From positions 1 through 64,000 of the forward strand of contig JAJZZE010000021.1 in NCBI GenBank assembly GCA_021797735.1: 64,000 bases of DNA, given 5' to 3'. Shown piece after piece: positions 1-64,000 of the stretch (positions are counted from its first letter, which is position 1; every line of letters begins with the position of its first letter). The notes under the pieces were generated by a model. It was given only the letters and a program-made list of their open reading frames with translations, did not search any database and was not told the origin of the DNA. The DNA is from Thermoplasmata archaeon (GTDB lineage Archaea; Thermoplasmatota; Thermoplasmata; Thermoplasmatales; Thermoplasmataceae). The position numbers were made by a program, and so were the translations under genes.

Positions 1-352
1 TTATATTAGAATTGTTATAGTACTGCACTAAATAATTTGTACTGTTTGTTTTTATATAGTTTGATTTATATGATGTAATATTATTATTCTTAACATTATT
101 CTTATATGAATATATGTTATTTATTGATGTTTTATTGATACTGTTAAAATTTATACCTCCCTTCTTTGATACAGCATAATTGTGCATGAATGTGATGTTA
201 CCTATTTTTACATATTTATCTGTATCATTATTAGAAATAGCTCTCTCATCTATACGATTAATATTATTTAATGGTGCGGTATTAAAAGACATCATGATAA
301 ACATTGTAACTACTAAAATGGCTATGGCTATTATTATATTATTCTTATTCAT
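1..352 (-). CDS. Asn-rich secreted or membrane-anchored protein, C-terminus outside window
   Basis: An open frame starts at the ATG at 352 and runs off the left edge, giving about 117 codons without a stop. The first residues (MNKNN) are followed by a hydrophobic stretch of about 18 residues (IIIAIAILVVTMFIMM), which looks like a signal peptide or membrane anchor. The rest is very rich in Asn, Ser, Thr, Tyr and Lys, typical of exported proteins of acidophilic archaea. No family was recognised. The start codon directly abuts a pentanucleotide repeat that occupies the 5' leader or promoter. Function unknown; that the frame is coding is likely because of the clean signal-like N-terminus. Confidence 0.6.
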   Translation of the reverse strand, partial: MNKNNIIIAIAILVVTMFIMMSFNTAPLNNINRIDERAISNNDTDKYVKIGNITFMHNYAVSKKGGINFNSINKTSINNIYSYKNNVKNNNITSYKSNYIKTNSTNYLVQYYNNSNI

Positions 353-385
353 AATATAATATAATATAATATAATATAATATAAT
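351..385. repeat. Seven tandem copies of ATAAT
   Basis: Seven perfect head-to-tail copies of the 5-mer ATAAT end at the start codon of the leftward secreted-protein gene, overlapping its ATG by two bases. On the coding (minus) strand the unit reads ATTAT, so the repeat sits where the TATA box, transcription start or ribosome site should lie. Tracts of this kind can change length by slippage. A regulatory effect is inference only. Confidence 0.85.
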
Positions 386-599
386 ATATAAATATTGCTA
401 TGCATTTAATAATAAATATTATCATGAATTGAATTTCTATTTAAAGATAATAGTAATATACATAAATTACTAAAGAATTGACATTACAGCTCATTATAAA
501 CATTTTTGTTGCATTGAATCCCATTGATCATCTATTAAACCATTTTCTGTGAATATGTTAAGTATGGTTTGCTTAGTAATCAACTAAAACAATAAAAGA

Positions 600-609
600 T
601 TTTTAAATT
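600..609 (+). promoter_or_regulatory. TATA box of the acylphosphatase gene
   Basis: The stretch TTTTTAAATT is centred about 25 bases before the ATG at 629, the spacing expected if transcription starts at or next to the start codon (leaderless mRNA). No ribosome binding site is visible between box and ATG, which agrees with that reading. Confidence 0.5.
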
Positions 610-628
610 ATATGACAATTATGTACTT

Positions 629-895
629 ATGGTTACAGAGCACATTATATTTTACGGTTTTGTTCAGGGTATTGGCTTTAGATCGCATGTTAGGGATAAG
701 GCGGTGAAATTAAATATAACAGGCTGGGTAAAAAATCTTGATGACGGATCAGTAGAGGCAGTTTTCTCAGGTGATGATAGTAATATGGGCATTTTAGTAA
801 ACTACTGTTTAAAAATTCCCCTATCAAAAGTAGAAAAATACGATGTGAGAGAAATAGAATCTGACAGCTATGAAACCTTTGAAATTAAATATTAG
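629..895 (+). CDS. acyP: Acylphosphatase
   Basis: Small cytoplasmic enzyme (88 residues, normal for the family) that hydrolyses carboxyl-phosphate bonds of acyl phosphates. The family signature is clear near the N-terminus: YGFVQGIGFRSHV at residues 9-21, containing the phosphate-binding loop and the catalytic Arg, followed by GWVKNLDDGSVEAVFSG at about 32-48 with the conserved Asn of the second signature. The ATG at 629 is chosen because a TATA-like box lies 25 bases upstream, suggesting a leaderless transcript. It is monocistronic, facing away from the repeat-flanked secreted-protein gene. Confidence 0.93.
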   Translation: MVTEHIIFYGFVQGIGFRSHVRDKAVKLNITGWVKNLDDGSVEAVFSGDDSNMGILVNYCLKIPLSKVEKYDVREIESDSYETFEIKY

Positions 896-931
896 ATAAT
901 TTTTTATATTAATATTTGTTTATATAAATCT

Positions 932-1267
932 ATGAAAAAATCACATCAGAGAATAATGGCAGTAGCATTTATAATAATTATTCTAATAGCATTATATGGC
1001 ATATTGCCATTAACATTGAATACCAGTACAATATCTATGCATGATAATAAATCATATTATGTTTATGGTAATATTACAAATGTTATAACAATTAACAATA
1101 GAAGTTACATGAGAGTAGACGATTACGGGAAAAATATATTTGTTGCATATAACGGGTCGGTACCCTCAGTAGGGTCGTATGTGCTGGTTCACGGTAAATA
1201 CGAATCGTCTATTTTTGGTCCAACAATACAGGCAAATTCGGTTACGAAATGGTACTACACATTTTAA
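932..1267 (+). CDS. Membrane-anchored small OB-fold-like protein
   Basis: 111 residues. Residues 8-28 form one strongly hydrophobic helix (AVAFIIIILIALYGILPL), a membrane anchor or uncleaved signal. The remaining roughly 75 residues alternate short beta-type segments (YYVYGNITNV, SYMRVDDYGKNIFVAY, VGSYVLVHGKY, IQANSVTKW) in the order usual for a small OB-fold barrel like those in periplasmic tRNA-anti/CcmE-type domains. This is inference from pattern; no active-site residues can be named. A TATA-like stretch (TTTTTTATATTAA) lies about 30 bases upstream. Its 3' end overlaps the convergent ilvA gene by four bases. Confidence 0.6.
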   Translation: MKKSHQRIMAVAFIIIILIALYGILPLTLNTSTISMHDNKSYYVYGNITNVITINNRSYMRVDDYGKNIFVAYNGSVPSVGSYVLVHGKYESSIFGPTIQANSVTKWYYTF

Positions 1268-2469
1268 TTTACAATATTATATTTATAACCGAGTTCATCT
1301 AAATTTTTCAATAATTTATTTATTCTTGACTTATCCAGTACATTTACTGTAAATAATAGATTCTGATATCCTATAGGTGTATTTTTATTTAAATTATCAA
1401 CCTCAGCATGATATATATTTGCTCCGGACTTAGATATTGCATTGACTATCTTTATCATTGTTCCCGGGTGATCCGGTAGATTAAATTCAATTCTCAACAA
1501 TTTATCCTCCATTTCAAGTGATTTGTAAATAATATTGGATAGAAGTAAAAAGTTTATATTTCCACCGGATAAAACTATTGCAATCTTTTTATGACTTACA
1601 TTAATTTTATTTTCCATCATTGCGGCAAGGCCAGTGGCACCTGAAGGCTCCACCAGGATTTTTTCCCTTTCAAGGAGTTTAAAGAGTGCATATGCTATAT
1701 TTTCATCTGTGACGGTAACAATATCATCAACATACCGTTTTACCATTTCATAGGTAATGTTTCCAGGATATTTTACGGCAATGCCATCAGCTATGGTATC
1801 GTTGCTTGTGTATGGAACTATTCTGCCATTTTTTATAGATAATTCCATTGAATTAGCCTTTTCTGATTCAACCCCGATTATCCTTACATCCTTTTTTATA
1901 CTTTTTGCTGCAAAGGATATTCCGGATATTAAACCACCACCACCTATAGGAACGATAATTATATCAGGATTTATATCCTCCATAATTTCCAGCCCGATTG
2001 TTCCCTGGCCTGTAATAACATCATAATCATTATATGCCTCAATAAATGTTCTTTTTTCCCTTACAGATAGTTTTACTGCATATTCATGTGATTCATCATA
2101 ACTATTGCCCTTTAATATGACTGTTCCGCCATAAAACTGCACGGCATTCACCTTCGCAGGTGGTGTATTTTCAGGCATCACTATCTTTGCATTTACATTA
2201 TAATACGAGGCTGCAAATGCAACTCCCTGGGCATGGTTTCCGGCACTTGCAGTTATTACACCCTGGAATTTTTCCTCGTTACTTAGTTTCGAAAATTTAA
2301 TTATGGCACCCCGGGATTTGAAGGACCCTGTTTTCTGGAAATTCTCCATTTTGAAATAGATATCATTACTGAACATATCACTGAATGTTTTTGAATGGAA
2401 TACCGGTGTCCTGTGCAATTTTTCCACTATAATTTTTTCTGCATCGACAATATCATCATATTTTAACAT
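1264..2469 (-). CDS. ilvA: Threonine ammonia-lyase (threonine dehydratase) with ACT domain
   Basis: PLP enzyme converting L-threonine to 2-oxobutanoate and ammonia, the first committed step to isoleucine or a catabolic route. 401 residues, the length of the short (TdcB/IlvA-like) archaeal form. The PLP lysine lies in [12 protein letters not shown] (around residue 50); [10 protein letters not shown] (about 76-85) and GGGGLISG (about 177-184) are substrate and phosphate loops. The last 75 residues ([19 protein letters not shown] onwards) form one ACT regulatory domain, pointing to allosteric control by an amino acid. Convergent with the upstream OB-fold gene. Ser and other PLP fold II dehydratases are the alternative, but the ACT tail favours threonine. 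Confidence 0.9.
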
Positions 2470-2860
2470 AACATGTGATAAAATTTATGCATAAATATTC
2501 TTTTATGTGGATTTTACTATGCTCGTCTAAATAGCATATACATTAAATATTCTGTATAGTTTCATCAGACGGTTACTCAAAATCCACGAAACAAAAGTTT
2601 TCCGAATATTGTTACTGCACCCGATGAATGATTAAATAATATTCTGATAAATATGGAAACACCGCCTGTTAATATATTCCATATTAGTGAATTACTGGAT
2701 TCTCAACTGTTTATACTGAAATTACCTGTGAAAATTATTCCGATTAAAATAAATTCAATAAATTCTCTCTGGCGGTGTATAATGCTAGTTTCATTGCAAC
2801 GAGGCTATACAAATATGAAATAATTAAATGTAATGATTAGATTACAATTATGTAATGAAA
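2470..2860. other. Intergenic region between ilvA and decayed vapBC
   Basis: About 390 bases with stops in all frames and no recognisable gene. The left end should carry the leftward ilvA promoter; the right end has an AT-rich stretch (AATTAAATG near 2822-2830) about 30 bases before the ancestral vapB start. Nothing else could be supported. Confidence 0.5.
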
Positions 2861-3084
2861 ATGATAGAAATAGGAAAAGTCACTTCAAAGGGGCAGATAA
2901 CTATACCAAAAAAATACGTGATATGCTAGGTGTTTCGGGTGGAGATAAAATACTTTTTGAAAACATTGATGGAAACATAGTATTAAAAAAAGCAGAATAT
3001 AGGGATATGATTTCAATTCTGGATCAAATCAAACCAATGAAAAAGAGTACAATAAAACTAACTAATGGATTAAGGAATGAGTAG
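2861..3084 (+). pseudogene. VapB-type AbrB-family antitoxin, frameshifted
   Basis: From the ATG at 2861 the frame reads MIEIGKVTSKGQITIPKK, the classic N-terminus of an AbrB/SpoVT swapped-hairpin DNA-binding antitoxin. It then stops after a run of seven A (2908-2914). The next frame continues the same family exactly (IRDMLGVSGGDKILFE, then GNIVLKK) down to the TAG at 3082-3084. One extra A in the tract would restore a 74-residue protein. Read without the shift, a longer frame from 2833 hides this, because its first part is not antitoxin-like. The neighbouring toxin is also degraded, so a true pseudogene is more likely than a sequencing error, but a homopolymer error or slippage cannot be excluded. 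Confidence 0.8.
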
Positions 3085-3302
3085 GATTAGAAATATTATT
3101 CTTTTACTTGACTATGCCTGTTATCGTTATTTCTGAAATATTAATGGGATTTTACATTGAAAAGAATAATAAAGATGTCGAACAATTTATCTCTGCTATA
3201 ACAAAAAATGAAAACGTGAGCACAATCCCATTTTCACTGGATATTGCAATCCGTTCAGCAGGGGTTAGATCACAAATTTTTAAAATTATGACAATCCTGT
3301 GA
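3077..3302 (+). pseudogene. VapC-type PIN-domain toxin remnant
   Basis: The ATG at 3077 overlaps the end of the vapB remnant and reads MSRIRNIILLLD, the start of a PIN-domain ribonuclease (first strand and first acidic residue). The frame then stops. A second frame from about 3114 reads MPVIVISEILMGFY and later IAIRSAGVRSQ, the middle of a PIN domain. About 30 residues between these two parts are missing, and the C-terminal third with the remaining acidic residues is absent; the frame ends at 3302 inside the convergent fhs gene. The toxin is therefore dead. Coupled placement with vapB is the normal vapBC layout. Confidence 0.7.
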
Positions 3303-4899
3303 TGTTACCGTCATTATCAATGTCAATATTTTCCGCAGCCGGTTTTTTCGGTAATCCCGGCATGGTCATGATATTACCCAGAACCGGGACAATAAATTTC
3401 GATCCGGAGTTAATATTTATATTATTCACGGTTACCGTGAAATGATCTGGGGCATTCAGTAATTTCGGGTTATCACTCAGTGAGGACTGTGTTTTTGCCA
3501 TACAGACATAGAAATTATTGAAGTTATATTTATCAATGATCTTCAGTGTCTTTTCTGCGTCACCCGAAAATTTTACATCGCTGGCCCTGTAGACATTTTT
3601 TGCTATTTTTATAATTTTTGTTCTGATATCATCGTTGATGTCATAGGTGTACTTTATTTTATTTTCCGTTATATTTTTCATAACCTTCTCTGCAAGGTCA
3701 ATACCACCATCACCACCCCTGGAATATACCTCTGATATTGAATATATAATATTCGCCCTGTCCAGTTCACCTGAAACAAATTTTAATTCTTCACCGGTAT
3801 CCGTAGTATGCCTGTTTATGGCTATTACAGGGTTTATCCCAAAATCACGTACAATTTCAATATGCCTGTATAAATTGTCCATGCCGTTTTTCAGGGCATT
3901 CATATCAGCACTATCAATATTTTTTGCACCTCCATGGTATTTCAGTGCACGCAATGTTGCGACGATCACAACAGCATCCACATTTAATTTTGATTCCCTG
4001 GTAAATATATTCATGAATTTTTCAAAGCCAAGATCTGATCCGAAACCCGCCTCGGTAATTAAATAATCGAATAGCTTTAATCCAATATAATCACCGGTGA
4101 TGCTGGATGTCCCATGTGCAATATTTCCGAAGGGCCCGGTATGTATTATTGCCGGAACATTTTCTGATGTCTGGACAATATTGGGCTTCATGGCATCAGA
4201 CAGGAGCGCAGCCATTGCCCCACCAGCATTTAAATCTCCAGCAAATACAGGTTTTCCATCATATGTATACCCTATAAGTATGTTTTTTAACCTGTTTTTT
4301 AAATCCGCATAATTCACCGAAAGGGCCATGATTGCCATTATTTCAGATGCGGCGGTAATCACATAATTATCATTCATCAAAATACCATTATTTCTATCTC
4401 CATTGCCAACAATTATGGATCTCAATGACCGGTCGTCCATATCAACATTTCTCGGAAAAACCACTCTCTTTGGATCTATATTCAATTTATTGCCGTGGAA
4501 TATGTGGTTATTTATCATTGCAGATAACAGGTTATGTGCTGCGGAAATTGCCGGGAAATCCCCGGTAAATATTAAATTGATTTTATCATATGGTTCAACG
4601 GTAGATTTTCCACCACCGGTTGCACCGCCCTTAACACCAAAGCATGGTCCAAGTGAGGGTTCCCTTATTGCAATGCCGGCATTTTTATTCAATTTTCTCA
4701 TGGCATTGCCCAGCCCTATTGCCGTTGTTGTTTTTCCCTCACCGGCAGGTGTTGGTGTCATTGCAGTCATTAATATTAATTTGCCATTTTTGTTTTTATT
4801 ATTTAATAATTTTAAATCAAGTTTTGCAATATATTTTCCATAATTTTCATAATCCTTTACATTGATATCTGCCAGAATTTCATCTATGTTTTTTAACAT
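3286..4899 (-). CDS. fhs: Formate--tetrahydrofolate ligase
   Basis: Cytoplasmic ATP-dependent enzyme joining formate to tetrahydrofolate to make 10-formyl-THF. 537 residues against about 555 in bacterial homologues. The FTHFS P-loop TPTPAGEGKTTT lies at about residues 49-60, followed by the conserved REPSLGPCFGVKGGATGGG region. The C-terminal PGLPKKPAAENI block is also typical. The gene is last in a leftward cluster after the formiminotransferase and cyclodeaminase genes (34-base gap), so its product likely feeds the same folate pool for purine synthesis. Its last 17 bases overlap the vapC remnant on the other strand. Confidence 0.96.
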   Translation of the reverse strand: MLKNIDEILADINVKDYENYGKYIAKLDLKLLNNKNKNGKLILMTAMTPTPAGEGKTTTAIGLGNAMRKLNKNAGIAIREPSLGPCFGVKGGATGGGKSTVEPYDKINLIFTGDFPAISAAHNLLSAMINNHIFHGNKLNIDPKRVVFPRNVDMDDRSLRSIIVGNGDRNNGILMNDNYVITAASEIMAIMALSVNYADLKNRLKNILIGYTYDGKPVFAGDLNAGGAMAALLSDAMKPNIVQTSENVPAIIHTGPFGNIAHGTSSITGDYIGLKLFDYLITEAGFGSDLGFEKFMNIFTRESKLNVDAVVIVATLRALKYHGGAKNIDSADMNALKNGMDNLYRHIEIVRDFGINPVIAINRHTTDTGEELKFVSGELDRANIIYSISEVYSRGGDGGIDLAEKVMKNITENKIKYTYDINDDIRTKIIKIAKNVYRASDVKFSGDAEKTLKIIDKYNFNNFYVCMAKTQSSLSDNPKLLNAPDHFTVTVNNININSGSKFIVPVLGNIMTMPGLPKKPAAENIDIDNDGNITGLS

Positions 4900-4933
4900 A
4901 ATATAGTAATAACCTAAATTTTAATAAATTTTT

Positions 4934-5530
4934 TTATAAGTTTTTTTCAATTTTTTTGATTTTATAAATATAATCATTTACCATCTCGTCAAATAATTTT
5001 ATCTTCAGTTTCTCATTATTTTTAAACTCATCCCCACTGTAAAACTTCAAATTTACCCTTATATTGCTAATTGATGTGTTGAATGAAGCATATGACATAT
5101 ATACTGATGATATGTTATCTGAGATCAGGTTCTTATTTCCCCTTACTGACAGAAAGTATGCATTTTTAATATTTATAAATGATATATTTGCTATTTTCCA
5201 TGATATTATTATACTATTTTTTATTGCAGTATTTATTTTCTCTATCCTATCAGGATCATTTTTATCCGTTTTAAATGCGTTCATTATAGCCATAAAATGA
5301 TTTTCATCTTCCGTCATTAAGAGTTTTAATTTATCAATATTTTCATTGCTTATCATTATTATACTGTTGTAGTCATCCCTGTATTTTACTAACCCCTTTT
5401 TATCAACTGAAAGCAATGATGCCATGGAATTCAGGGATGCAGAAAACATCGAAGTTATTGCAGAGGCAGATCCACCCCCGGGTGTTGGTGAAGAACTTTT
5501 TAATTTATCTATATATTCATTTATATCCAT
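4934..5530 (-). CDS. fchA: Formimidoyl-THF cyclodeaminase / methenyl-THF cyclohydrolase family protein
   Basis: 198-residue all-helical protein of the cyclodeaminase/cyclohydrolase family (FTCD C-terminal domain). The diagnostic N-terminal motif SSSPTPGGGSASA is at residues 12-24. The reaction is conversion of 5-formimino-THF to 5,10-methenyl-THF with release of ammonia, or cyclohydrolase action. Its start overlaps the end of the formiminotransferase gene by 14 bases, so the two are translationally coupled and act in sequence, as two halves of what is one bifunctional protein in animals. The symbol is by family; the exact activity is inferred from the neighbour. Confidence 0.85.
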   Translation of the reverse strand: MDINEYIDKLKSSSPTPGGGSASAITSMFSASLNSMASLLSVDKKGLVKYRDDYNSIIMISNENIDKLKLLMTEDENHFMAIMNAFKTDKNDPDRIEKINTAIKNSIIISWKIANISFINIKNAYFLSVRGNKNLISDNISSVYMSYASFNTSISNIRVNLKFYSGDEFKNNEKLKIKLFDEMVNDYIYKIKKIEKNL

Positions 5531-6416
5531 TATTAGTTAATATATTATATTCTAAAACTTTTTTGCTATTCAGATTAGACCTTATATAATAATTTAGGGT
5601 GGCGGTAATGGCATCCTCCGGCAATAATCCTATTATTTCGGATTTCACTACTGAAACATTATATTTCTTTGCCTCCATTGCTATGAATTCGTATACCCTG
5701 TATAATGGATTCTTTTTATAATCAGTAATATTCATTGATATCTGTATCATATTCTCACTTTCAATGAACAATGATAGTGACCTTACATATCTTAATCCAC
5801 CATTCCTGTATCTTATTGACCTGGCTATTTCATTACCTGTATTTTTATTATCCGTATTCAGGTATATATTATATGCAATTAAAAAATCCCTGGCACCGAC
5901 AAGTAATGCACCGGCTTTACCAACACTCAATGGCCCGTAATCAGGTTTATATTTCATATCGGTTATATGCAGTTTTAAATCCTCATACTGAAACTTCATA
6001 TTCCTTATATATGAAATCTCTCTTCTATTTTTACTATTTGCGGATTTACCGTATAAATATACAGGTATTTCCAGTTCATTTCCTATTTTTTCACCAATAA
6101 TTTTTGATATTTCTAGGGCATCATCCATGGTTGAATCAAACAGGGGTATAACGGGCAAAACATCTGTTGCACCAATTCTTGGATGTAAACCTCTGTGTAA
6201 ATCCATATCAATTAATTCTGATGCCTTTTTTACCATACTGTACAATAAATCTATTACATTTTTACTGCAGATAAAGGTTATGACGCTTCTGTTATGGTTT
6301 ATATCCACATTTATATCCAGTATATTTCCACCATATTTTTTTATTTCATCCGATAATTTATTTATAACATTTTTATCTGAGGTACTGAAATTCGGGACTA
6401 TCTCAAACATTTTCAT
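5517..6416 (-). CDS. ftcD: Glutamate formimidoyltransferase
   Basis: 299 residues. Transfers the formimino group of N-formimino-L-glutamate to THF in histidine breakdown. Family hallmarks: EIVPNFSTSD at the N-terminus, DINHNRSVITF near residue 43, and HRGLHPRIGATDVLPVIPLF near residue 80, containing the catalytic His and folate-binding residues. First gene of the leftward cluster with fchA and fhs. No histidine ammonia-lyase or urocanase gene lies in this window, so the source of formiminoglutamate must be encoded elsewhere. A second Met is at codon 3; either start is possible. Confidence 0.92.
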   Translation of the reverse strand: MKMFEIVPNFSTSDKNVINKLSDEIKKYGGNILDINVDINHNRSVITFICSKNVIDLLYSMVKKASELIDMDLHRGLHPRIGATDVLPVIPLFDSTMDDALEISKIIGEKIGNELEIPVYLYGKSANSKNRREISYIRNMKFQYEDLKLHITDMKYKPDYGPLSVGKAGALLVGARDFLIAYNIYLNTDNKNTGNEIARSIRYRNGGLRYVRSLSLFIESENMIQISMNITDYKKNPLYRVYEFIAMEAKKYNVSVVKSEIIGLLPEDAITATLNYYIRSNLNSKKVLEYNILTNNGYK

Positions 6417-6588
6417 TGTAATATATTATTAATGGATATAAAAACAAATATTTAATGTACCTATATATATAATTATAATATATTTAGATGCATTTATTAT
6501 CTATTTAGGTAAAGAATATGATAATATTACAGGTAACTTACTGCTGATAAGTGGATACAAACATGATAAAATATTGAGTCAAGAAAAA

Positions 6589-6596
6589 TTTTAAAT
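6589..6596 (+). promoter_or_regulatory. TATA box of the ribonucleotide reductase gene
   Basis: TTTTAAAT lies about 28 bases before 6620, giving a predicted short leader. A GGTG ribosome-binding element at 6627-6630 then precedes the ATG at 6635, which is why that start is preferred over the in-frame TTG at 6623. Confidence 0.4.
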
Positions 6597-6634
6597 CCTT
6601 TTAAGTTCTATTCTTTTTACTCTTGTGGTGTAAC

Positions 6635-9600
6635 ATGATAACAACAATAAAAAACGTTATAAAAAGGGACGGATCGAAGGTTCCGTTCGATAAAACCAAA
6701 ATTGTAATGGCAATATATAAGGCTATGCTATCGGTAAAAACAGGCTCTATGGAGGATGCAAACAAATTTGCAGATCTTGTTCTTGGCGAAATGGAGAAAA
6801 CAAGTAAGGAACCAAACGTTGAGCTGATACAGGATACAGTGGAAAATGTCCTTATGACAGAAAAAATTGATCATAAATCATATGTACCTGTTGCAAAGGC
6901 ATATATATTATACAGGGAGAAAAGGAAAACAATAAGGGAAGAAAAGCAGTTAATAGGTGTAAACGATGATTTAAAATTAACTGTAAACGCAGTAAAAGTT
7001 TTAGAATCCAGATATCTATTCAAGGATTCAGAGGGTAAAATTATAGAAACTCCGAAGCAGATGTTTCACAGGGTTGCTGTCCATCTTGGTGTAATACAGG
7101 GACTGTACGATTACATAAATTATCAGAAAAATAAAAAAGTAAATAATAACGGTGAAGTATATGCATCTGTATCGAAGACAGAGATAGAAGAATTAAAAAG
7201 GGCATTCAGTGAATTAAAAAAAGAGTATGAAATTAAGGGTACATTTGATGACTTCATGGACTTTTTACAGACCAAAAAAACACTGGTGAATTATTATATA
7301 GATAGATTCGAACATGTCATGTCAAACCTTGAATTCGTTCCAAATTCACCCACATTGATGAATGCCGGCGGTGCCCTTGGACAGCTATCCGCATGTTTTG
7401 TTTTGCCCGTAGATGATAGTATCGATTCCATATTTAATGCCCTGAAGGCAACGGCAGAAATACACAAATCAGGAGGCGGTACCGGATTTTCATTCTCGAG
7501 GTTAAGGGCAAAGGACGATATTGTAGCATCAACAAAAGGTGTTGCCTCAGGCCCGGTATCGTTTATGAGGATATTCGATGTTACAACCGATGTAATAAAA
7601 CAGGGTGGAAAAAGAAGGGGGGCAAATATGGGTATATTGAATTACAACCACCCAGATATAATGGATTTCGTAATGAGCAAGGATTCAGATAATAAGGTAC
7701 TGAGTAATTTCAATATATCTGTGGCTGCTGACGATGATTTTTTTGAGAAACTTGACAATAATGACTATATAGACCTATTAAATCCACGTGATAAAAGGCC
7801 AGTGTCAAAAATCAGGGCCAGTACATTATGGAGTTCCATTATAAACCAGGCATGGAAGACCGGTGATCCAGGAATGATCTTCCTCGACGAGATCAACAAG
7901 AAAAACCCAGTTAAAAACATAGCATATATCGAATCGACAAACCCTTGTGTAACTGGTGATACACTTATATATACAGGTGACGGGATAAGGCGTGCAATTG
8001 ATTTATACAATGAAGGCAATAATTTAGATGTTGTGGTTGATAAAAGAATGACAAACCAAACAATACAGCAATCCACAGCTGTGTTCTGTACAGGCACAAA
8101 ACCTGTAATTAAGGTAACCACAAAGGAAGGATACAGTGTACGTGTAACAGCAGATCACCTTATTTACAGTGATAGTAGGGGCTGGATAAAGGCTGTAGAT
8201 CTTAATGTTGGAGAACCTATAAGAATAATGAATGCACCAGGTGGATTTGGAATTGACGGAAATCTTGAAGCGGGAAGGGTACTTGGCTGGTTAGTCGGTG
8301 ACGGTTATATTAACAATGGAAAAATTAATAAAAGTGCGGTACTTGATTTTTATGCACAGGATAAACCCTTAGCAGAAGATTTTGCGGGCTATGTAAATAA
8401 AATTATAAGGTCATCCAGTAATAATAGGGAATATACAGTTGGTGTTATTAATTCAGAAAGTGTTAACAGAAACACTGTGAAATCTGAAAGGTTGAAGGAA
8501 TTTGCTATTGAGGCTGGTTTAGGCGAGGATAAACTGAAGGTACCAGATACTGTGTTTAGCGGTAATGAAGAGATGCAGAAAGGTTTTATACAGGCCTTAT
8601 TCGAGGCGGATGGAACAGTTTTATTTAACAAAGAGTCGAGGCACGCTTTGAGGCTTACTTCAGTAAGCGAGAGGTTATTACAGGACGTACAGATGCTTTT
8701 GCTTAACTTCGGCATTTATAGCAGAATATACAGAAACAGAAGAAAGGCAGAAATGAGATATTTGCCTGATGCACACGGTAACCCGAAGCTTTATCCTACA
8801 CAGGCATATCACGAGCTTGATGTTAGTGGAGAAAACCTCATTGCTTTTGCGGAGAAAATTAGATTCCTTTCAGATCGGAAAAATGGAAAGGTGAGGGAAG
8901 TTATTGAAAGTTACACTAAAGGAGCACGCAAGACCAAGTGGACTGCAAGAGTAATGTCATTAGAAGATGATGGTGAAGAACAAGTGTTCGATTTAATTGA
9001 GCCAGAAACCCACTCATTTATTGCAAATGGCGTTTTAGTACACAATTGTGGCGAACAACCGTTAATGCCTTACGAATCATGTAATCTTGGCTCAATAAAT
9101 CTATCAAAGTTTGTCGAAAACGGTCAGTTTAATTATGATAGATATAAGGAAGTTATAGATACAGCCACAATATTCCTTGAAAATGTTGTTGATGCAAATA
9201 AATTCCCGGTTGAAAACATAAAAAATATGACAAGGAAGACAAGAAAAATTGGACTGGGGTTAATGGGGTTCGCAGATATGTTAATAAAATTAAAGATACC
9301 GTATAACAGTAATGAAGCCCTTGAAATTGGAGAGCACATCATGAAAATACTAAATGATGAATCACATGCGGAATCACAGAAACTGGCAGAAGAACGTGGA
9401 GTATTTCCGGGGTGGTACGGATCGGAATGGGAAGAAAACGGAATAAAAATGAGGAATTCAACAACAACCACAATAGCACCCACAGGCACAATATCAATAA
9501 TAGCTGGATGCTCATCATCAATAGAGCCATTATTTGCAATAGCATTTGTAAGGCATGTTTTAAACGGCCAGGAATTATTAGAGGTCAACCCATTATTTGA

Positions 9601-10060
9601 AGAGGCCTTAAGGTCTAAAGGGTTATATGCCGAGGACATAATGGAAAAGGTTGCACATACAGGAACATTAAAGGGTGTTAATTTACCTGATGACATTAAA
9701 AAGGTATTTGTAACTGCACAGGAAATAGATCCGGACTGGCATGTACTTATGCAGGCAACCTTCCAGAGATACTGTGATTCCGGTGTATCAAAAACAATAA
9801 ATCTGCCATTTGAAGCAACACCAGATGATATAGCAAAGGCATACAGACTGGCAAAGGACTTACACTGCAAGGGCATAACCGTATACCGTGACAGGAGCAA
9901 ATCACAGCAGGTATTATATACCGGCAATGGAAACACAGATGATCAAAAAAAAAGTGACGAAGAAAGGAAAATAGATTTAACACTGCAAATGCCTGATAAA
10001 TTTTTAAAATTAAGTTCGACATTTGACCCGGCATGTCCTACCGGGAAATGCGATTTATAA
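6635..10060 (+). CDS. nrdJ: Adenosylcobalamin-dependent (class II) ribonucleoside reductase, intein-containing precursor
   Basis: Reduces ribonucleotides to deoxyribonucleotides. The precursor is 1141 residues; after removal of a 367-residue intein the enzyme is about 774. An ATP-cone domain opens the protein (VIKRDGSKVPFDKTKI). NSPTLMNAGGALGQLSACFV carries the first active-site Cys. The NPCGEQPL motif supplies the radical Cys and the Glu, and the intein sits exactly between its Pro and Cys. STTTTIAPTGTISIIAGCSS is the conserved C-terminal loop, and the tail CPTGKCDL carries the reducing Cys pair. No small-subunit (nrdB) gene is near, as expected for a B12 enzyme. The ATG at 6635 follows a GGTG element; the TTG at 6623 is an alternative. 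Confidence 0.93.
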   Translation: MITTIKNVIKRDGSKVPFDKTKIVMAIYKAMLSVKTGSMEDANKFADLVLGEMEKTSKEPNVELIQDTVENVLMTEKIDHKSYVPVAKAYILYREKRKTIREEKQLIGVNDDLKLTVNAVKVLESRYLFKDSEGKIIETPKQMFHRVAVHLGVIQGLYDYINYQKNKKVNNNGEVYASVSKTEIEELKRAFSELKKEYEIKGTFDDFMDFLQTKKTLVNYYIDRFEHVMSNLEFVPNSPTLMNAGGALGQLSACFVLPVDDSIDSIFNALKATAEIHKSGGGTGFSFSRLRAKDDIVASTKGVASGPVSFMRIFDVTTDVIKQGGKRRGANMGILNYNHPDIMDFVMSKDSDNKVLSNFNISVAADDDFFEKLDNNDYIDLLNPRDKRPVSKIRASTLWSSIINQAWKTGDPGMIFLDEINKKNPVKNIAYIESTNPCVTGDTLIYTGDGIRRAIDLYNEGNNLDVVVDKRMTNQTIQQSTAVFCTGTKPVIKVTTKEGYSVRVTADHLIYSDSRGWIKAVDLNVGEPIRIMNAPGGFGIDGNLEAGRVLGWLVGDGYINNGKINKSAVLDFYAQDKPLAEDFAGYVNKIIRSSSNNREYTVGVINSESVNRNTVKSERLKEFAIEAGLGEDKLKVPDTVFSGNEEMQKGFIQALFEADGTVLFNKESRHALRLTSVSERLLQDVQMLLLNFGIYSRIYRNRRKAEMRYLPDAHGNPKLYPTQAYHELDVSGENLIAFAEKIRFLSDRKNGKVREVIESYTKGARKTKWTARVMSLEDDGEEQVFDLIEPETHSFIANGVLVHNCGEQPLMPYESCNLGSINLSKFVENGQFNYDRYKEVIDTATIFLENVVDANKFPVENIKNMTRKTRKIGLGLMGFADMLIKLKIPYNSNEALEIGEHIMKILNDESHAESQKLAEERGVFPGWYGSEWEENGIKMRNSTTTTIAPTGTISIIAGCSSSIEPLFAIAFVRHVLNGQELLEVNPLFEEALRSKGLYAEDIMEKVAHTGTLKGVNLPDDIKKVFVTAQEIDPDWHVLMQATFQRYCDSGVSKTINLPFEATPDDIAKAYRLAKDLHCKGITVYRDRSKSQQVLYTGNGNTDDQKKSDEERKIDLTLQMPDKFLKLSSTFDPACPTGKCDL
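7946..9046 (+). other. RIR1-type intein with LAGLIDADG homing endonuclease
   Basis: In-frame protein insertion within nrdJ. It begins with Cys (CVTGDTLIYTGDG, block A), has the T-x-x-H block B (VRVTADHLIYS), two LAGLIDADG-type motifs (LGWLVGDGYI and FIQALFEADGTV), and ends HSFIANGVLVHN directly before the extein Cys. All splicing residues (Cys1, block B His, penultimate His, terminal Asn, Cys+1) are present, so it should be splicing-competent. The acidic residues of both endonuclease motifs are intact. The insertion point is the radical-Cys motif, a known intein site in ribonucleotide reductases, reported in Ferroplasma among others. Confidence 0.95.
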
Positions 10061-10085
10061 AAATTTTTAAGTTTTACTATAATTT

Positions 10086-11213
10086 TTATTTATGATAATT
10101 GTAATCGAAATCATCCAGGATATTCATATATAATAAACATGCATTATATGGCGTTTTATATGGGTTAAAATAATTATGCACTTCCTGGTCTCCGGGGTTA
10201 CCGGTTGATAAATAATATAAATTATCCGAAGTTTGCAGATACCTCCACAATTTTTTATTTTTGTTATCTTTCAATGAAACTAATTTATCAAAGGCCTCTT
10301 TCTGCATTTGATTGCCCAGCCATGGGTTTAAATTTCTGTCTGTATCTGCCCATGATATTGTATCCTTTACCGATACTGTTCCATGGTTATCGAATTTTGA
10401 AGCCTCATCTATTTTCACAAAGCCGATATCATTTTTTCTGAATTCAATGGGCAAATATTTTAAAAACTCGAATATTCCTGTGCTTTCCCTCTGGTGCTCT
10501 CCAAATGTTTCATAATCCATAAATAAATTTATGACGTCTCCCGGTGTTCTCTTTATCCACGATGCATACTTATCTGCAGTTAATGGAAATTCACTCCATC
10601 CATGGTCTGAAAATCTGAATGAAATATCATCGCTGAGTCTGTAATTTCTCAGCAATAAATTTAAACCTGAAATGCTTTTATATAAATAATTCGGGTTATA
10701 ATTATTTATTATGCTATCCGTACCTTCCGTTATTATATTTTTATAACCCAGTGATGAAACTGTTTCTGATATATCATCATTATAAATTAATTCTGTATTT
10801 CTGAAGGTTTTTGGTTCTATGTTGAATATTTTTTTCATCAATTTTTTATGTTCATTTATCTGGTATATAAACTCCTTCTTATCGAATATTGAGGCTAAAC
10901 TGTGATAGTATGTTTCACCTATTAATTCGCCCAAACCCGATCTAAAATAATCACTGAATGCATCTATAACCTTCGGGTTATATTCTAATGCCTGTTCCAT
11001 TAATGTTCCAGAAATAGAAAAACTTGCATTTATATTATTTTCCATCAGTATTCTGGTTGTTTTGATGTAACTCTCATCAGCCACCCTTAAAAATATCTCC
11101 CTGTTCTTTTCATGCCAGAAATAATCATCTTTATCATTTATACTGTTTAATCGATAAATTTTCAGCCTTTTTGGCTGGTGTACCTCGAAATAAAATATTA
11201 CATTATCGCTCAT
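10086..11213 (-). CDS. Glycoside hydrolase family 57 (alpha-amylase type)
   Basis: 375 residues. GH57 enzymes act on alpha-1,4 or alpha-1,6 glucans. The conserved regions appear in order: FEVHQPKR near the N-terminus, GELIGETYYHS, FRNTELIYND with the expected catalytic nucleophile Glu, and FMDYETFGEHQ with the acid/base Asp. The ATG at 11213 is chosen over an upstream ATG because a GGTGAT ribosome site lies just before it, within the last codons of the preceding glycosyltransferase gene (11-base overlap), giving translational coupling. Together the two genes likely make and trim a storage alpha-glucan; whether it is an amylase, branching enzyme or glucanotransferase cannot be told. Confidence 0.88.
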   Translation of the reverse strand: MSDNVIFYFEVHQPKRLKIYRLNSINDKDDYFWHEKNREIFLRVADESYIKTTRILMENNINASFSISGTLMEQALEYNPKVIDAFSDYFRSGLGELIGETYYHSLASIFDKKEFIYQINEHKKLMKKIFNIEPKTFRNTELIYNDDISETVSSLGYKNIITEGTDSIINNYNPNYLYKSISGLNLLLRNYRLSDDISFRFSDHGWSEFPLTADKYASWIKRTPGDVINLFMDYETFGEHQRESTGIFEFLKYLPIEFRKNDIGFVKIDEASKFDNHGTVSVKDTISWADTDRNLNPWLGNQMQKEAFDKLVSLKDNKNKKLWRYLQTSDNLYYLSTGNPGDQEVHNYFNPYKTPYNACLLYMNILDDFDYNYHK

Positions 11214-12435
11214 AATCACCACCTGAAAATACTGATTTATAAACATACATTGTTTTTATTGCCGCATTCTCCCATGTAAACCTTTTTGCCTCTATCTGGC
11301 CGTTAGTGCCCATAGTTTCCCTTAAACCCTTATATTTTAATAGCCCTATTATATATTCTGCCATTAAATCAGTATCATAAAAATCACATTTAAATACATT
11401 ATACAGGGCTTCACCGACACCGGTTGTATTGCTGATTATTGCTGGGGTTCCCATGCTCATTGCCTCTATTACGGAAATCCCAAATGGTTCTGACACGGCC
11501 GGTAAAACAAAAACATCAGTATCCCTAAAATATTTTATCTTATCATTTAAACTTACAAAGCCTGTAAAAATAACATTATCTTCTATTTTTGATTCTACTG
11601 CAAGTTTTTTCATATCGTATATTAAATCACCGGTACCCGCAACTACAAATTTAACGCCAGGAAAATATTTTACAACCTTTTTTGCAGTTTCAAGGAAAAA
11701 TTTAGGTCCTTTCTGTGTTGTTACCCTGCCAAAATATAAAATATTTTTATGTAAACTATAATCCCTGTATCCGGAGTCAATAAGATTGGGGTTTACACCA
11801 TTGTATATAACATATATTTTTTTTGCATCCGCATTGTAATTATCTATTATCATATTCCTGGTGTAATCCGATACTGCAATTATTTTATCCGCTATTTTTA
11901 TTGCCTCTTTCTCTATATCCATTATATATTTCTGCGGGAAGAAATTGCCGGATCTATCTATTTCAGTGCTATGAATTGTTATAACTAATGGTATACCATA
12001 TTTTTTCTTTAATTCTATACCCGCACTGAATGTTATCCAATCATGGCAGTGAATTATATCAGTATTCTTATCAAAGCAATCTACAACCCCCTTATTGTAG
12101 TAATATATCATCTCATTGAAATCCTTAAAATTAAAATTATTGAAATTTATATTTTTAATTCCGGAATTTTTGTAATAACTATTTTCATCAGGTTTATTTT
12201 CAATTTCCCCATTTTTAGTTTGCCCTGCAGTGCCAGAATATTCACTTAAACTTTCAGTATTAAATCTAATTTTTTTTACATTGAAGGGGTATTTATCATA
12301 TAAGCCATCTACATCCGGCACATATACTGTAACGTCAATCATTCTATTCAGTATTGAAAAAATATTTATTGTATGGACACCAAGTCCCCCAGAAAATACC
12401 GGCGGTAATTCCCAGCCTATTACAGAAACCCTCAC
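11203..12435 (-). CDS. Glycosyltransferase, glycogen/starch-synthase-like (GT4/GT5 type)
   Basis: 410 residues, GT-B fold. The N-terminal GWELPPVFSGGLGVH resembles the donor-loop start of archaeal glycogen synthases. The central part contains YFGRVTTQKGPKFFLETA, and the C-terminal domain has EPFGISVIEAMSMGTPAI, the E-x7-E retaining motif. Probably transfers glucose from a nucleotide sugar to an alpha-glucan. The start is a GTG close behind a TATA-like stretch (leaderless). The downstream GH57 gene is coupled by an 11-base overlap, which supports a role in glucan storage. A trehalose or other sucrose-synthase-type transferase is the alternative. Confidence 0.85.
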   Translation of the reverse strand: MRVSVIGWELPPVFSGGLGVHTINIFSILNRMIDVTVYVPDVDGLYDKYPFNVKKIRFNTESLSEYSGTAGQTKNGEIENKPDENSYYKNSGIKNINFNNFNFKDFNEMIYYYNKGVVDCFDKNTDIIHCHDWITFSAGIELKKKYGIPLVITIHSTEIDRSGNFFPQKYIMDIEKEAIKIADKIIAVSDYTRNMIIDNYNADAKKIYVIYNGVNPNLIDSGYRDYSLHKNILYFGRVTTQKGPKFFLETAKKVVKYFPGVKFVVAGTGDLIYDMKKLAVESKIEDNVIFTGFVSLNDKIKYFRDTDVFVLPAVSEPFGISVIEAMSMGTPAIISNTTGVGEALYNVFKCDFYDTDLMAEYIIGLLKYKGLRETMGTNGQIEAKRFTWENAAIKTMYVYKSVFSGGDYER

Positions 12436-12477
12436 AATGCAATAATATTTATTGTTATATTAAGTTAATGATTTATT

Positions 12478-13845
12478 TCATATTTCACTCCTTCTGTGGA
12501 TTAATAAAAATGATGGCATTAACAGTATTATAAATAAAAATATAAATAATTTATCGGTTATTAACCCTGATAGTATCATTGTAATAAATCCTGTAAACGC
12601 AAATAGTGAAATAAAAAAATAAAAATGCCTGTAATTTATACCTCTGTTTCTTCTGTATAAATAAATGCCTGTGAATGCATCAACCGAAAACTCAAGCATT
12701 AAAAATATGCCGGAAACGGATAACAGTTCTGCAAAGAGGCTTTCTATTGATGGAACAAACAGCATAGCCGCATTGATCGATTCTGTTGCCACGGCTATTA
12801 TAAGTAAATTCGACCACGGAGTTTTATATTTTTTATGTGTATATCCGAATATATCAGGGAATAATTTATCCCTGGACATTGCATACCATGCCCTGCTCAG
12901 TATATACGTTGTTAACCATAATGAACTTGCAGTTGAAGCTATCACAGCTATATCCATTATAAATGAATATTCCGGTATTATATATCCTGCCCATACAGCC
13001 AGGGGGTCCACACTACCGGATAATAAATTCATGGGCGTTTCCATCTCCATTAAACTTAAGGTAACGGTATAAATAATAAAAACTATAATTAATCCTATCA
13101 TTCCAGTTGTTCCCGGCCATTTCTTTTTATTAAATGATTCCTCAGATGCATACGAATCTATCTCCCAGCCATCCATTATAGTTGCTATTACTGGAAAAGC
13201 AAGCATGTACTTATATGGGCTTTTTATAATATTACCGTAATCAAGGAACCATTTAAATGATATCTTATTTACAACATGGCCAGGCATATAATATAACGCT
13301 ATAAATATAAATAAGATGATTATAAATAATTCTACAAATAAAAATATTTCAGTTAACCTCGCAGTTGGTTTTGCACCAAGAACAGATGCTATTAAGGTTA
13401 TTATTATCCAGATGCTGCCTATCATAAATACTGTAGCGTTGCTGGAAAATGTACTGTAATTTATAATTTTTATATTATACAGTAATGTTGCTGTGTATTC
13501 GCCTGCAGGGATAACTATAGGTGGTATTGAAAAGAAATATGCCAGTGTAACAATCCATGCCTGGAATGATCCATATTTTTTTGAGATAATTTTATTTCCC
13601 CAGTGATATGAGGCACCGGCATTCGGGTATAATCTGTTGAATTTCCGGAAAATAATGGCTGCAGATAAATATACCGGCAATACAGTTATTATTGCCATTA
13701 TTGAATAAAAACCCAAATAATATGCTATAACACCATATGATGCAGCTATACTGAAAGCCGGGGCAACACTGGACGTTGATAATGCTGCCAGATCCCTGAA
13801 TCTGTGCACGTTTTCCTGGAGAGACGACACCTCATAATCTTTCAT
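12478..13845 (-). CDS. APC-family amino acid permease
   Basis: About 455 residues with roughly 12 hydrophobic helices, the size and layout of the amino acid/polyamine/organocation superfamily. The first helix region SSVAPAFSIAASYGVIAYY and the segment YPNAGASYHWGNKI after helix 2 match the family's unwound helix 1 and the conserved Gly-rich turn. The substrate is not predictable. The ATG at 13845 follows GAGTGA with suitable spacing; an in-frame TTG at 13857 sits where transcription is predicted to start and is an alternative leaderless start. Divergent from the acetoacetyl-CoA synthetase gene, so it shares that 130-base promoter region. Confidence 0.87.
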   Translation of the reverse strand: MKDYEVSSLQENVHRFRDLAALSTSSVAPAFSIAASYGVIAYYLGFYSIMAIITVLPVYLSAAIIFRKFNRLYPNAGASYHWGNKIISKKYGSFQAWIVTLAYFFSIPPIVIPAGEYTATLLYNIKIINYSTFSSNATVFMIGSIWIIITLIASVLGAKPTARLTEIFLFVELFIIILFIFIALYYMPGHVVNKISFKWFLDYGNIIKSPYKYMLAFPVIATIMDGWEIDSYASEESFNKKKWPGTTGMIGLIIVFIIYTVTLSLMEMETPMNLLSGSVDPLAVWAGYIIPEYSFIMDIAVIASTASSLWLTTYILSRAWYAMSRDKLFPDIFGYTHKKYKTPWSNLLIIAVATESINAAMLFVPSIESLFAELLSVSGIFLMLEFSVDAFTGIYLYRRNRGINYRHFYFFISLFAFTGFITMILSGLITDKLFIFLFIILLMPSFLLIHRRSEI

Positions 13846-13977
13846 TGGATCACTCAAATATACTTTATTTTAGGTAAGTTTACTTTATATATAAATTTAT
13901 TTTTAATTTTTTTATAAAATATAAGCATTATATTACCTGTAATCAAGATTTAAATATAGATTTGATATTAAATAAGA

Positions 13978-15900
13978 ATGAAAATATTATGGTCTCCCAC
14001 GGCTCATGACAAAAAAAATTCAAATATGTATAAATTCATGGATTATATTAACAGCAAGGGAATTAATATAAACAGTTATAATGACCTATATAACTATTCA
14101 GTAAACAGCATAGAAAATTTCTGGGAAAATATATTAAACTTTTTTGATATTAAAAAATATGGCAGTTATGATTATGTATTATCCGATCATAAAATGCCGG
14201 GCAATATGTGGTTTAGGGGTTTAAAACTGAATTATGCGGAAAATGCATTAAATCATGATGGCGTGGCGATTGTATATAAAACCGAGGTAACGGAAACAAA
14301 AACAATGACATATAATGAATTAAAGGATAAAGTATCAAAATTATATAATTTTCTAAGGGAAAACAATATAAAAAAGGGGGATGTAATTGCATCGTATATG
14401 CCGAATGTACCTGAAAACGTTATAACCTTTCTGGCTTCTGCTGCCATGGGGTCAATATTTTCTTCAACGGCGATGGATTTTGGATCAAAGAGTGTAATAG
14501 AGAGATTCAATCAGTTAAAGCCGAAGGTTCTGGTTACATCGGATGGTTATTCATATAACGGGAAAATATACGATAAAATTAATGAAATAAAGGAAATAAT
14601 AAATAATATAGATTCGATAGAAACTGTAATTATTTACCATTATATAAACAGTGATATATCAGTAAACAGGAAATTATTTGGCTTTGATTATATTTATAAT
14701 AATTACGCAGGCAATATTGAATATGAAAGGATGGATTTTAATGACCCATTATGGGTTTTATTCTCATCTGGGACAACCGGGAAACCCAAGGGCATTGTTC
14801 ATAGCCATGGCGGAATAATACTGGAGCATTTGAAATCATTATCACTGCATATAAATTTAAAGGAAAATGACCGGTTTTTCTGGTATACAAGCACTGGATG
14901 GATGATGTGGAATTTTTTAATAGGTTCATTATTAACGGGTTCAACAATGGTTCTTTATGATGGCTCACCATTTTATCCGGATAATAATTTTCTATGGGAT
15001 TTTTTAAATAAAAATAACGTTAAATATTTTGGGACAAGTGCAGCATATATAACACATTTAAGGAAGATTAATTTCATGCCCGATAATACGGATAATATAA
15101 AGGGCATATTTTATACAGGCAGTCCACTGGATAGGGAAGGCTATGAGTATATATATAAAATAAATAAAAACTTCTGGTTTTCCGGGATAAGTGGTGGAAC
15201 CGATATATGCTCCGCATTTTTCATGCCGGATATCTTATTAAATGTATATGATGGTGAAATGCAGTGCATAGCTCTGGGGGATAAGGTAAGGTCATATGAT
15301 GAAAATGGAATTCCTGTAATAAATCAGATCGGTGAATTAGTGGTTGAGGAACCGATGCCATCTATGCCAGTATATCTGTGGAATGATAAAAATTACGACC
15401 TCTATATGGACTCATATTTCAGTTTTTATAAAAATGTGTGGAGGCATGGCGATTTTATAGAAATTACAGAAAGAAATACTGTTGTAATATACGGTAGATC
15501 AGATGCAACACTGAATAAGAACGGGGTAAGAATAGGCACATCGGATGTATACAGTATTGTTGAAAATATCCCGGAGGTTAGGGAATCCTTAATAGTGGGC
15601 ATTGAAACGAAAAATGGATATTATATGCCCTTATTTGTTGTTAAAAATAATAATATGGATGATAATATGCTAAAAACAAAGATAAAGAACGAAATAAAGA
15701 AATATTTACCGAGGTATTTACCGGATGATATATTTTTTGTGGATGACATACCCAAAACATTGAATAATAAGAAGATGGAGGTACCAGTAAAGAGGATATT
15801 AATGGGTTATGATATTAATAAATCAGTAAATTACGGATCTGTTCTGAATCCAGATGCCATTAAATATTTCGTAGAGCTGTCAAAAAAATTAAAGATCTAA
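13978..15900 (+). CDS. Acetoacetate--CoA ligase (acetoacetyl-CoA synthetase)
   Basis: 640 residues, ANL superfamily. Activates acetoacetate, or a related short acid, to its CoA thioester using ATP. The N-terminal block LWSPTAHDKKNSNMYKFMDY followed by WFRGLKLNYAEN is characteristic of acetoacetyl-CoA rather than acetyl-CoA synthetases. The ATP motif FSSGTTGKPKGIVHSH is at about 260-275, ISGGTDICSAF is the adenine and carboxylate loop, and the C-terminal catalytic Lys lies in LNNKKMEVPVKRI. The symbol is withheld because acetyl- and propionyl-CoA relatives overlap in sequence. Very AT-rich codon use like its neighbours. Confidence 0.85.
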   Translation: MKILWSPTAHDKKNSNMYKFMDYINSKGININSYNDLYNYSVNSIENFWENILNFFDIKKYGSYDYVLSDHKMPGNMWFRGLKLNYAENALNHDGVAIVYKTEVTETKTMTYNELKDKVSKLYNFLRENNIKKGDVIASYMPNVPENVITFLASAAMGSIFSSTAMDFGSKSVIERFNQLKPKVLVTSDGYSYNGKIYDKINEIKEIINNIDSIETVIIYHYINSDISVNRKLFGFDYIYNNYAGNIEYERMDFNDPLWVLFSSGTTGKPKGIVHSHGGIILEHLKSLSLHINLKENDRFFWYTSTGWMMWNFLIGSLLTGSTMVLYDGSPFYPDNNFLWDFLNKNNVKYFGTSAAYITHLRKINFMPDNTDNIKGIFYTGSPLDREGYEYIYKINKNFWFSGISGGTDICSAFFMPDILLNVYDGEMQCIALGDKVRSYDENGIPVINQIGELVVEEPMPSMPVYLWNDKNYDLYMDSYFSFYKNVWRHGDFIEITERNTVVIYGRSDATLNKNGVRIGTSDVYSIVENIPEVRESLIVGIETKNGYYMPLFVVKNNNMDDNMLKTKIKNEIKKYLPRYLPDDIFFVDDIPKTLNNKKMEVPVKRILMGYDINKSVNYGSVLNPDAIKYFVELSKKLKI

Positions 15901-16002
15901 ATTCTCCCATTTATAATACCTGTCAATCCAGAAGCGGCAACAACTGTATAAATCAGGATATTTATCCATTCTTATGGTATACGCATTAAACATTTATAAA
16001 TG

Positions 16003-16077
16003 TGCTCCGGCCGGGATTTGAACCCGAGTCATCGGCTCGAAAGGCCGGAATGCTTGGCCGTACTACACCACCGGAGC
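16003..16077 (-). tRNA. tRNA-Glu (anticodon UUC)
   Basis: On the minus strand the sequence folds as a tRNA: acceptor arms GCTCCGG and CCGGAGC with discriminator A, T loop TTCGAAT, and anticodon loop CTTTCGA giving anticodon TTC. No CCA is encoded and there is no intron. A TATA box (TTTATAAC, about 16089-16096) lies upstream. One anticodon-stem pair appears mismatched (C27-A43). The sequence closely resembles other archaeal tRNA-Glu genes. Confidence 0.95.
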
Positions 16078-16134
16078 CTAACAGTGTAGTTATAAATAAT
16101 ATATCTATTTTTTGCAAAACATAATTGCATTATA

Positions 16135-17415
<1,281 letters not shown>

Positions 17416-17713
17416 TTAAACCTATAAGTTATAATAATAAAGTATAAAATTTTTTATCATAATCCAATATTTTTATAATTATCATATACCGTGGAACAAT
17501 ATAATTTATTCTATCATTATAATATAAATACCATGTTACTGCATATATAAAATTAACTATTTAGTAAATACTTAAATTTAATTATAATTCAGTTTGAACC
17601 CTTAAAAATAAGCATTATAAATTTAAAATTATAAAATTTATCTAATATAAAAATTAGTTATAATAATGTTATTTAAAATATACTTAAATATATAATTCGT
17701 TTATAATTTAATT

Positions 17714-18694
17714 ATGAACAAAAAAATTATAATAGTAATTACGGTACTTTTCCTGCTTTTGATCATACCCGCCGCCTCGCAGGCCTCGGGATCTGGTTCA
17801 TACGGAACATCATCTATAACCCTAAATCACAGTAGTGGTACAGCCGGAAGAGGAGGTTCAGCCTCAACAGGTTACACGGTTAAACTTGTATCGGGTACTA
17901 AATGGGGGACAACTATTTCTGCTGTAGCTCCATCGGGAATATCTGTAGCATTTTCAAACTCATGCGCTGATCCATCATATAGCGGTACAATGACTGTAAC
18001 AGCAGGTAAAACTGTATCGCCTGGAATATATAACATTTCCATAAAGGCAACGGGTGATGACCCCAGTACTTCCACCGTTACATACACATTAAACGTAACA
18101 AATTCCACAGTAGCAGTTCCACCACCAAAGGTTATCCCAAACAATCTGCCATTTGAAATTGGTGGAATTATCATTGCAGTTTCTTTAATACTGGCAGTTA
18201 TACCTGCAGTTTTACCGGCACTGGTACAGGCAGTAGATAAAAACAGAATACATGCATTGCTTGTGGTTTCAGCTGCAGCACTGATACCGTCACTATACCT
18301 TGCAGTGGATGACCCGGTACTGAGGACATCAGCACCATTGCATTATGGGCTTCTAATCCTTTATATAATATTACTGATCACCGCACTTGTAATGGTGTTT
18401 AAAAGCAGAACCAGGAACTATTCCATGGGGCTATTCAGAATTCTGGGTGGCGGAATGTTTGCCCTGATGCTCGTGGATACGGTTTTTGGGCTTCCTGTGT
18501 CATCCACATACGCTGCCATACCATACATGGGCTGGAAATATCTATTTGGATTCGGAACAACTTCAATTTCATCTACTGCCCTATCGGTGGCGTTTTCAGT
18601 AATAATGATGGCGTCAGCACTTTTATTTTCATTTTCAATCAAAAACACAAAAATAAGTAAAAAACATACTGTAAAAACGGTAAATAATAAATAA
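17714..18694 (+). CDS. Exported Ig-like-domain protein with several C-terminal membrane helices
   Basis: 326 residues. Residues 4-23 form a signal peptide (IIIVITVLFLLLIIPAASQA). Residues about 25-140 are a Ser/Thr/Gly-rich beta-strand region (SSITLNHSSGTAGRGGSA to YTLNVTNSTVAVPPP), probably one Ig-like domain outside the cell. A Pro-rich linker leads to about five hydrophobic helices between residues 150 and 310 and a basic cytoplasmic tail. No enzyme motif was seen. It could be a surface sensor or an energy-coupled surface protein; function unknown. The 298-base region upstream is strongly AT-rich with several TATA-like stretches close to the ATG, consistent with a strong promoter. Confidence 0.75.
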   Translation: MNKKIIIVITVLFLLLIIPAASQASGSGSYGTSSITLNHSSGTAGRGGSASTGYTVKLVSGTKWGTTISAVAPSGISVAFSNSCADPSYSGTMTVTAGKTVSPGIYNISIKATGDDPSTSTVTYTLNVTNSTVAVPPPKVIPNNLPFEIGGIIIAVSLILAVIPAVLPALVQAVDKNRIHALLVVSAAALIPSLYLAVDDPVLRTSAPLHYGLLILYIILLITALVMVFKSRTRNYSMGLFRILGGGMFALMLVDTVFGLPVSSTYAAIPYMGWKYLFGFGTTSISSTALSVAFSVIMMASALLFSFSIKNTKISKKHTVKTVNNK

Positions 18695-18717
18695 ATTTAA
18701 TTTTTTAAAATTTTTAT

Positions 18718-19422
18718 TTAATTAAGGTATTTCTGTATTTCCTCGTTTGTATATATATGGAATCTATCCCCGACAACTATAGATGCAAGTTCAGGTTCCT
18801 TCATAGATCCCTCATCCGTAACTGCTGATTTAAGTGCCGCAATTCCAAGTTTAACTGCGTCTTCAAGTGACATGCCATCCTTGTATTCCCTTTCTACATA
18901 TTCTGTTACTGCATCTTTTCCGGCACCAATGGCCACAGATTTATACTCGTTTATTGTTCCCGCAGGGTCACAATCAAACAATCTCGGACCTATTGTGTCA
19001 GTTCCCGCAAATATCAGTGAAACACCATATGGCCTTACACCACCGAACTGTGTATACTGCTGCATCTGATCGGCAACCTTTTTTACAAGGTTTTCTATGT
19101 TTGTTAATGATCCATATGTTACCTTCTCCTGCTGTGCTCCAACCCTTGCAAAATCTATTAAGACCCTTGCATCCGCAACTAAACCTGAAGTAACGGTTGC
19201 AACATAATCATCAACAAGCTGAATTTTTTCAATGGAATTCTTCTCTACAAGGTGGCTTCTTACCTTTTTCTCTGATAATAATAATACGCCATCCTTAAAT
19301 TTTATACCTAAAGCTGTTGAACCTTTTTTTACTGCCTCTCTTGCATACTCAACCTGAAATAGTCTTCCATCCGGGGAAAACACTGTTATTGCTCTATCAT
19401 AAGCCATTTGACCCTGTTGCAT
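18718..19422 (-). CDS. psmA: Proteasome subunit alpha
   Basis: Structural alpha-ring subunit of the 20S proteasome, forming the gated entry to the protease chamber. 234 residues. The N-terminal gate and H0 helix [20 protein letters not shown] is nearly that of the Thermoplasma protein, followed by the alpha signature [30 protein letters not shown] and [13 protein letters not shown] are conserved core strands. A good ribosome site, GAGAGGTGA, precedes the ATG. No N-terminal Thr, as expected for an alpha subunit; the beta subunit is not in this window. Confidence 0.98.
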
Positions 19423-19554
19423 ATATTCACCTCTCCTTAATTATATCATATAATTATAATTTTTCCTATGCTTTCATATTATCTTTCATTATAAAATTTT
19501 CCATATTGAAAACAAATAAAAAAACTATAAATATAACCTTATTTTTTATGCATA

Positions 19555-20385
19555 ATGGAAATATTCAAATCGGTATTTGATAATTTTATGCACATAAGAA
19601 GATCCGGATTTTACATGGATTCAATAAAATTATTTAAACAGTATGGAGGCACATCTGTAAATCTTGTTAATTTCCCGGAATACAGTTATGAACCTGAAAA
19701 CCATTACAGGAAATTATATGACGATACAGTAAAAACCGCTGCTGATATAAATAGCAATGGAATAAATACGGTTATTACAGTAGGGCCATACCCACTGGAT
19801 TATTTCTATTTTTTAAATAGTAATAAGGATCCATTGTACTATATGAAAGATGGTATAGATCTAGCAGTAAAATATATTAACGATGGTAGGGCGGATGCAC
19901 TGGGTGAAATAGGGTATCCACATTTTAGCATTTCAGAGGATGTGTATAACAGATCAGGAGAAATATTAGAATATGCTATGGATTCCTGCAGGGATTATGA
20001 TATACCGTTAATACTGCATACCGCGGATATGGACAATCAGGGATATCTGCAGATAGAAAATATGGCAAAAAAACATTATAAGGTTAATAGAATAATTAAA
20101 CACCATGCAAATGCAACCGATCTTAAATATGAAAATAATATACTTAAATCAGTTATAGCATCAAGAAATAATATAAGAATAGCAGTGGAATCAAAGAATG
20201 ATTTTTTATTAGAGACTGATTATACAGACCAGAAAGAAAAACCCGGGAAGGTAATACCACCCTATTCTGTTCCAAAAAGGGCTTTAATGATTAAAAATGA
20301 ATACAGCAACTATGAGGAAATATTAAATAAAATTTTTATAGACATACCATATAGATTTTACAGAAAGGATTTTTTCACATTATGA
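19555..20385 (+). CDS. TatD-related metal-dependent hydrolase (archaeal TIM-barrel family)
   Basis: 276 residues. The pattern DNFMHIRRSGFY, GPYPLDY, ALGEIGYPHF, LILHTAD, IKHHA and LLETDYTDQ follows an archaeal TatD-like amidohydrolase family, with conserved Glu, His, His and Asp metal ligands near residues 122, 159, 186 and 223. The first metal site is odd: the usual H-x-H appears as F-x-H (DNFMH). A closing VPKRALMIKN block is typical. Substrate unknown; the family includes DNases and other phosphoesterases. Start chosen at the ATG just after a TATA-like stretch. The GINS gene follows 37 bases downstream and may be co-transcribed. Confidence 0.8.
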   Translation: MEIFKSVFDNFMHIRRSGFYMDSIKLFKQYGGTSVNLVNFPEYSYEPENHYRKLYDDTVKTAADINSNGINTVITVGPYPLDYFYFLNSNKDPLYYMKDGIDLAVKYINDGRADALGEIGYPHFSISEDVYNRSGEILEYAMDSCRDYDIPLILHTADMDNQGYLQIENMAKKHYKVNRIIKHHANATDLKYENNILKSVIASRNNIRIAVESKNDFLLETDYTDQKEKPGKVIPPYSVPKRALMIKNEYSNYEEILNKIFIDIPYRFYRKDFFTL

Positions 20386-20422
20386 ATATTTTAATTAATA
20401 TGTATCATATTCATAATTAATT

Positions 20423-21130
20423 ATGTTGGATTTAAATAAATACGATAAAACTTTGGAGGATTTAAAATCCGTGCTTTTCTCGGAAAGAAAAACAAGAAAA
20501 ATTAATAGAATAGATCCTAATTTTTATAAGAATATTTATTCGTTATTTTCTGATTTAAAGGTAGAGAAAGAAGAGGCTTTATCAACGGACATAATGAAAT
20601 ACATGGAAATAACAAGGTTGCTGGATGATGTTAGAAAGAATTTTAAGGCGTTTTTTCAGGTAAGGTTTGAAAAAATAGCAAGATATTCTGTATATGAATT
20701 AACAGATGATACATTATACAATTTAACAAATGAGGAAAAAAACATAATAAAAGAGTTTTCAGACAAAATGAAATATTATTATGATGATTTTATCGGTACC
20801 GGCAAAGCAGAAGAAAATACCGTGGAATTAAATGATGATATAATTAACGGAAATATAAATGAGAATAAACCGGTTGAGGAAAATGAAATAGGGGAAGATA
20901 AAACCGGCAATCAGGCATCGCCTGAAGAAATTCCGGAGAAAATGGAAAAAGAGGTAAAAAGTGAAAATTACGTTCTTGTAAGAATATTAAAGGATTTACC
21001 ACCGGTGGCACAGCCCGATAAAAACTATTACTTACATAAAAATGACATTTTATATATTACCGAATCCTTTGCAAACATTTTAAAAAATCGTGATTCTATA
21101 ATTATGATAAACAAAAAGCAAAAATTATAA
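20423..21130 (+). CDS. gins15: GINS replication factor subunit (Gins15/51 type)
   Basis: 235 residues. Part of the CMG-like replicative helicase (MCM, GINS, GAN/Cdc45). Helical A-domain about residues 1-120 (ALSTDIMKYMEITRLLDDVR, FFQVRFEKIARYSV), then an acidic, low-complexity linker (about 125-180), then the small C-terminal B-domain (YVLVRILKDLPPVAQPDKNY, LHKNDILYI) that is very well conserved in archaeal GINS. The A-then-B order marks the Gins51 type, which in Thermoplasma relatives can form a homotetramer. Followed closely by a small zinc-binding gene. Confidence 0.92.
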   Translation: MLDLNKYDKTLEDLKSVLFSERKTRKINRIDPNFYKNIYSLFSDLKVEKEEALSTDIMKYMEITRLLDDVRKNFKAFFQVRFEKIARYSVYELTDDTLYNLTNEEKNIIKEFSDKMKYYYDDFIGTGKAEENTVELNDDIINGNINENKPVEENEIGEDKTGNQASPEEIPEKMEKEVKSENYVLVRILKDLPPVAQPDKNYYLHKNDILYITESFANILKNRDSIIMINKKQKL

Positions 21131-21151
21131 ATTAAATATAGATAATGTGCC

Positions 21152-21337
21152 ATGGATAAAATATGTGATGTTGTAGGGTGCGATGGGGTAAGTTTTCAGA
21201 CAGTGCCTGCGGATCTGGCCAAAAAAGTATTTTCATTGAAGGATAATAAGACAAAGGTGCATTTATGCAAAGCTCATTATAAAGAATACAAGAAGAACAC
21301 AAAAAAAGAGAGAGAAAATAATAAACTGGACTGGTAA
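21152..21337 (+). CDS. Small Cys/His putative zinc-binding protein
   Basis: 61 residues. Cys pairs C-x4-C near the N-terminus (CDVVGC, residues 5-10) and C-x2-H near residue 39 (LCKAHYKEYKK) could bind one zinc ion, followed by a Lys-rich helical tail. This looks like a small archaeal nucleic-acid- or protein-binding zinc finger. It lies 21 bases after the GINS gene and 8 bases before the glycosyltransferase, so it is probably in one transcript. No name can be given. Confidence 0.75.
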   Translation: MDKICDVVGCDGVSFQTVPADLAKKVFSLKDNKTKVHLCKAHYKEYKKNTKKERENNKLDW

Positions 21338-21345
21338 AAAACTCT

Positions 21346-22116
21346 ATGTATGGCATTTCTATAGTAATTACAGTATATAATGAGGAGAAAAATATACGTG
21401 ACCTTCTGCATTCGTTGATACTGCAGGAACAGCCTGTAGAAATAATCATAGTTGACTCAATGAGCACTGATAAAACTCCGGAAATAATTAAACAGTATAC
21501 TAATAAATATAAGTTTATAAAATATTATAGAAAACGGTCTACAAGGGGGGAGGGCCGTAATTACGGTGTTTCTCTCTCAAAATATGATTACATAGCATTT
21601 ACAGATGGTGATGCCGTTGCACATGAATACTGGATAAAAAATATGAGAAAATTAATTAATAAGTATGATTTAATTGCCGGTGAAACACTGAATGCCGGTA
21701 ATAAAAAATATTCCGCCGGGAGACTAAAATTATTCTATAATGGATTTGAGGTTACACGGCCATCAGCAAATCTATGTTATTCAAAGGAGTTATTTAACAA
21801 AATAAAGGGTTTTGATGAAAAATTTGTAACCGCCGAGGATATTGATTTAAATATCAGGGCAATAAATGCAGGTGCAAGGTATACATGCTGTAACGATTGC
21901 CTTGTGTATAATAAAGCCCGGGACAATTTACATGATTTTTTTAAGCAGGCATACTGGAATGGTTATGGTAGGGGTCAGTTAAAAGCAAAATATAAGGATA
22001 TCAAATTTGGCCATCAAAATGAATTAAAAAGGCTATTCATGCCAAAATATATCATGCGTAATGGAGCGGGATTAATAGGGTATCTGGCTTATAAACTGAG
22101 GAAAAATAAACAATGA
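21346..22116 (+). CDS. Glycosyltransferase family 2
   Basis: 256 residues, GT-A fold. SIVITVYNEEKNIRDLL at the N-terminus, IIIVDSMSTDKTPEI (nucleotide-binding Asp), then AFTDGDAVAHEYWI with the DxD metal site, and FDEKFVTAEDIDLNIRA, the catalytic ED motif of inverting GT2 enzymes. There is no clear membrane helix; it probably acts at the inner membrane face, in glycolipid or glycoprotein synthesis. Start is the ATG at 21346, eight bases after the zinc-protein stop. Confidence 0.88.
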   Translation: MYGISIVITVYNEEKNIRDLLHSLILQEQPVEIIIVDSMSTDKTPEIIKQYTNKYKFIKYYRKRSTRGEGRNYGVSLSKYDYIAFTDGDAVAHEYWIKNMRKLINKYDLIAGETLNAGNKKYSAGRLKLFYNGFEVTRPSANLCYSKELFNKIKGFDEKFVTAEDIDLNIRAINAGARYTCCNDCLVYNKARDNLHDFFKQAYWNGYGRGQLKAKYKDIKFGHQNELKRLFMPKYIMRNGAGLIGYLAYKLRKNKQ

Positions 22117-22263
22117 TAGATAGTCAAATAAAAAAATACACATCATTATGGTAGGGATAATTACAGGCATAACATTTTTTATCATGGAGGGAATGTCCAT
22201 AAGTATCTCTAACCCGGGTTACGCACCAGTATGTGTGAATTTTATGGCTTCCAGGATTTAATG

Positions 22264-23214
22264 TTATTCATATAAATCCGTTGATAGATACTTAAGTCCC
22301 GTATCAGGTAAAATTGTTACCACCACACTTCCACTATCAAGGGAGGAATCAAGTTTCATAGAAGCTGCCACATTGGCGCCACCTGAAAAACCTGTAAATA
22401 TACCCTCTTCTTTTGCCATATTTCTGGCGGTTTTTATTGCCTCTTCATCTGAAACTGCTAGATATCCATCAACAAGTTCCTCATACCAGTATGGTGGTTT
22501 TACAGCGTGCCCTCCACCCTGTATTCTATGCCTTGTTGTTATGACTTTTCCACCAGCAAGGAAGGGTGCTACATCCGGCTCTACTGGATAACATTTTATG
22601 TTATCATTAAAATTTTTGAGTGCCTTTGAAATACCTATAAACGTTCCACCTGTTCCCACATATGCAACAAACGCATCTATCCTGCCTCCCGTTTGCTCCA
22701 GTATTTCCCGGCCTGTTGTTTTTTCATGTACCTTCCAGTTCATAGGATTGGAATACTGGTTTGGCCTATAGGCATTTAACTCCTCCATTAATTCTATGGT
22801 TTTCCTTTCTACTGCTTCATTGTCTATCCTTGATATCTGCCCTGGTTTCTCACCGGGAAGCTGGGGAACAAGGACAACCGTGGCCCCCATTGCCCTTAGC
22901 ATTTTCTGTCTTTCAATGGAATTGCCTTCAGATATAACTGCAACAAATTTATAGCCCTTAACAGCGCATGCTATTGCTAAACCTATGCCAGTATTGCCAG
23001 ATGTTTTTCCAATAATGGTATCACCGGGCTTTATAATGGCCTTTCTCTCAGCCTCCTCTAGCATACCTATTGCTATTCTATCCTTTACACTCAAACCCGG
23101 ATTATAGTATTCCAGTTTTACATATATCTCTATATTTTTGCAACCTGTTTTATTTAATTTAACGAGGGGCGTGTTGCCTATGGCTCCTAGGACATTCTCC
23201 TTTACATCCATCAT
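22264..23214 (-). CDS. cysK: Cysteine synthase (O-acetylserine/O-phosphoserine sulfhydrylase family)
   Basis: 316-residue PLP fold II enzyme that makes cysteine from an activated serine and sulfide. NTPLVKLNK opens the fold, NPGLSVKDRIAIGM holds the PLP Lys (about residue 43), KTSGNTGIGLA is the substrate loop, and VGTGGTFIGISKAL the phosphate loop. Length fits CysK/CysM; a cystathionine beta-synthase without extra domains is the alternative. Monocistronic. A small open frame in the gap downstream (22117-22263) is not supported as a gene. Confidence 0.88.
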   Translation of the reverse strand: MMDVKENVLGAIGNTPLVKLNKTGCKNIEIYVKLEYYNPGLSVKDRIAIGMLEEAERKAIIKPGDTIIGKTSGNTGIGLAIACAVKGYKFVAVISEGNSIERQKMLRAMGATVVLVPQLPGEKPGQISRIDNEAVERKTIELMEELNAYRPNQYSNPMNWKVHEKTTGREILEQTGGRIDAFVAYVGTGGTFIGISKALKNFNDNIKCYPVEPDVAPFLAGGKVITTRHRIQGGGHAVKPPYWYEELVDGYLAVSDEEAIKTARNMAKEEGIFTGFSGGANVAASMKLDSSLDSGSVVVTILPDTGLKYLSTDLYE

Positions 23215-23694
23215 ATTTTATAATCGCATAACTCATATTTAACATTATATGTAAAACGTAATTTAACTGATTGGATTGATATACACAGTTAGGCCATGCC
23301 TGCATCTACACTGCAATGGTGTATGTACATTTATTGCAGAAAAGTGCAGGAAAATCCGTCAAATTCCATATATACAGTAACTACTGGATGGAAATGCCAG
23401 AACGATAGGTTCAGGCAATAAAAAAATTGAGGATTGGTAAAACCCTTAGAAGGATATTATAAAATAAATTATATTACAGACAGGGTTTTTAATTTTAAAC
23501 GTTATTTAGTGTTTTCAGTGATAATATACACATTGATAAGTAAATGAAATGTATATACTATATCTCATATTTTGGAGTCACAGGGAATAGGCAAAACACG
23601 ATACTATGTGAAAAGTTAATTTCCCCTATACGTACATTACTGGCCGGTTAATTCAAAACAAAAAAACTTTATCCTTTGATTTTATAACTGTGGC
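23215..23694. other. Gene-free stretch with short open frames only
   Basis: About 480 bases. Only short frames of about 35-40 codons occur (for example 23544-23651), without ribosome sites, promoter spacing or recognisable protein similarity. The base composition is patchy, so this may be old mobile-element debris, but nothing identifiable remains. The right end contains the promoter region of the 51-residue gene at 23695. Confidence 0.45.
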
Positions 23695-23850
23695 ATGGTT
23701 GCTAAAATATCTGACTTTAAGGGGCACAAAGTAATAACGTTATCAGTAAACGAAGATGATAAATATCCTTTCACTTTTGGCATTGCGAAGGCTAAATTAA
23801 TTCTTGAGAACCTGGATGAGATTAAAAAATTTGTTAATGAATCCAAATAA
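23695..23850 (+). CDS. Conserved small archaeal protein, 51 residues
   Basis: A short complete gene that is easily missed. It reads MVAKISDFKGHKVITL, then DDKYPFTFGIAKAKLILENL and ends IKKFVNESK. The charged beta segment followed by a helix resembles short conserved hypothetical proteins of archaea (pattern: KGxxVI-L, DDKxPF-FG--KAKLI--N---IKKFV). A TATA-like stretch (ACTTTAT) lies about 25-30 bases upstream. It sits alone in a region of degraded sequence and is intact, which suggests selection. Function unknown; the family recognition is from memory of the pattern and should be treated as tentative. Confidence 0.65.
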   Translation: MVAKISDFKGHKVITLSVNEDDKYPFTFGIAKAKLILENLDEIKKFVNESK

Positions 23851-23899
23851 TTTTTAATTTATTATAACCCGGGTTTCGCGAGAAAATTGGTTTGTAACT

Positions 23900-24095
23900 G
23901 CGAATTGAGCCTTTGTATCGTGGAATATCTTGAATTTTTTAATGTCTCCTCAGTAGTGCATCAGTGAATATCATATCAGATGGATTTATTTCATCCTGTT
24001 AAGCAAATCTGAGGTTTCTTTCAATTTACTGGTAGTGTCAATGTATGTAATGAATAATAGTTGTCCATCTGAACAGAATCGATCCCAATCTCGAT
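23900..24095 (-). pseudogene. Degenerate transposase fragment
   Basis: On the minus strand near 24092-24051 a frame reads EIGIDSVQMDNYYS, similar to a motif (DSI/V-R/Q-x-D-x-YYS) of archaeal IS4-like transposases. The continuation is scattered over two frames with stops. No ends or inverted repeats could be found. The assignment rests on one short motif. Confidence 0.3.
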
Positions 24096-24239
24096 TGAGG
24101 ATACAAATTGCACGTATCATCATTCCTTATGGGAAAAGTTCACCTAATAATAGTCAGAGGTGAGGAATAGTGTTACACATTCTCTGAAATAAAAATGATA
24201 AATGCTATGGCACTATACAGTATGGTATAGTGATAGTAA

Positions 24240-24482
24240 ATATCTGCAACAATACATATTAGCGAGAAGCTACAGAAAGAATTAACCAGGTGTAAGATGT
24301 ACGGCAAGGAAACATGCGAAGAGGTAATATGGGATCTCATAGAAGGTACAGTAGAGTTAGAAGGGGAAACAAAGAAGAATATAACTCAGGCCCGACAGGA
24401 TATCAGGGAAGGCAAGTATTACACACTGGAAGAGGTAAAAAGGGAGTTGGGACTTTGGTTCACTTTTATGTTTTACCAGTGA
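24240..24482 (+). pseudogene. RelB-like antitoxin remnant without toxin
   Basis: The frame from 24240 reads (ATA)SATIHISEKLQKEL, then KMYGKETCEEVIWDLIEGTV, and ITQARQDIREGKYYTLEEVK followed by RELGL, the full layout of an archaeal RelB/PHD-like antitoxin: N-terminal ribbon-helix, then a toxin-wrapping helix. The codon where the start should be is ATA and is preceded by a TAA stop, so the normal start appears lost; the first ATG (24297) would remove the DNA-binding part. Downstream no toxin frame of useful length exists; short scraps only (24440-24520). It may be a decayed relBE pair, or translation may begin at 24297. Confidence 0.55.
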
Positions 24483-24551
24483 CATAAGCAGGGCATGAGG
24501 AATTCCATTGAAGGGGGGATTTTCGTTCTGTGCTGTGCATCAATAGCAAAA

Positions 24552-25913
24552 TTATCTGATATCATCAAGGTCTATACAGTAATAACCTTCTCCAGTCAAT
24601 TTTTGTTTTTCCTCTATTTTTAACGCAATTATACCGAAAAATGCTTTTTTGCCCGGGTATATTTCGTTATAATTATTTATCATGTTAATTAATATTGATT
24701 TTGCCCCGTTATAATTTAATTTTTTATACTTTACCTCGAAGATACCTGTATATATCTTATCAGCATCCTGAACTACAATATCGAATTCATAAACCTCACC
24801 GGATCTTGATTTTTTCCATGATCTACCAAGATAAAATATATCAAATGGCATGATACTGTACTTCAATAATAGTTCACGTGCAATAAATTCAAACCTGTGG
24901 CCATAATATGTGTTAATATCCTTATTTATTTTATCATACACGTATTCTATATTATTAAGTTCCAGCAGGCTTTTATAAGGATAAACAAAACGGAACCAGA
25001 ATGCAAAAAAATTATCCTTTATGTAATATATATGATTCTTTTTGTTTCCAGTTAATAATGGAGGCTCCTTTCTAATTATTTCAGATCTTTCCAGAACATT
25101 TAATACTTTGGAAAGCTTGTTCTGGGCTATATGTGATTTCAATGAAATCTCATTGAATGATGACGCCCCATTTGCAATGGAGCTCAGAACAGAAAAATAT
25201 GATGTTATATCCCTATATTCCTCAAATAATAAATTTAAAGGTTCATTATATAAATATGAATTCTTATTCAGTATTCTATTTATTAAATTTTCTTTCAGGG
25301 TTTTATATGTGAATTCTTCCAGATACCTTGGAACCCCACCAAGTATCATGAATATTTTTGATGTTTCAGCATAACTTATATTAAAAAATTCTGATGAATT
25401 TATGAAATTAAGTGGTGCAATATTCATTTCTCCAGTTTTCCTGCCATACAGCGCCGATCCATAACCAAGTGATATCCTGTATATGGATAAAATTAAGGAT
25501 CCAGAGAGTATCAGAAATATTTTTGTATTTTTTAATCCCTCCCAGTGGCGTTGCAATACTGTTGGCCATGCCCTGAAAACATTATAAAGGTACTGAAATT
25601 CATCGATAACCACGATAAATCTCTCATTTTTAGAAATACTGTACAGGAAATTGAAAAAATCATCCCAGTTAGAAAATTTTACATAATTAAATTTCTGTGA
25701 CGCAATTTCAGAAAATGTATCAAGTATATTATCACTGGCATCTGCGATAAAGAATATTGATCTTTTATCTGCAATAAAGTGCTGCAGTAAGGTTGTCTTG
25801 CCCATTCTTCTCCTACCATATAGAATCAACAGCTGTGCCCTTTCTTCCGCATTGAAATTTTCAAGTGAATTCAATTCATCCTCCCTATCAATAAACATAC
25901 TTTTAATAATCAT
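24552..25913 (-). CDS. Archaeal ATPase (ATPase_2 / DUF234 family)
   Basis: 453 residues. N-terminal STAND-like AAA ATPase: FIDREDELNSLENF, Walker A GRRRMGKTTLLQ (about residues 33-44), Walker B FIVVIDEFQYL (about 99-109), and LILSGSLILSIYR sensor. A winged helix follows (SSIANGASSFNEISLKSHI) and then a C-terminal DUF234 domain (FDIVVQDADKIYTGIFEVKYKK) with the D-x(n)-E-x-K pattern of a PD-(D/E)xK nuclease-like fold. These proteins are abundant, variable and often transferred in archaea, and may have DNA-related or toxin-like roles. It lies among mobile debris, consistent with that. Confidence 0.9.
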   Translation of the reverse strand: MIIKSMFIDREDELNSLENFNAEERAQLLILYGRRRMGKTTLLQHFIADKRSIFFIADASDNILDTFSEIASQKFNYVKFSNWDDFFNFLYSISKNERFIVVIDEFQYLYNVFRAWPTVLQRHWEGLKNTKIFLILSGSLILSIYRISLGYGSALYGRKTGEMNIAPLNFINSSEFFNISYAETSKIFMILGGVPRYLEEFTYKTLKENLINRILNKNSYLYNEPLNLLFEEYRDITSYFSVLSSIANGASSFNEISLKSHIAQNKLSKVLNVLERSEIIRKEPPLLTGNKKNHIYYIKDNFFAFWFRFVYPYKSLLELNNIEYVYDKINKDINTYYGHRFEFIARELLLKYSIMPFDIFYLGRSWKKSRSGEVYEFDIVVQDADKIYTGIFEVKYKKLNYNGAKSILINMINNYNEIYPGKKAFFGIIALKIEEKQKLTGEGYYCIDLDDIR

Positions 25914-26140
25914 ACTTTATAGTATGTTTTTATTATATCTAAGTTCATGCATCACCCCAGCAATGTGCCGATGTGTAACTGAATAATCAGAACTGTTAAA
26001 ATTCCTGTTAGGGCATATAAATAACTGGATTCCAAATAACTAATATTCTATTAATATAATAAATATATGAAGCTAACATTAATAGTATGCTAAAAATGGT
26101 ACATCTATTTTTCATCCATGCTTATATACCATATATAAAA

Positions 26141-26160
26141 TGGAAGCACCGGGATTTGAA
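26141..26160. repeat. Distal att copy (duplicate of tRNA-Trp 3' end)
   Basis: TGGAAGCACCGGGATTTGAA matches the reverse complement of the tRNA-Trp acceptor and T-arm, at 26560-26579, with one C/T difference. It lies at the end of the element away from the tRNA. The ATG at 26140 reads through it (MEAPGFEGR, then stop), and the same frame continues after that stop for about 35 codons, suggesting the integrase gene once started across the att core. Confidence 0.7.
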
Positions 26161-26207
26161 GGAAGATAATTCCTGGTGTACCAGCTGCAGGAGAGGGGAT
26201 TTTCTGA

Positions 26208-26513
26208 TTCCATAGCAATAGATATTGCCAGGAAAACTGGCATCGAGACTTTTACGAAATAAAAAAAGCGGGAAAAAAGGCAGGCATAGCTGAACTGCAC
26301 CCGCATGCCCTGAGGCATTTCTGTGCCACAAACCTATTAAAACAGGGGCTGGACATAAGAAAAGTCCAGGTGTATTTAGGCCACAAAGATATAGCGTCTA
26401 CGGTGATTTATACCCACGTCCGCACAGAAGACGTGCAGAGCGAGGTGTACAAAATGTATAACTGGGTTCAAAAGCCCGGGTTTTTTCGATCCGAAATGGA
26501 GGCAGTAATATGA
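26208..26513 (+). pseudogene. Tyrosine recombinase (integrase) C-terminal remnant
   Basis: The open frame encodes the C-terminal catalytic part of a XerA/SSV-like integrase: KKAGIAELHPHALRHFCATN (H-x-x-R), VQVYLGHKDIASTVIYTHV (the LGH box and the Tyr nucleophile). The first catalytic Arg and the N-terminal domain are missing, there is no start codon, and the upstream 70 bases in another frame (YQLQERGFSDSIAID) contain a stop. It is a truncated pseudogene within the element scar at tRNA-Trp. Confidence 0.85.
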
Positions 26514-26546
26514 AGGAAAAAATAGAAGTTTTAAAAAATGGAAAAA

Positions 26547-26566
26547 GCTTCCAGAAATATGGAAGC
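26547..26566 (-). terminator. Hairpin plus T-run overlapping the tRNA-Trp 3' end
   Basis: In the direction of tRNA transcription, GCTTCC in the acceptor arm is followed by an 8-base loop, its complement GGAAGC, and then TTTTT. This looks like a terminator hairpin or a trailer structure, but it would compete with the acceptor stem. It could simply be a chance inverted copy left by the element. Confidence 0.3.
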
Positions 26567-26701
26567 ACTGGGATTTGAACCCAGATCTAAGGGTCTCTTC
26601 CATGTTTCATCGTTCCAGTCATTCATCATAAATTCAGATGACCTTTAGCTAATCACAAACTGACTGGAGCCCTCTAGGATACCTGACTACCCCATGCTTC
26701 C
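26560..26701 (-). tRNA. tRNA-Trp (anticodon CCA) with intron
   Basis: Minus strand, 142 bases including a 69-base intron; mature length 73. Acceptor arms GGAAGCA and TGCTTCC with discriminator A; T arm CTGGG TTCAAAT CCCAG; anticodon stem GAGGG with CCCTT and anticodon CCA after C32-T33. The intron lies after position 37, the canonical archaeal site. A TATA box (ATTTATATTAAAA) lies about 30-40 bases upstream. The 3' end serves as the attachment site for the integrated element on its left. Confidence 0.93.
26595..26663 (-). ncRNA. tRNA-Trp intron with box C/D-like elements
   Basis: The 69-base intron between tRNA positions 37 and 38 contains, in order, GTGATTA (box C-like), CTGA (box D'-like) and ATGATGA (perfect box C' consensus). 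It also holds TGACTGG, which can pair with CCAGTCA spanning the anticodon and the intron start. In other Euryarchaeota the pre-tRNA-Trp intron is a box C/D guide that directs 2'-O-methylation of the tRNA itself. A clear box D was not identified, so this reading is tentative; the intron boundaries are firmer. Confidence 0.6.
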
Positions 26702-26868
26702 TCACAACTATATTATTTTTTAATATAAATATCTATAGTGTTTATACAGTAAAATGGCAATAATACAATAACTGCAGTAAAAAAACATACCTAAGGTCTG
26801 GAAATATGTAACCCTGAACTAAATAAAAAATGTTTAAATTTACATTTTTAGTGTAAAAAATATCAGAA

Positions 26869-27948
26869 TTATATAATGCCCGCTGAGATAAAAGTTACAA
26901 TAACAACAGCTACTGGAATAGATATTAACAGTATAAATATAACAAGCCCCGCTGGACGACCGAAATTTATTGTATATCCAACACCGAATCTTTTCGGTAC
27001 CATCAGGCGCGTATCATTTTTATTATAATAGAGTACTCCAGCTTTCCACAGAGAATCATCATCACTGTTACTGGATACTTTATTATCATTATTTATCTTA
27101 ATATTGCTACCCAGCTGACCGGTTTTAAATGAAACAACAAGGATAAGAATTATCATTAAAAATATGGGAATAATATCAACTAAAATATTCTCTTTTAATA
27201 TTCCCCACATAGAAAAACTGCTGATCAGCAGTGTAGAATTTATAAATGCCGGAATTAATAGCACGGTATAAACCATCCTTTCCATGAATAACATTACTCT
27301 TTTTTCTCCATCCGGTGATGCATTATCTGTTTTCAATGAAGTTTTATATATCGCAAATGCAAGAAGAATAATCATTGCCGTGATTACTATGCTTATAAAC
27401 CCAAGAATAAAGACACTACCTATTGATTTTGTTGAATATGCATTTGGAACACCATTTGCATTATAGTGTGTCGCAAATGTATGTGGTATATTTTTATAAT
27501 ACAATGATCCTGTAATAAATATTGAAACGGATATTAATATTCCGGGGATTCCAAAAAACCATGGAAATTTAGCTTTTTCTATATTAAATACGCCCGTAAC
27601 CTTATTTTCATTCATTGTCCAGTGTTTATCCCTTTTAATTTTTTCCAGTTTGTAATGTTCAGGTAAATATACCATAAATTCTGCTATTATAATAAATAAT
27701 GGCATAAGGGATATTATAAATATATATGGAATTATCAACGTTATAAATGTAAAAATTGCTGTAAAAATTAAAACAGTAAACAGATATATTTTTTTCATTT
27801 TATTTACAATATCAGAATTAATATACTCCAGAGGGATTCTTACACCAAATATTACGGATTTTTCAGTCATATACGGTATCATAGCTATTATTATTCCTAT
27901 TATAAATACAAATAAGGTTTCGGTAATGGTAAATAACGTTATAGCCAT
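26869..27948 (-). CDS. DUF1648/DUF5808 membrane protein (SdpI-like)
   Basis: 359 residues with about eight hydrophobic helices. The middle part NIPHTFATHYNANGVPNAYSTKS matches the DUF1648 motif (IPxHfnxxGxPD) of SdpI/YhdP-type membrane proteins. The segment DDSLWKAGVLYYNKNDTRLM and PKRFGVGYTINFGRPAG before the last helix matches DUF5808. It lies four bases after a GntR/YtrA-type regulator, a pairing common in Firmicutes, so this pair may have been acquired from bacteria. In bacteria such proteins give immunity to toxic peptides or sense membrane stress; here the role is unknown. Confidence 0.85.
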   Translation of the reverse strand: MAITLFTITETLFVFIIGIIIAMIPYMTEKSVIFGVRIPLEYINSDIVNKMKKIYLFTVLIFTAIFTFITLIIPYIFIISLMPLFIIIAEFMVYLPEHYKLEKIKRDKHWTMNENKVTGVFNIEKAKFPWFFGIPGILISVSIFITGSLYYKNIPHTFATHYNANGVPNAYSTKSIGSVFILGFISIVITAMIILLAFAIYKTSLKTDNASPDGEKRVMLFMERMVYTVLLIPAFINSTLLISSFSMWGILKENILVDIIPIFLMIILILVVSFKTGQLGSNIKINNDNKVSSNSDDDSLWKAGVLYYNKNDTRLMVPKRFGVGYTINFGRPAGLVIFILLISIPVAVVIVTFISAGII

Positions 27949-27952
27949 TTAA

Positions 27953-28330
27953 TCAGCCCCCCCCTTTTAAATTTAGAATATTTTTTACTGTTTTTATTAT
28001 ATCATCACTATTTAAGCCCTTAACCATAGCCTCGTTTATTATATCCGTTTCCCTTTTTTTAAAATCATCAACGGCATCTCCGGTTTTATTTTTCTTTGAT
28101 ATTATATATCTTTTATTCTTTGAAAGTTCAATAATGCCATTTTCACGCAATAATTGATATGCCTTATTTACCGTATGGAAATTTATATTTAGAACGCCTG
28201 CCATTTCCCTGGAAGATGGTATTTTGTCTCCAGGATGAATATTACTGGAAGCTATCTGTTCAACTATCTGGTTATATATCTGCCTGTATACCGTATCCTC
28301 AAGGTTGTAATCAATATTTATTTTTAACAT
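27953..28330 (-). CDS. GntR-family transcriptional regulator, YtrA subfamily
   Basis: 125 residues. The N-terminal winged helix-turn-helix is typical: VYRQIYNQIVEQIASSNIHP, GDKIPSSREMAGVLNINFHT, VNKAYQLLRENGIIE. The short C-terminal tail (about 50 residues, two helices) marks the YtrA type, which dimerises without a large ligand domain. It is first in a two-gene operon with the DUF1648 protein. A perfect palindrome at 28340-28362 between its TATA box and start is its likely operator. GGTG at 28336-28339 is a probable ribosome site. Confidence 0.93.
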   Translation of the reverse strand: MLKINIDYNLEDTVYRQIYNQIVEQIASSNIHPGDKIPSSREMAGVLNINFHTVNKAYQLLRENGIIELSKNKRYIISKKNKTGDAVDDFKKRETDIINEAMVKGLNSDDIIKTVKNILNLKGGG

Positions 28331-28339
28331 CTATTACAC

Positions 28340-28362
28340 CTGTTATATATGTTATATAACAG
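28340..28362. promoter_or_regulatory. Palindromic operator of the GntR/DUF1648 operon
   Basis: Perfect inverted repeat with 10-base arms CTGTTATATA and TATATAACAG around TGT. It lies 10-32 bases upstream of the regulator's start, between its TATA box (TTTATATTAAA on the minus strand, about 28364-28374) and its ribosome site, so a bound dimer would block transcription. Autorepression is inferred from position and family habit. Confidence 0.7.
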
Positions 28363-28596
28363 TTTAATATAAACTTACCCTTCTAAACGATATTTTGCAT
28401 ATGCCATGTACCCGATTTTCAATTTTTTAATAAAAATATTATAATAACATAAATATATAATTATGCATTTCCATAATTATCAACATCATTTATCGTATCA
28501 TTAAAGAAAACCGTACTGAGTTTTTAAAAAAATATTTTCAAATTTCGTATAGATAATAAAAATACCGGTCTGAAATAAACAAGTAAAAATGTAAAC

Positions 28597-28704
28597 TTAC
28601 TGTTTACTTGCTCTTCTTGCTCTCTTCAATCTCCTTATCTTCTTTTTTCTCCATTTCCAGCGCATGTTGCCTCTTTTCTTCCAATCTCTTGAACTTCTCT
28701 TCAA
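28597..28704 (-). CDS. rpl41e: Ribosomal protein L41e
   Basis: A 35-residue, extremely basic single-helix protein: [13 protein letters not shown] followed by [18 protein letters not shown] and ASKQ. This matches the tiny large-subunit protein L41e, which is often left out of annotations. The TTG start at 28704 is chosen because GAGGTGA (28709-28715) lies at ideal spacing; an internal ATG would give only 22 residues. About 50% of residues are Lys or Arg. Standing alone, divergent from uspA. Confidence 0.8.
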
Positions 28705-28821
28705 TATGTCACCTCAATTGTTAATAACGTAATATGGTATTGTTTTTTAATATAAATACCTATTTTATTATCTTTTATTTTTTTATACTTTACTGAAAAA
28801 AACAAATTAGATTTTAGATAA

Positions 28822-28832
28822 ATTTATATATA
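28822..28832 (+). promoter_or_regulatory. TATA box of uspA
   Basis: TTTATATATAG, centred about 25 bases before the ATG at 28851, predicts a leaderless or very short leader transcript. No ribosome site lies between. Confidence 0.5.
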
Positions 28833-28850
28833 GATATTGGATTAATTAGT

Positions 28851-29291
28851 ATGAAGATTTTAGTTCCGTATGATGGTTCGGAGGGTGCGAAAGAAGCTTT
28901 AAAATTTGCCCTGAGCTGCAAATGCAATGTAGCAGAATATACAGTGGTGTATATAATTCCAACAATAGTGGGAATAAGTGCAAGCTTTGATTCATATATA
29001 CCGGCGTCGGTTTACGAGGGCCAGGATAAAACTGCCGACGAGCTTCTAAACAAAGCGAAAACAGAACTGGAGAATGCAAATGTAAAATATGAGTTAATAA
29101 AGGTAAACTCCAATGGAAATGAAATAGCAAAAATGATACTGGACACTGCAAAGGAGAACGGTGTTGATTTAATAGTAACCGGTACAAGGAAATTGCATGG
29201 CTTCAGCAAGCTAATCCTTGGATCTGTTAGTGCCGGTTTGATAGCCCATGCAGATATACCTGTTACTGTTGTACCACCAAAACAGGAATAA
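28851..29291 (+). CDS. Universal stress protein (UspA family)
   Basis: 146 residues, single USP domain with the Rossmann-like alpha/beta fold. ILVPYDGSEGAKEAL at the N-terminus and GTRKLHGFSKLILGSVS (the G-x2-G-x9-G-S nucleotide loop, in slightly altered spacing) near residues 105-122, then ADIPVTVVPP at the end. Likely binds ATP and helps stress survival; the exact role is unknown. Leaderless promoter upstream; next gene is S17e with its own promoter. Confidence 0.92.
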   Translation: MKILVPYDGSEGAKEALKFALSCKCNVAEYTVVYIIPTIVGISASFDSYIPASVYEGQDKTADELLNKAKTELENANVKYELIKVNSNGNEIAKMILDTAKENGVDLIVTGTRKLHGFSKLILGSVSAGLIAHADIPVTVVPPKQE

Positions 29292-29360
29292 ATTTTTTTA
29301 TATTTTGCAGTACCTGTATTCAAACAAATTGTTTATATATACTTATAAAATACAGATAGA

Positions 29361-29591
29361 ATGGGAAGTATAAGGTCATCAAACATAAAAAGAATTTCAG
29401 TGGATCTGGTAGACAAGAATAAGGATTTATTTAATGATAATTTCAATCATAATAAGGAAATACTGGATAAATTCATTGCAAAATCTGTTACGAAAAAGAC
29501 TTTAAATGCAATAGCGGGTTATATAACGAGATATAATATTAAGAAGAAATCAAAGGAAAAGAATGAGATGGAACAGTTAGGTCTGGCCTGA
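29361..29591 (+). CDS. rps17e: Ribosomal protein S17e
   Basis: 76-residue small-subunit protein found only in archaea and eukaryotes. MGSIRSSNIKRISVDLV, then FNHNKEILDKFI and LNAIAGYITRYNIKKK are the expected blocks. TTTATATATA at 29332-29341 sits about 25 bases before the ATG, so the transcript is probably leaderless. Usual length for an archaeal S17e. Confidence 0.95.
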   Translation: MGSIRSSNIKRISVDLVDKNKDLFNDNFNHNKEILDKFIAKSVTKKTLNAIAGYITRYNIKKKSKEKNEMEQLGLA

Positions 29592-29647
29592 TTATTCAAT
29601 ATAGAATTTTAAATTTGTATATTATAATTCAAATTATTTATAAAAAA

Positions 29648-30004
29648 TTATTTTTCTTCAGGCATTTTATTTCTTCTCCAGTTATTCATTCCACCCTGGA
29701 GGTGATACATATTTTTATAACCTGACCTTACCAGTCTATTTGCTGCCGCCCTGCTTCTATGTCCCGTTTTGCATATTAAAATTATTTTTGCATCTGTGCC
29801 GAAATTATCCACAATATTTCTCTCACTGCCAAGCTTATAATTGACCGCATTTTTTATATGGCCACGCTTATATTCAAATTTTGTTCGGACATCTATTATC
29901 TTATATTCATCAATCATTTTATAAACCTCTTCGGGGCTTAGATTCTTTAATTCATCAGGTTGATTGAAATAATCGGATCCACGGAAATAATTTTTTATTG
30001 GCAT
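29648..30004 (-). CDS. Rhodanese-like sulfurtransferase domain protein
   Basis: 118 residues, one rhodanese domain: LSPEEVYKMIDEYKIIDVRT, FEYKRGHIKNAVNYKLGS, and the active loop ILICKTGHRSRAAANRL whose Cys would carry a persulfide. HLQGGMNNWRRNKMP is the usual closing motif. Its ATG directly abuts the stop of the HemQ-like gene, so the two are co-translated. Probably sulfur transfer or redox signalling; the link to heme chemistry is unexplained. Confidence 0.9.
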   Translation of the reverse strand: MPIKNYFRGSDYFNQPDELKNLSPEEVYKMIDEYKIIDVRTKFEYKRGHIKNAVNYKLGSERNIVDNFGTDAKIILICKTGHRSRAAANRLVRSGYKNMYHLQGGMNNWRRNKMPEEK

Positions 30005-30658
30005 TTACACCACCAGTTTATCGTTATTATATATTCCAATAAATATCGGGGATTCGTTTATAATCCATTTTCTTGCCATTACTTCCCTCAATTTCTGCGT
30101 TACATGTGACCATGAGCCTAAATCATCAACCTCATATAGAACCACGAATTCCTGATCACCCAGTCCAAAGGAGTATGTTGTATACGACAGTATTCCGGTG
30201 CTTTCCTTATCAGACCTTGCGGTGCCTATATGGCCGGATAAAATTTTCTTTCTTTCCTCATAATTTATTAAATACCATTCCCTATCCTTGCTCATGGGAT
30301 AAGCAACAAAATATTTTTTAGGCTCAGCCTTTAATGTGTCCTCCAAACTCTTATTTTCTTTGGTATATGGTGAATTCTCATACAGGGAAAACATACTGTA
30401 TACTGTTTTACCATATATGCCTATTATAGAATTAAAACCCTCCTTGAATTTCTCGAGATCCAGTGGATCGTGTGCCGATAGCCAGAATAGAATATCATTA
30501 TCATGCCTCATGGATTTATAATATTTTATGCTTATCAGTTTTTTCCCATAATTTTTAATGAATTCTATTGCCCTGTCATTTATCTCATTTTTGTTTTTAT
30601 TATCCAGTTCCCAGAATCTTCCATTCAATTTATAAGCAAGTACGTATGTATAAATCAT
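30005..30658 (-). CDS. Chlorite dismutase / HemQ-like heme protein
   Basis: 217 residues, ferredoxin-like double-domain fold of the chlorite dismutase/coproheme decarboxylase family. FVAYPMSKDREWYLI contains the catalytic Tyr and Lys of HemQ (YPMSK); SGHIGTAR contains the proximal heme His; SFGLGDQEFVVLYEVDD and SHVTQKLREVMARKW match the C-terminal core. The distal Gln of HemQ appears to be Ser in the ILSYTTYSFGL segment. It may be a coproheme decarboxylase or a related heme protein; a homologue is known in Thermoplasma. The ATG at 30658 is preferred to the TTG nine bases upstream. Confidence 0.85.
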   Translation of the reverse strand: MIYTYVLAYKLNGRFWELDNKNKNEINDRAIEFIKNYGKKLISIKYYKSMRHDNDILFWLSAHDPLDLEKFKEGFNSIIGIYGKTVYSMFSLYENSPYTKENKSLEDTLKAEPKKYFVAYPMSKDREWYLINYEERKKILSGHIGTARSDKESTGILSYTTYSFGLGDQEFVVLYEVDDLGSWSHVTQKLREVMARKWIINESPIFIGIYNNDKLVV

Positions 30659-30851
30659 GTATATCAAAAATTATAAGTGTAACTTAAAATATAACCTTTA
30701 TCGTTACCTAAAATATATGTACGCTCATATTTTATATTACAGGATAGATTTCACACTTTAAAACCCTGCCATGGTTACAGGCTTTATCTGTAATATCCTT
30801 CCAGCAAATGGATTCATGGGTTATGCCCGGATAGACATAATTTTTATAATA

Positions 30852-31436
30852 TTAGTCCAGTGTTTTCTGATTATTATTGACAACAGAGTATTTTTTAATA
30901 TCATATTCGTTATAAAATATAAACGAAATCAATTTTGATAATAAATTATTATCCTTTTCTAATGGTTCATATAGGGAACTGCTCTGCGGTATCTTTATAT
31001 CAAGTTCTGACAGTTTCTTAATATACTCATCCCTGTATTTAGAATTTACAGTTTTAAAGCCATTTTTAGGCAAATCGACATTACACCTCTCCATCTCCTT
31101 TGTGAATACCGGTCTGTCAAATAAATATGATAGTAATAGCAATGTATTGTATCCTGAATTATTATTATCAAATTTTTTCATATTTTCCCCAACTACAAAA
31201 TATATGTCCTTTCTGCTCCGTTCCACAAAAGAGAATATCCTTGCAGGCTTTATCTCCCTCTCCTTCAGGATGCCGAGCTCAACCATTGCATTTAAATAGC
31301 CCGTTAAAACGAGCCTGTGCATATTTATTCCTTTTTCCTCCAGGGATTTCTGTATACCTGTTATTGATTTTTCATCCCCGTTTATTTCATTCAATATTAA
31401 TTTATATTTTTTCTTCTCCTCAAATTTATTGATCAT
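30852..31436 (-). CDS. Uncharacterised winged-helix protein
   Basis: 194 residues. The N-terminal 70 residues (KLILNEINGDEKSITGIQKS, HRLVLTGYLNAMVELGILKE) have the helix-turn-helix and wing layout of archaeal DNA-binding proteins. The rest has no recognised domain. The ATG at 31436 is chosen because GGGTGA lies five bases before it, inside the last codons of purB, giving an 11-base overlap and translational coupling; a start 18 bases upstream is also open. The coupling suggests a regulator for purine genes or a general factor; not established. Confidence 0.65.
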   Translation of the reverse strand: MINKFEEKKKYKLILNEINGDEKSITGIQKSLEEKGINMHRLVLTGYLNAMVELGILKEREIKPARIFSFVERSRKDIYFVVGENMKKFDNNNSGYNTLLLLSYLFDRPVFTKEMERCNVDLPKNGFKTVNSKYRDEYIKKLSELDIKIPQSSSLYEPLEKDNNLLSKLISFIFYNEYDIKKYSVVNNNQKTLD

Positions 31437-32796
31437 ACATTTCACCCATGACATATTTTAATAATTCTTCTGAATCTTTTATAATAATTCTACATATTTC
31501 CTTAGAACTGCCAGTAAATTTAGATGGATTCATTGCATATTCTAAATCTTTATTGCTTATAAATTTATATATTCCATTTTTTATTAATGAGTCCTTTAAA
31601 CCTATATTATTTTCATAGGCATACATCGATGATTTCCTTACAAATTCATGTGCATCCTGCCTTGGCATTCCATTTTTTGTTAATGTAATTGTTATGCTCT
31701 CCGACATAATAAATTGATCGTTTATTACTTTTTTTAACATTTCATCCTTATTTATATACAGGTTTGAAAATACATTATTCATTTTATTCAGAACATCATC
31801 GATTAATATTGATGCATACGGTATTGTAAACCTTTCATCTGCACTGTTTGTTAAATCACGTTCATGCCACTGTACGGCTGATTCATATTCAGGTGTAATG
31901 AATGACCTTAACAATCTTGATAGGCTAACAATATTCTCAGAAACTATAGGGTTTCTTTTACTCGGCATTGAACTTGAACCTACCTGTTCCCGGTCATTGA
32001 AATATTCAGATACCTCATTTATTTCAGGCCGCTGCAAATTCCTTATCTCAGTTGCAAATTTTTCCAGAGAAACGGATATATTATTTACTATTGATAAATA
32101 CTCTATATACCTGTCACGGTCAACAATCTGATTTGTTGCTATTTCATGGGTTATACCCAGGATATCACACGTTTTCTCCTGTATTTTCAATGCATTTTCT
32201 CCGAGGGCTGCACCGGTACCTACAGGTCCTGATATTTTGCCAGCTATTATCCTTTTTTTTGCGTCGTTTAATCTCTCTATATGCCTGTTTATTTCGGATA
32301 GATAAACGGATAATTTCAATCCAAAGGTTATCGGCGATGCATGTTGCCCGTGTGTTCTTCCAACCATTATAGTATCTTCATTTTCCCCTATTAATTTTAC
32401 AAGTGTTTTACTTAAATTAAGCATATCAGAAATCATTATATTTACTGCCATTTTTAGCTGTAATGCTGTTGCGGAATCATTTATATCATTTGATGTTACC
32501 CCGAAATGCACATAATTTCTTCCATCACTGCATTTCTCTGTTAACGCCTCAACTATTGCCATAACATCATGATTTATTTTTTTCTCTATTTCCTTTACCC
32601 TTTCAAGTTTTACCTCACTGTTATCAACAACTTTTTTTATGTCTACGTATGCCTTTTCCGGTATAGCATTATAATATGATTCTGCCTGAGCCAGTGCTGC
32701 CTCAACATTCAGCATCAATTTCAATCTATTTTCTTCTGAAAATATGATTTTTACTTCTTTTCTTCCATAGCGATAGTCCAAAGGAGAAACGATCAT
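31426..32796 (-). CDS. purB: Adenylosuccinate lyase
   Basis: 456 residues, fumarase/aspartase superfamily. Splits adenylosuccinate to AMP and fumarate and SAICAR to AICAR in purine synthesis. VSPLDYRYG at the N-terminus, HFGVTSNDINDSATAL and GRTHGQHASPITFGLK with catalytic His, and the superfamily signature GSSSMPSKRNPI. Partner of purA in the same window. Followed by a coupled winged-helix gene. Confidence 0.96.
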   Translation of the reverse strand: MIVSPLDYRYGRKEVKIIFSEENRLKLMLNVEAALAQAESYYNAIPEKAYVDIKKVVDNSEVKLERVKEIEKKINHDVMAIVEALTEKCSDGRNYVHFGVTSNDINDSATALQLKMAVNIMISDMLNLSKTLVKLIGENEDTIMVGRTHGQHASPITFGLKLSVYLSEINRHIERLNDAKKRIIAGKISGPVGTGAALGENALKIQEKTCDILGITHEIATNQIVDRDRYIEYLSIVNNISVSLEKFATEIRNLQRPEINEVSEYFNDREQVGSSSMPSKRNPIVSENIVSLSRLLRSFITPEYESAVQWHERDLTNSADERFTIPYASILIDDVLNKMNNVFSNLYINKDEMLKKVINDQFIMSESITITLTKNGMPRQDAHEFVRKSSMYAYENNIGLKDSLIKNGIYKFISNKDLEYAMNPSKFTGSSKEICRIIIKDSEELLKYVMGEMYDQ

Positions 32797-32831
32797 AAAA
32801 GCTTATTACTTATAGTTTAAAATTTTTTGTG

Positions 32832-33335
32832 TTATCTTTTCCGTCTTAATTTTCCGAACATAACACTTACAAAGGCCGTTATAAAACCTGTACCGGCAAG
32901 TCCTATGCCGGCCGCAGCTATGTAGCCTGAATACGTTATATCATGGTACTGTGATAATGGCATAAAATTGTACTGCATCGTTGAATTATTATGGAACTCA
33001 ACAAATATGTAATTACCCCTCAGGCCGGAATAAAATGGCTCTCCATCTACGTTCCCATCAGGTTTTACAGTATAATTGTTTAGATTTGACATGGTCACAG
33101 TGCCGAAATTACCGCATGATACCAGGCCTGAAGTATTATTTGATGATGCTATTACCAGAATATAATTTTTTGAAAAGTTAAATTTACTGGATGCATACTC
33201 ATTTCCGGAAATATGGTTAACCGTTGTGTTTTTAGGTTCAGTGGCTATTTGATAGTAACCGCCCAGTACAAGTGATGCCCCGATTATTACCAGTATTATT
33301 CCTGTTAGTATATATTTATTTTTCATCCATATCAT
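32832..33335 (-). CDS. Membrane protein with extracellular domain, unknown function
   Basis: 167 residues. One hydrophobic helix near the N-terminus (YILTGIILVIIGASLVLGGYY), an Asn/Ser-rich external segment of about 90 residues with beta-strand character, and a second helix near the C-terminus (YIAAAGIGLAGTGFITAFVSVM) before a basic tail. Its start overlaps the preceding 92-residue gene by four bases (ATGA), so they form an operon, possibly with purL upstream. No family recognised. Confidence 0.65.
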   Translation of the reverse strand: MIWMKNKYILTGIILVIIGASLVLGGYYQIATEPKNTTVNHISGNEYASSKFNFSKNYILVIASSNNTSGLVSCGNFGTVTMSNLNNYTVKPDGNVDGEPFYSGLRGNYIFVEFHNNSTMQYNFMPLSQYHDITYSGYIAAAGIGLAGTGFITAFVSVMFGKLRRKR

Positions 33336-33610
33336 TTAAATGAAACATCTATTTTTCCCTCTTTTATTTCATTTATTAATTTGTTATACTTTTCAGCAAC
33401 CTCATTTTCATTCAATCCACATTCATATAATTCCATGTATATTTCATAGTTTTCCTGATTCTCATCGATTTTGCCGTTGTATACCTTAACACCGCCACAT
33501 GCTTTCTCATTATTGAAATTTAATCTGTAGGTTAATTCTACTGTTATATCCTCATTCTTCATGTATTCCAGTTTTTTTATGTAATCTCCCATATCATTTA
33601 TGATAACCAT
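33332..33610 (-). CDS. Small uncharacterised protein between purL and a membrane-protein gene
   Basis: 92 residues, acidic. Predicted alternating strands and one long helix (CGLNENEVAEKYNKLINEIK). No motif recognised. The start could be 33610 or the Met at 33592. It begins 15 bases after purL and ends in an ATGA overlap with the next gene, indicating co-transcription. Confidence 0.6.
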   Translation of the reverse strand: MVIINDMGDYIKKLEYMKNEDITVELTYRLNFNNEKACGGVKVYNGKIDENQENYEIYMELYECGLNENEVAEKYNKLINEIKEGKIDVSFK

Positions 33611-33625
33611 TTATTATATAGATTT

Positions 33626-35878
33626 TTATATGTACCTGTCCAGACCATGTTCCCAGGCATTTCTTAGATTTCCTATTTTCTCCCTTATTATTTCAGTGTT
33701 GCCATCCGTTATTATTATACTGCCTTCCACTGTATACCCTATTTTTTTAACATTTACACCGGAAAAATCATTTATAAATTTCTCCTCATGTTTCTTATCT
33801 ACCTCAATCACTATTGATGTTCCCATTTCTGAGAATAATTTAATGTCTGTTTTTCCATTTAACCCTGTTAGATTTGCATCTATTCCTATATTACTGCCAA
33901 AACTCATTTCCAGCAATGTTAAAAGTAACCCACCGGACGATACATCATGCATTGATTTTATGGATCCATGTGCTTTTTTTATACAGCCCTTTATTTTTAG
34001 CAGTTCCTTATAGTCAATATCATCTATTTCCTGATAATTTAAATTAAAATACCTTGCATATTCACTTCCCGCAAGTGAATTTACTGTTGTTCCAGCAATG
34101 AAAACGGGATTATTCACATCCTTAAATTCCACAGTTTTTAGTTCTCTTATATCCTTAGTTTTCCCGATCATCAGTATATTCGGTGTTGGCATTATCTCCC
34201 TGTTATCTGTTTCATTGTAAAGGCTAACATTCCCAGAAACCAGTGGCAATCCCATATTTTTGCAGAAATCCGATATTGCATGCGCTGTCTCTATAAATTT
34301 ATACATTGTTTCTGGTTTTTCAGGGTTTCCAAAATTTAAGGCATCTATTATTGAATCTGGATCCCCGTTTGAGCATAAAATATTCTTATATGCTTCTATT
34401 AATGTTTCCACCGTTCCATTATATGGGTCAATATTTACCATACCCGGCCTTGAACCAGATGTTATGCATAAACCATTATATGAATCCTCCAGGGGTTTTA
34501 TTGCAACCGCATCTGAATGTGTTTCCCTGTTGGGAAATCCTGTAAATGGCTTTAATATCGTGTTCCCACGTACTGTAAAATCATATTGCCTCACTATATT
34601 AAATCTTGAACATAGATTTGGGTTACTGATAAATTTTGGTATAAAATCACTGTAATTTTTTATTTTATTCTCTGTTATTACTTCCATATTTATCACAGGT
34701 TTTTTAAAATTCCTTGAGTACACCGGTCCTGAAGTTAAAAACTTTAGATCCATATCCATGATTTTTTCACCGTTATAATTTATTATTAAATTATTATTCT
34801 TTACGGTTTTACCTATTATTGAATATTCGATCCCCCATTTTTTGAATACGCTATCAATTTTTTCTAAATTGCTTTTATTTATTGCAAGAAACATCCTTTC
34901 CTGCGATTCACTTACCCAGATTTCCCAGGGCTCCATATTATTATCCTTCAACAGTACATTGTTCAGATCTATTACTGCTGAGACTCCACCGGCATATAGC
35001 ATCTCACTTACAGCACTTGATAGGCCACCACCACCGAGGTCCTTCATTCCGTCGATTAAATTTAAATCATTTGCTTCCAGTATTGCATGTATTAATGGCT
35101 CTTTTATTATTGGATTCCCAAGTTGAACCGCTTTCCTGTTATTCTCATCATTCTCATTCAGTATTTTTGATGCAAAATTTACACCGTGTATTCCATCCTT
35201 GCCAGTTCTGCCACCACATACAATTAATAAATCATCTATTTCCGTGACCCTGCTTCTCACAATTTTATCCTTTCTAACTATGCCTATGCATCCGGCATTT
35301 ACTAGCGGCATGCTGTTATAATGTTCATCGAATTCAACCGAACCTGAAACTGTTGGTATGCCAACCCTGTTGCCATAATCCCTTATACCGGCAACAACAC
35401 GGTTTAAAATAAATCTCTCACTTAAAAAACCGGTATTACTGTCTGGATTCCCAAAATATAATGAATCAATTAATGCCACAGGCTGTGCACCCATGCATAA
35501 TACATCCCTTATTATACCCCCTACACCGGTGGCTGCACCGCCATACGGTTCTATGGCACTTGGATGGTTATGGCTTTCCATTTTCACCACATATGCATAA
35601 TCATCATTAAATGAGACAACCGCAGCATCCTCCTCCATTGTCAGTATTGTATAATCGCTTTTTAAATCGGAAAAATATTTTTTTAAATATATTTTTGATG
35701 ACTTATAACATGAATGTTCACTCCATGCCTGTGCTATTGCCTGTATTTCAATATCTGATGGATCCCTGTTTATACCTTTAAAATAGTCCTTTAACATTAA
35801 CATTTCATTATATGTTAGGCCCAGGTCTTTTCCTGTATCATTTAAATATTTCTCATCAGAATTGATTATATTATACAT
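33626..35878 (-). CDS. purL: Phosphoribosylformylglycinamidine synthase, PurL subunit
   Basis: 750 residues. The ATP-dependent synthase subunit of the FGAM synthase complex (PurL, PurQ, PurS), fourth step of purine synthesis. WSEHSCYKSSKIYLKKYF near the N-terminus carries the catalytic His; KMESHNHPSAIEPYGGAATG is the nucleotide-binding signature, and DLGGGGLSSAVSEM the duplicated-half motif. The ATG at 35878 is chosen because AGTGA stands just before it; a GTG nine bases upstream overlaps purS. PurQ is not adjacent, so it must lie elsewhere. Confidence 0.95.
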   Translation of the reverse strand: MYNIINSDEKYLNDTGKDLGLTYNEMLMLKDYFKGINRDPSDIEIQAIAQAWSEHSCYKSSKIYLKKYFSDLKSDYTILTMEEDAAVVSFNDDYAYVVKMESHNHPSAIEPYGGAATGVGGIIRDVLCMGAQPVALIDSLYFGNPDSNTGFLSERFILNRVVAGIRDYGNRVGIPTVSGSVEFDEHYNSMPLVNAGCIGIVRKDKIVRSRVTEIDDLLIVCGGRTGKDGIHGVNFASKILNENDENNRKAVQLGNPIIKEPLIHAILEANDLNLIDGMKDLGGGGLSSAVSEMLYAGGVSAVIDLNNVLLKDNNMEPWEIWVSESQERMFLAINKSNLEKIDSVFKKWGIEYSIIGKTVKNNNLIINYNGEKIMDMDLKFLTSGPVYSRNFKKPVINMEVITENKIKNYSDFIPKFISNPNLCSRFNIVRQYDFTVRGNTILKPFTGFPNRETHSDAVAIKPLEDSYNGLCITSGSRPGMVNIDPYNGTVETLIEAYKNILCSNGDPDSIIDALNFGNPEKPETMYKFIETAHAISDFCKNMGLPLVSGNVSLYNETDNREIMPTPNILMIGKTKDIRELKTVEFKDVNNPVFIAGTTVNSLAGSEYARYFNLNYQEIDDIDYKELLKIKGCIKKAHGSIKSMHDVSSGGLLLTLLEMSFGSNIGIDANLTGLNGKTDIKLFSEMGTSIVIEVDKKHEEKFINDFSGVNVKKIGYTVEGSIIITDGNTEIIREKIGNLRNAWEHGLDRYI

Positions 35879-35879
35879 T

Positions 35880-36122
35880 TCAATCACTTATTTCTTCGAT
35901 TTTATATTCCTGTATTACAGGATTTGTCAGTATTTTTTCAGAAATTTCATCTAACTCTTTCAGTGAATCCTCCTTATTTAATGATGTTTCAAATTCATAA
36001 ACCCTGTAGGAAGAAACATTTTCTATGCCACTGTAGCCTATAAGGTCTAAATTCCTTTTTATGCTCATCGCTTCCGGGTCCTCCACATTCGGCAGGTATC
36101 TTATTTCAATCCTTATCTTCAT
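35880..36122 (-). CDS. purS: Phosphoribosylformylglycinamidine synthase, PurS subunit
   Basis: 80 residues, the small dimeric bridging subunit between PurL and PurQ that channels ammonia. RIEIRYLPNVEDPEAMSIKR and YRVYEFET are typical. Immediately upstream of purL on the same strand, in the usual order. Length standard. Confidence 0.92.
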   Translation of the reverse strand: MKIRIEIRYLPNVEDPEAMSIKRNLDLIGYSGIENVSSYRVYEFETSLNKEDSLKELDEISEKILTNPVIQEYKIEEISD

Positions 36123-36151
36123 AGTCAGGTATATAAAATATAAAATTAAAT

Positions 36152-37093
36152 TTATCTATTCCTGTATAAAAAGAATAGATGTATTTTCCTTGTTATCTGT
36201 ATAACTGGTCTGATTAACAGCTGGCAGCTTCCTACTATGAACAGGTATACACCATGTAAGGAATCTACAGGGGGTAAATATGGCAGAAACAGTATACTGC
36301 CTATTACAAATTCAAAACCTACCATGATATCATTTCCTATTGCCAGCCAGTCATAAAATTTTTTTAATCTTTTTTCCTCTATCCTTCTGTAATTATATCT
36401 GTTGATGTACATTGAAGCCCTATCATTGTTTAAAAATGAATCTATATTCAATATTATTTCCGTTAAATAATCATTTTTGATCAGATTTAATAAGCCATTC
36501 ACATAATCCGGGTCCAGTTTTTCGGTTTTTGAGGTCGTTATGCCATCCCGTATTGCCATGATGATCTCAATAAACCACGTTTTCTTTAAGTACGGCTCGA
36601 TGTCTTCAATATTAAATTTCAGATTTATAATATCCTTTTCAAAATAATCTGCAAATGCACCGGAATAATAAAAATCATCGGACATTATAATGGGTGTTGA
36701 AGCGGTTAAATCCTTGTTTGATATATTATTTATGTTCATATTTTCTTTTACCACATTTATAAAAAACTCTGAAATTTTCTTATCAACATATGTTAATTTC
36801 ATTAATCCTGTTACAAGTTTCTCGTTTTTATAATAATTCATAAATTTATTAAATATGTCATTTTTATCATCTGTGCTGATATCGTACTTTATATCCCGCA
36901 GGTTTATAACCTCCAGGGCATTATTATTGGAACATGTATTTATTATTTTATCATCGATTAATCTTGAACATATATCATCTCCAAAAAGCTTCATTACCAT
37001 GTCCTTTATATTTCTCCATTTCACACCGAATCTATAATTGCTTCTCTGGATTATATAGAGGAAATACAGGGGTTTTTTATCGTTTTCGTACAT
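36152..37093 (-). CDS. Membrane protein with C-terminal YrhK-like segment
   Basis: 313 residues. The first 240 are soluble, charged and helical with no recognised domain. The last 70 residues hold two hydrophobic helices (FVIGSILFLPYLPPV, VYLFIVGSCQLLIRPV) whose pattern, DWLAIGNDIMVGFEFVIGSI, resembles the short YrhK membrane domain. That link is tentative. It lies between purS and the GGGP synthase on the same strand with gaps of 29 and 36 bases. Confidence 0.55.
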   Translation of the reverse strand: MYENDKKPLYFLYIIQRSNYRFGVKWRNIKDMVMKLFGDDICSRLIDDKIINTCSNNNALEVINLRDIKYDISTDDKNDIFNKFMNYYKNEKLVTGLMKLTYVDKKISEFFINVVKENMNINNISNKDLTASTPIIMSDDFYYSGAFADYFEKDIINLKFNIEDIEPYLKKTWFIEIIMAIRDGITTSKTEKLDPDYVNGLLNLIKNDYLTEIILNIDSFLNNDRASMYINRYNYRRIEEKRLKKFYDWLAIGNDIMVGFEFVIGSILFLPYLPPVDSLHGVYLFIVGSCQLLIRPVIQITRKIHLFFLYRNR

Positions 37094-37129
37094 GGATGGT
37101 TAATATTTGCATATTATAAAAAATTACTT

Positions 37130-37861
37130 TTAAATTGCATTTATAATATTTTTTAAGTCTGTATATACATTATTTGATTTTTCCAGAAGTGTTCCTGTAA
37201 CTATTACATCAGCACCGGCATCTATTATTTTCCTTGCAGTCTCACATGTCCTGATTCCACCTCCAACAATTAACGGAATTTTTATCTCTTTTTTTAGTCT
37301 TTTTATAACATTTTCGGAAATATATGTAGGTGATCCGGAACCAGATTCAAGGTATAACATTTTATATCCAAAAAATTCTGCAGCCAGTGCATATGATAAT
37401 GCTGTTACTTCGTCATCACGCCTTATCAGTTTTGCATTTCCAACTTTTCCAACGGTCATGCCCGGCTCAAAAATTAAATACCCCATAGGTATGGTTTCTA
37501 TCCCCATACTCTTCAGTAATATGGATGACTTTACATGATGCCCCATAACATATTCAATATTATTAGAATTCATTAAAACCATATAATATATGGCATCGGC
37601 ATATCTGCTAACCATGGCACTTGAACCGGGAAATATTATTATTCTCTTATCTGTTTTTTTCTTAATCTCATTTATGGTTTTATCCATTAATGATGAGGTT
37701 ATACCGGTTGAACCGCCTATTAAAAAGAAATCTGTACCGGCCCTATCGGATTTTTCAGCTATTTCAACAGATCTGGATACAGGCTGTGCCGCCGGGTCTA
37801 TTAATGTCATATGCAATTTTTTATATTTTAATGCACTTAATATTTCATCATAAACATTCAA
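37130..37861 (-). CDS. Geranylgeranylglyceryl phosphate synthase
   Basis: 243 residues, TIM barrel of the PcrB/GGGPS family. Makes the first ether bond of archaeal membrane lipids from sn-glycerol-1-phosphate and geranylgeranyl diphosphate. HMTLIDPAAQPVS holds the substrate-binding Asp, YLESGSGSPTYIS and LIVGGGIRTCETARKII bind phosphate. The TTG at 37861 is chosen because AGGTGA lies at good spacing before it; a GTG nine bases upstream is part of that ribosome site. In an operon with the next ether-lipid enzyme. Confidence 0.93.
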   Translation of the reverse strand: MNVYDEILSALKYKKLHMTLIDPAAQPVSRSVEIAEKSDRAGTDFFLIGGSTGITSSLMDKTINEIKKKTDKRIIIFPGSSAMVSRYADAIYYMVLMNSNNIEYVMGHHVKSSILLKSMGIETIPMGYLIFEPGMTVGKVGNAKLIRRDDEVTALSYALAAEFFGYKMLYLESGSGSPTYISENVIKRLKKEIKIPLIVGGGIRTCETARKIIDAGADVIVTGTLLEKSNNVYTDLKNIINAI

Positions 37862-37966
37862 TTTATTCACCTGAATTTTGTAATGTATTTTCTTTAAGTA
37901 TATAACTTATAAATATAAAGTCATCGGTGACATCCACACAGGCTTTAGCTGTTTGAGTATGCCGGA

Positions 37967-38782
37967 TTAACTGATGCCACCAAGCAAAAAGGAAAACATG
38001 CCAAATATCATTGCAAACTTTGATATTTTCTCTCCCCTTGAAATGTTAGTGTTCATTAATACTATCGTTGATAAAAATATGAAGTCATCAAAGATTACCG
38101 CTATTAAATAGTATACTGATAATATTTTCAGGTAATATGGCAGATATGATATGGATATTGTAATGATAACAAATATAGAGGATAGTATTTTTGCATTTTT
38201 AATTCCATATTTCTTTGGAAATGTAATTCTATCTATATCCCCCTTTATATCCTCAATATCCTTCATAATTTCTCTTGACATATTGGAAAACATTGCAAGC
38301 AAAAATAATAAAAACATCTCTAATAATGAATCTGTGATAAAACCACCGTATAAAAAGATCATGCCTATAAGTAAACTTATTGTAAAATTACCGGTTAAGC
38401 CCATCTTTTTTGTTTTAAATTCATAACTTATCAGTAATAACTCTGCAATTATTACAACAATGCTTATCTCAAATGAAATAAATATAGAAAGTATAAACCC
38501 TAAAATAAAAAATATTAAAAAGGCATAAAATGCATGTTTCTTTGTAATTGTACCCTGTGGCAATGGCCTGTCGGGATGATTTTTTTTATCAATTTCATAA
38601 TCGCTGATATCATTTATTATGTTACCTCCAGCAGTAACAAAAAACACACTCAGTGCACCCATGGTCAGTGGAAATATATAATCTAAAATATGGACATTAA
38701 CCGCAATAAATCCAACTATGTATATTGAAAATAAACCCATAAAGCCGTTAACTGGCCTCATGATTTTTAACCATTTATTCAT
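37967..38782 (-). CDS. Digeranylgeranylglyceryl phosphate synthase (UbiA family prenyltransferase)
   Basis: 271 residues with about eight helices. Adds the second geranylgeranyl chain in archaeal lipid synthesis. The first Asp-rich motif is NIINDISDYEIDKKNHPDRPLPQG, split here into NxxxD-x-x-x-D; the second is ISREIMKDIEDIKGD near residue 165. Next to the GGGP synthase on the same strand, which supports this role over a quinone enzyme. Longest gap downstream is about 100 bases. Confidence 0.9.
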   Translation of the reverse strand: MNKWLKIMRPVNGFMGLFSIYIVGFIAVNVHILDYIFPLTMGALSVFFVTAGGNIINDISDYEIDKKNHPDRPLPQGTITKKHAFYAFLIFFILGFILSIFISFEISIVVIIAELLLISYEFKTKKMGLTGNFTISLLIGMIFLYGGFITDSLLEMFLLFLLAMFSNMSREIMKDIEDIKGDIDRITFPKKYGIKNAKILSSIFVIITISISYLPYYLKILSVYYLIAVIFDDFIFLSTIVLMNTNISRGEKISKFAMIFGMFSFLLGGIS

Positions 38783-38831
38783 TCAATGCTAATATATAGG
38801 TTAAACATATATTTTTTTATTTTCTGTAACT

Positions 38832-39312
38832 GAGCAGTCTGATGGTGATGTATACATTTTTGAGGATCCAGTATTGAAGTCTGAGGAGGAGTGGGGTTTT
38901 CCTATAAGAATTGAAGAGAAACAGGAAACAGTTAAATTTTGGAAAACTATACATGCTCTCAGACCCGAATGAGGAACCGGGGGATCTACAGATTATACAG
39001 GCAGAGGGAACATATTGAGTATGCATTCAATGCATGCAAGAATGACCTTGATGCTGATCGTTTCTATTTAAGTGATGGCCATATGCTCTTCACATACACG
39101 TTCTTAACATTCTATCACTGTACCTGCACTTCCAGATCCTTAACATGATTGATGGAAAATATATGTCAGGGGTCAGGAGCTCCAGGCTGGAAAAACTGTA
39201 AATCACCAGTGAAGTCCCAAAAAAAACAAAAGACCTTGTGTCCGATCTAAATCTGGAACTGGTATATAAAAAACACGAATTGGGGATTAAAGGTTTTCAA
39301 TGCTTTTCATAG
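38832..39312 (+). pseudogene. Decayed transposase C-terminal half
   Basis: Scattered over two frames with stops, the strand reads DVYIFEDPVLKSEEEW, then RLYRQREHIEYAFNACKN, DADRFYLSDGHMLFTY, and LYLHFQILNMIDGKY followed by ITSEVPKKTKDLV. This is the C-terminal half of an IS4/IS1634-like transposase; the EHIEYAFNACKN block is the usual C-terminal acidic region. The N-terminal part and both inverted repeats are gone. It lies at the left edge of the peptidoglycan-salvage region. Confidence 0.7.
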
Positions 39313-39625
39313 TATAAACTGCGTATGAAATTATATGATCTTTCCTGTAATACATGAATATTAAAAATTATATGAATTTCACATAAAATTTCGGTACTAT
39401 AGCGATCATTACCGGTTAAACTTTTTGCATCTTTATCTTATGCAACCTTAAATTTGCGGTATATAAGAATCAAAATGTGTAGTAGATAATTATCATTATA
39501 TAATTCCCCTGAAAGAGTAGAAAAATTAGAAACAACCATCAATTTTTCCATAAAAGGAATAACGGCAGATGGTCATCATAATTCGGATAGAAGAATTTAA
39601 ATATTGAAAACGTTATTAGGGATGC

Positions 39626-42600
39626 ATGCAAAGAAAAGTTTTATATAAAAAACATGAGAAAGCAATTTTGATATTACTTGTTTTATTAGTAGTGGCCGTT
39701 TTTATGATGGAACCTTTTCAGGCATCTATTGCCAATACTAATTCTAACAACCTTGTATCTCCGGGTCTGCAGCCTAATATCTATAGCAATGATAATATAT
39801 TATCATCAAGTTCATATACAAATGGAACGTATAAAATAGGACAGGTGGGGTCAATAAGTGGGTTAAGTATATTTAGCGGAACAACTGCCTCTGATGTAAT
39901 GTTGACTCAGGAAATTTACGGGTCCGCTCTGGCATATTTTCCAAATGAAACCTATCAGCCATGGCTGGCAACGTCCTATAACGAATCTAATGTTTCATCG
40001 CTTAAAATTACAACATATGATCCAATGAATGGGGTTACGGAGCCAGTTAAATATATTTATACAGTGCATATAAGGCCAAATGTAAAATGGCAGGACTATA
40101 CATCATCAAATTCTGGAAATACTTACACCTTTTCAAATCACACAAGTTTTATAAATTGTGCTGGAGTGGCTAAATCACATACATACAAATCATTTTATGA
40201 TACTATGACAGGAAAAAACGAAAGCTGGAATTCAATTTCAATGAAAACATATTACGTGCAATCGGCCGATTTTGTTCTTTCATGGAAAATATTGAACGGC
40301 TCACTTTTAGAAACTGGATCATTTATACACGTTGTTAATGTTGTACCTGTAAATAATTTAACCGTTGAATATTATTTAACTGCAAAGAATACATTATTCC
40401 CGGAAACCACTCTTGGAACCGATGTATTACCATACCATATATGGATTAATCACGATTATGCATCTACCCAAGCGCTGTGGAATTACACTTCAAGTTTATC
40501 AGCATCAGGGTCTTATAATACATGGAATTTGGGCTATAACCCTACAACAGGATATGCACCCGGATTAGTTGGTGATGGACCCTATATGATGTACGGAGGT
40601 AATGGTGTTCCGAAAGGCGCTTGGATACAGAGTGATTACTGGCAATTATATGTAAATCCATACTTTTTCTCTCAGAATGTTCCATCTCTTTCACAGTATA
40701 CACCAAAGATCTATTCACTTAAAACCATATGTTATACGTCCGCGTCAATGGCAGTTGCGGGTTTACGTAATGGTCAGGTAGATGCACTTCAGGGAACATC
40801 ATCATCGTTTATACCCACAATAAAATCTATACCCTCTACATATATATATGATAAAGCTGGAACAGGGTTTGCAAATCAGCAGGTTAATGCCTATAGTGCA
40901 AATGCACCTTTCAATATTACAGGTTTAAGGGAAGCACTGGAATATGCAATACCAAAAACATATCTTGCCGATGTAGTTGATCAGGGTTATTCAATTCCCG
41001 GAAACCCTTCAGTGGTCCCATCATCGGATGCTTTATGGCATGATTCGAGCATACCATATTATCATTTTAACCTTCAGAAGGCAAGATCCCAGATAAATGC
41101 TACTATAAAAGAAACCTCTAAATTACCGGAAAAGTACCAGCTTCATTATAATACACCGGATGGATACTATGCACCGGGGGCAAAATTATATTATGGGAGC
41201 AAACCTGTGTCAGTAACAAATCAGATAGCCGTTGCATCAGAAAACCCACTTGGAGTGGAAGGAGCCTTTGTTATAGCCTCAGACTGGGAAAAATTAGGGA
41301 TACCCGTAACTGTAAAGGAAGAAGCCTCATTAACTGCATGTGCAGCCACAGTGGCATTATCACCAACCGATCCCAATACATTTAACGTTATAACCTGTGG
41401 TGTATCCGGTCTGGAAGGAAACGATGCGCCCATACTTCGTTTATTCTATAACACCAACAGTATCGGTACTGGATTTTATCTTGGAACCTTTACATCTGTA
41501 AAATATGAAGGCCCTACTGTAACGTTTATGAATGTTATACACAATACAAATTATACGGGGAAACAGGTGATATCATTAATGGATAATATGACAAACGAAA
41601 TGTATTCCACATCAAACATGACAAAACTGCATGAATTAAGCAATGCAATACAATATATGGCAGCACAGGAGGCCACATTTGAAAATCTGGGATATAGGAT
41701 AAGCCCAATACCGATAACCAATTCAACATTTACTGGAATAATAAAAGATACACTGGGAACATCAACTTTCTGGTACTGGAATTTTATGAGTTTACATCTG
41801 AAAAAACCGGTTACACCATCAGTGCCAACATCAATACCTTTAAGCCTTAAAGTTGGAGTTATCACAAGCCAGAGAATATATTATGACGGCCAATATGGAA
41901 ATGTAACCATTCAGGCAAGGGATCAATATGGTCAGCCCATGCCAGGAATAACCGTAAATATAGGTTTTAGCCCTGCAGGTGCTATTTTAAATGTATCTTC
42001 ATATACAGGAGTTACAGGCAGTAATGGTATTTATAAACTCGAGTTTAAAGTAAGTCCAGGTAACACACTTATATACACTCCGGCTTATAGTGGTAATATT
42101 ACAATAACTGCATCAGCTTCATCCACGTCGTCAAATATTGTGGGTGGAATAGGTGAAGCATACATAAATATTGCACCAAAGCCAGTATTATACAAAACAT
42201 CTAGTCTACCTTTAGTTAACAGTTCTACTGATAAAAGATTCTTTAATATTACTATATATAATCCAATGACCGGTAAACCAATTTCAGGCTATAAATACGA
42301 AATTCAGGCATTAAACAATGCACTAAATATTTACAATACCTCAAAAAATCAGAGTGTTTCTTACTCTCAGGATATAGGCGCTTTTGGAATACCATTACAG
42401 GGAATACCATTTAATAAAACTGCACTTAATTATAATCTAACCATAATATCCGGTGTGACTGGGAGTTCAGGAAACATATCTATTTTAATGTCATATAACT
42501 CAACGTTTAACTTTACCCTGAATGGAGCATATTATACCACATATATCTTTGTGGGTAACTATGTAAATCAGGCACCAGTTAATGGGAAATTAAACTATAT

Positions 42601-43588
42601 GCAACTTGGGGAATTAACATCAATTTATAATGCGTATCCTGGATTCTTTGGAGAAGCACAGCCATTTGAAATACCGGTAATGATTACAAATAAGGCAAAT
42701 GATAATGTAAATATACATGTTATTACAAATCATTCTGTAACGTATAATGGTATAACTTCAATAATGTTATACGCCACAGATAATGGGCATGCACTATCAA
42801 ACTATTCCATAACATTAACATCACAAAATGTGCTGGGTGCTAATAGGGGATATTTTGTTGGAGGATCAGGAATTGGTTATAATCCAAATAGTTTCCTTGG
42901 ATCAGGAAATATGCCAGAGATTTCTGTTAAAACAAATGCTACAGGATATGCAAAAGTAGAATTCAACGCAAGTTTATATGCTCCTGCATCCCTGGGTAGC
43001 ACTGTTGGATATAGAGGCGTAAATTTTCAACCAACACATTTCATTCCATATGATGAATTTGATATAGGCATAATCTCACATAACTACACAAATGCGACAT
43101 ACATAACTTCCACACCCTTTATTTTTAATAACACTACCAATCCGTATCTTGTACCATATGTATCTGTTTACCTAAACGATGAATCATCATTGAACAATAT
43201 TGCGGTAATAACCGGTGGTTCAGGATATACAATGTATATAAATTCAACATATAATAATATGGCAGGCCCGAACTATGGAAATATACCATTCACTCTGAAT
43301 GTAAATTATGGAACAATAAGCAAGGATTCGGGAAAAACTAACTCCAATGGAACATATTCACTAACATATAAAGCACCTGCCGTAAAGGTAATGACCCTGG
43401 TAACTGTTACAATAAAAACTGGTGGCAATAGCACATTTACACAATCTTTCTACGTTATCCCGCAAACCAAAATAGTAAAGCCTGATTACACCTATTATTA
43501 TATTGGTATAGGGACACTCGCTGCAGTAGCTGTTGCTTTCATAGGATTATATGTAAACAGCATAAGAAAAATGAAACTAAAAAAATAA
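39626..43588 (+). CDS. Large solute-binding protein of an Opp/Dpp-type ABC transporter, membrane anchored
   Basis: 1320 residues. Signal or anchor helix at 14-33 (AILILLVLLVVAVFMM). Residues about 85-700 form a family-5 extracytoplasmic binding domain (YTVHIRPNVKWQDYTSSN, LPYHIWINHDY, GLREALEYAIPKTYLADVV). Residues about 740-1270 are beta-rich, Asn/Thr-rich segments including an Ig-like Big domain (VTIQARDQYGQPMPGITVN). A C-terminal helix (1287-1310) anchors it. It is paralogous to the partial binding protein at 62804; shared blocks are very close. Long predicted glycosylation-rich stalk fits an acidophile surface. Substrate is inferred from the locus (muropeptides); peptides or sugars are alternatives. 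Confidence 0.88.
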   Translation: MQRKVLYKKHEKAILILLVLLVVAVFMMEPFQASIANTNSNNLVSPGLQPNIYSNDNILSSSSYTNGTYKIGQVGSISGLSIFSGTTASDVMLTQEIYGSALAYFPNETYQPWLATSYNESNVSSLKITTYDPMNGVTEPVKYIYTVHIRPNVKWQDYTSSNSGNTYTFSNHTSFINCAGVAKSHTYKSFYDTMTGKNESWNSISMKTYYVQSADFVLSWKILNGSLLETGSFIHVVNVVPVNNLTVEYYLTAKNTLFPETTLGTDVLPYHIWINHDYASTQALWNYTSSLSASGSYNTWNLGYNPTTGYAPGLVGDGPYMMYGGNGVPKGAWIQSDYWQLYVNPYFFSQNVPSLSQYTPKIYSLKTICYTSASMAVAGLRNGQVDALQGTSSSFIPTIKSIPSTYIYDKAGTGFANQQVNAYSANAPFNITGLREALEYAIPKTYLADVVDQGYSIPGNPSVVPSSDALWHDSSIPYYHFNLQKARSQINATIKETSKLPEKYQLHYNTPDGYYAPGAKLYYGSKPVSVTNQIAVASENPLGVEGAFVIASDWEKLGIPVTVKEEASLTACAATVALSPTDPNTFNVITCGVSGLEGNDAPILRLFYNTNSIGTGFYLGTFTSVKYEGPTVTFMNVIHNTNYTGKQVISLMDNMTNEMYSTSNMTKLHELSNAIQYMAAQEATFENLGYRISPIPITNSTFTGIIKDTLGTSTFWYWNFMSLHLKKPVTPSVPTSIPLSLKVGVITSQRIYYDGQYGNVTIQARDQYGQPMPGITVNIGFSPAGAILNVSSYTGVTGSNGIYKLEFKVSPGNTLIYTPAYSGNITITASASSTSSNIVGGIGEAYINIAPKPVLYKTSSLPLVNSSTDKRFFNITIYNPMTGKPISGYKYEIQALNNALNIYNTSKNQSVSYSQDIGAFGIPLQGIPFNKTALNYNLTIISGVTGSSGNISILMSYNSTFNFTLNGAYYTTYIFVGNYVNQAPVNGKLNYMQLGELTSIYNAYPGFFGEAQPFEIPVMITNKANDNVNIHVITNHSVTYNGITSIMLYATDNGHALSNYSITLTSQNVLGANRGYFVGGSGIGYNPNSFLGSGNMPEISVKTNATGYAKVEFNASLYAPASLGSTVGYRGVNFQPTHFIPYDEFDIGIISHNYTNATYITSTPFIFNNTTNPYLVPYVSVYLNDESSLNNIAVITGGSGYTMYINSTYNNMAGPNYGNIPFTLNVNYGTISKDSGKTNSNGTYSLTYKAPAVKVMTLVTVTIKTGGNSTFTQSFYVIPQTKIVKPDYTYYYIGIGTLAAVAVAFIGLYVNSIRKMKLKK

Positions 43589-43825
43589 ATAATATTTTTT
43601 AAAAATTTTTTAAAAATAAATTTAACTTTGATTTTAATATCATATCATGGGCATTATAAAAACCTGTGATGAACATACAATCAATAATGTGTTATCTATT
43701 GTGAACTGTGTGATGAGAGCCGGGAAAACAAAGGGATATAAAATGGGGCATTAAACTGGTACAGAGATTAATACCATTTGGCCCTGGAATTATATACTAT
43801 GCATCTACTACTGATAAAAGACACA

Positions 43826-44896
43826 TTAAAATTGTTTGTATTCTTTCTTTAATTTAAAACCTAACCCGTGTTCCATAGAATGGTAATTTATTCCATCCTT
43901 TAAGTACATTGAATTTTCAGTAATATCATATTTTAAACTGCTATATCCATCCAGATCCACATGATCGACATTTTTCCTGCCAAGTGCTATATTCAACGCT
44001 GCTGTATTACCAATTTTTGTTTCTACCATACATCCTATCATAGCCTTTATATTTGCCGCCCCGGCTATATCCACTATTTTCAATGCATCTGTGATTCCTC
44101 CGCTTTTCATCAGTTTAACGTTGATCATATCAACTGCATCGTAATTGATTAAATTAATCGCATCTTCGGGTGTATATGCTGATTCATCGGCCATTACATA
44201 TATTGAAGTATTGTTTCGTACATATTTCAACCCCTTTACATCTCCGGCATTTACGGGCTGTTCTATTATGGTCACATTAAATTTTTCTATTTCATTTGCA
44301 AGTTTTACCGCTTTTTTCTGATCATATGATTGATTGAAATCCACATATATTTCTTTATCACCTACTACTGATCTGACAACTTTTACCCTTTCGTAATCCT
44401 CATTGAAGCCTGAACCCAGTTTAATTTTAAAGATTTTTATCCCGAGATTTATATAGTCAATAGCCTGAACCCTTGCTTTTTCAGGACTTACCAGATCAAC
44501 AGTGTATGATGTTGGGAACTCATTTCTATAGTTGCCGATCATTTTAAATAATGGTATATTCGCCCGTTTTGCAATTATATCATATATGGCCATATCAATA
44601 GCCGATCTGCTAGCCTTTGAAGATTTTGCATAACTTTTCATGATTTCATTCAATCTTTCGGGACTCTCATCCTCATTTACCAAAATTTTTGAAAATAATG
44701 ACAGCTCATATTCAACCGATCCCATAGACTCTCCTGTTATTATCGGTACGGGTGCAGCTTCACCATATCCGGTTACGCCATCATCGGCAATAATTTCAAC
44801 AATATAACCCTCATAATAATTTGTTGACCCAAGTGCTATTTTAAATGGTTTCAGCATTTCTATATTCATTTTTTTATATTTTATTGATTTTATCAT
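43826..44896 (-). CDS. L-Ala-D/L-Glu (dipeptide) epimerase, enolase superfamily
   Basis: 356 residues. Converts L-Ala-D-Glu from murein to L-Ala-L-Glu so that ordinary peptidases can use it. Muconate-lyase-type motifs: KIFKIKLGSGF with the K-x-K base pair, YVDFNQSYD, IIEQPV and VMADESAY giving the three metal ligands Asp, Glu and Asp, and INVKLMKSGG with the second catalytic Lys. IGCMVETKIGNTAAL also typical of YcjG/YkfB. The ATG at 44896 is chosen over a TTG further upstream. 16 bases after the NlpC/P60 gene on the same strand, a pairing known from bacterial murein-peptide use. Other N-acylamino or dipeptide specificities cannot be ruled out. Confidence 0.85.
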   Translation of the reverse strand: MIKSIKYKKMNIEMLKPFKIALGSTNYYEGYIVEIIADDGVTGYGEAAPVPIITGESMGSVEYELSLFSKILVNEDESPERLNEIMKSYAKSSKASRSAIDMAIYDIIAKRANIPLFKMIGNYRNEFPTSYTVDLVSPEKARVQAIDYINLGIKIFKIKLGSGFNEDYERVKVVRSVVGDKEIYVDFNQSYDQKKAVKLANEIEKFNVTIIEQPVNAGDVKGLKYVRNNTSIYVMADESAYTPEDAINLINYDAVDMINVKLMKSGGITDALKIVDIAGAANIKAMIGCMVETKIGNTAALNIALGRKNVDHVDLDGYSSLKYDITENSMYLKDGINYHSMEHGLGFKLKKEYKQF

Positions 44897-44912
44897 AAAT
44901 AGTAAATAAGTA

Positions 44913-45602
44913 TTAATATTCAAATCTTCCTATTTTTTCCATTAGAGCCAACAGCCTTTTAGAATACTCGCTTTTATCATTCAGATCATTATATGTTATT
45001 CTTGAGTATGTTCCATTTGCATGTAATATTTTATAATTGCCAAGATAGAATGCAACATGCCCGGTGAAGAATATCAAATCACCCTTTTTTGCATTATCAA
45101 AGCCATCTACCGTAGTTGATTTATCACGCTGCTGTTCGGAATTCCTTGGAATCTCATACGATAATGAAAACCGTATCATTCTCTGGGTTAAGCCTGAACA
45201 GTCGAAGCCAAAGTTTGATGTGCCTCCCCACAGATATGGTGTTCCCACAAACTTCTCTGCCATTTCAACAGGATCATATCTTTTATTTACCAGCCTTATT
45301 ATTGATTCGGGTATACTGAAATAATCTATATCGTGGTCATCTATATATGATCCGAATGGCAGGATAAAAGTCCTGGTTCTAAACATCCTTATAATTTTAT
45401 ATTTCCTTTCCCGGTATTCCCCCACAAGTTTCTTTTTGGTATAACCGGTAACACCATCCGGGCATTTTACTTTTATGTACTCATCACCATCTTCCAGTAT
45501 ACTGACCTTTTCACCGTAAATAAGCTGTGAATAACGCTCTGATTCAAATATTGGCTCCTTCCTTATATCGGCCACACCTGTTATAATCATTCCGGAATCC
45601 AT
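44913..45602 (-). CDS. NlpC/P60 gamma-D-glutamyl endopeptidase with SH3b domain
   Basis: 229 residues. An N-terminal bacterial SH3-like domain (GVADIRKEP, YGEKVSILEDGDEYIKV, GVTGYTKKKLVGEY) is followed by an NlpC/P60 domain: GTPYLWGGTSNFGFDCSGLTQ region with the catalytic Cys, GHVAFYLG and ILHANG with the two His. Such YkfC-like enzymes cut L-Ala-gamma-D-Glu-diamino-acid peptides, matching the coupled epimerase. No signal peptide. The ATG at 45602 is preferred: a TATA box (TTTTATATATTCC) lies about 25 bases before it, over the alternative upstream start. Confidence 0.88.
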   Translation of the reverse strand: MDSGMIITGVADIRKEPIFESERYSQLIYGEKVSILEDGDEYIKVKCPDGVTGYTKKKLVGEYRERKYKIIRMFRTRTFILPFGSYIDDHDIDYFSIPESIIRLVNKRYDPVEMAEKFVGTPYLWGGTSNFGFDCSGLTQRMIRFSLSYEIPRNSEQQRDKSTTVDGFDNAKKGDLIFFTGHVAFYLGNYKILHANGTYSRITYNDLNDKSEYSKRLLALMEKIGRFEY

Positions 45603-45991
45603 ACATATAAAATGATATGGAATATATAAAATCATCTTTTAATTATTTTAGAATAATTATATCATAGCAAATATTCTTTTGAGTATATCTAATCAGGTCC
45701 AGTACACTAATAAAACTCAAGTCTTATATTATGTGCAACATACATAATATTATCGTTGAAGAATATTTAATAATTAGAAAATGATCTTATATAGTGATAA
45801 GATTGTTTCATATTTTAGAGTTTGAGGAGGCAAATAAATATGACATTTATAAATTTCTGTATAGTAATCTGCCATTCAGTTTAAATATGATAGGATGCAT
45901 GGAACATTTCAATGAAAGAACAAATGTATTTTATGTAAAAGACGGAGATATAATAAAAGCGTGCATGCTAATCTTCAGGTCAGGTTATAAT

Positions 45992-46010
45992 GATCGAGAC
46001 TGTGTGAAAA
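45992..46010. repeat. Left IS end: GATC target duplicate plus 15-bp inverted repeat
   Basis: GATC at 45992-45995 is the target-site copy; GAGACTGTGTGAAAA at 45996-46010 is the terminal inverted repeat, perfectly complementary to TTTTCACACAGTCTC at the right end. Because GATC is palindromic it could formally be counted in the repeat, but gene restoration requires one copy to be removed. Confidence 0.9.
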
Positions 46011-47439
46011 ATATTTGGAAACATCCCGTTGTTATTATGTGATATGAAATGTTTGTCATTTTTTGATTCATATAAAAATCAAAGTACCATTTATGGAGAT
46101 ATTATGCAATAGAAAGGGAAGACCCACATAAGGATTGCCTATTTTCATGTAATACCTGCATGTTTTCCGTCATATTCTCCTCTATTTTTATATTCACAAA
46201 TCTCTTCATGTTGTATGCAAGGGCAATCAACCCGAATTCTCCGGATACTTTCTTTTTACCCTTCAGGAGGGTATAACCGGAATTGAGTGCCCTCTTCACG
46301 GTTCCGAACGGATGTTCAACCAATGCCTTGCGTTTCTTCATCCTCCCGGAACCATTGAGGAGTATCTTCTTTCTATGTTCGTCTAACAGTGCCTGGTGTT
46401 CCCATCTGGAGATCTTCCTCCCGGTAACTGATTTTGTGCATCTTGATCTTACAGGGCAGGTTGTACACGCTGTGGTTGTGTATACAGCATATGTTTTATC
46501 TCCCCGTTTCAGCTTTCCGAAGAAATGCATCTCATTGCCCTGTGGACACATATATGTATCATTCTTTACATTGTACGTGAATTTGGATTCGTGGAATTCC
46601 GGAGCGGGTATGCCCTTCTTTCCGGATATTCCGTGCTTGGGTTCTGAGATGAATGCATCTATCTTCTCATCACTGAGTGTTTTTATGTTGTCTGCAGAGA
46701 AATATCCCTTGTCTGCAAGGGCCTCAAGATCATTGGTTTTCAGTATTTCCCTTGCATTCATGGCCATGGGAACCATAGAGGAACAATCGGTAGGATCATT
46801 GACCACGTCATAATCCACAATGAGGTGATATTTGTCATCCACGGATATCTGTGCGTTGTAACAGACATCTATTCCCGTTCTCGTCTTCATCAGTTTTGCA
46901 TCCGGGTCTGTCAATGAGATTTCATTCAGATCTTTCCCGTTCATCTTCTTCTGTATCTCCTTCAGTTCATTTATTCTCTTTCTCATGGTTTCAATCTTTT
47001 CCTTCATGTTTGTTATCTCTGGTTCATCATCCTCATTCTTATCGTTTTCCTCTATCTCCTTCAGATACTTATCGACCTTTTCATCCATCTCATTTATCCT
47101 TTTGTCCACATTATCCTTTGTATACGTTTTGTCTCTTGCATTCCATGCCTTGACCTTCGTTCCATCTATTGCAACGGTCTTCCCGCCCCATCCTTCAGCA
47201 CTGAGAACCTGAAACCCATTGCAGAAAGATCAAGGCTGTCAACAAAGGTATCCATGAATATGGCTGGATTGTCATTTTCAATATAGTTCTCAATCATGTC
47301 TGGAAGAAGTAATAGCTGTCTTCTGCCTGTACCGGAAACATATGATCCACTCATCACACCGTATATTACGGCTTCATAAATAAACCTATCCATTCATGAA
47401 GGCGTAAAACACAGGGTATTGTAATTTTCACACAGTCTC
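45996..47439 (-). mobile_element. IS1182-family insertion sequence, defective
   Basis: 1444 bases with 15-bp perfect terminal inverted repeats and a GATC (4-bp, palindromic) target duplication on both sides. It contains one transposase gene on the minus strand, broken by a frameshift and an internal deletion, so it cannot move by itself. The intact target gene on both sides and the clean ends show a recent insertion relative to other debris in the window. Confidence 0.92.
46102..47393 (-). pseudogene. IS1182-family transposase, frameshifted with internal deletion
   Basis: Two pieces. The N-terminal piece (47393-47166) reads SGTGRRQLLLLPDMIENYIE and IFMDTFVDSLDLSAMGFRFS up to GAGRP, then stops. 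The C-terminal piece (about 47170-46102) starts near TVAIDGTKVKAWNARD (first catalytic Asp) and runs through IVDYDVVNDPTDCSSM (second Asp), YMCPQGNEMHF, TTCPVRSRC and VEHPFGTVKRALN (Glu) to the end. Between GRP and TVAID about 70 residues normal for the family are missing, and the frame changes. The deletion probably happened at short GC-rich repeats there. Confidence 0.88.
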
Positions 47440-47443
47440 GATC
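47425..47443. repeat. Right IS end: 15-bp inverted repeat plus GATC target duplicate
   Basis: TTTTCACACAGTCTC at 47425-47439 mirrors the left end exactly; GATC at 47440-47443 is the second target copy. Confidence 0.9.
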
Positions 47444-48100
47444 ATGTATGGCATGATCCGTTTATCTGGATTTCAGGCAATAAAGAATATTCCCAACTTT
47501 TTATCGATGAAATTCCTACAGAATCTGTAATTATATCCTCGTGCGATTTATCTCTAGAACTTACCAAAAAATTTAACAATATCAATACTTTTATTGAAAA
47601 TATTATGGTACATGATGGAGCCATGGATGCTGTTAATATTGATGGTGTAAGGAAATTAACTACTAATGATGCATTGCAGTCCTTAAAATTGAATGTTGAT
47701 ATAAAAAACAGCAATAAAATTTTAACTCAACTAATAAGCAATGAGGAAAATTTTATCAGGGAAAGAATATGTTTCGGTAAATTCATTGATGAAAAACTCG
47801 TTTCACGCGGTGCTATAATGTCTATTGCCGGCAACTATGCATCTGTTGGTGCTTTTTATACAATAGAAACTGAAAGAAAAAAAGGCTATGCGTCGGATAT
47901 AATAAAAGCAACAATAATGGAAGCATCACGGCATTCAAAAAATGCATGCTTATTTGTCCGGAATAACAATAGCAATGCAATTAATCTTTATAAAAAACTG
48001 GGTTTTATATGTACAGGTCATGCATGGTTCCACGATATAGGTACAGGCCTGAGCCCATAATCAAGCACATCATTTAAATATAGCCATATATTGAACTATT

Positions 48101-49267
48101 ATGTTGCAGAGGGAAAATAACAGCTTTGCCATAAAATTCGGGAGATTATTTAATTCCCATGGAGAATTTGATGATGGTTACCTTCTTATCAGAAATGGCA
48201 TAATTGATGGAATATACAACAAAAATTATAGGAATTATGACCTGCTGGATTATTCTGGTAAAATCGTTGTACCTGGATTTATTGATATACACACACATGG
48301 TTATTATGGCATAGATGCAATGGATTCCAGCGAGGCTAGTATACATTATTGGGCGGGTAAGATTATGGAACACGGTGTAACCTCGTTTATACCTACAGGT
48401 GTTTCAGCCCCTTTTGATAAAATTAAAAATTTTTTAAAGAAAATAAACAATGTCATGAACAATTATAACTATAATGAGTCAAGAATACTTGGGGCAAGGC
48501 TCGAAGGGCCATATATTAGTATAAATAAAAAAGGTGCGCACAATAAAAATTTTATCAGGGAAATTAATATGGAAGAAATAAATAATATAGCAGGTAATTA
48601 TAATAATACATTGAAAATTATAGACATGGCACCTGAACTATATCAGTTTGATGATGCATTCAGTGTTTTAAGCAGGGCAAATATAATAGTATCTGCAGGT
48701 CATACCGATGCAGATTTTCTTACATCGTTTCATGCCTTTAAAATTGGTGTCGGACTCATAACTCATTTTTACAACGCAATGTCCCCATTTAATCACAGGA
48801 ATCCTGGCATGGTCGGTGCGGGTTTTTTATCCAAAAATGTTTTTATTGAGTTAATATGTGATCTGCATCATGTTTCAGGCGAGGCTATAAAGATTTTGGC
48901 TAATCAGGTGGGCTTATCCCGATTGATAATGGTAACGGATTCACTATCCATAGGCGATTCAGGCAAAATTTATGGTGTACTTGGTGATATGAATATAGAA
49001 CTTAAGGATAGTGTTGCATGGATTAGCGGTACCAATACAATTGCTGGCAGCATTTTAACGCCAGATAAGGCATTGAGGAATCTTGTCTCAATAGGAATAA
49101 GGCCAGTAAATGCAATTCCATCATTGACATCGATACCTGCAAATTTATTGGGATTATCTGATATAGGTGATATAATTCCCGGTAAAAAAGCTGATTTGTG
49201 TATACTTGATAATAATTTTAATGTGGATTCTACAATAATAGACGGGAAAATTTTGTATAGTAAATAA
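48101..49267 (+). CDS. nagA: N-acetylglucosamine-6-phosphate deacetylase
   Basis: 388 residues, amidohydrolase superfamily. Removes acetate from GlcNAc-6-phosphate to give glucosamine-6-phosphate. VPGFIDIHTHGYYGID contains the H-x-H start; RLEGPYISINKKGAHN holds the metal Glu; SAGHTDAD and THFYNAMSPFNHRNPGMVGA hold metal and substrate His; VTDSLS carries the catalytic Asp (VTDA in most homologues). TTTAAATA at 48073-48080 is a TATA box 25 bases before the ATG, so it has its own promoter downstream of the broken GNAT gene. The GlmD-like gene follows at 38 bases: product and next substrate agree. Confidence 0.95.
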   Translation: MLQRENNSFAIKFGRLFNSHGEFDDGYLLIRNGIIDGIYNKNYRNYDLLDYSGKIVVPGFIDIHTHGYYGIDAMDSSEASIHYWAGKIMEHGVTSFIPTGVSAPFDKIKNFLKKINNVMNNYNYNESRILGARLEGPYISINKKGAHNKNFIREINMEEINNIAGNYNNTLKIIDMAPELYQFDDAFSVLSRANIIVSAGHTDADFLTSFHAFKIGVGLITHFYNAMSPFNHRNPGMVGAGFLSKNVFIELICDLHHVSGEAIKILANQVGLSRLIMVTDSLSIGDSGKIYGVLGDMNIELKDSVAWISGTNTIAGSILTPDKALRNLVSIGIRPVNAIPSLTSIPANLLGLSDIGDIIPGKKADLCILDNNFNVDSTIIDGKILYSK

Positions 49268-49305
49268 TACAAAAGTATATTATTTATTTTATGATTATAT
49301 AATAT

Positions 49306-50271
49306 ATGAATGATTCTAAGCATATAATGTTAGATGAAATTATAGAACAGAAAACTTTAATTAAAACTTTACCAGAAAAAATTGGAAATCAACTTTTAAA
49401 CATTATCGACAGGATTAAAACCTCAGATATAATATATATTACAGGCAGTGGAACAAGCTATCATGCATGCCTTATGCTGCAGTTGCTATTGAATAGGTTA
49501 AATATTAAATCTATTGCAATTCCAGCTTCAGAATTTAAATACTGGTTTAATGGTAAAATGTATAAAGAATTAATGCTAATTATATTTAGCCAATCCGGTG
49601 AAAGTATAGATGCAATCAATGCAATGAATTACGGTAAATCTATAAATTTGTATACGGTAGGTATAACTAATGAGGATAGGAGTAAACTGTATACAGACTC
49701 AGATTATGGAATATGTACATACGCAGGCCATGAAAAGGCTTTGGCTGCCACAAAAAGTCATATGGCACAGCTGATATGCAACCTTGAAATGTATTCAATG
49801 ATTGCAAATCAAAAAATTGATTATAACAGTATAGATTTTGATTATATTTTAAATAATCTTGAAAAAATAAGGCACATTGCATCGTTATTGCATAAATATG
49901 TAATATTCCTTGGTAGTGGATTGTTATATCCTGTAGCACTGGAAGCATCATTGAAAATGAAGGAGACATCGGTTACAATTTCAGAAGGTTACGCTGTCAG
50001 GGAATTCCTACACGGCCCAATGGAAGTACTCGATGCAGATTTTACAATAGTTTTTTTAGGTGAATATGAAGATAAAAATAAACTGAACAATTTTGGGTCA
50101 AACATAATAGAAATATCAAGCAACAGTAACGATTTTAATATAAAAGGCAATAATGAACTAACCTCTATATTTGAATACTTGATGTTTATTCAGTTACTTT
50201 CATATTTTAATGCATTAAATAAAGATCTTGACCCGGATCATCCGGATAAATTAAATAAAATTGTAAAATAA
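49306..50271 (+). CDS. SIS-domain glucosamine-6-phosphate deaminase (GlmD-like)
   Basis: 321 residues with two sugar-isomerase (SIS) domains related to the isomerase half of GlmS. IYITGSGTSYHACLML, LIIFSQSGESIDAINAM, TKSHMAQLIC, FLGSGLLYPVALEASLKMKE and REFLHGPMEVLD are the phosphosugar-binding blocks. The glutaminase half of GlmS is absent, as in the archaeal deaminase GlmD, which converts glucosamine-6-phosphate to fructose-6-phosphate and ammonia. Directly downstream of nagA, consistent with that step. Reverse (synthetic) action or another aminosugar cannot be excluded. Confidence 0.85.
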   Translation: MNDSKHIMLDEIIEQKTLIKTLPEKIGNQLLNIIDRIKTSDIIYITGSGTSYHACLMLQLLLNRLNIKSIAIPASEFKYWFNGKMYKELMLIIFSQSGESIDAINAMNYGKSINLYTVGITNEDRSKLYTDSDYGICTYAGHEKALAATKSHMAQLICNLEMYSMIANQKIDYNSIDFDYILNNLEKIRHIASLLHKYVIFLGSGLLYPVALEASLKMKETSVTISEGYAVREFLHGPMEVLDADFTIVFLGEYEDKNKLNNFGSNIIEISSNSNDFNIKGNNELTSIFEYLMFIQLLSYFNALNKDLDPDHPDKLNKIVK

Positions 50272-50298
50272 ATTTTTACATTATGCCATTATGAAAAG

Positions 50299-50508
50299 AT
50301 GCAGATACCTAATCATGATTACAGGAAACCGATGAAGAAAAGGTCTCTAAAGAAGATAGATTCCCATTGCAAAGAGCATGGAGTTTTATCACTATTTGCT
50401 GCCCTTTCTATGTACAGTGGTTCATACTGCAAGGAAATATTATTAACAGGTGAGGAAATAGATGCAAATGAGGCAAAAGAAATAAATTTTTATATAAATA
50501 ATAATTGA
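50299..50508 (+). CDS. Uncharacterised 69-residue protein in the amino-sugar operon
   Basis: A small protein with basic N-terminus (YRKPMKKRSLKKIDSH), a helical middle (GVLSLFAALSMYSG) and acidic end (GEEIDANEAKEINFYINNN), two Cys. No family recognised. It is spaced 27 bases after the GlmD-like gene and 7 bases before nagZ, so it almost certainly is in the same mRNA. Could be a small regulator or an accessory factor; nothing in the sequence decides. Confidence 0.65.
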   Translation: MQIPNHDYRKPMKKRSLKKIDSHCKEHGVLSLFAALSMYSGSYCKEILLTGEEIDANEAKEINFYINNN

Positions 50509-50515
50509 GGCTGAT

Positions 50516-51910
50516 ATGCATAATGGTTATTTTATACAATCAGGCATAAGCGGAAATGATATAAACCAAATAAAAAATTTTCTTGGAAAGGTCAAGCCTT
50601 CTTCAATTATTCTGAATAAGAATAATTTTCATGGTTTAGTGGAATTAAAGAATATTATACACGAAATAAATCATTTTTATAAAATTGATCTGAATATTGA
50701 TATTCCTTATTTTGCCATAGACCAGGAAGGTGGCAATGTTGTACGTATTATGGATATTGATTATATACCCAGCAACTATGCACTTGGCAGGATCAACAAC
50801 TTAAATTTAACACGTTATGCTGCCATGGTAACCGGCTTTAAATTAAATTCATATGGGATAAAATGGAATCTGGCACCAGATCTTGATATATTAAAAAATA
50901 CAGAAAATAAAGTCATACTGGAAAGGTCGTTCTCAAAGGATGTAATTACGGTAGCGGCTCATGGTGCTGCATATATAAATGGTATTAATAAATCTGGGGT
51001 GGCAGCAACAGCAAAACATTTTCCGGGTCATGGGTATGTAGAAGCGGATTCACATGAGATACTGCCTTCGGACGATAGATCGTACCCTGAGATTGAAAAT
51101 GATATGTATCCATTTACCGTGGCAATTGCACATAATGTAAATGCCATAATGATGTCACATGTGCTATTTCCTGAAATAGATGACTATCCGGCATCATTAT
51201 CATCCAAATTTTATTCTATACTGAGGAAAGATTTAAAATTTGGTGGTGTTATTATTACCGATTCGGTTAACATGAATGCCATTTCAAAAAATTACAGCAT
51301 AAAGGAAATTGTGCACAATACCATAAGCAATGCCGATTTTATCGAATGTGTTGACACAGATATGGTGATGGAAATACTTGAATGTATGAACCATACAGTA
51401 ATTAATAATGCAGATCAAAAGGCAATGCGCATAAAAAACCTTATAATAAATAAAAAATTGGGTTATAAACCACCGGAACATTTAATGAGCATCATATCAT
51501 TTTTAAGTGTGGAATGGAAAAGAGTAAAAATATTGGACCCAGAAAAGGAAACATTACTCATTTTTATGCCTTATAACCTTACACGGGTTAATTCAAGCAT
51601 AAACAATAATAACAGGCTTATATCGGAATTAAAAAAGTATAAAATGAAATATAATATAATAGATTTCGATGGTTTTCAAAAATTTACTGAAAAGAATAAG
51701 CAGATTATATTTATAGGGCGTAATGAAGTTTTTCATAACAACTATAAAATTATAAATGAAAAATCGTTAAATAATGACTGTGTGTATGTATCAACCGGCA
51801 TAGACAATGATACAGGATTATTAAATGATGATATAGGATATATATCGACATACAGCACAAAAATAGATAATATAATCAATGCAATTTATAAAATATTTGG
51901 TTTTTCATAG
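50516..51910 (+). CDS. nagZ: Beta-N-acetylglucosaminidase, GH3 (NagZ-like)
   Basis: 464 residues. Removes non-reducing GlcNAc from GlcNAc-MurNAc(-peptide) fragments. IDQEGGNVVRI is the substrate-binding motif; KHFPGHGYVEADSHEILP is the flexible loop with the His-Asp acid/base pair specific to NagZ; GVIITDSVNMNAI contains the Asp nucleophile. A second domain of about 130 residues follows. No signal peptide is seen (MHNGYFIQSGISGNDIN), so it is cytoplasmic, unlike the secreted B. subtilis enzyme. Last gene of the rightward nagA operon, seven bases after the small unknown gene. Confidence 0.93.
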   Translation: MHNGYFIQSGISGNDINQIKNFLGKVKPSSIILNKNNFHGLVELKNIIHEINHFYKIDLNIDIPYFAIDQEGGNVVRIMDIDYIPSNYALGRINNLNLTRYAAMVTGFKLNSYGIKWNLAPDLDILKNTENKVILERSFSKDVITVAAHGAAYINGINKSGVAATAKHFPGHGYVEADSHEILPSDDRSYPEIENDMYPFTVAIAHNVNAIMMSHVLFPEIDDYPASLSSKFYSILRKDLKFGGVIITDSVNMNAISKNYSIKEIVHNTISNADFIECVDTDMVMEILECMNHTVINNADQKAMRIKNLIINKKLGYKPPEHLMSIISFLSVEWKRVKILDPEKETLLIFMPYNLTRVNSSINNNNRLISELKKYKMKYNIIDFDGFQKFTEKNKQIIFIGRNEVFHNNYKIINEKSLNNDCVYVSTGIDNDTGLLNDDIGYISTYSTKIDNIINAIYKIFGFS

Positions 51911-51916
51911 TCAATA

Positions 51917-52966
51917 TTAAAAATCCATAAATATTGTATTGTTTAATATTCTCCTGAAGTGCAAGATATCTCTATTTTTTTTTGTTGGATATACCCTATT
52001 TGTCAGCAATATTGAAAACATATTATTACTTTTGTTAACAACAATAGATGTACCGGTAAATCCAGTATGCCCGAAAGATCCATATGGTAAATAATCACCC
52101 ATAAAGTTTGAATATCCATAAGCCTCAGATGGAGTTTCATACTTTGGTGTTTTTATCATCCACCCGCAACCGAATACTCCATGTAAATATCCATTTTGCA
52201 AGGTTGTAAATATATCAACCGTTTTTGTTTTCAATATCTCACCATGTATGAATTTGTCAACAAATATTATTAAATCGTTTATATCGCTGAATAAACCTGC
52301 ATGGCCAGCAACCCCACCAAGGTAATATGAATTTTCATCGTGAACCTTTCCCCTTAATATACCGCGTTTTGTTTTTTCTGTTGGTGCTATTAGATCATTG
52401 TATTCCGGCTTATATGATATATTTTTAAGGTTCAACGGTCTGATAATTTCGTTAAGTGCAATATTATCAAGAGTGTCATTATACAAGTATTCTATTATAA
52501 ACCCTAGCAAAATAAAATTTAAATCGCTATAAATTTCTTTTTTGTATATCTCTCCATTATATAACATATCAATTGTTTTCAGATACGATTTTTTATTTCT
52601 ACCAGTTAGATATAAAGGATATGTAGGTACAAATCCTGTACTGTGTGTTATTAATGATTTAATGGTAATATCATCTATATTTGAGTTTTTTATAAATCCG
52701 ATGGTCTTTAAATTATCCTCCATGCTTATTTTACCATTTTCAAGTAATTTGCCTATCAACGTAGTAATTATAATGGGTTTGGTTAACGATGCAAGGTCAT
52801 ATATTGTATCATTTGTATATGTGAAATTCAGCTTGTCTATTGAACCAAATGAATTTTTATAGATTATTTTACGGTTTTTAACTATGCCAAGGGTAAGTCC
52901 ATATGTAGCTTTTCTATAATTTTCACTTATAATTTTGTTTATTCTGTATAAAAAATCATTAAACAT
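51917..52966 (-). CDS. AmiE-like N-acetylmuramyl-L-alanine amidase, beta-lactamase fold
   Basis: 349 residues, class C beta-lactamase/serine hydrolase fold. YDLASLTKPI holds the S-x-x-K nucleophile pair; IYSDLNFILLG is the Y-x-N-like region; FGHTGFTGTS the third motif. VHDENSYYLGGVAGHAGLFSDINDL is a strong hallmark of the YbbE/AmiE group, which in B. subtilis releases the peptide from MurNAc next to nagZ and namZ. No signal peptide. Second gene of a leftward pair with the MurK-like kinase (30-base gap), ends six bases from nagZ's stop. Esterase action is the alternative. Confidence 0.8.
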   Translation of the reverse strand: MFNDFLYRINKIISENYRKATYGLTLGIVKNRKIIYKNSFGSIDKLNFTYTNDTIYDLASLTKPIIITTLIGKLLENGKISMEDNLKTIGFIKNSNIDDITIKSLITHSTGFVPTYPLYLTGRNKKSYLKTIDMLYNGEIYKKEIYSDLNFILLGFIIEYLYNDTLDNIALNEIIRPLNLKNISYKPEYNDLIAPTEKTKRGILRGKVHDENSYYLGGVAGHAGLFSDINDLIIFVDKFIHGEILKTKTVDIFTTLQNGYLHGVFGCGWMIKTPKYETPSEAYGYSNFMGDYLPYGSFGHTGFTGTSIVVNKSNNMFSILLTNRVYPTKKNRDILHFRRILNNTIFMDF

Positions 52967-52996
52967 AAATAACTATATACTACGATTTATAAAAAT

Positions 52997-54016
52997 TTAT
53001 TTAAAATATAGGTATTTATGCCTGGCATTTTCCGGAAGTTTATTTATATGATAATCTATTTGGTTTATAATATAATTTATATCATTTTTATTAATATTTA
53101 CATCATTATTATAAAGTGATAAAAGTATGGAACCAGCAACAGCATGATAACCGTATATTGGTTTTATAAATTCAGCATTGTCAATTTCGTTTAAAATATT
53201 TTCCTTCAATGCATTCCAGTAGAAATCTCCGGATCTATAAACACCACCATATCCACTGATAATAACATTTTCGAATTTTAACCTGCGATTAAGAGATAAT
53301 CCGCATTTCGCAGCCTCTTCTGCTGCATGTAAAATTATATCTTTTGCTATAATATCATTTTTTCTGGCTAAATCCGATACTATAACAGCCAGACCAGCAA
53401 TTTCACGTACATTAATTCTGCTTTTATAAATAATGTTTACAAGGTCTCTACTATTTTTAATATTAAAATTTTCCCTTATCCTATAATTCAGATTGGATTC
53501 GCTCGTATCCCTTAAATCATCAATCTGTGCGAATTCCTGCAGCGCCATTTTACCTATGTAAAAACCACCACCCTCATCACCTATAAGCCAGCCCCATCCA
53601 CTTGACCTTTCAAACACATTATTAAATTTGCCATAGGCAATCATTCCTGTTCCAGGAGCTATAACTATACCATTATCATTTAAAAATCTTGAAAAATATC
53701 CAGCTTCGCCATCATTATACAATTTATAATTTTTATTGCCCGAAATTTTTTTTACTATACTTTTTACTATTTCTGTGGATTTATTTGAATCCTTTACGCC
53801 TGCCACGGCAAATATATATTCTAATATATTATCTTCATCCATAGCGGAAATTTTTAATGCATCATTTATAGCCTTCCTTATGTTATAAATAGCCCTATAG
53901 ATACCTATATTTCTATAATTTGATGGCCCGCTTACACCTATTGATATAATATTTTTATCATCATATAATGCTGCTACAGTTTTCGTTGCTCCACCATCTA
54001 TAGCAATTCTTATCAT
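52997..54016 (-). CDS. N-acetylmuramate/N-acetylglucosamine kinase (BadF/BadG family, MurK-like)
   Basis: 339 residues, ASKHA actin-like ATPase fold. IAIDGGATKTVAALYD is the first phosphate loop, APGTGMIAYGKFN the second, SGWGWLIGDEGGGFYIGKMA the sugar-binding region, and VIISGYGGVYRSG the adenosine motif. This is the family of mammalian NAGK and clostridial MurK, which phosphorylates both GlcNAc and MurNAc at position 6. As archaea lack the PTS (MurP), such a kinase is what the pathway would need. Divergent from namZ by 76 bases. Confidence 0.85.
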   Translation of the reverse strand: MIRIAIDGGATKTVAALYDDKNIISIGVSGPSNYRNIGIYRAIYNIRKAINDALKISAMDEDNILEYIFAVAGVKDSNKSTEIVKSIVKKISGNKNYKLYNDGEAGYFSRFLNDNGIVIAPGTGMIAYGKFNNVFERSSGWGWLIGDEGGGFYIGKMALQEFAQIDDLRDTSESNLNYRIRENFNIKNSRDLVNIIYKSRINVREIAGLAVIVSDLARKNDIIAKDIILHAAEEAAKCGLSLNRRLKFENVIISGYGGVYRSGDFYWNALKENILNEIDNAEFIKPIYGYHAVAGSILLSLYNNDVNINKNDINYIINQIDYHINKLPENARHKYLYFK

Positions 54017-54092
54017 TGTAGGTATAAAGCTATAGTATATTTAAAAGTTGCATTTATAAAAAAAATAAAATATATGTATTATATATTATTTA
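54017..54092. promoter_or_regulatory. Divergent promoter region of the kinase and namZ genes
   Basis: A 76-base strongly AT-rich region must serve both directions. Rightwards AAAATATATGTATT lies about 25 bases before the namZ ATG; leftwards TTTAAATATACTATAGC on the minus strand lies about 25-30 bases before the kinase ATG. No ribosome site precedes either start, so both look leaderless and could be controlled together. Confidence 0.4.
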
Positions 54093-55274
54093 ATGTTAAA
54101 AATCGGACTCGATCATATAGAAGATATCAAAAATTTAGGTACAGGGAAAAAGGTAGGGTTAATAACAAACCATACGGGTTTAAATAGCAATTTTGTTAGT
54201 AATATAACAATATTTAAAAGTTTATTTCAAAACTCATTTTTAAAAATTTTTACACCGGAACACGGTCTATACGGGGCTGTTCAGGCTGGCGCAGATATCA
54301 GATCATATTACGATAATGACATTAAAATGAAAATTGTAAGTTTATACGGTAATGACAATAAGGATATTGACCCTGATAGTTCAATGAGGAAAAACGATAC
54401 ATCATATTTAAAAAAGAGCATGCCTTTTGATGAACTTAATGATATAGACATAATATTTTTTGATATACAGGATATAGGTACGAGGATATATACTTATATT
54501 TCTACTATGATATTATCCATGAATAAATGCAGTAAAATGGATAAAGAATTTGTAATACTGGATAGGCCAAATCCAATTGGCAGAAGCATTGAAGGCCCGA
54601 TTTTAATGTCATCGTTCAGATCGTTTATAGGCATAACAGAAATACCACTGAGGCATGGTATGACTGTAGGTGAAATCGGAAATTTTTATAATGATTTTTT
54701 TTTAAATTCATCTTTGAATTTGAAGGTAATAAAAATGGATAACTGGGATAAAAATTATTATAATTATATGCCATGGATTATGCCATCACCCAATATGCCC
54801 ACCTTAAATTCAGCAATTGTATATCCCGGCCAGGTAATGTTTGAAGGGTTAAATATATCAGAAGGCAGGGGAACAACCAAACCATTTGAAATAATTGCAT
54901 CTCCATGGATAAACTCCTATAAACTTGCAAGAGAAATGAATTCATTAAACCTTGATGGCATAAAATTTGTTGAAATAAAACTTGTACCGCAATTTTCAAA
55001 ATACAAATGTGAACTCTGTAATGGTGTATACCTGTGTATAACAGATTTTAATAAATATAAACCATATTACACATCATTAAAGTTAATAGAAAAATTGCTT
55101 GAATTATCGCACAATGATATCATTTTTTATGATAAATATTTTGATATGGTAAACGGCACGGATAAAGTTAGGAAAGCATTAATCGAAGGAAAAAATATTG
55201 ATGAACTTATTGGCAATATTGAAATATCCATTAATCGCTTTAAAGATAAAATCAGCAATATATTATTATATTAA
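54093..55274 (+). CDS. namZ: Exo-beta-N-acetylmuramidase NamZ-like (DUF1343, GH171)
   Basis: 393 residues. The DUF1343 hallmarks are complete: GKKVGLITNHTGLN, FTPEHGLYGAVQAGAD with the catalytic Glu, FDIQDIGTRIYTYISTM, LDRPNPIGRSIEGPIL, PLRHGMTVGEIG and FEGLNISEGRGTTKPFE. The family member YbbC of B. subtilis removes MurNAc from the non-reducing end of murein chains. No signal peptide. Ends with a 9-base overlap with the convergent DUF218 gene. Together with nagZ it could take a sugar chain apart completely. Confidence 0.93.
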   Translation: MLKIGLDHIEDIKNLGTGKKVGLITNHTGLNSNFVSNITIFKSLFQNSFLKIFTPEHGLYGAVQAGADIRSYYDNDIKMKIVSLYGNDNKDIDPDSSMRKNDTSYLKKSMPFDELNDIDIIFFDIQDIGTRIYTYISTMILSMNKCSKMDKEFVILDRPNPIGRSIEGPILMSSFRSFIGITEIPLRHGMTVGEIGNFYNDFFLNSSLNLKVIKMDNWDKNYYNYMPWIMPSPNMPTLNSAIVYPGQVMFEGLNISEGRGTTKPFEIIASPWINSYKLAREMNSLNLDGIKFVEIKLVPQFSKYKCELCNGVYLCITDFNKYKPYYTSLKLIEKLLELSHNDIIFYDKYFDMVNGTDKVRKALIEGKNIDELIGNIEISINRFKDKISNILLY

Positions 55275-55805
55275 ATTATTATATTTTTCAAGATTTTTTA
55301 TCCTAATATCAATACTATTATCTAAGTTTTCATCAATAAATTTTTTATCCATAAGCCATTTTATTCTTTCAATTCCAGCGTAATCGGCATTCCATTTGGA
55401 ACAATTTTTGCATTCTATTTCAATTCCCTTTAACAGTGAAGTAAATATATTGCATGCTCTTTTCATATGGAAACATGATGTTACCAGTTTTAATTTTTTT
55501 GTTTTTATGTTAATATCATATAATAGTTCCATGGTATAAATTGCATTTCCAAGCGTATTCATGGATCTGGTCTCCATCAATATTCTATATTTATCAATGC
55601 CATTTTTAATTGCGTACTCTTTCATGATTTCTGCCTCGGATTTATTACATTTGCTATTTGTATAACCACCACTGAATATTATATAATAATTGTTATCGGG
55701 CAAATTTTTTATTAGATCATCAACCCGGCTCCTCTGCATATCTGAGATGGTACAATCGTCATTGATTTTACATCCCAGCAAAACATAAAAATCTCCATCT
55801 ACCAT
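55266..55805 (-). CDS. DUF218 (YdcF/SanA-like) protein
   Basis: 179 residues. DFYVLLGCKINDD, IIFSGGYTNSKCNKSEAEIMKEYA and ILMETRSMNTLGNAIYTMEL with LVTSCFHMKRACNIF match the DUF218 alpha/beta fold. Family members such as SanA and ElyC in enterobacteria affect envelope integrity and peptidoglycan; biochemical function is unknown. No membrane helix here. The placement in the salvage region, between namZ and murQ, is suggestive. Confidence 0.82.
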   Translation of the reverse strand: MVDGDFYVLLGCKINDDCTISDMQRSRVDDLIKNLPDNNYYIIFSGGYTNSKCNKSEAEIMKEYAIKNGIDKYRILMETRSMNTLGNAIYTMELLYDINIKTKKLKLVTSCFHMKRACNIFTSLLKGIEIECKNCSKWNADYAGIERIKWLMDKKFIDENLDNSIDIRIKNLEKYNNLI

Positions 55806-55946
55806 TTAAAACATTATCAAATTGCAATTTATATATTTTTTGTTTTATATAATTTTTAATTTTATAATGACCTGAAATCCAAACACTTATCAATGGTTTT
55901 AAAATTTATATCAAAAAAATTATATTATTGATGTTACTGGTTAATC

Positions 55947-56768
55947 ATGAAAGAGACCGAAAAAATCGATCAAAAAACTATAGGAATTTCAAAAATGCCC
56001 ATAAATAGAATGGTTAACACGATCATAGATGAGTCGTATAAGTCATTTAACGCCGTTAAAAATGCGGGTGAGAAGATCTCACATCTTACTGAAATTATTT
56101 ATAATAAAGCAGTTAATGGTGGCAGGATAATATATATTGGTGCTGGAACCAGCGGAAGGATCGCCACACAGGACGTAATAGAACTATATCCAACTTATGG
56201 TATAGGTAATAACATTTTTGATTATATTATGGTTGGAGGGAAAAAAGCGTTATATAAATCTGTTGAAAATTCAGAGGATAATACAGAACAGGCTATTATT
56301 GATCTGAAAAGAAAATATTTAAATCAAAATGATATCATTATAGGTATAAGTGCATCAGGTCAAACTCCATATGTTTTGAGCGCATTAAAATATGGTAAGC
56401 TATTGAATGTATATACAGTTGGCATAGTAAATAATAACGGTACTGAAATAGAGAAAATAGCAGATTACACGATAATATTAAATACAGGCCCAGAAGTTAT
56501 TCAGGGTTCTACAAGGATGAATGCGGGTACATCTCAGAAAATATTATTAAATACTTTGAGTACTTCAATAGCCATATTACTGGGCAAAACTCTTGATAAT
56601 GCAATGGGCTCAATGAAATCAAATTTTAATAAAAAATTACGTGAAAGGGCAATTAACATTATTGTCCAAAATTTTAACATCAGCAATAAAGATGCAAAAA
56701 ATATACTTTCCAAGCATAATTATGATATAGAAAGTGCAATAGGGGATATAAAAGGAAATCACCAATGA
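55947..56768 (+). CDS. murQ: N-acetylmuramic acid 6-phosphate etherase
   Basis: 273 residues, SIS fold. Splits the lactyl ether of MurNAc-6-phosphate to GlcNAc-6-phosphate and D-lactate. IYIGAGTSGRIATQDVIELYPTYG corresponds to the catalytic region of bacterial MurQ with the conserved Glu; SVENSEDN carries the second Glu; GISASGQTPYVLSAL is the phosphate loop; QGSTRMNAGTSQKILLN is the strongest family hallmark. A UBA-like C-terminal helix pair (SNKDAKNILSKHNYDIESAI) is also as in bacteria. About 25 residues shorter than usual at the N-terminus and loops. A rare enzyme in archaea. Confidence 0.94.
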   Translation: MKETEKIDQKTIGISKMPINRMVNTIIDESYKSFNAVKNAGEKISHLTEIIYNKAVNGGRIIYIGAGTSGRIATQDVIELYPTYGIGNNIFDYIMVGGKKALYKSVENSEDNTEQAIIDLKRKYLNQNDIIIGISASGQTPYVLSALKYGKLLNVYTVGIVNNNGTEIEKIADYTIILNTGPEVIQGSTRMNAGTSQKILLNTLSTSIAILLGKTLDNAMGSMKSNFNKKLRERAINIIVQNFNISNKDAKNILSKHNYDIESAIGDIKGNHQ

Positions 56769-57106
56769 ATCAGGGGAAGCTGGGGAGCCCCATGAAAGAT
56801 GAATATGCCGGAGTCAAACAGGGTGGCTTGGATAATGGCAATATAATTTTTACAAAAATTTTCAGAAAAACCCAAATAAAAGGGTCTCGGGTGGATATTT
56901 GTTCACGAAACTCCATCGAAACTTAAGTTATACTATTTTTTAATTTCCTATTTTTAACCTCACCCTGGGTTTAGCATTCCTATCTATATTTATATAATCC
57001 TTAAATAGGAATTCTATTCGAGGTAACATAACTTATAAACCATACAAAAAGATTAAATATCCAGATTTCATAAACATTATTGATATTATTGAATCCCTAT
57101 TTAGTT
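56769..57106. other. Region between murQ and the ABC transporter genes
   Basis: An open frame of 53 codons (56765-56926) starts in an ATGA overlap with the murQ stop (NQGKLGSPMKDEYAGVKQG) but shows no recognisable protein and has GC-richer, atypical composition; it may be the eroded end of a lost gene. The rest holds the transporter promoter: TTAAATAT at 57053-57060, and an 8-base inverted repeat upstream. Confidence 0.4.
56976..57012. repeat. Inverted repeat upstream of the transporter operon
   Basis: ATTCCTAT (56976-56983) and ATAGGAAT (57005-57012) are perfect complements 21 bases apart, with TATATTTATATAATCC between them. They may be regulator half-sites around a promoter, or a chance repeat in AT-rich DNA. 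Confidence 0.4.
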
Positions 57107-58066
57107 ATGAGAAAGGTTATACAAGATGTTGTGCTGGTTATATTCGTGGTTTTGATACTGTATATAGTATTTAGACTAATGCCAGGAAGCCCTGTTGACT
57201 TATTTTTACACGGTTTAAAGCATCCTACAGCCGCCGATAAAGCTAGAATAGAAAAGGAGTTGGGTTTGTCCGGTGGTAAATTTTCATTAACCGGCTTTTT
57301 CATATATTTAAAGGATATGTTCACTTTCAATTTTGGAACGGATTACTATGATGGCGAATCAGTATTATTTAAAATAAGTCAAGCCCTCCCTTACACATTA
57401 TTATTATTCGGTGTAGCAGCTGTTTTATCATTTATAATAGGTTTACCTCTGGGTATATATACATCATTTTTAAGAGGTAAGAGATCAGAAGGTGGGCTAA
57501 TATCTACCGCTACATTATTAAATTCAATTCCATTCTTTGTGCTAGCAATTATAGTGTGGGTTTATTTGTCTGCCTATTATCACATTTTTCCAATAACTGC
57601 GGTTTTTCCATTAAGTTATTTAACTCATCCAACATTAAGTAGTATTAAAACTGTGGCATATGATTATGCCATGCCAATTTTAACATTAATAGTAATAGAG
57701 TCGGCAGGTCATTTATTAACAATGAGAGCCGCAATGGTCTCTGTGCTGGGCGAAGATTTTATCACAACAGCAAAAGCTAAAGGCGTAAGTAATAAAAATA
57801 TTATGCTGCACCATGCCGCAAGAAATGCAATGGTTCCAATGTCAACTAGAATGGCACTTGAATTCGCATTTTTAATGAGTGGGGCAGTAATAGTGGAGGT
57901 TATTTTCGGTATTCATGGAATGGGTACAGAAATATATAATGCAACTCTGAAGGAAGATTATCCATTTACAGAGGGTGCATTATTTATAATATCTTTAATA
58001 GTAATATTTACATATTCCATAGTTGATTTTATACATGCATGGATAGATCCAAGAATAAAGGTGTGA
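57107..58066 (+). CDS. ABC transporter permease, DppB/OppB type
   Basis: About 319 residues, six helices. The N-terminus MRKVIQDVVLVIFVVLILYI with IVFRLMPGSPVDLF is typical of DppB proteins. The EAA coupling helix reads TTAKAKGVSNKNIMLHHAARN near residue 225, contacting the ATPase subunit. The ATG at 57107 is chosen by comparison with the family; an in-frame TTG at 57080, where transcription is predicted to begin, would add nine residues. First gene of a four-gene operon that ends at 62668. Confidence 0.93.
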   Translation: MRKVIQDVVLVIFVVLILYIVFRLMPGSPVDLFLHGLKHPTAADKARIEKELGLSGGKFSLTGFFIYLKDMFTFNFGTDYYDGESVLFKISQALPYTLLLFGVAAVLSFIIGLPLGIYTSFLRGKRSEGGLISTATLLNSIPFFVLAIIVWVYLSAYYHIFPITAVFPLSYLTHPTLSSIKTVAYDYAMPILTLIVIESAGHLLTMRAAMVSVLGEDFITTAKAKGVSNKNIMLHHAARNAMVPMSTRMALEFAFLMSGAVIVEVIFGIHGMGTEIYNATLKEDYPFTEGALFIISLIVIFTYSIVDFIHAWIDPRIKV

Positions 58067-58069
58067 TTT

Positions 58070-60214
58070 ATGGATAAAAAAAGTTATAGAAAGGAAAGGT
58101 TGAATTTTCGTTTATACAATTTAAAAAAGAGCTGGAGATTGTTTTATAGTTCAAAATATGGTAAAATTGGATTTTACATACTTGTGGTTTTTGTTATATT
58201 GTCTCTGATTTCACCATTGATAATACAGCACAGTAACTCATTAACATATATAGCACCGGAAGGTGATTTTACAGCTGCACATAAACAGTTCTCATCCACT
58301 TTGCCATCTTCAAATACTGCCAATTATATAGACTCAACAACCTCCGGGTCACGTGATCTTGGTACATATTTAATATATACACTATCATCATCCGGGGTAT
58401 ATGGTGTTGATACGTGTAATCACCACACATATAATTTGGCTAGCATAAACCATGCATATAATTTAACAGCATTCACCGCCTATAATTCCGGAGAAAAAGA
58501 CACATACTCATATGTTATAACTGCCAATTCGTCGGAATTATTTATAGGTAAAACAACATGGTCTAGCAGCATATGTGGTCACGGTACACCTACCCTGTCT
58601 AATAAATCTATTTCAATGAAAAATGTTGTGGCCGCACCATTCACAAGTGCTTTCTCGTACCATTCTACGGAAATTACTTCAACCTTTGAATATGATTTAA
58701 ATTACCACACATCAACAATTTATCCTGTTTATATATACACAATTACAAAAAATGCTACAGGTTACTATTTAAATGAATATTATATGTATAATTTACTACA
58801 CACTTCAAATCATAAGCCAATTTTCTCACAGAAATTGCCCTATAACATAAAGCCTGGAAATGATGAATATTATGCTGCAGGTTTAACCTCCAAAGCAGAG
58901 GTTTTAGTATCTCAGGGTAGTCATATAACAGGCTATTATACGGATGGAACTATAGGCACAAACAAGAATTTATCATCAAAAATAAATGAAGTGTATATAC
59001 CAAGTTCATATCAATATTTATCTAATAATTATAATCAAATATTTGTCAGTACTAATCATACCGTCTATGGTATTTATCCCTTGAACAACACAAAAACCGT
59101 AATATTTAATACTAACAATAAACAGACAATAAATTATATAGCTAGTACCAGTGGTTCTACGGGCTTTCCATCGTATTTCCTTGTAAGTCTTTCAAATAAA
59201 ACATTATCTGTATTAAATAATCCAAATAGTATAGTGAGATATATGAAATTGCCCGTTGATATAACCGGTATATCACGCTATTCTGGCAATTTCCTTCTTT
59301 ACAATAACCACGATTATTTATACCTTCCAGGTGATTACGTATCTTCAGGTTCCTATATATGGACATTAAGTATATCAAAGGTTACGTCCACGCCAATATT
59401 TTTACTTAATCCGGTATCAGCAAGGGAATCGATATCAATTTCATATGGTAATACGATTTCTGTATACTCAACAAGCGGTGAGGATTTAAACCCAATGCCC
59501 CCAACATTCCACACAATAAGCGGTAATATATTCCCTCTAGGAACGACAGTCAGTGGAAATGATGTGTGGTCAGAATTTATTGGTGGTTTTCCAGTAGATC
59601 TGGAAATAGGCCTTGCAGTGGGCATAGGCATTTTAATAATCTCACTGGTTATAGGAATGTTAATAGGCTATTTTGCAGGTATAGTAAGTTCCGGTTTTGA
59701 AACATTTGCACTTGCAATATATCTTATACCGAATTTGCCATTGCTTATAGTTGTAGCAGCAATTGTTGGTCCATCACTTACTGGTATAATAATGGTACTA
59801 ACCCTTCTCAGCTGGCCATTTGCGGCTTTTACACTTATAGGAATCATCAGAAGTCTTAAAACCAGGTCTTTTGTTGATGCAGCAAAGGTCTCTGGTGCAA
59901 GTACATTACAGATACTGAAAAATCATATGTTAAAAAATGTTACGCCAATATTAGTCTATTTAACCTCAATAAACATTGGTGGTGCGGTTGCTGCAGTATC
60001 AACGCTGCAGGTACTAGGTATAGCTCCTTTAACGGTGCCCACATGGGGCGGGATGCTTGACGGTTTCTACAGTGATGCCTTTGATCTTGCAATAGCACCA
60101 TGGTGGTTCATACCTCCTATAATAGCAATAACGTTATTTATAATGGCGTTTATATTTGTATCTAGGGGAATGGATAATGTTGTAAACCCAAGAGTAGCGG
60201 GTGGTCGCAGATGA
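58070..60214 (+). CDS. ABC transporter permease, DppC/OppC type with large extracellular insertion
   Basis: 714 residues, more than twice the usual 300. One helix at about 30-53 (KIGFYILVVFVILSLISPLII) is followed by roughly 450 residues of Ser/Thr/Tyr/Asn-rich beta-type sequence (about 55-500) and then the normal permease domain from about 504 (DLEIGLAVGIGILIISLVIG) with the EAA motif DAAKVSGASTLQILKNHMLKN near 605. In ordinary DppC the loop after helix 1 is about 40 residues. The extra region would lie outside the cell and could act as a receptor dock or propeller-like domain. Three bases after the DppB gene; overlaps the ATPase gene by four. Confidence 0.9.
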   Translation: MDKKSYRKERLNFRLYNLKKSWRLFYSSKYGKIGFYILVVFVILSLISPLIIQHSNSLTYIAPEGDFTAAHKQFSSTLPSSNTANYIDSTTSGSRDLGTYLIYTLSSSGVYGVDTCNHHTYNLASINHAYNLTAFTAYNSGEKDTYSYVITANSSELFIGKTTWSSSICGHGTPTLSNKSISMKNVVAAPFTSAFSYHSTEITSTFEYDLNYHTSTIYPVYIYTITKNATGYYLNEYYMYNLLHTSNHKPIFSQKLPYNIKPGNDEYYAAGLTSKAEVLVSQGSHITGYYTDGTIGTNKNLSSKINEVYIPSSYQYLSNNYNQIFVSTNHTVYGIYPLNNTKTVIFNTNNKQTINYIASTSGSTGFPSYFLVSLSNKTLSVLNNPNSIVRYMKLPVDITGISRYSGNFLLYNNHDYLYLPGDYVSSGSYIWTLSISKVTSTPIFLLNPVSARESISISYGNTISVYSTSGEDLNPMPPTFHTISGNIFPLGTTVSGNDVWSEFIGGFPVDLEIGLAVGIGILIISLVIGMLIGYFAGIVSSGFETFALAIYLIPNLPLLIVVAAIVGPSLTGIIMVLTLLSWPFAAFTLIGIIRSLKTRSFVDAAKVSGASTLQILKNHMLKNVTPILVYLTSINIGGAVAAVSTLQVLGIAPLTVPTWGGMLDGFYSDAFDLAIAPWWFIPPIIAITLFIMAFIFVSRGMDNVVNPRVAGGRR

Positions 60215-62340
60215 TTGAAACAGAAAATATTGATATTGGAAATTTAAATAAACCCTTGCTAAAAATAGATGATTTATCAGTTACATTTAAAACATTTGAA
60301 GGTATGGTTCATGCACTTACAAATATAAATTTAACGTTAAGTGAAGGAGAAACATTGGGTATACTTGGTGAATCTGGGTCGGGCAAAAGTACAATGGCCA
60401 TGGCAATAATGTCTTTGCTTTCGGCAAATGCTATTATAAATGGAGGTATAACTTTTAAGGATGACAAATATATATACAGTGAAAATAAAAAAATAAACAG
60501 AAAAAGTAAAAAGATTCTGGATGATAAATTAAGAAATATGAGATGGAAAAATATATCTATGGTTTTCCAGGGTGCCATGAACTCGTTTAACCCCGTTTAT
60601 ACTATAAGAAAACAGCTTGCGGAGGTATTCAAAATACATACAGATTATACTGATAATGAAATAGATAAACACTTGGTTGAAACTATAAAATTGGCAGGTT
60701 TGAACCCATCTGTTCTTAGCTCATATCCACATGAATTATCAGGTGGTATGAAACAGAGAGCTGTAATAGCTATGGCACTGGCGCTTAAGCCAGATATAGT
60801 AATAGCAGATGAACCAACAACAGGACTGGATGTAATAACACAGGCAGAAATCATATCACAGCTAAAGAAATTAAAAAAGGAAAACAAAATAAAATCTATG
60901 ATAATTATTTCACATGATATCGGTGTTGTATCACAATTAGCAGATCATATAGCAGTTTTATATGCGGGTAAGATAATGGAATATGGTACTTCGCAGGATA
61001 TTTACTTAAATTCAAAAAATCCATACTCGGTAGAATTATTAAAAAGTTACCCAAGCATCATAAACGGTAAGAAACACGTTACAGGAATTCCGGGCACGTT
61101 ACCGGACCCTATAAATTTAACCAGTGGTTGCAGATTTCATGAAAGATGCTACTTTGCAAAGGAACAGTGCAAACAGAACGAACCCGAATTAATGAAAGTA
61201 GGAAAGGAACATTACAGTGCCTGCTTTTTTGCTGATTCCCTAGAACCAAGCAAGTTAAACCCACAGGAGGAAAATGAAAGGTATAATATTCAGGATGAAA
61301 AAATAATTGAAACAAAGGAATTAACAAAGTATTTTGATTTAAAAGCAGGAAATGCAGGGATGCTTTTCTCCAGGAAACATAGATTTGTAAGGGCTGTAGA
61401 TCACGTGAATATTTATTTGAGGAAAGGTGAAATATTAGGTATAGTTGGCGAATCTGGATCAGGGAAAACAACATTTGGAAGAACATTAATAAAATTATAC
61501 GATGCAACTTCCGGTAACATATACTACTACTTAGATAAGGGTGTAATAGATATAACAAAAATCAGCAGAAAGGACAAATCAGTGGAGGAAGAGTATCGGG
61601 AATTTAAAAGAAATATACAGATGATATTCCAGGATCCATATGATTCACTAAACCCTAAAATGACCGTTTTTGATATTGTATCTGAACCTATAATAGCACA
61701 TAAGGCAACTAATAATCCACTAGAAATGGCAGATATGGTTCGTGAAGTTTTAAAAAAAGTTAATCTTAATCCGCCAGACAATTATCTCTATAGATTTCCA
61801 CATGAATTATCGGGTGGTGAAAGACAGCGCGTAGCAACTGCAAGGGCTTTAGTATTAAAAACAAAATTTATTGTTGCAGACGAACCAACCTCCATGCTAG
61901 ATGTTTCCCTGAGGGCAGGATTTATGAATATGTTAAATAATATTAGGGAGAAAGAGCAATTATCTGTGGTATATATATCGCATGATATCGCCTCTGTATA
62001 TTATTTATCAGATAGAATTGCCGTTATGTATCTTGGTGTTATGGTTGAATATGGAAATGCTGATGAAATCATTCAGAGGCCATTGCATCCCTATACAAAA
62101 GCTTTAATTAAAGCAGTGCCATTGCCAACACCTGATTGGGACCCAGGGAATATAGAAATTATAGGAGAGATTGGAAATGCAATAAACGTTGAAAAAGGCT
62201 GCAGATTTTATAGCAGGTGCATATATCATCAGGGCATATGTAAAAATACACCACCACCGGTAAAAGATGTAAATGGGCATTCATACGTTTGCCATTTTAC
62301 GCAGGATGAATTGATGGGAATAAAAAATGGGGTTAAATAA
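60211..62340 (+). CDS. Fused DppD-DppF-type ABC ATPase (two nucleotide-binding domains)
   Basis: 709 residues containing both ATPases of an oligopeptide-type importer in one chain. First domain: ILGESGSGKSTMAM, MVFQGAMNSFNPVY, ELSGGMKQRAVIAMALALKP, IADEPTTGLDV. Second domain from about 370: IVGESGSGKTTFGRT, MIFQDPYDSLNPK, ELSGGERQRVATARAL, VADEPTSMLDVS. Each ends with an oligopeptide-transporter C-terminal segment with conserved Cys (GCRFHERCYFAKEQC and GCRFYSRCIYHQGIC plus a later Cys), possibly binding a metal or Fe-S cluster. Overlaps the permease gene by four bases. Confidence 0.95.
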   Translation: MIETENIDIGNLNKPLLKIDDLSVTFKTFEGMVHALTNINLTLSEGETLGILGESGSGKSTMAMAIMSLLSANAIINGGITFKDDKYIYSENKKINRKSKKILDDKLRNMRWKNISMVFQGAMNSFNPVYTIRKQLAEVFKIHTDYTDNEIDKHLVETIKLAGLNPSVLSSYPHELSGGMKQRAVIAMALALKPDIVIADEPTTGLDVITQAEIISQLKKLKKENKIKSMIIISHDIGVVSQLADHIAVLYAGKIMEYGTSQDIYLNSKNPYSVELLKSYPSIINGKKHVTGIPGTLPDPINLTSGCRFHERCYFAKEQCKQNEPELMKVGKEHYSACFFADSLEPSKLNPQEENERYNIQDEKIIETKELTKYFDLKAGNAGMLFSRKHRFVRAVDHVNIYLRKGEILGIVGESGSGKTTFGRTLIKLYDATSGNIYYYLDKGVIDITKISRKDKSVEEEYREFKRNIQMIFQDPYDSLNPKMTVFDIVSEPIIAHKATNNPLEMADMVREVLKKVNLNPPDNYLYRFPHELSGGERQRVATARALVLKTKFIVADEPTSMLDVSLRAGFMNMLNNIREKEQLSVVYISHDIASVYYLSDRIAVMYLGVMVEYGNADEIIQRPLHPYTKALIKAVPLPTPDWDPGNIEIIGEIGNAINVEKGCRFYSRCIYHQGICKNTPPPVKDVNGHSYVCHFTQDELMGIKNGVK

Positions 62341-62668
62341 TAATGTAAAGTTAAAAATATCTTCTATACCACTTCTGGTTTTACTAGCAATGGTGGTTAT
62401 ACCTCTACCCTTTTATTTTCTTTTTAATTTTAATTACTTTTATTATATGCCTGTAATATTCTTTATAGCAGGGTTTTTTGTTATTATAATAGGGGCGTGG
62501 TATGATTTTGGTGCCAAAACATATTTATCAACAGTTTTTAAATCCGGTGCCCATTTTGAGGATTCTGACATTGATTATATTTATAAACAGCAATTTATTA
62601 TGACAGTTATATATATAGGCATCGGAGCATTATATATGACAACAGGATACATGATTTTCTTAATATAA
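62327..62668 (+). CDS. Small membrane protein at the end of the transporter operon
   Basis: 113 residues with three hydrophobic helices (SIPLLVLLAMVVIPLPFYFL, YYMPVIFFIAGFFVIIIGAW, FIMTVIYIGIGALYMTTGYM). No family recognised. The start overlaps the ATPase gene by 14 bases, so it is translated from the same mRNA and may be an accessory subunit. Function unknown. Confidence 0.7.
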   Translation: MGLNNNVKLKISSIPLLVLLAMVVIPLPFYFLFNFNYFYYMPVIFFIAGFFVIIIGAWYDFGAKTYLSTVFKSGAHFEDSDIDYIYKQQFIMTVIYIGIGALYMTTGYMIFLI

Positions 62669-62770
62669 ATGATTCGTAAATAAATAATATTATATATATA
62701 TTATAGTATAAGTTCATAATTGTACACACTATTTTTATAATTATATAATGCAAATTATAGGCAAAAAGAA

Positions 62771-62782
62771 ATGTTTATATAG
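62771..62782 (+). promoter_or_regulatory. TATA box of the second binding-protein gene
   Basis: ATGTTTATATAG is centred about 27 bases before the ATG at 62804, predicting a leaderless transcript separate from the transporter operon. Confidence 0.5.
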
Positions 62783-62803
62783 TTTTTTTCATTTATTAAT
62801 TTA

Positions 62804-64000
62804 ATGAAGATAGATTATTATAAGGATAAAAAGTTAATAAAGATATTGATAGTAATAGCTGCCATCCTTGTATCTGCAATGTTTGTTGGAGAAGCTTTTC
62901 AGGGTTCCATTAATACTGTAAGCTCACCAACTTCAACACCATCAAATATACAAACTGCAGCAAATGTAAATAGCATACCCAGTAATGTTTTTTCAACACA
63001 TAATTATACGGGTGGAACATATAAGGCGGCCGAAGTTGGAAATTTAAACCATCTCAATCCATTTGAGGCCAGCACACTTTGTGATTTTCTACTTTTAGAT
63101 GAGGTATACGACTCACCGTTTAATTATTTCCCGAATGGGACAATAGGTCCATGGGTAGCAACATCAGTCAGCGGGAATAATATCGCAAGTCACCATATAA
63201 GAACAATAGACCCATTAACAGGTGCTAATGTTTCAGTTAATTATATCTACACGTTACATCTAAGATCCAATGTAAAATGGCAGGACTGGACATCATCAAA
63301 TTCCAAGAACACATACACATATTCTGCAATACAGAAATTCACAGCGGAAAACGGAAAATCAATAACAGTAAACAATACTAAGATCTATGATACTTTATTA
63401 GGTAAAAATATAACATCAACTACAGCAGATAGAACAATGAAAACCTATTACATACAATCCGTAGATTTAATACTTTCATGGGAAATAATGGCAGAGTCGA
63501 CAGACTTTTCAACAGAGTACCCAGGCATAGTTAATATGGTACCTGTAAACAACACAACACTGGAATATTATATGTCTGCACCAACCCCATTATTTAATGA
63601 AACCGCCTTAGATACATTAATATTACCATACCATATATGGTCTGCACACGATTATTCATCAACCCCTGGATTATGGAATTACAATCCAAGTGCACCGGCA
63701 TCGGGATCCTATAACGCATGGAATATGGGATACAATCCTACCACAGGCTATGCATCAGGTTTAGTCGGTTCAGGTCCATTTATGATGTACTCTGGATTTG
63801 GGCAGCCAAACGGGGCATGGATATCCAGTGATTACTGGCAATTATATGTAAATCCAGATTATTTCACACAGTATGTACCGAGTTTAGCACAGTACACACC
63901 AAGAATAGATAGTATATATGTGTCAATATACACATCATATTCCGCAGCAGTTGCAGCAGAGGCATCTGGATCGGCATACTCAATAATAGGCGTTGCACCA
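62804..64000 (+). CDS. Solute-binding protein of Opp/Dpp-type ABC transporter (3' end outside window)
   Basis: 399 codons, open to the window edge. Signal or anchor helix at about 13-32 (IKILIVIAAILVSAMFVGEAF). The rest is the start of a family-5 binding domain and is a close paralogue of the protein at 39626: shared blocks include NVKWQD-TSSN, GYNPTTGYA-GLVG-GP-MMY and SDYWQLYVNP. It directly follows the importer genes and is the likely main receptor of that transporter. The C-terminal stalk and anchor are not seen here. Confidence 0.92.
   Translation, partial: MKIDYYKDKKLIKILIVIAAILVSAMFVGEAFQGSINTVSSPTSTPSNIQTAANVNSIPSNVFSTHNYTGGTYKAAEVGNLNHLNPFEASTLCDFLLLDEVYDSPFNYFPNGTIGPWVATSVSGNNIASHHIRTIDPLTGANVSVNYIYTLHLRSNVKWQDWTSSNSKNTYTYSAIQKFTAENGKSITVNNTKIYDTLLGKNITSTTADRTMKTYYIQSVDLILSWEIMAESTDFSTEYPGIVNMVPVNNTTLEYYMSAPTPLFNETALDTLILPYHIWSAHDYSSTPGLWNYNPSAPASGSYNAWNMGYNPTTGYASGLVGSGPFMMYSGFGQPNGAWISSDYWQLYVNPDYFTQYVPSLAQYTPRIDSIYVSIYTSYSAAVAAEASGSAYSIIGVAP

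Follow-up and report, generated by a model that had tools for sequence, protein, structure and literature searches.

The window, the whole 64,000-nucleotide stretch of Thermoplasmatales DNA analysed here, contains a predicted muropeptide-catabolic cluster at about 43.8-56.8 kb, in which nine MurNAc/peptidoglycan-directed or amino-sugar enzymes are packed into 13 kb. A preliminary description had reported a BadF-type kinase near MurQ in an archaeon, and it delimited both genes correctly: the open reading frames are intact at 52997-54016 (minus strand) and 55947-56768 (plus strand), the proteins match sugar-kinase family and MurQ models, and the flanking genes are archaeal. The two genes are real, but they are not a unit of their own; they are two members of a whole muropeptide-degradation cluster, with NamZ lying between them.

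The left part of the cluster carries genes for the peptide branch. An L-Ala-D/L-Glu dipeptide epimerase-like enzyme of the enolase superfamily (43826-44923, minus strand) matches NCBIfam A_G_epim with E=9.7e-68, below the equivalog cut-off; its top PDB match is the dipeptide epimerase 3jva (235 bits), and the KxK, D, E, D and K motifs are all found. Next to it lies an NlpC/P60 endopeptidase with an SH3 domain (44913-45635, minus strand; Pfam NLPC_P60, E=8e-23, and SH3_16), a predicted gamma-D-Glu-mDAP endopeptidase without a signal peptide, which matches dipeptidyl-peptidase VI (PDB 3npf) and has its Cys and His motifs in place. An IS element with perfect terminal inverted repeats (45991-47444), encoding a DDE transposase (46102-47109, minus strand), sits within the GNAT acetyltransferase gene of the cluster, the 3' part of which is found at 47605-48060 (plus strand).

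Three amino-sugar genes follow on the plus strand. These encode the GlcNAc-6-phosphate deacetylase NagA (48101-49267; TIGR00221, 273 bits against a cut-off of 226; PDB match 1o12; metal-ligand motifs found), a SIS-domain GlcN-6-phosphate deaminase of the GlmD/NagB-II type without a glutaminase domain (49306-50271; PDB 2dec and 1j5x), and the GH3 beta-N-acetylglucosaminidase NagZ, without a signal peptide (50516-51910; Pfam Glyco_hydro_3, E=2.6e-55; KHFPGHG, DSH and TD motifs; PDB matches to NagZ). A serine hydrolase of the class-C beta-lactamase fold (51917-52966, minus strand; Pfam Beta-lactamase) resembles PBP4B/YfeW and AmiE and is a predicted MurNAc-L-Ala amidase; it matches the PBP4B model NF002968 with E=3.5e-34, below the cut-off, and carries the motifs SLTK (SxxK, in DLASLTKP), YSDLN and HTG. 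Beyond the kinase gene lie the exo-beta-N-acetylmuramidase NamZ (54093-55274, plus strand), with both domains above the Pfam cut-offs (NamZ_N 215 bits, NamZ_C 147 bits) and an EGRGTT-type motif in 16/16, and a DUF218 (YdcF-like) protein (55266-55805, minus strand) that is kept in the clusters of several relatives.

The MurNAc-6-phosphate etherase MurQ (273 residues) scores 287.6 bits against NCBIfam NF003915, well over the cut-off of 168, and 225 against the stricter TIGR00274 equivalog, under its cut-off of 302. All 17 MurQs compared share its two acidic residues, E79 and E110; their spacing of 31 residues is the same as that between the catalytic residues E83 and E114 in E. coli MurQ. In the tree, the MurQs of the order form a single clade (100/99) that broadly tracks families.

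The kinase (339 residues) is a BadF-family protein (Pfam BcrAD_BadFG, E=5.6e-33) with the fold motifs DGGxTKT, the catalytic Asp, GTG and GDEG, and is predicted to phosphorylate MurNAc (and GlcNAc) at C6; it matches NCBIfam NagK_SO3507 with E=1.7e-22, but under the model cut-off. It had been likened to clostridial MurK, of which it proves not to be an orthologue. It belongs to a MurQ-cluster-specific clade (support 100/99) adjoining native archaeal BadF sugar kinases, within an archaeal clade (99/97) separate from MurK 8zo3, although the branches are long, and among solved structures Sulfolobus hexokinase is nearer (113 bits) than MurK (78 bits). Tree position and PDB scores lead us to reject a clostridial-type MurK arriving jointly with MurQ, subject to the length of the branches; the apparent source of the kinase is a sugar kinase native to archaea. 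The cluster-clade kinase is present in 14 of the 16 MurQ-positive genomes and in three others, and a BadF kinase that differs from it sits in the clusters of G027 and G043. At the lactyl loop (MurK 133-135) small residues are found in both enzymes, S139-G140 here and S133-P134 in Tannerella MurK; S139 is the counterpart of the lactyl-pocket residue S133 (PMC10465942), where paralogues have Gly, and R35 and K75 are almost restricted to the cluster clade. A point against is that the kinase keeps Asn at the position of MurK T94, where Asn is argued to strain lactyl binding (PMC10465942); the clostridial-type MurK 8zo3 likewise has Asn. The pocket is compatible with MurNAc, which we infer to be the substrate.

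A set of about a dozen genes is conserved among relatives. It is found in 16 of 81 related genomes, the same 16 that are MurQ-positive, with gene order reshuffled and several sets complete; in the other 15 MurQ-positive relatives, which span several families, the genes are clustered in differing orders, within the limits of contig ends. NamZ occurs in 14 genomes, all MurQ-positive (Fisher p 7e-14), NlpC/P60 in all 16 MurQ-positive genomes and only three others (p 3e-14), and an S13 carboxypeptidase in all 16 and only two others (p 5e-15), with none of these p values corrected for shared ancestry. AnmK is present in eight genomes, all eight MurQ-positive. Additional members in relatives are the S13 enzyme (a D-Ala-D-Ala carboxypeptidase), an M19 dipeptidase, a D-lactate-type dehydrogenase and a secreted papain-like protein; AnmK and the papain-like protein were not found in the genome of the window. 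A D-lactate (FAD) dehydrogenase was considered as a diagnostic member and dropped, since MurQ-negative genomes have one too.

N-terminal hydrophobic segments or signal peptides were found on none of the cluster enzymes, while the binding proteins do have such segments; thus, the fragments are probably imported and then degraded in the cytoplasm. A possible importer is the peptide-type ABC transporter at 57080-62340 (plus strand), comprising DppB, DppC with a large insert and a fused DppD-DppF. Two SBP_bac_5 solute-binding proteins lie on the same strand, one of 1320 residues (39626-43588), with a homologue within the G027 cluster, and a large one beginning at 62804 with an N-terminal hydrophobic segment and continuing beyond the window end at 64000. 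The importer is uncertain in this genome, because its transporter is a distant homologue, sharing just 30-40% identity with those in the relatives' clusters; that of G004 is 52-65% identical to that of G017.

We propose that this is, very probably, a muropeptide-scavenging pathway in an archaeon without peptidoglycan of its own, with reactions, direction of use and importer predicted from gene content. Bacterial wall fragments would enter, probably via a peptide-type ABC transporter. Once they are in the cytoplasm, their stem peptide would be cleaved by NlpC/P60 and the lactyl-L-Ala bond broken by the AmiE/PBP4B-like hydrolase, while NagZ and NamZ would free GlcNAc and MurNAc from chain ends. 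The kinase would phosphorylate C6 of MurNAc, and probably of GlcNAc too; MurQ is predicted to convert MurNAc-6-phosphate to GlcNAc-6-phosphate and D-lactate, and NagA and the SIS deaminase would yield fructose-6-phosphate, acetate and ammonia. The epimerase may turn L-Ala-D-Glu into a peptidase-cleavable form.

Other explanations need to be weighed. General salvage of GlcNAc/chitobiose or N-glycans, with a GlcNAc or hexose kinase and with MurQ, NamZ and the peptide enzymes marginal or relict, would need only NagA, the deaminase and the BadF kinase, and the kinase is indeed closest to Sulfolobus hexokinase and matches the NagK model. However, the MurQ and NamZ families act on MurNAc-containing substrates, their motifs are intact, and they are retained in 14-16 genomes alongside NlpC/P60, S13 and AnmK; moreover, simple use of amino sugars is better assigned to a separate BadF kinase beside a second SIS deaminase on contig C32 of the same genome, which has a further BadF paralogue on C39. 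We regard this explanation as improbable. Somewhat less probable still is detoxification, in which muropeptides or D-amino-acid peptides would be cleared as harmful and not used as food: such a role is conceivable for the serine hydrolases, NlpC/P60 and the carboxypeptidases, and co-living bacteria supply such peptides, but a catabolic route needs full conversion to fructose-6-phosphate and, along with it, a deacetylase, a deaminase, an epimerase and binding-protein transport, all of them encoded here.

Bacterial wall recycling uses the same enzymes, so the archaeon might recycle a wall polymer of its own making. This is very unlikely: no PBP transpeptidase was found in eight cluster genomes, each of these has one Mur-ligase-like protein, which looks FolC-like in the genome of the window, and wall deficiency is described for most Thermoplasmatales (PMC5155288). 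Since the transpeptidase is missing and the sole Mur-ligase-like protein is FolC-like, scavenging of bacterial walls is favoured over recycling. Bacterial contamination or a mis-binned contig, suggested by the typically bacterial enzyme families and a bin without a 16S gene, is ruled out by archaeal genes on both sides (the ether-lipid genes for GGGP synthase (PcrB) and UbiA prenyltransferase at 37130-38782, on the same contig and 1 kb to the left of where the binding-protein genes start; a flanking proteasome beta subunit whose top match among solved structures is the Thermoplasma acidophilum proteasome 1pma, with 307 bits against 176 for the next different protein), by matching composition (GC 32.6% vs 32.8%; codon-usage correlation with housekeeping genes 0.97) and by the same cluster in the single-contig genomes G017 and G020.

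The gene set looks able to turn imported wall fragments into ordinary sugars and amino acids, a hint that dead or lysed bacteria serve as food for some archaea. Bacterial peptidoglycan is a big nutrient pool, and the characterised catabolic routes are bacterial. If true, a complete route in acidophilic archaea that lack walls would mean that the cell wall itself takes part in nutrient flow between domains. Archaeal secreted peptidoglycan hydrolases act on bacterial peptidoglycan, with Thermoplasmatota among the carriers (PMC12352652); that study covers secreted killing enzymes, leaves scavenging open and does not mention MurQ or intracellular catabolism, and a complete route would make it directly testable whether archaea eat bacterial walls or merely attack them. 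More speculatively, and with considerable doubt, wall-less archaea may be partly consumers of bacteria, in which the secreted, membrane-anchored papain-like hydrolase of the relatives (c16) opens walls, whole muropeptides are imported and degraded inside, and the MurNAc kinase evolved within archaea from a native sugar kinase instead of arriving with bacterial genes. A complete route would also exemplify a pathway assembled across domains, from bacterial-type enzymes and an apparently home-grown kinase.

The enzyme families are all known, as is a bacterial kinase with MurQ and without a PTS; the novelty is the archaeal pathway, apparently undescribed as a complete route in archaea in the open literature consulted. 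The Bacillus subtilis ybb MurNAc operon, murQ-murR-murP-amiE-nagZ-namZ, likewise encodes MurQ, NagZ, NamZ and an AmiE/PBP4B-like serine hydrolase together. In contrast, the archaeal cluster has the kinase in place of the PTS, adds NagA, the deaminase, NlpC/P60 and the epimerase, and encodes enzymes without signal peptides in a host without peptidoglycan; neither the PTS transporter MurP nor the regulator MurR is among the window cluster ORFs or, in the clusters of relatives, among the conserved genes with annotation. The proposed route without a PTS is supported as far as cluster content goes, but a kinase replacing the PTS is not new: the characterised MurNAc/GlcNAc kinases MurK of Clostridium acetobutylicum and Tannerella forsythia (PMC10465942; PDB 8zo3) are partners of MurQ in this way, and share with our kinase the sugar-kinase fold, the catalytic Asp and small lactyl-loop residues, although it is about 26% identical to 8zo3. 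Its closest solved relative, the broad-specificity hexokinase of Sulfolobus tokodaii (2e2n), lacks the cluster-clade signature R35, K75 and S139 and has His before the catalytic Asp, where the kinase has Asn. A Bradyrhizobium plasmid (L144) with nagA-BadF-murQ-SIS also combines kinase, MurQ, NagA and deaminase without a PTS; it is bacterial, and NamZ, NagZ and peptide enzymes are not nearby. Haloarchaeal plasmid NamZ-NagZ-AnmK clusters (L097, L098), in which RefSeq annotates the genes singly, have AnmK and, within the stretches covered, no MurQ, and share with the Thermoplasmatales cluster NamZ, NagZ, a peptide ABC transporter, an archaeal host and, in L098, a serine hydrolase.

The BadF/BadG family kinase (339 aa, minus strand, 52997-54016) and MurQ (273 aa, plus strand, 55947-56768) named in the preliminary description are both found as ORFs at exactly those coordinates. 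MurQ scores 287.6 bits with the curated model (cut-off 168). When it is aligned with further MurQs from archaea and bacteria, all the sequences share its two acidic residues. The kinase-MurQ observation is real, conserved and fuller than was recognised in that description. A NamZ with both domains lies adjacent, between the kinase and MurQ, and the cluster also encodes an AmiE/PBP4B-like serine hydrolase, NagZ, a SIS-type GlcN-6-P deaminase, NagA, an NlpC/P60 endopeptidase with an SH3 domain and an L-Ala-D/L-Glu-type epimerase. On its flanks are genes for a peptide-type ABC transporter and for two large binding proteins of family 5. A motif check found the catalytic motifs of the window copies intact; jointly, the predicted enzymes span the steps from muropeptide to fructose-6-phosphate, short peptides and amino acids. 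An IS element (45991-47444) with perfect terminal inverted repeats interrupts a GNAT gene belonging to the cluster. The peptide branch is partly encoded outside the window, on contig C25 of the same genome, where a second locus (L116, 9116-11709) carries a class-A beta-lactamase-like serine hydrolase (assigned by eye), an S13 carboxypeptidase and a second NlpC/P60, 98% identical to that of the window; in the relative G007, which lacks MurQ, the S13 and NlpC genes are paired as well.

The same contig carries the archaeal ether-lipid enzymes GGGP synthase and UbiA prenyltransferase (37130-38782), and to the right of the cluster lie archaeal genes, named by eye, including those for an ATP-dependent DNA ligase and a proteasome beta subunit. 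Among solved structures, this subunit best matches the proteasome of Thermoplasma acidophilum. GC content is 32.6% in the cluster and 32.8% in housekeeping genes, with a codon-usage correlation of 0.97. A 16S gene was not found in the bin; the host is placed by inference in the order Thermoplasmatales. Elsewhere in the window (6623-10060), an intein with a LAGLIDADG domain interrupts the ribonucleotide reductase large subunit.

Across 81 genomes (this one and 80 relatives), MurQ exceeds the model cut-off in 16; within the genus it occurs in two of ten, this genome and G004. The same genes are clustered in the relatives, with shuffled order and changing strands; G017 and G020, whose genomes are single contigs, are among them. 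NamZ (14 genomes) and AnmK (eight) occur exclusively in MurQ-positive genomes, while NlpC/P60 and the S13 D-Ala-D-Ala carboxypeptidase are present in all 16 of these plus three and two others, respectively; Fisher p values for co-occurrence with MurQ are 7e-14 (NamZ), 3e-14 (NlpC/P60) and 5e-15 (S13), with kinship making the genomes non-independent trials. G375, from another family of the same class outside the order, has a fuller version in one stretch (L090, 2817-14526): NagB-like deaminase, AnmK, two MurQs, AmiE-like protein, NagA, NagZ, BadF kinase, NlpC/P60, epimerase and the 6-phospho-muramidase MupG. Elsewhere in the phylum, MurQ was found in three more genomes. One short contig of the phylum-level relative G292 (L093, 1-9179), which could be mis-binned, encodes NamZ, MurQ, NagA, a BadF kinase, an AmiE-like protein and a secreted protein resembling a wall amidase.

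The relatives' clusters add an S13 carboxypeptidase, AnmK, a DAP/ornithine-decarboxylase family protein, an M19 dipeptidase and an S15 peptidase. In some families, they also hold an FAD dehydrogenase with an adjoining Fe-S partner; its membership is only suggestive, since the dehydrogenase also occurs in MurQ-negative genomes. A further conserved protein, c16 (L055, 4841-6160; L060, 2914-4140; L063, 3955-5100; and others), is full-length in 11 genomes, all MurQ-positive, and absent from the genome of the window. About 400 aa long, it starts with a hydrophobic segment in its N-terminal part, carries a membrane segment at the C-terminus and has Asp-Cys and His motifs (DC...GHA) that are invariant; Pfam gave nothing significant, with weak matches below cut-off to Amidase_6 and NlpC/P60. 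It is a candidate extracellular wall hydrolase, putatively secreted and membrane-anchored.

The kinase had been likened to clostridial MurK; the BadF/BadG family assignment holds, but it does not group with the clostridial-type structure 8zo3. Among solved structures, its best relative is the Sulfolobus tokodaii hexokinase (113 bits), ahead of the MurNAc/GlcNAc kinase 8zo3 (78 bits). The tree joins the cluster kinases in a clade of 16 (100/99), next to a clade of BadF paralogues from the same order; 8zo3 falls outside both clades, and the bacterial branches are long. The cluster-type kinase is present in 14 of the 16 MurQ-positive genomes and three others; this genome has two more BadF paralogues, one adjoining a second SIS deaminase. 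In Tannerella MurK, the loop S133-P134-L135 gives space for the lactyl ether (PMC10465942). The window kinase has S139-G140-W141 there, and the first position is Ser in 15/16 clade members versus Gly in 15/15 paralogues. Two basic residues near the pocket likewise separate the clades: R35 (15/16 versus 2/15) and K75 (14/16 versus 0/15). Asn precedes the catalytic Asp, as in 8zo3, whereas Tannerella MurK has Thr. On these grounds, we judge MurNAc to be a likely substrate; GlcNAc is equally possible, as with clostridial MurK.

In the MurQ tree, the sequences from the order group in a single clade (16 rows, 100/99), which broadly tracks families and is separate from the ten bacterial MurQs included, a small, plasmid-derived sample; this fits a single old acquisition followed by many losses. 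G010 and G375 have a second, more bacterial-like MurQ. No PBP transpeptidase was found in the eight cluster genomes searched, and each has exactly one Mur-ligase-like protein, which in this genome bears the FolC-type motif HVAGTNGKGS; thus, MurQ and NamZ most likely serve scavenging rather than recycling. By a hydropathy test rather than a trained signal-peptide predictor, the binding proteins and c16 have an N-terminal hydrophobic segment and none of the enzymes does, which points to import followed by cytoplasmic breakdown. The adjoining transporter is only a candidate importer for this species, because it is just 30-40% identical to those of the relatives' clusters; those of G004 and G017 share 52-65% identity. 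The DppC-like permease (58070-60214) has 714 aa versus about 300 in relatives, with about 400 extra residues before the permease domain.

Each enzyme family is already known, and the novelty lies in the setting. Searches of the open-licence literature on MurQ, NamZ, muramic acid and muropeptides in archaea turned up no account of a pathway of this kind, and the literature checked on Thermoplasmatales and other acidophilic archaea does not mention it. Secreted peptidoglycan hydrolases of archaea have been described and possible scavenging raised as a question, with MurQ unmentioned (PMC12352652). Haloarchaeal plasmids of Natrononativus and Halorussus (L097, 10001-14007; L098, 6820-14811), annotated gene by gene only, hold clusters of NamZ, NagZ and AnmK together with peptide ABC transporters, and L098 a serine hydrolase in addition; this second archaeal form shows no MurQ in the stretches viewed. 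A kinase and MurQ without a PTS are already known in bacteria, as on a Bradyrhizobium plasmid; among the ORFs of the window's cluster, too, no PTS gene was seen. In Bacillus subtilis, NagZ, AmiE and NamZ are secreted, whereas the archaeal cluster enzymes are predicted to be cytoplasmic.
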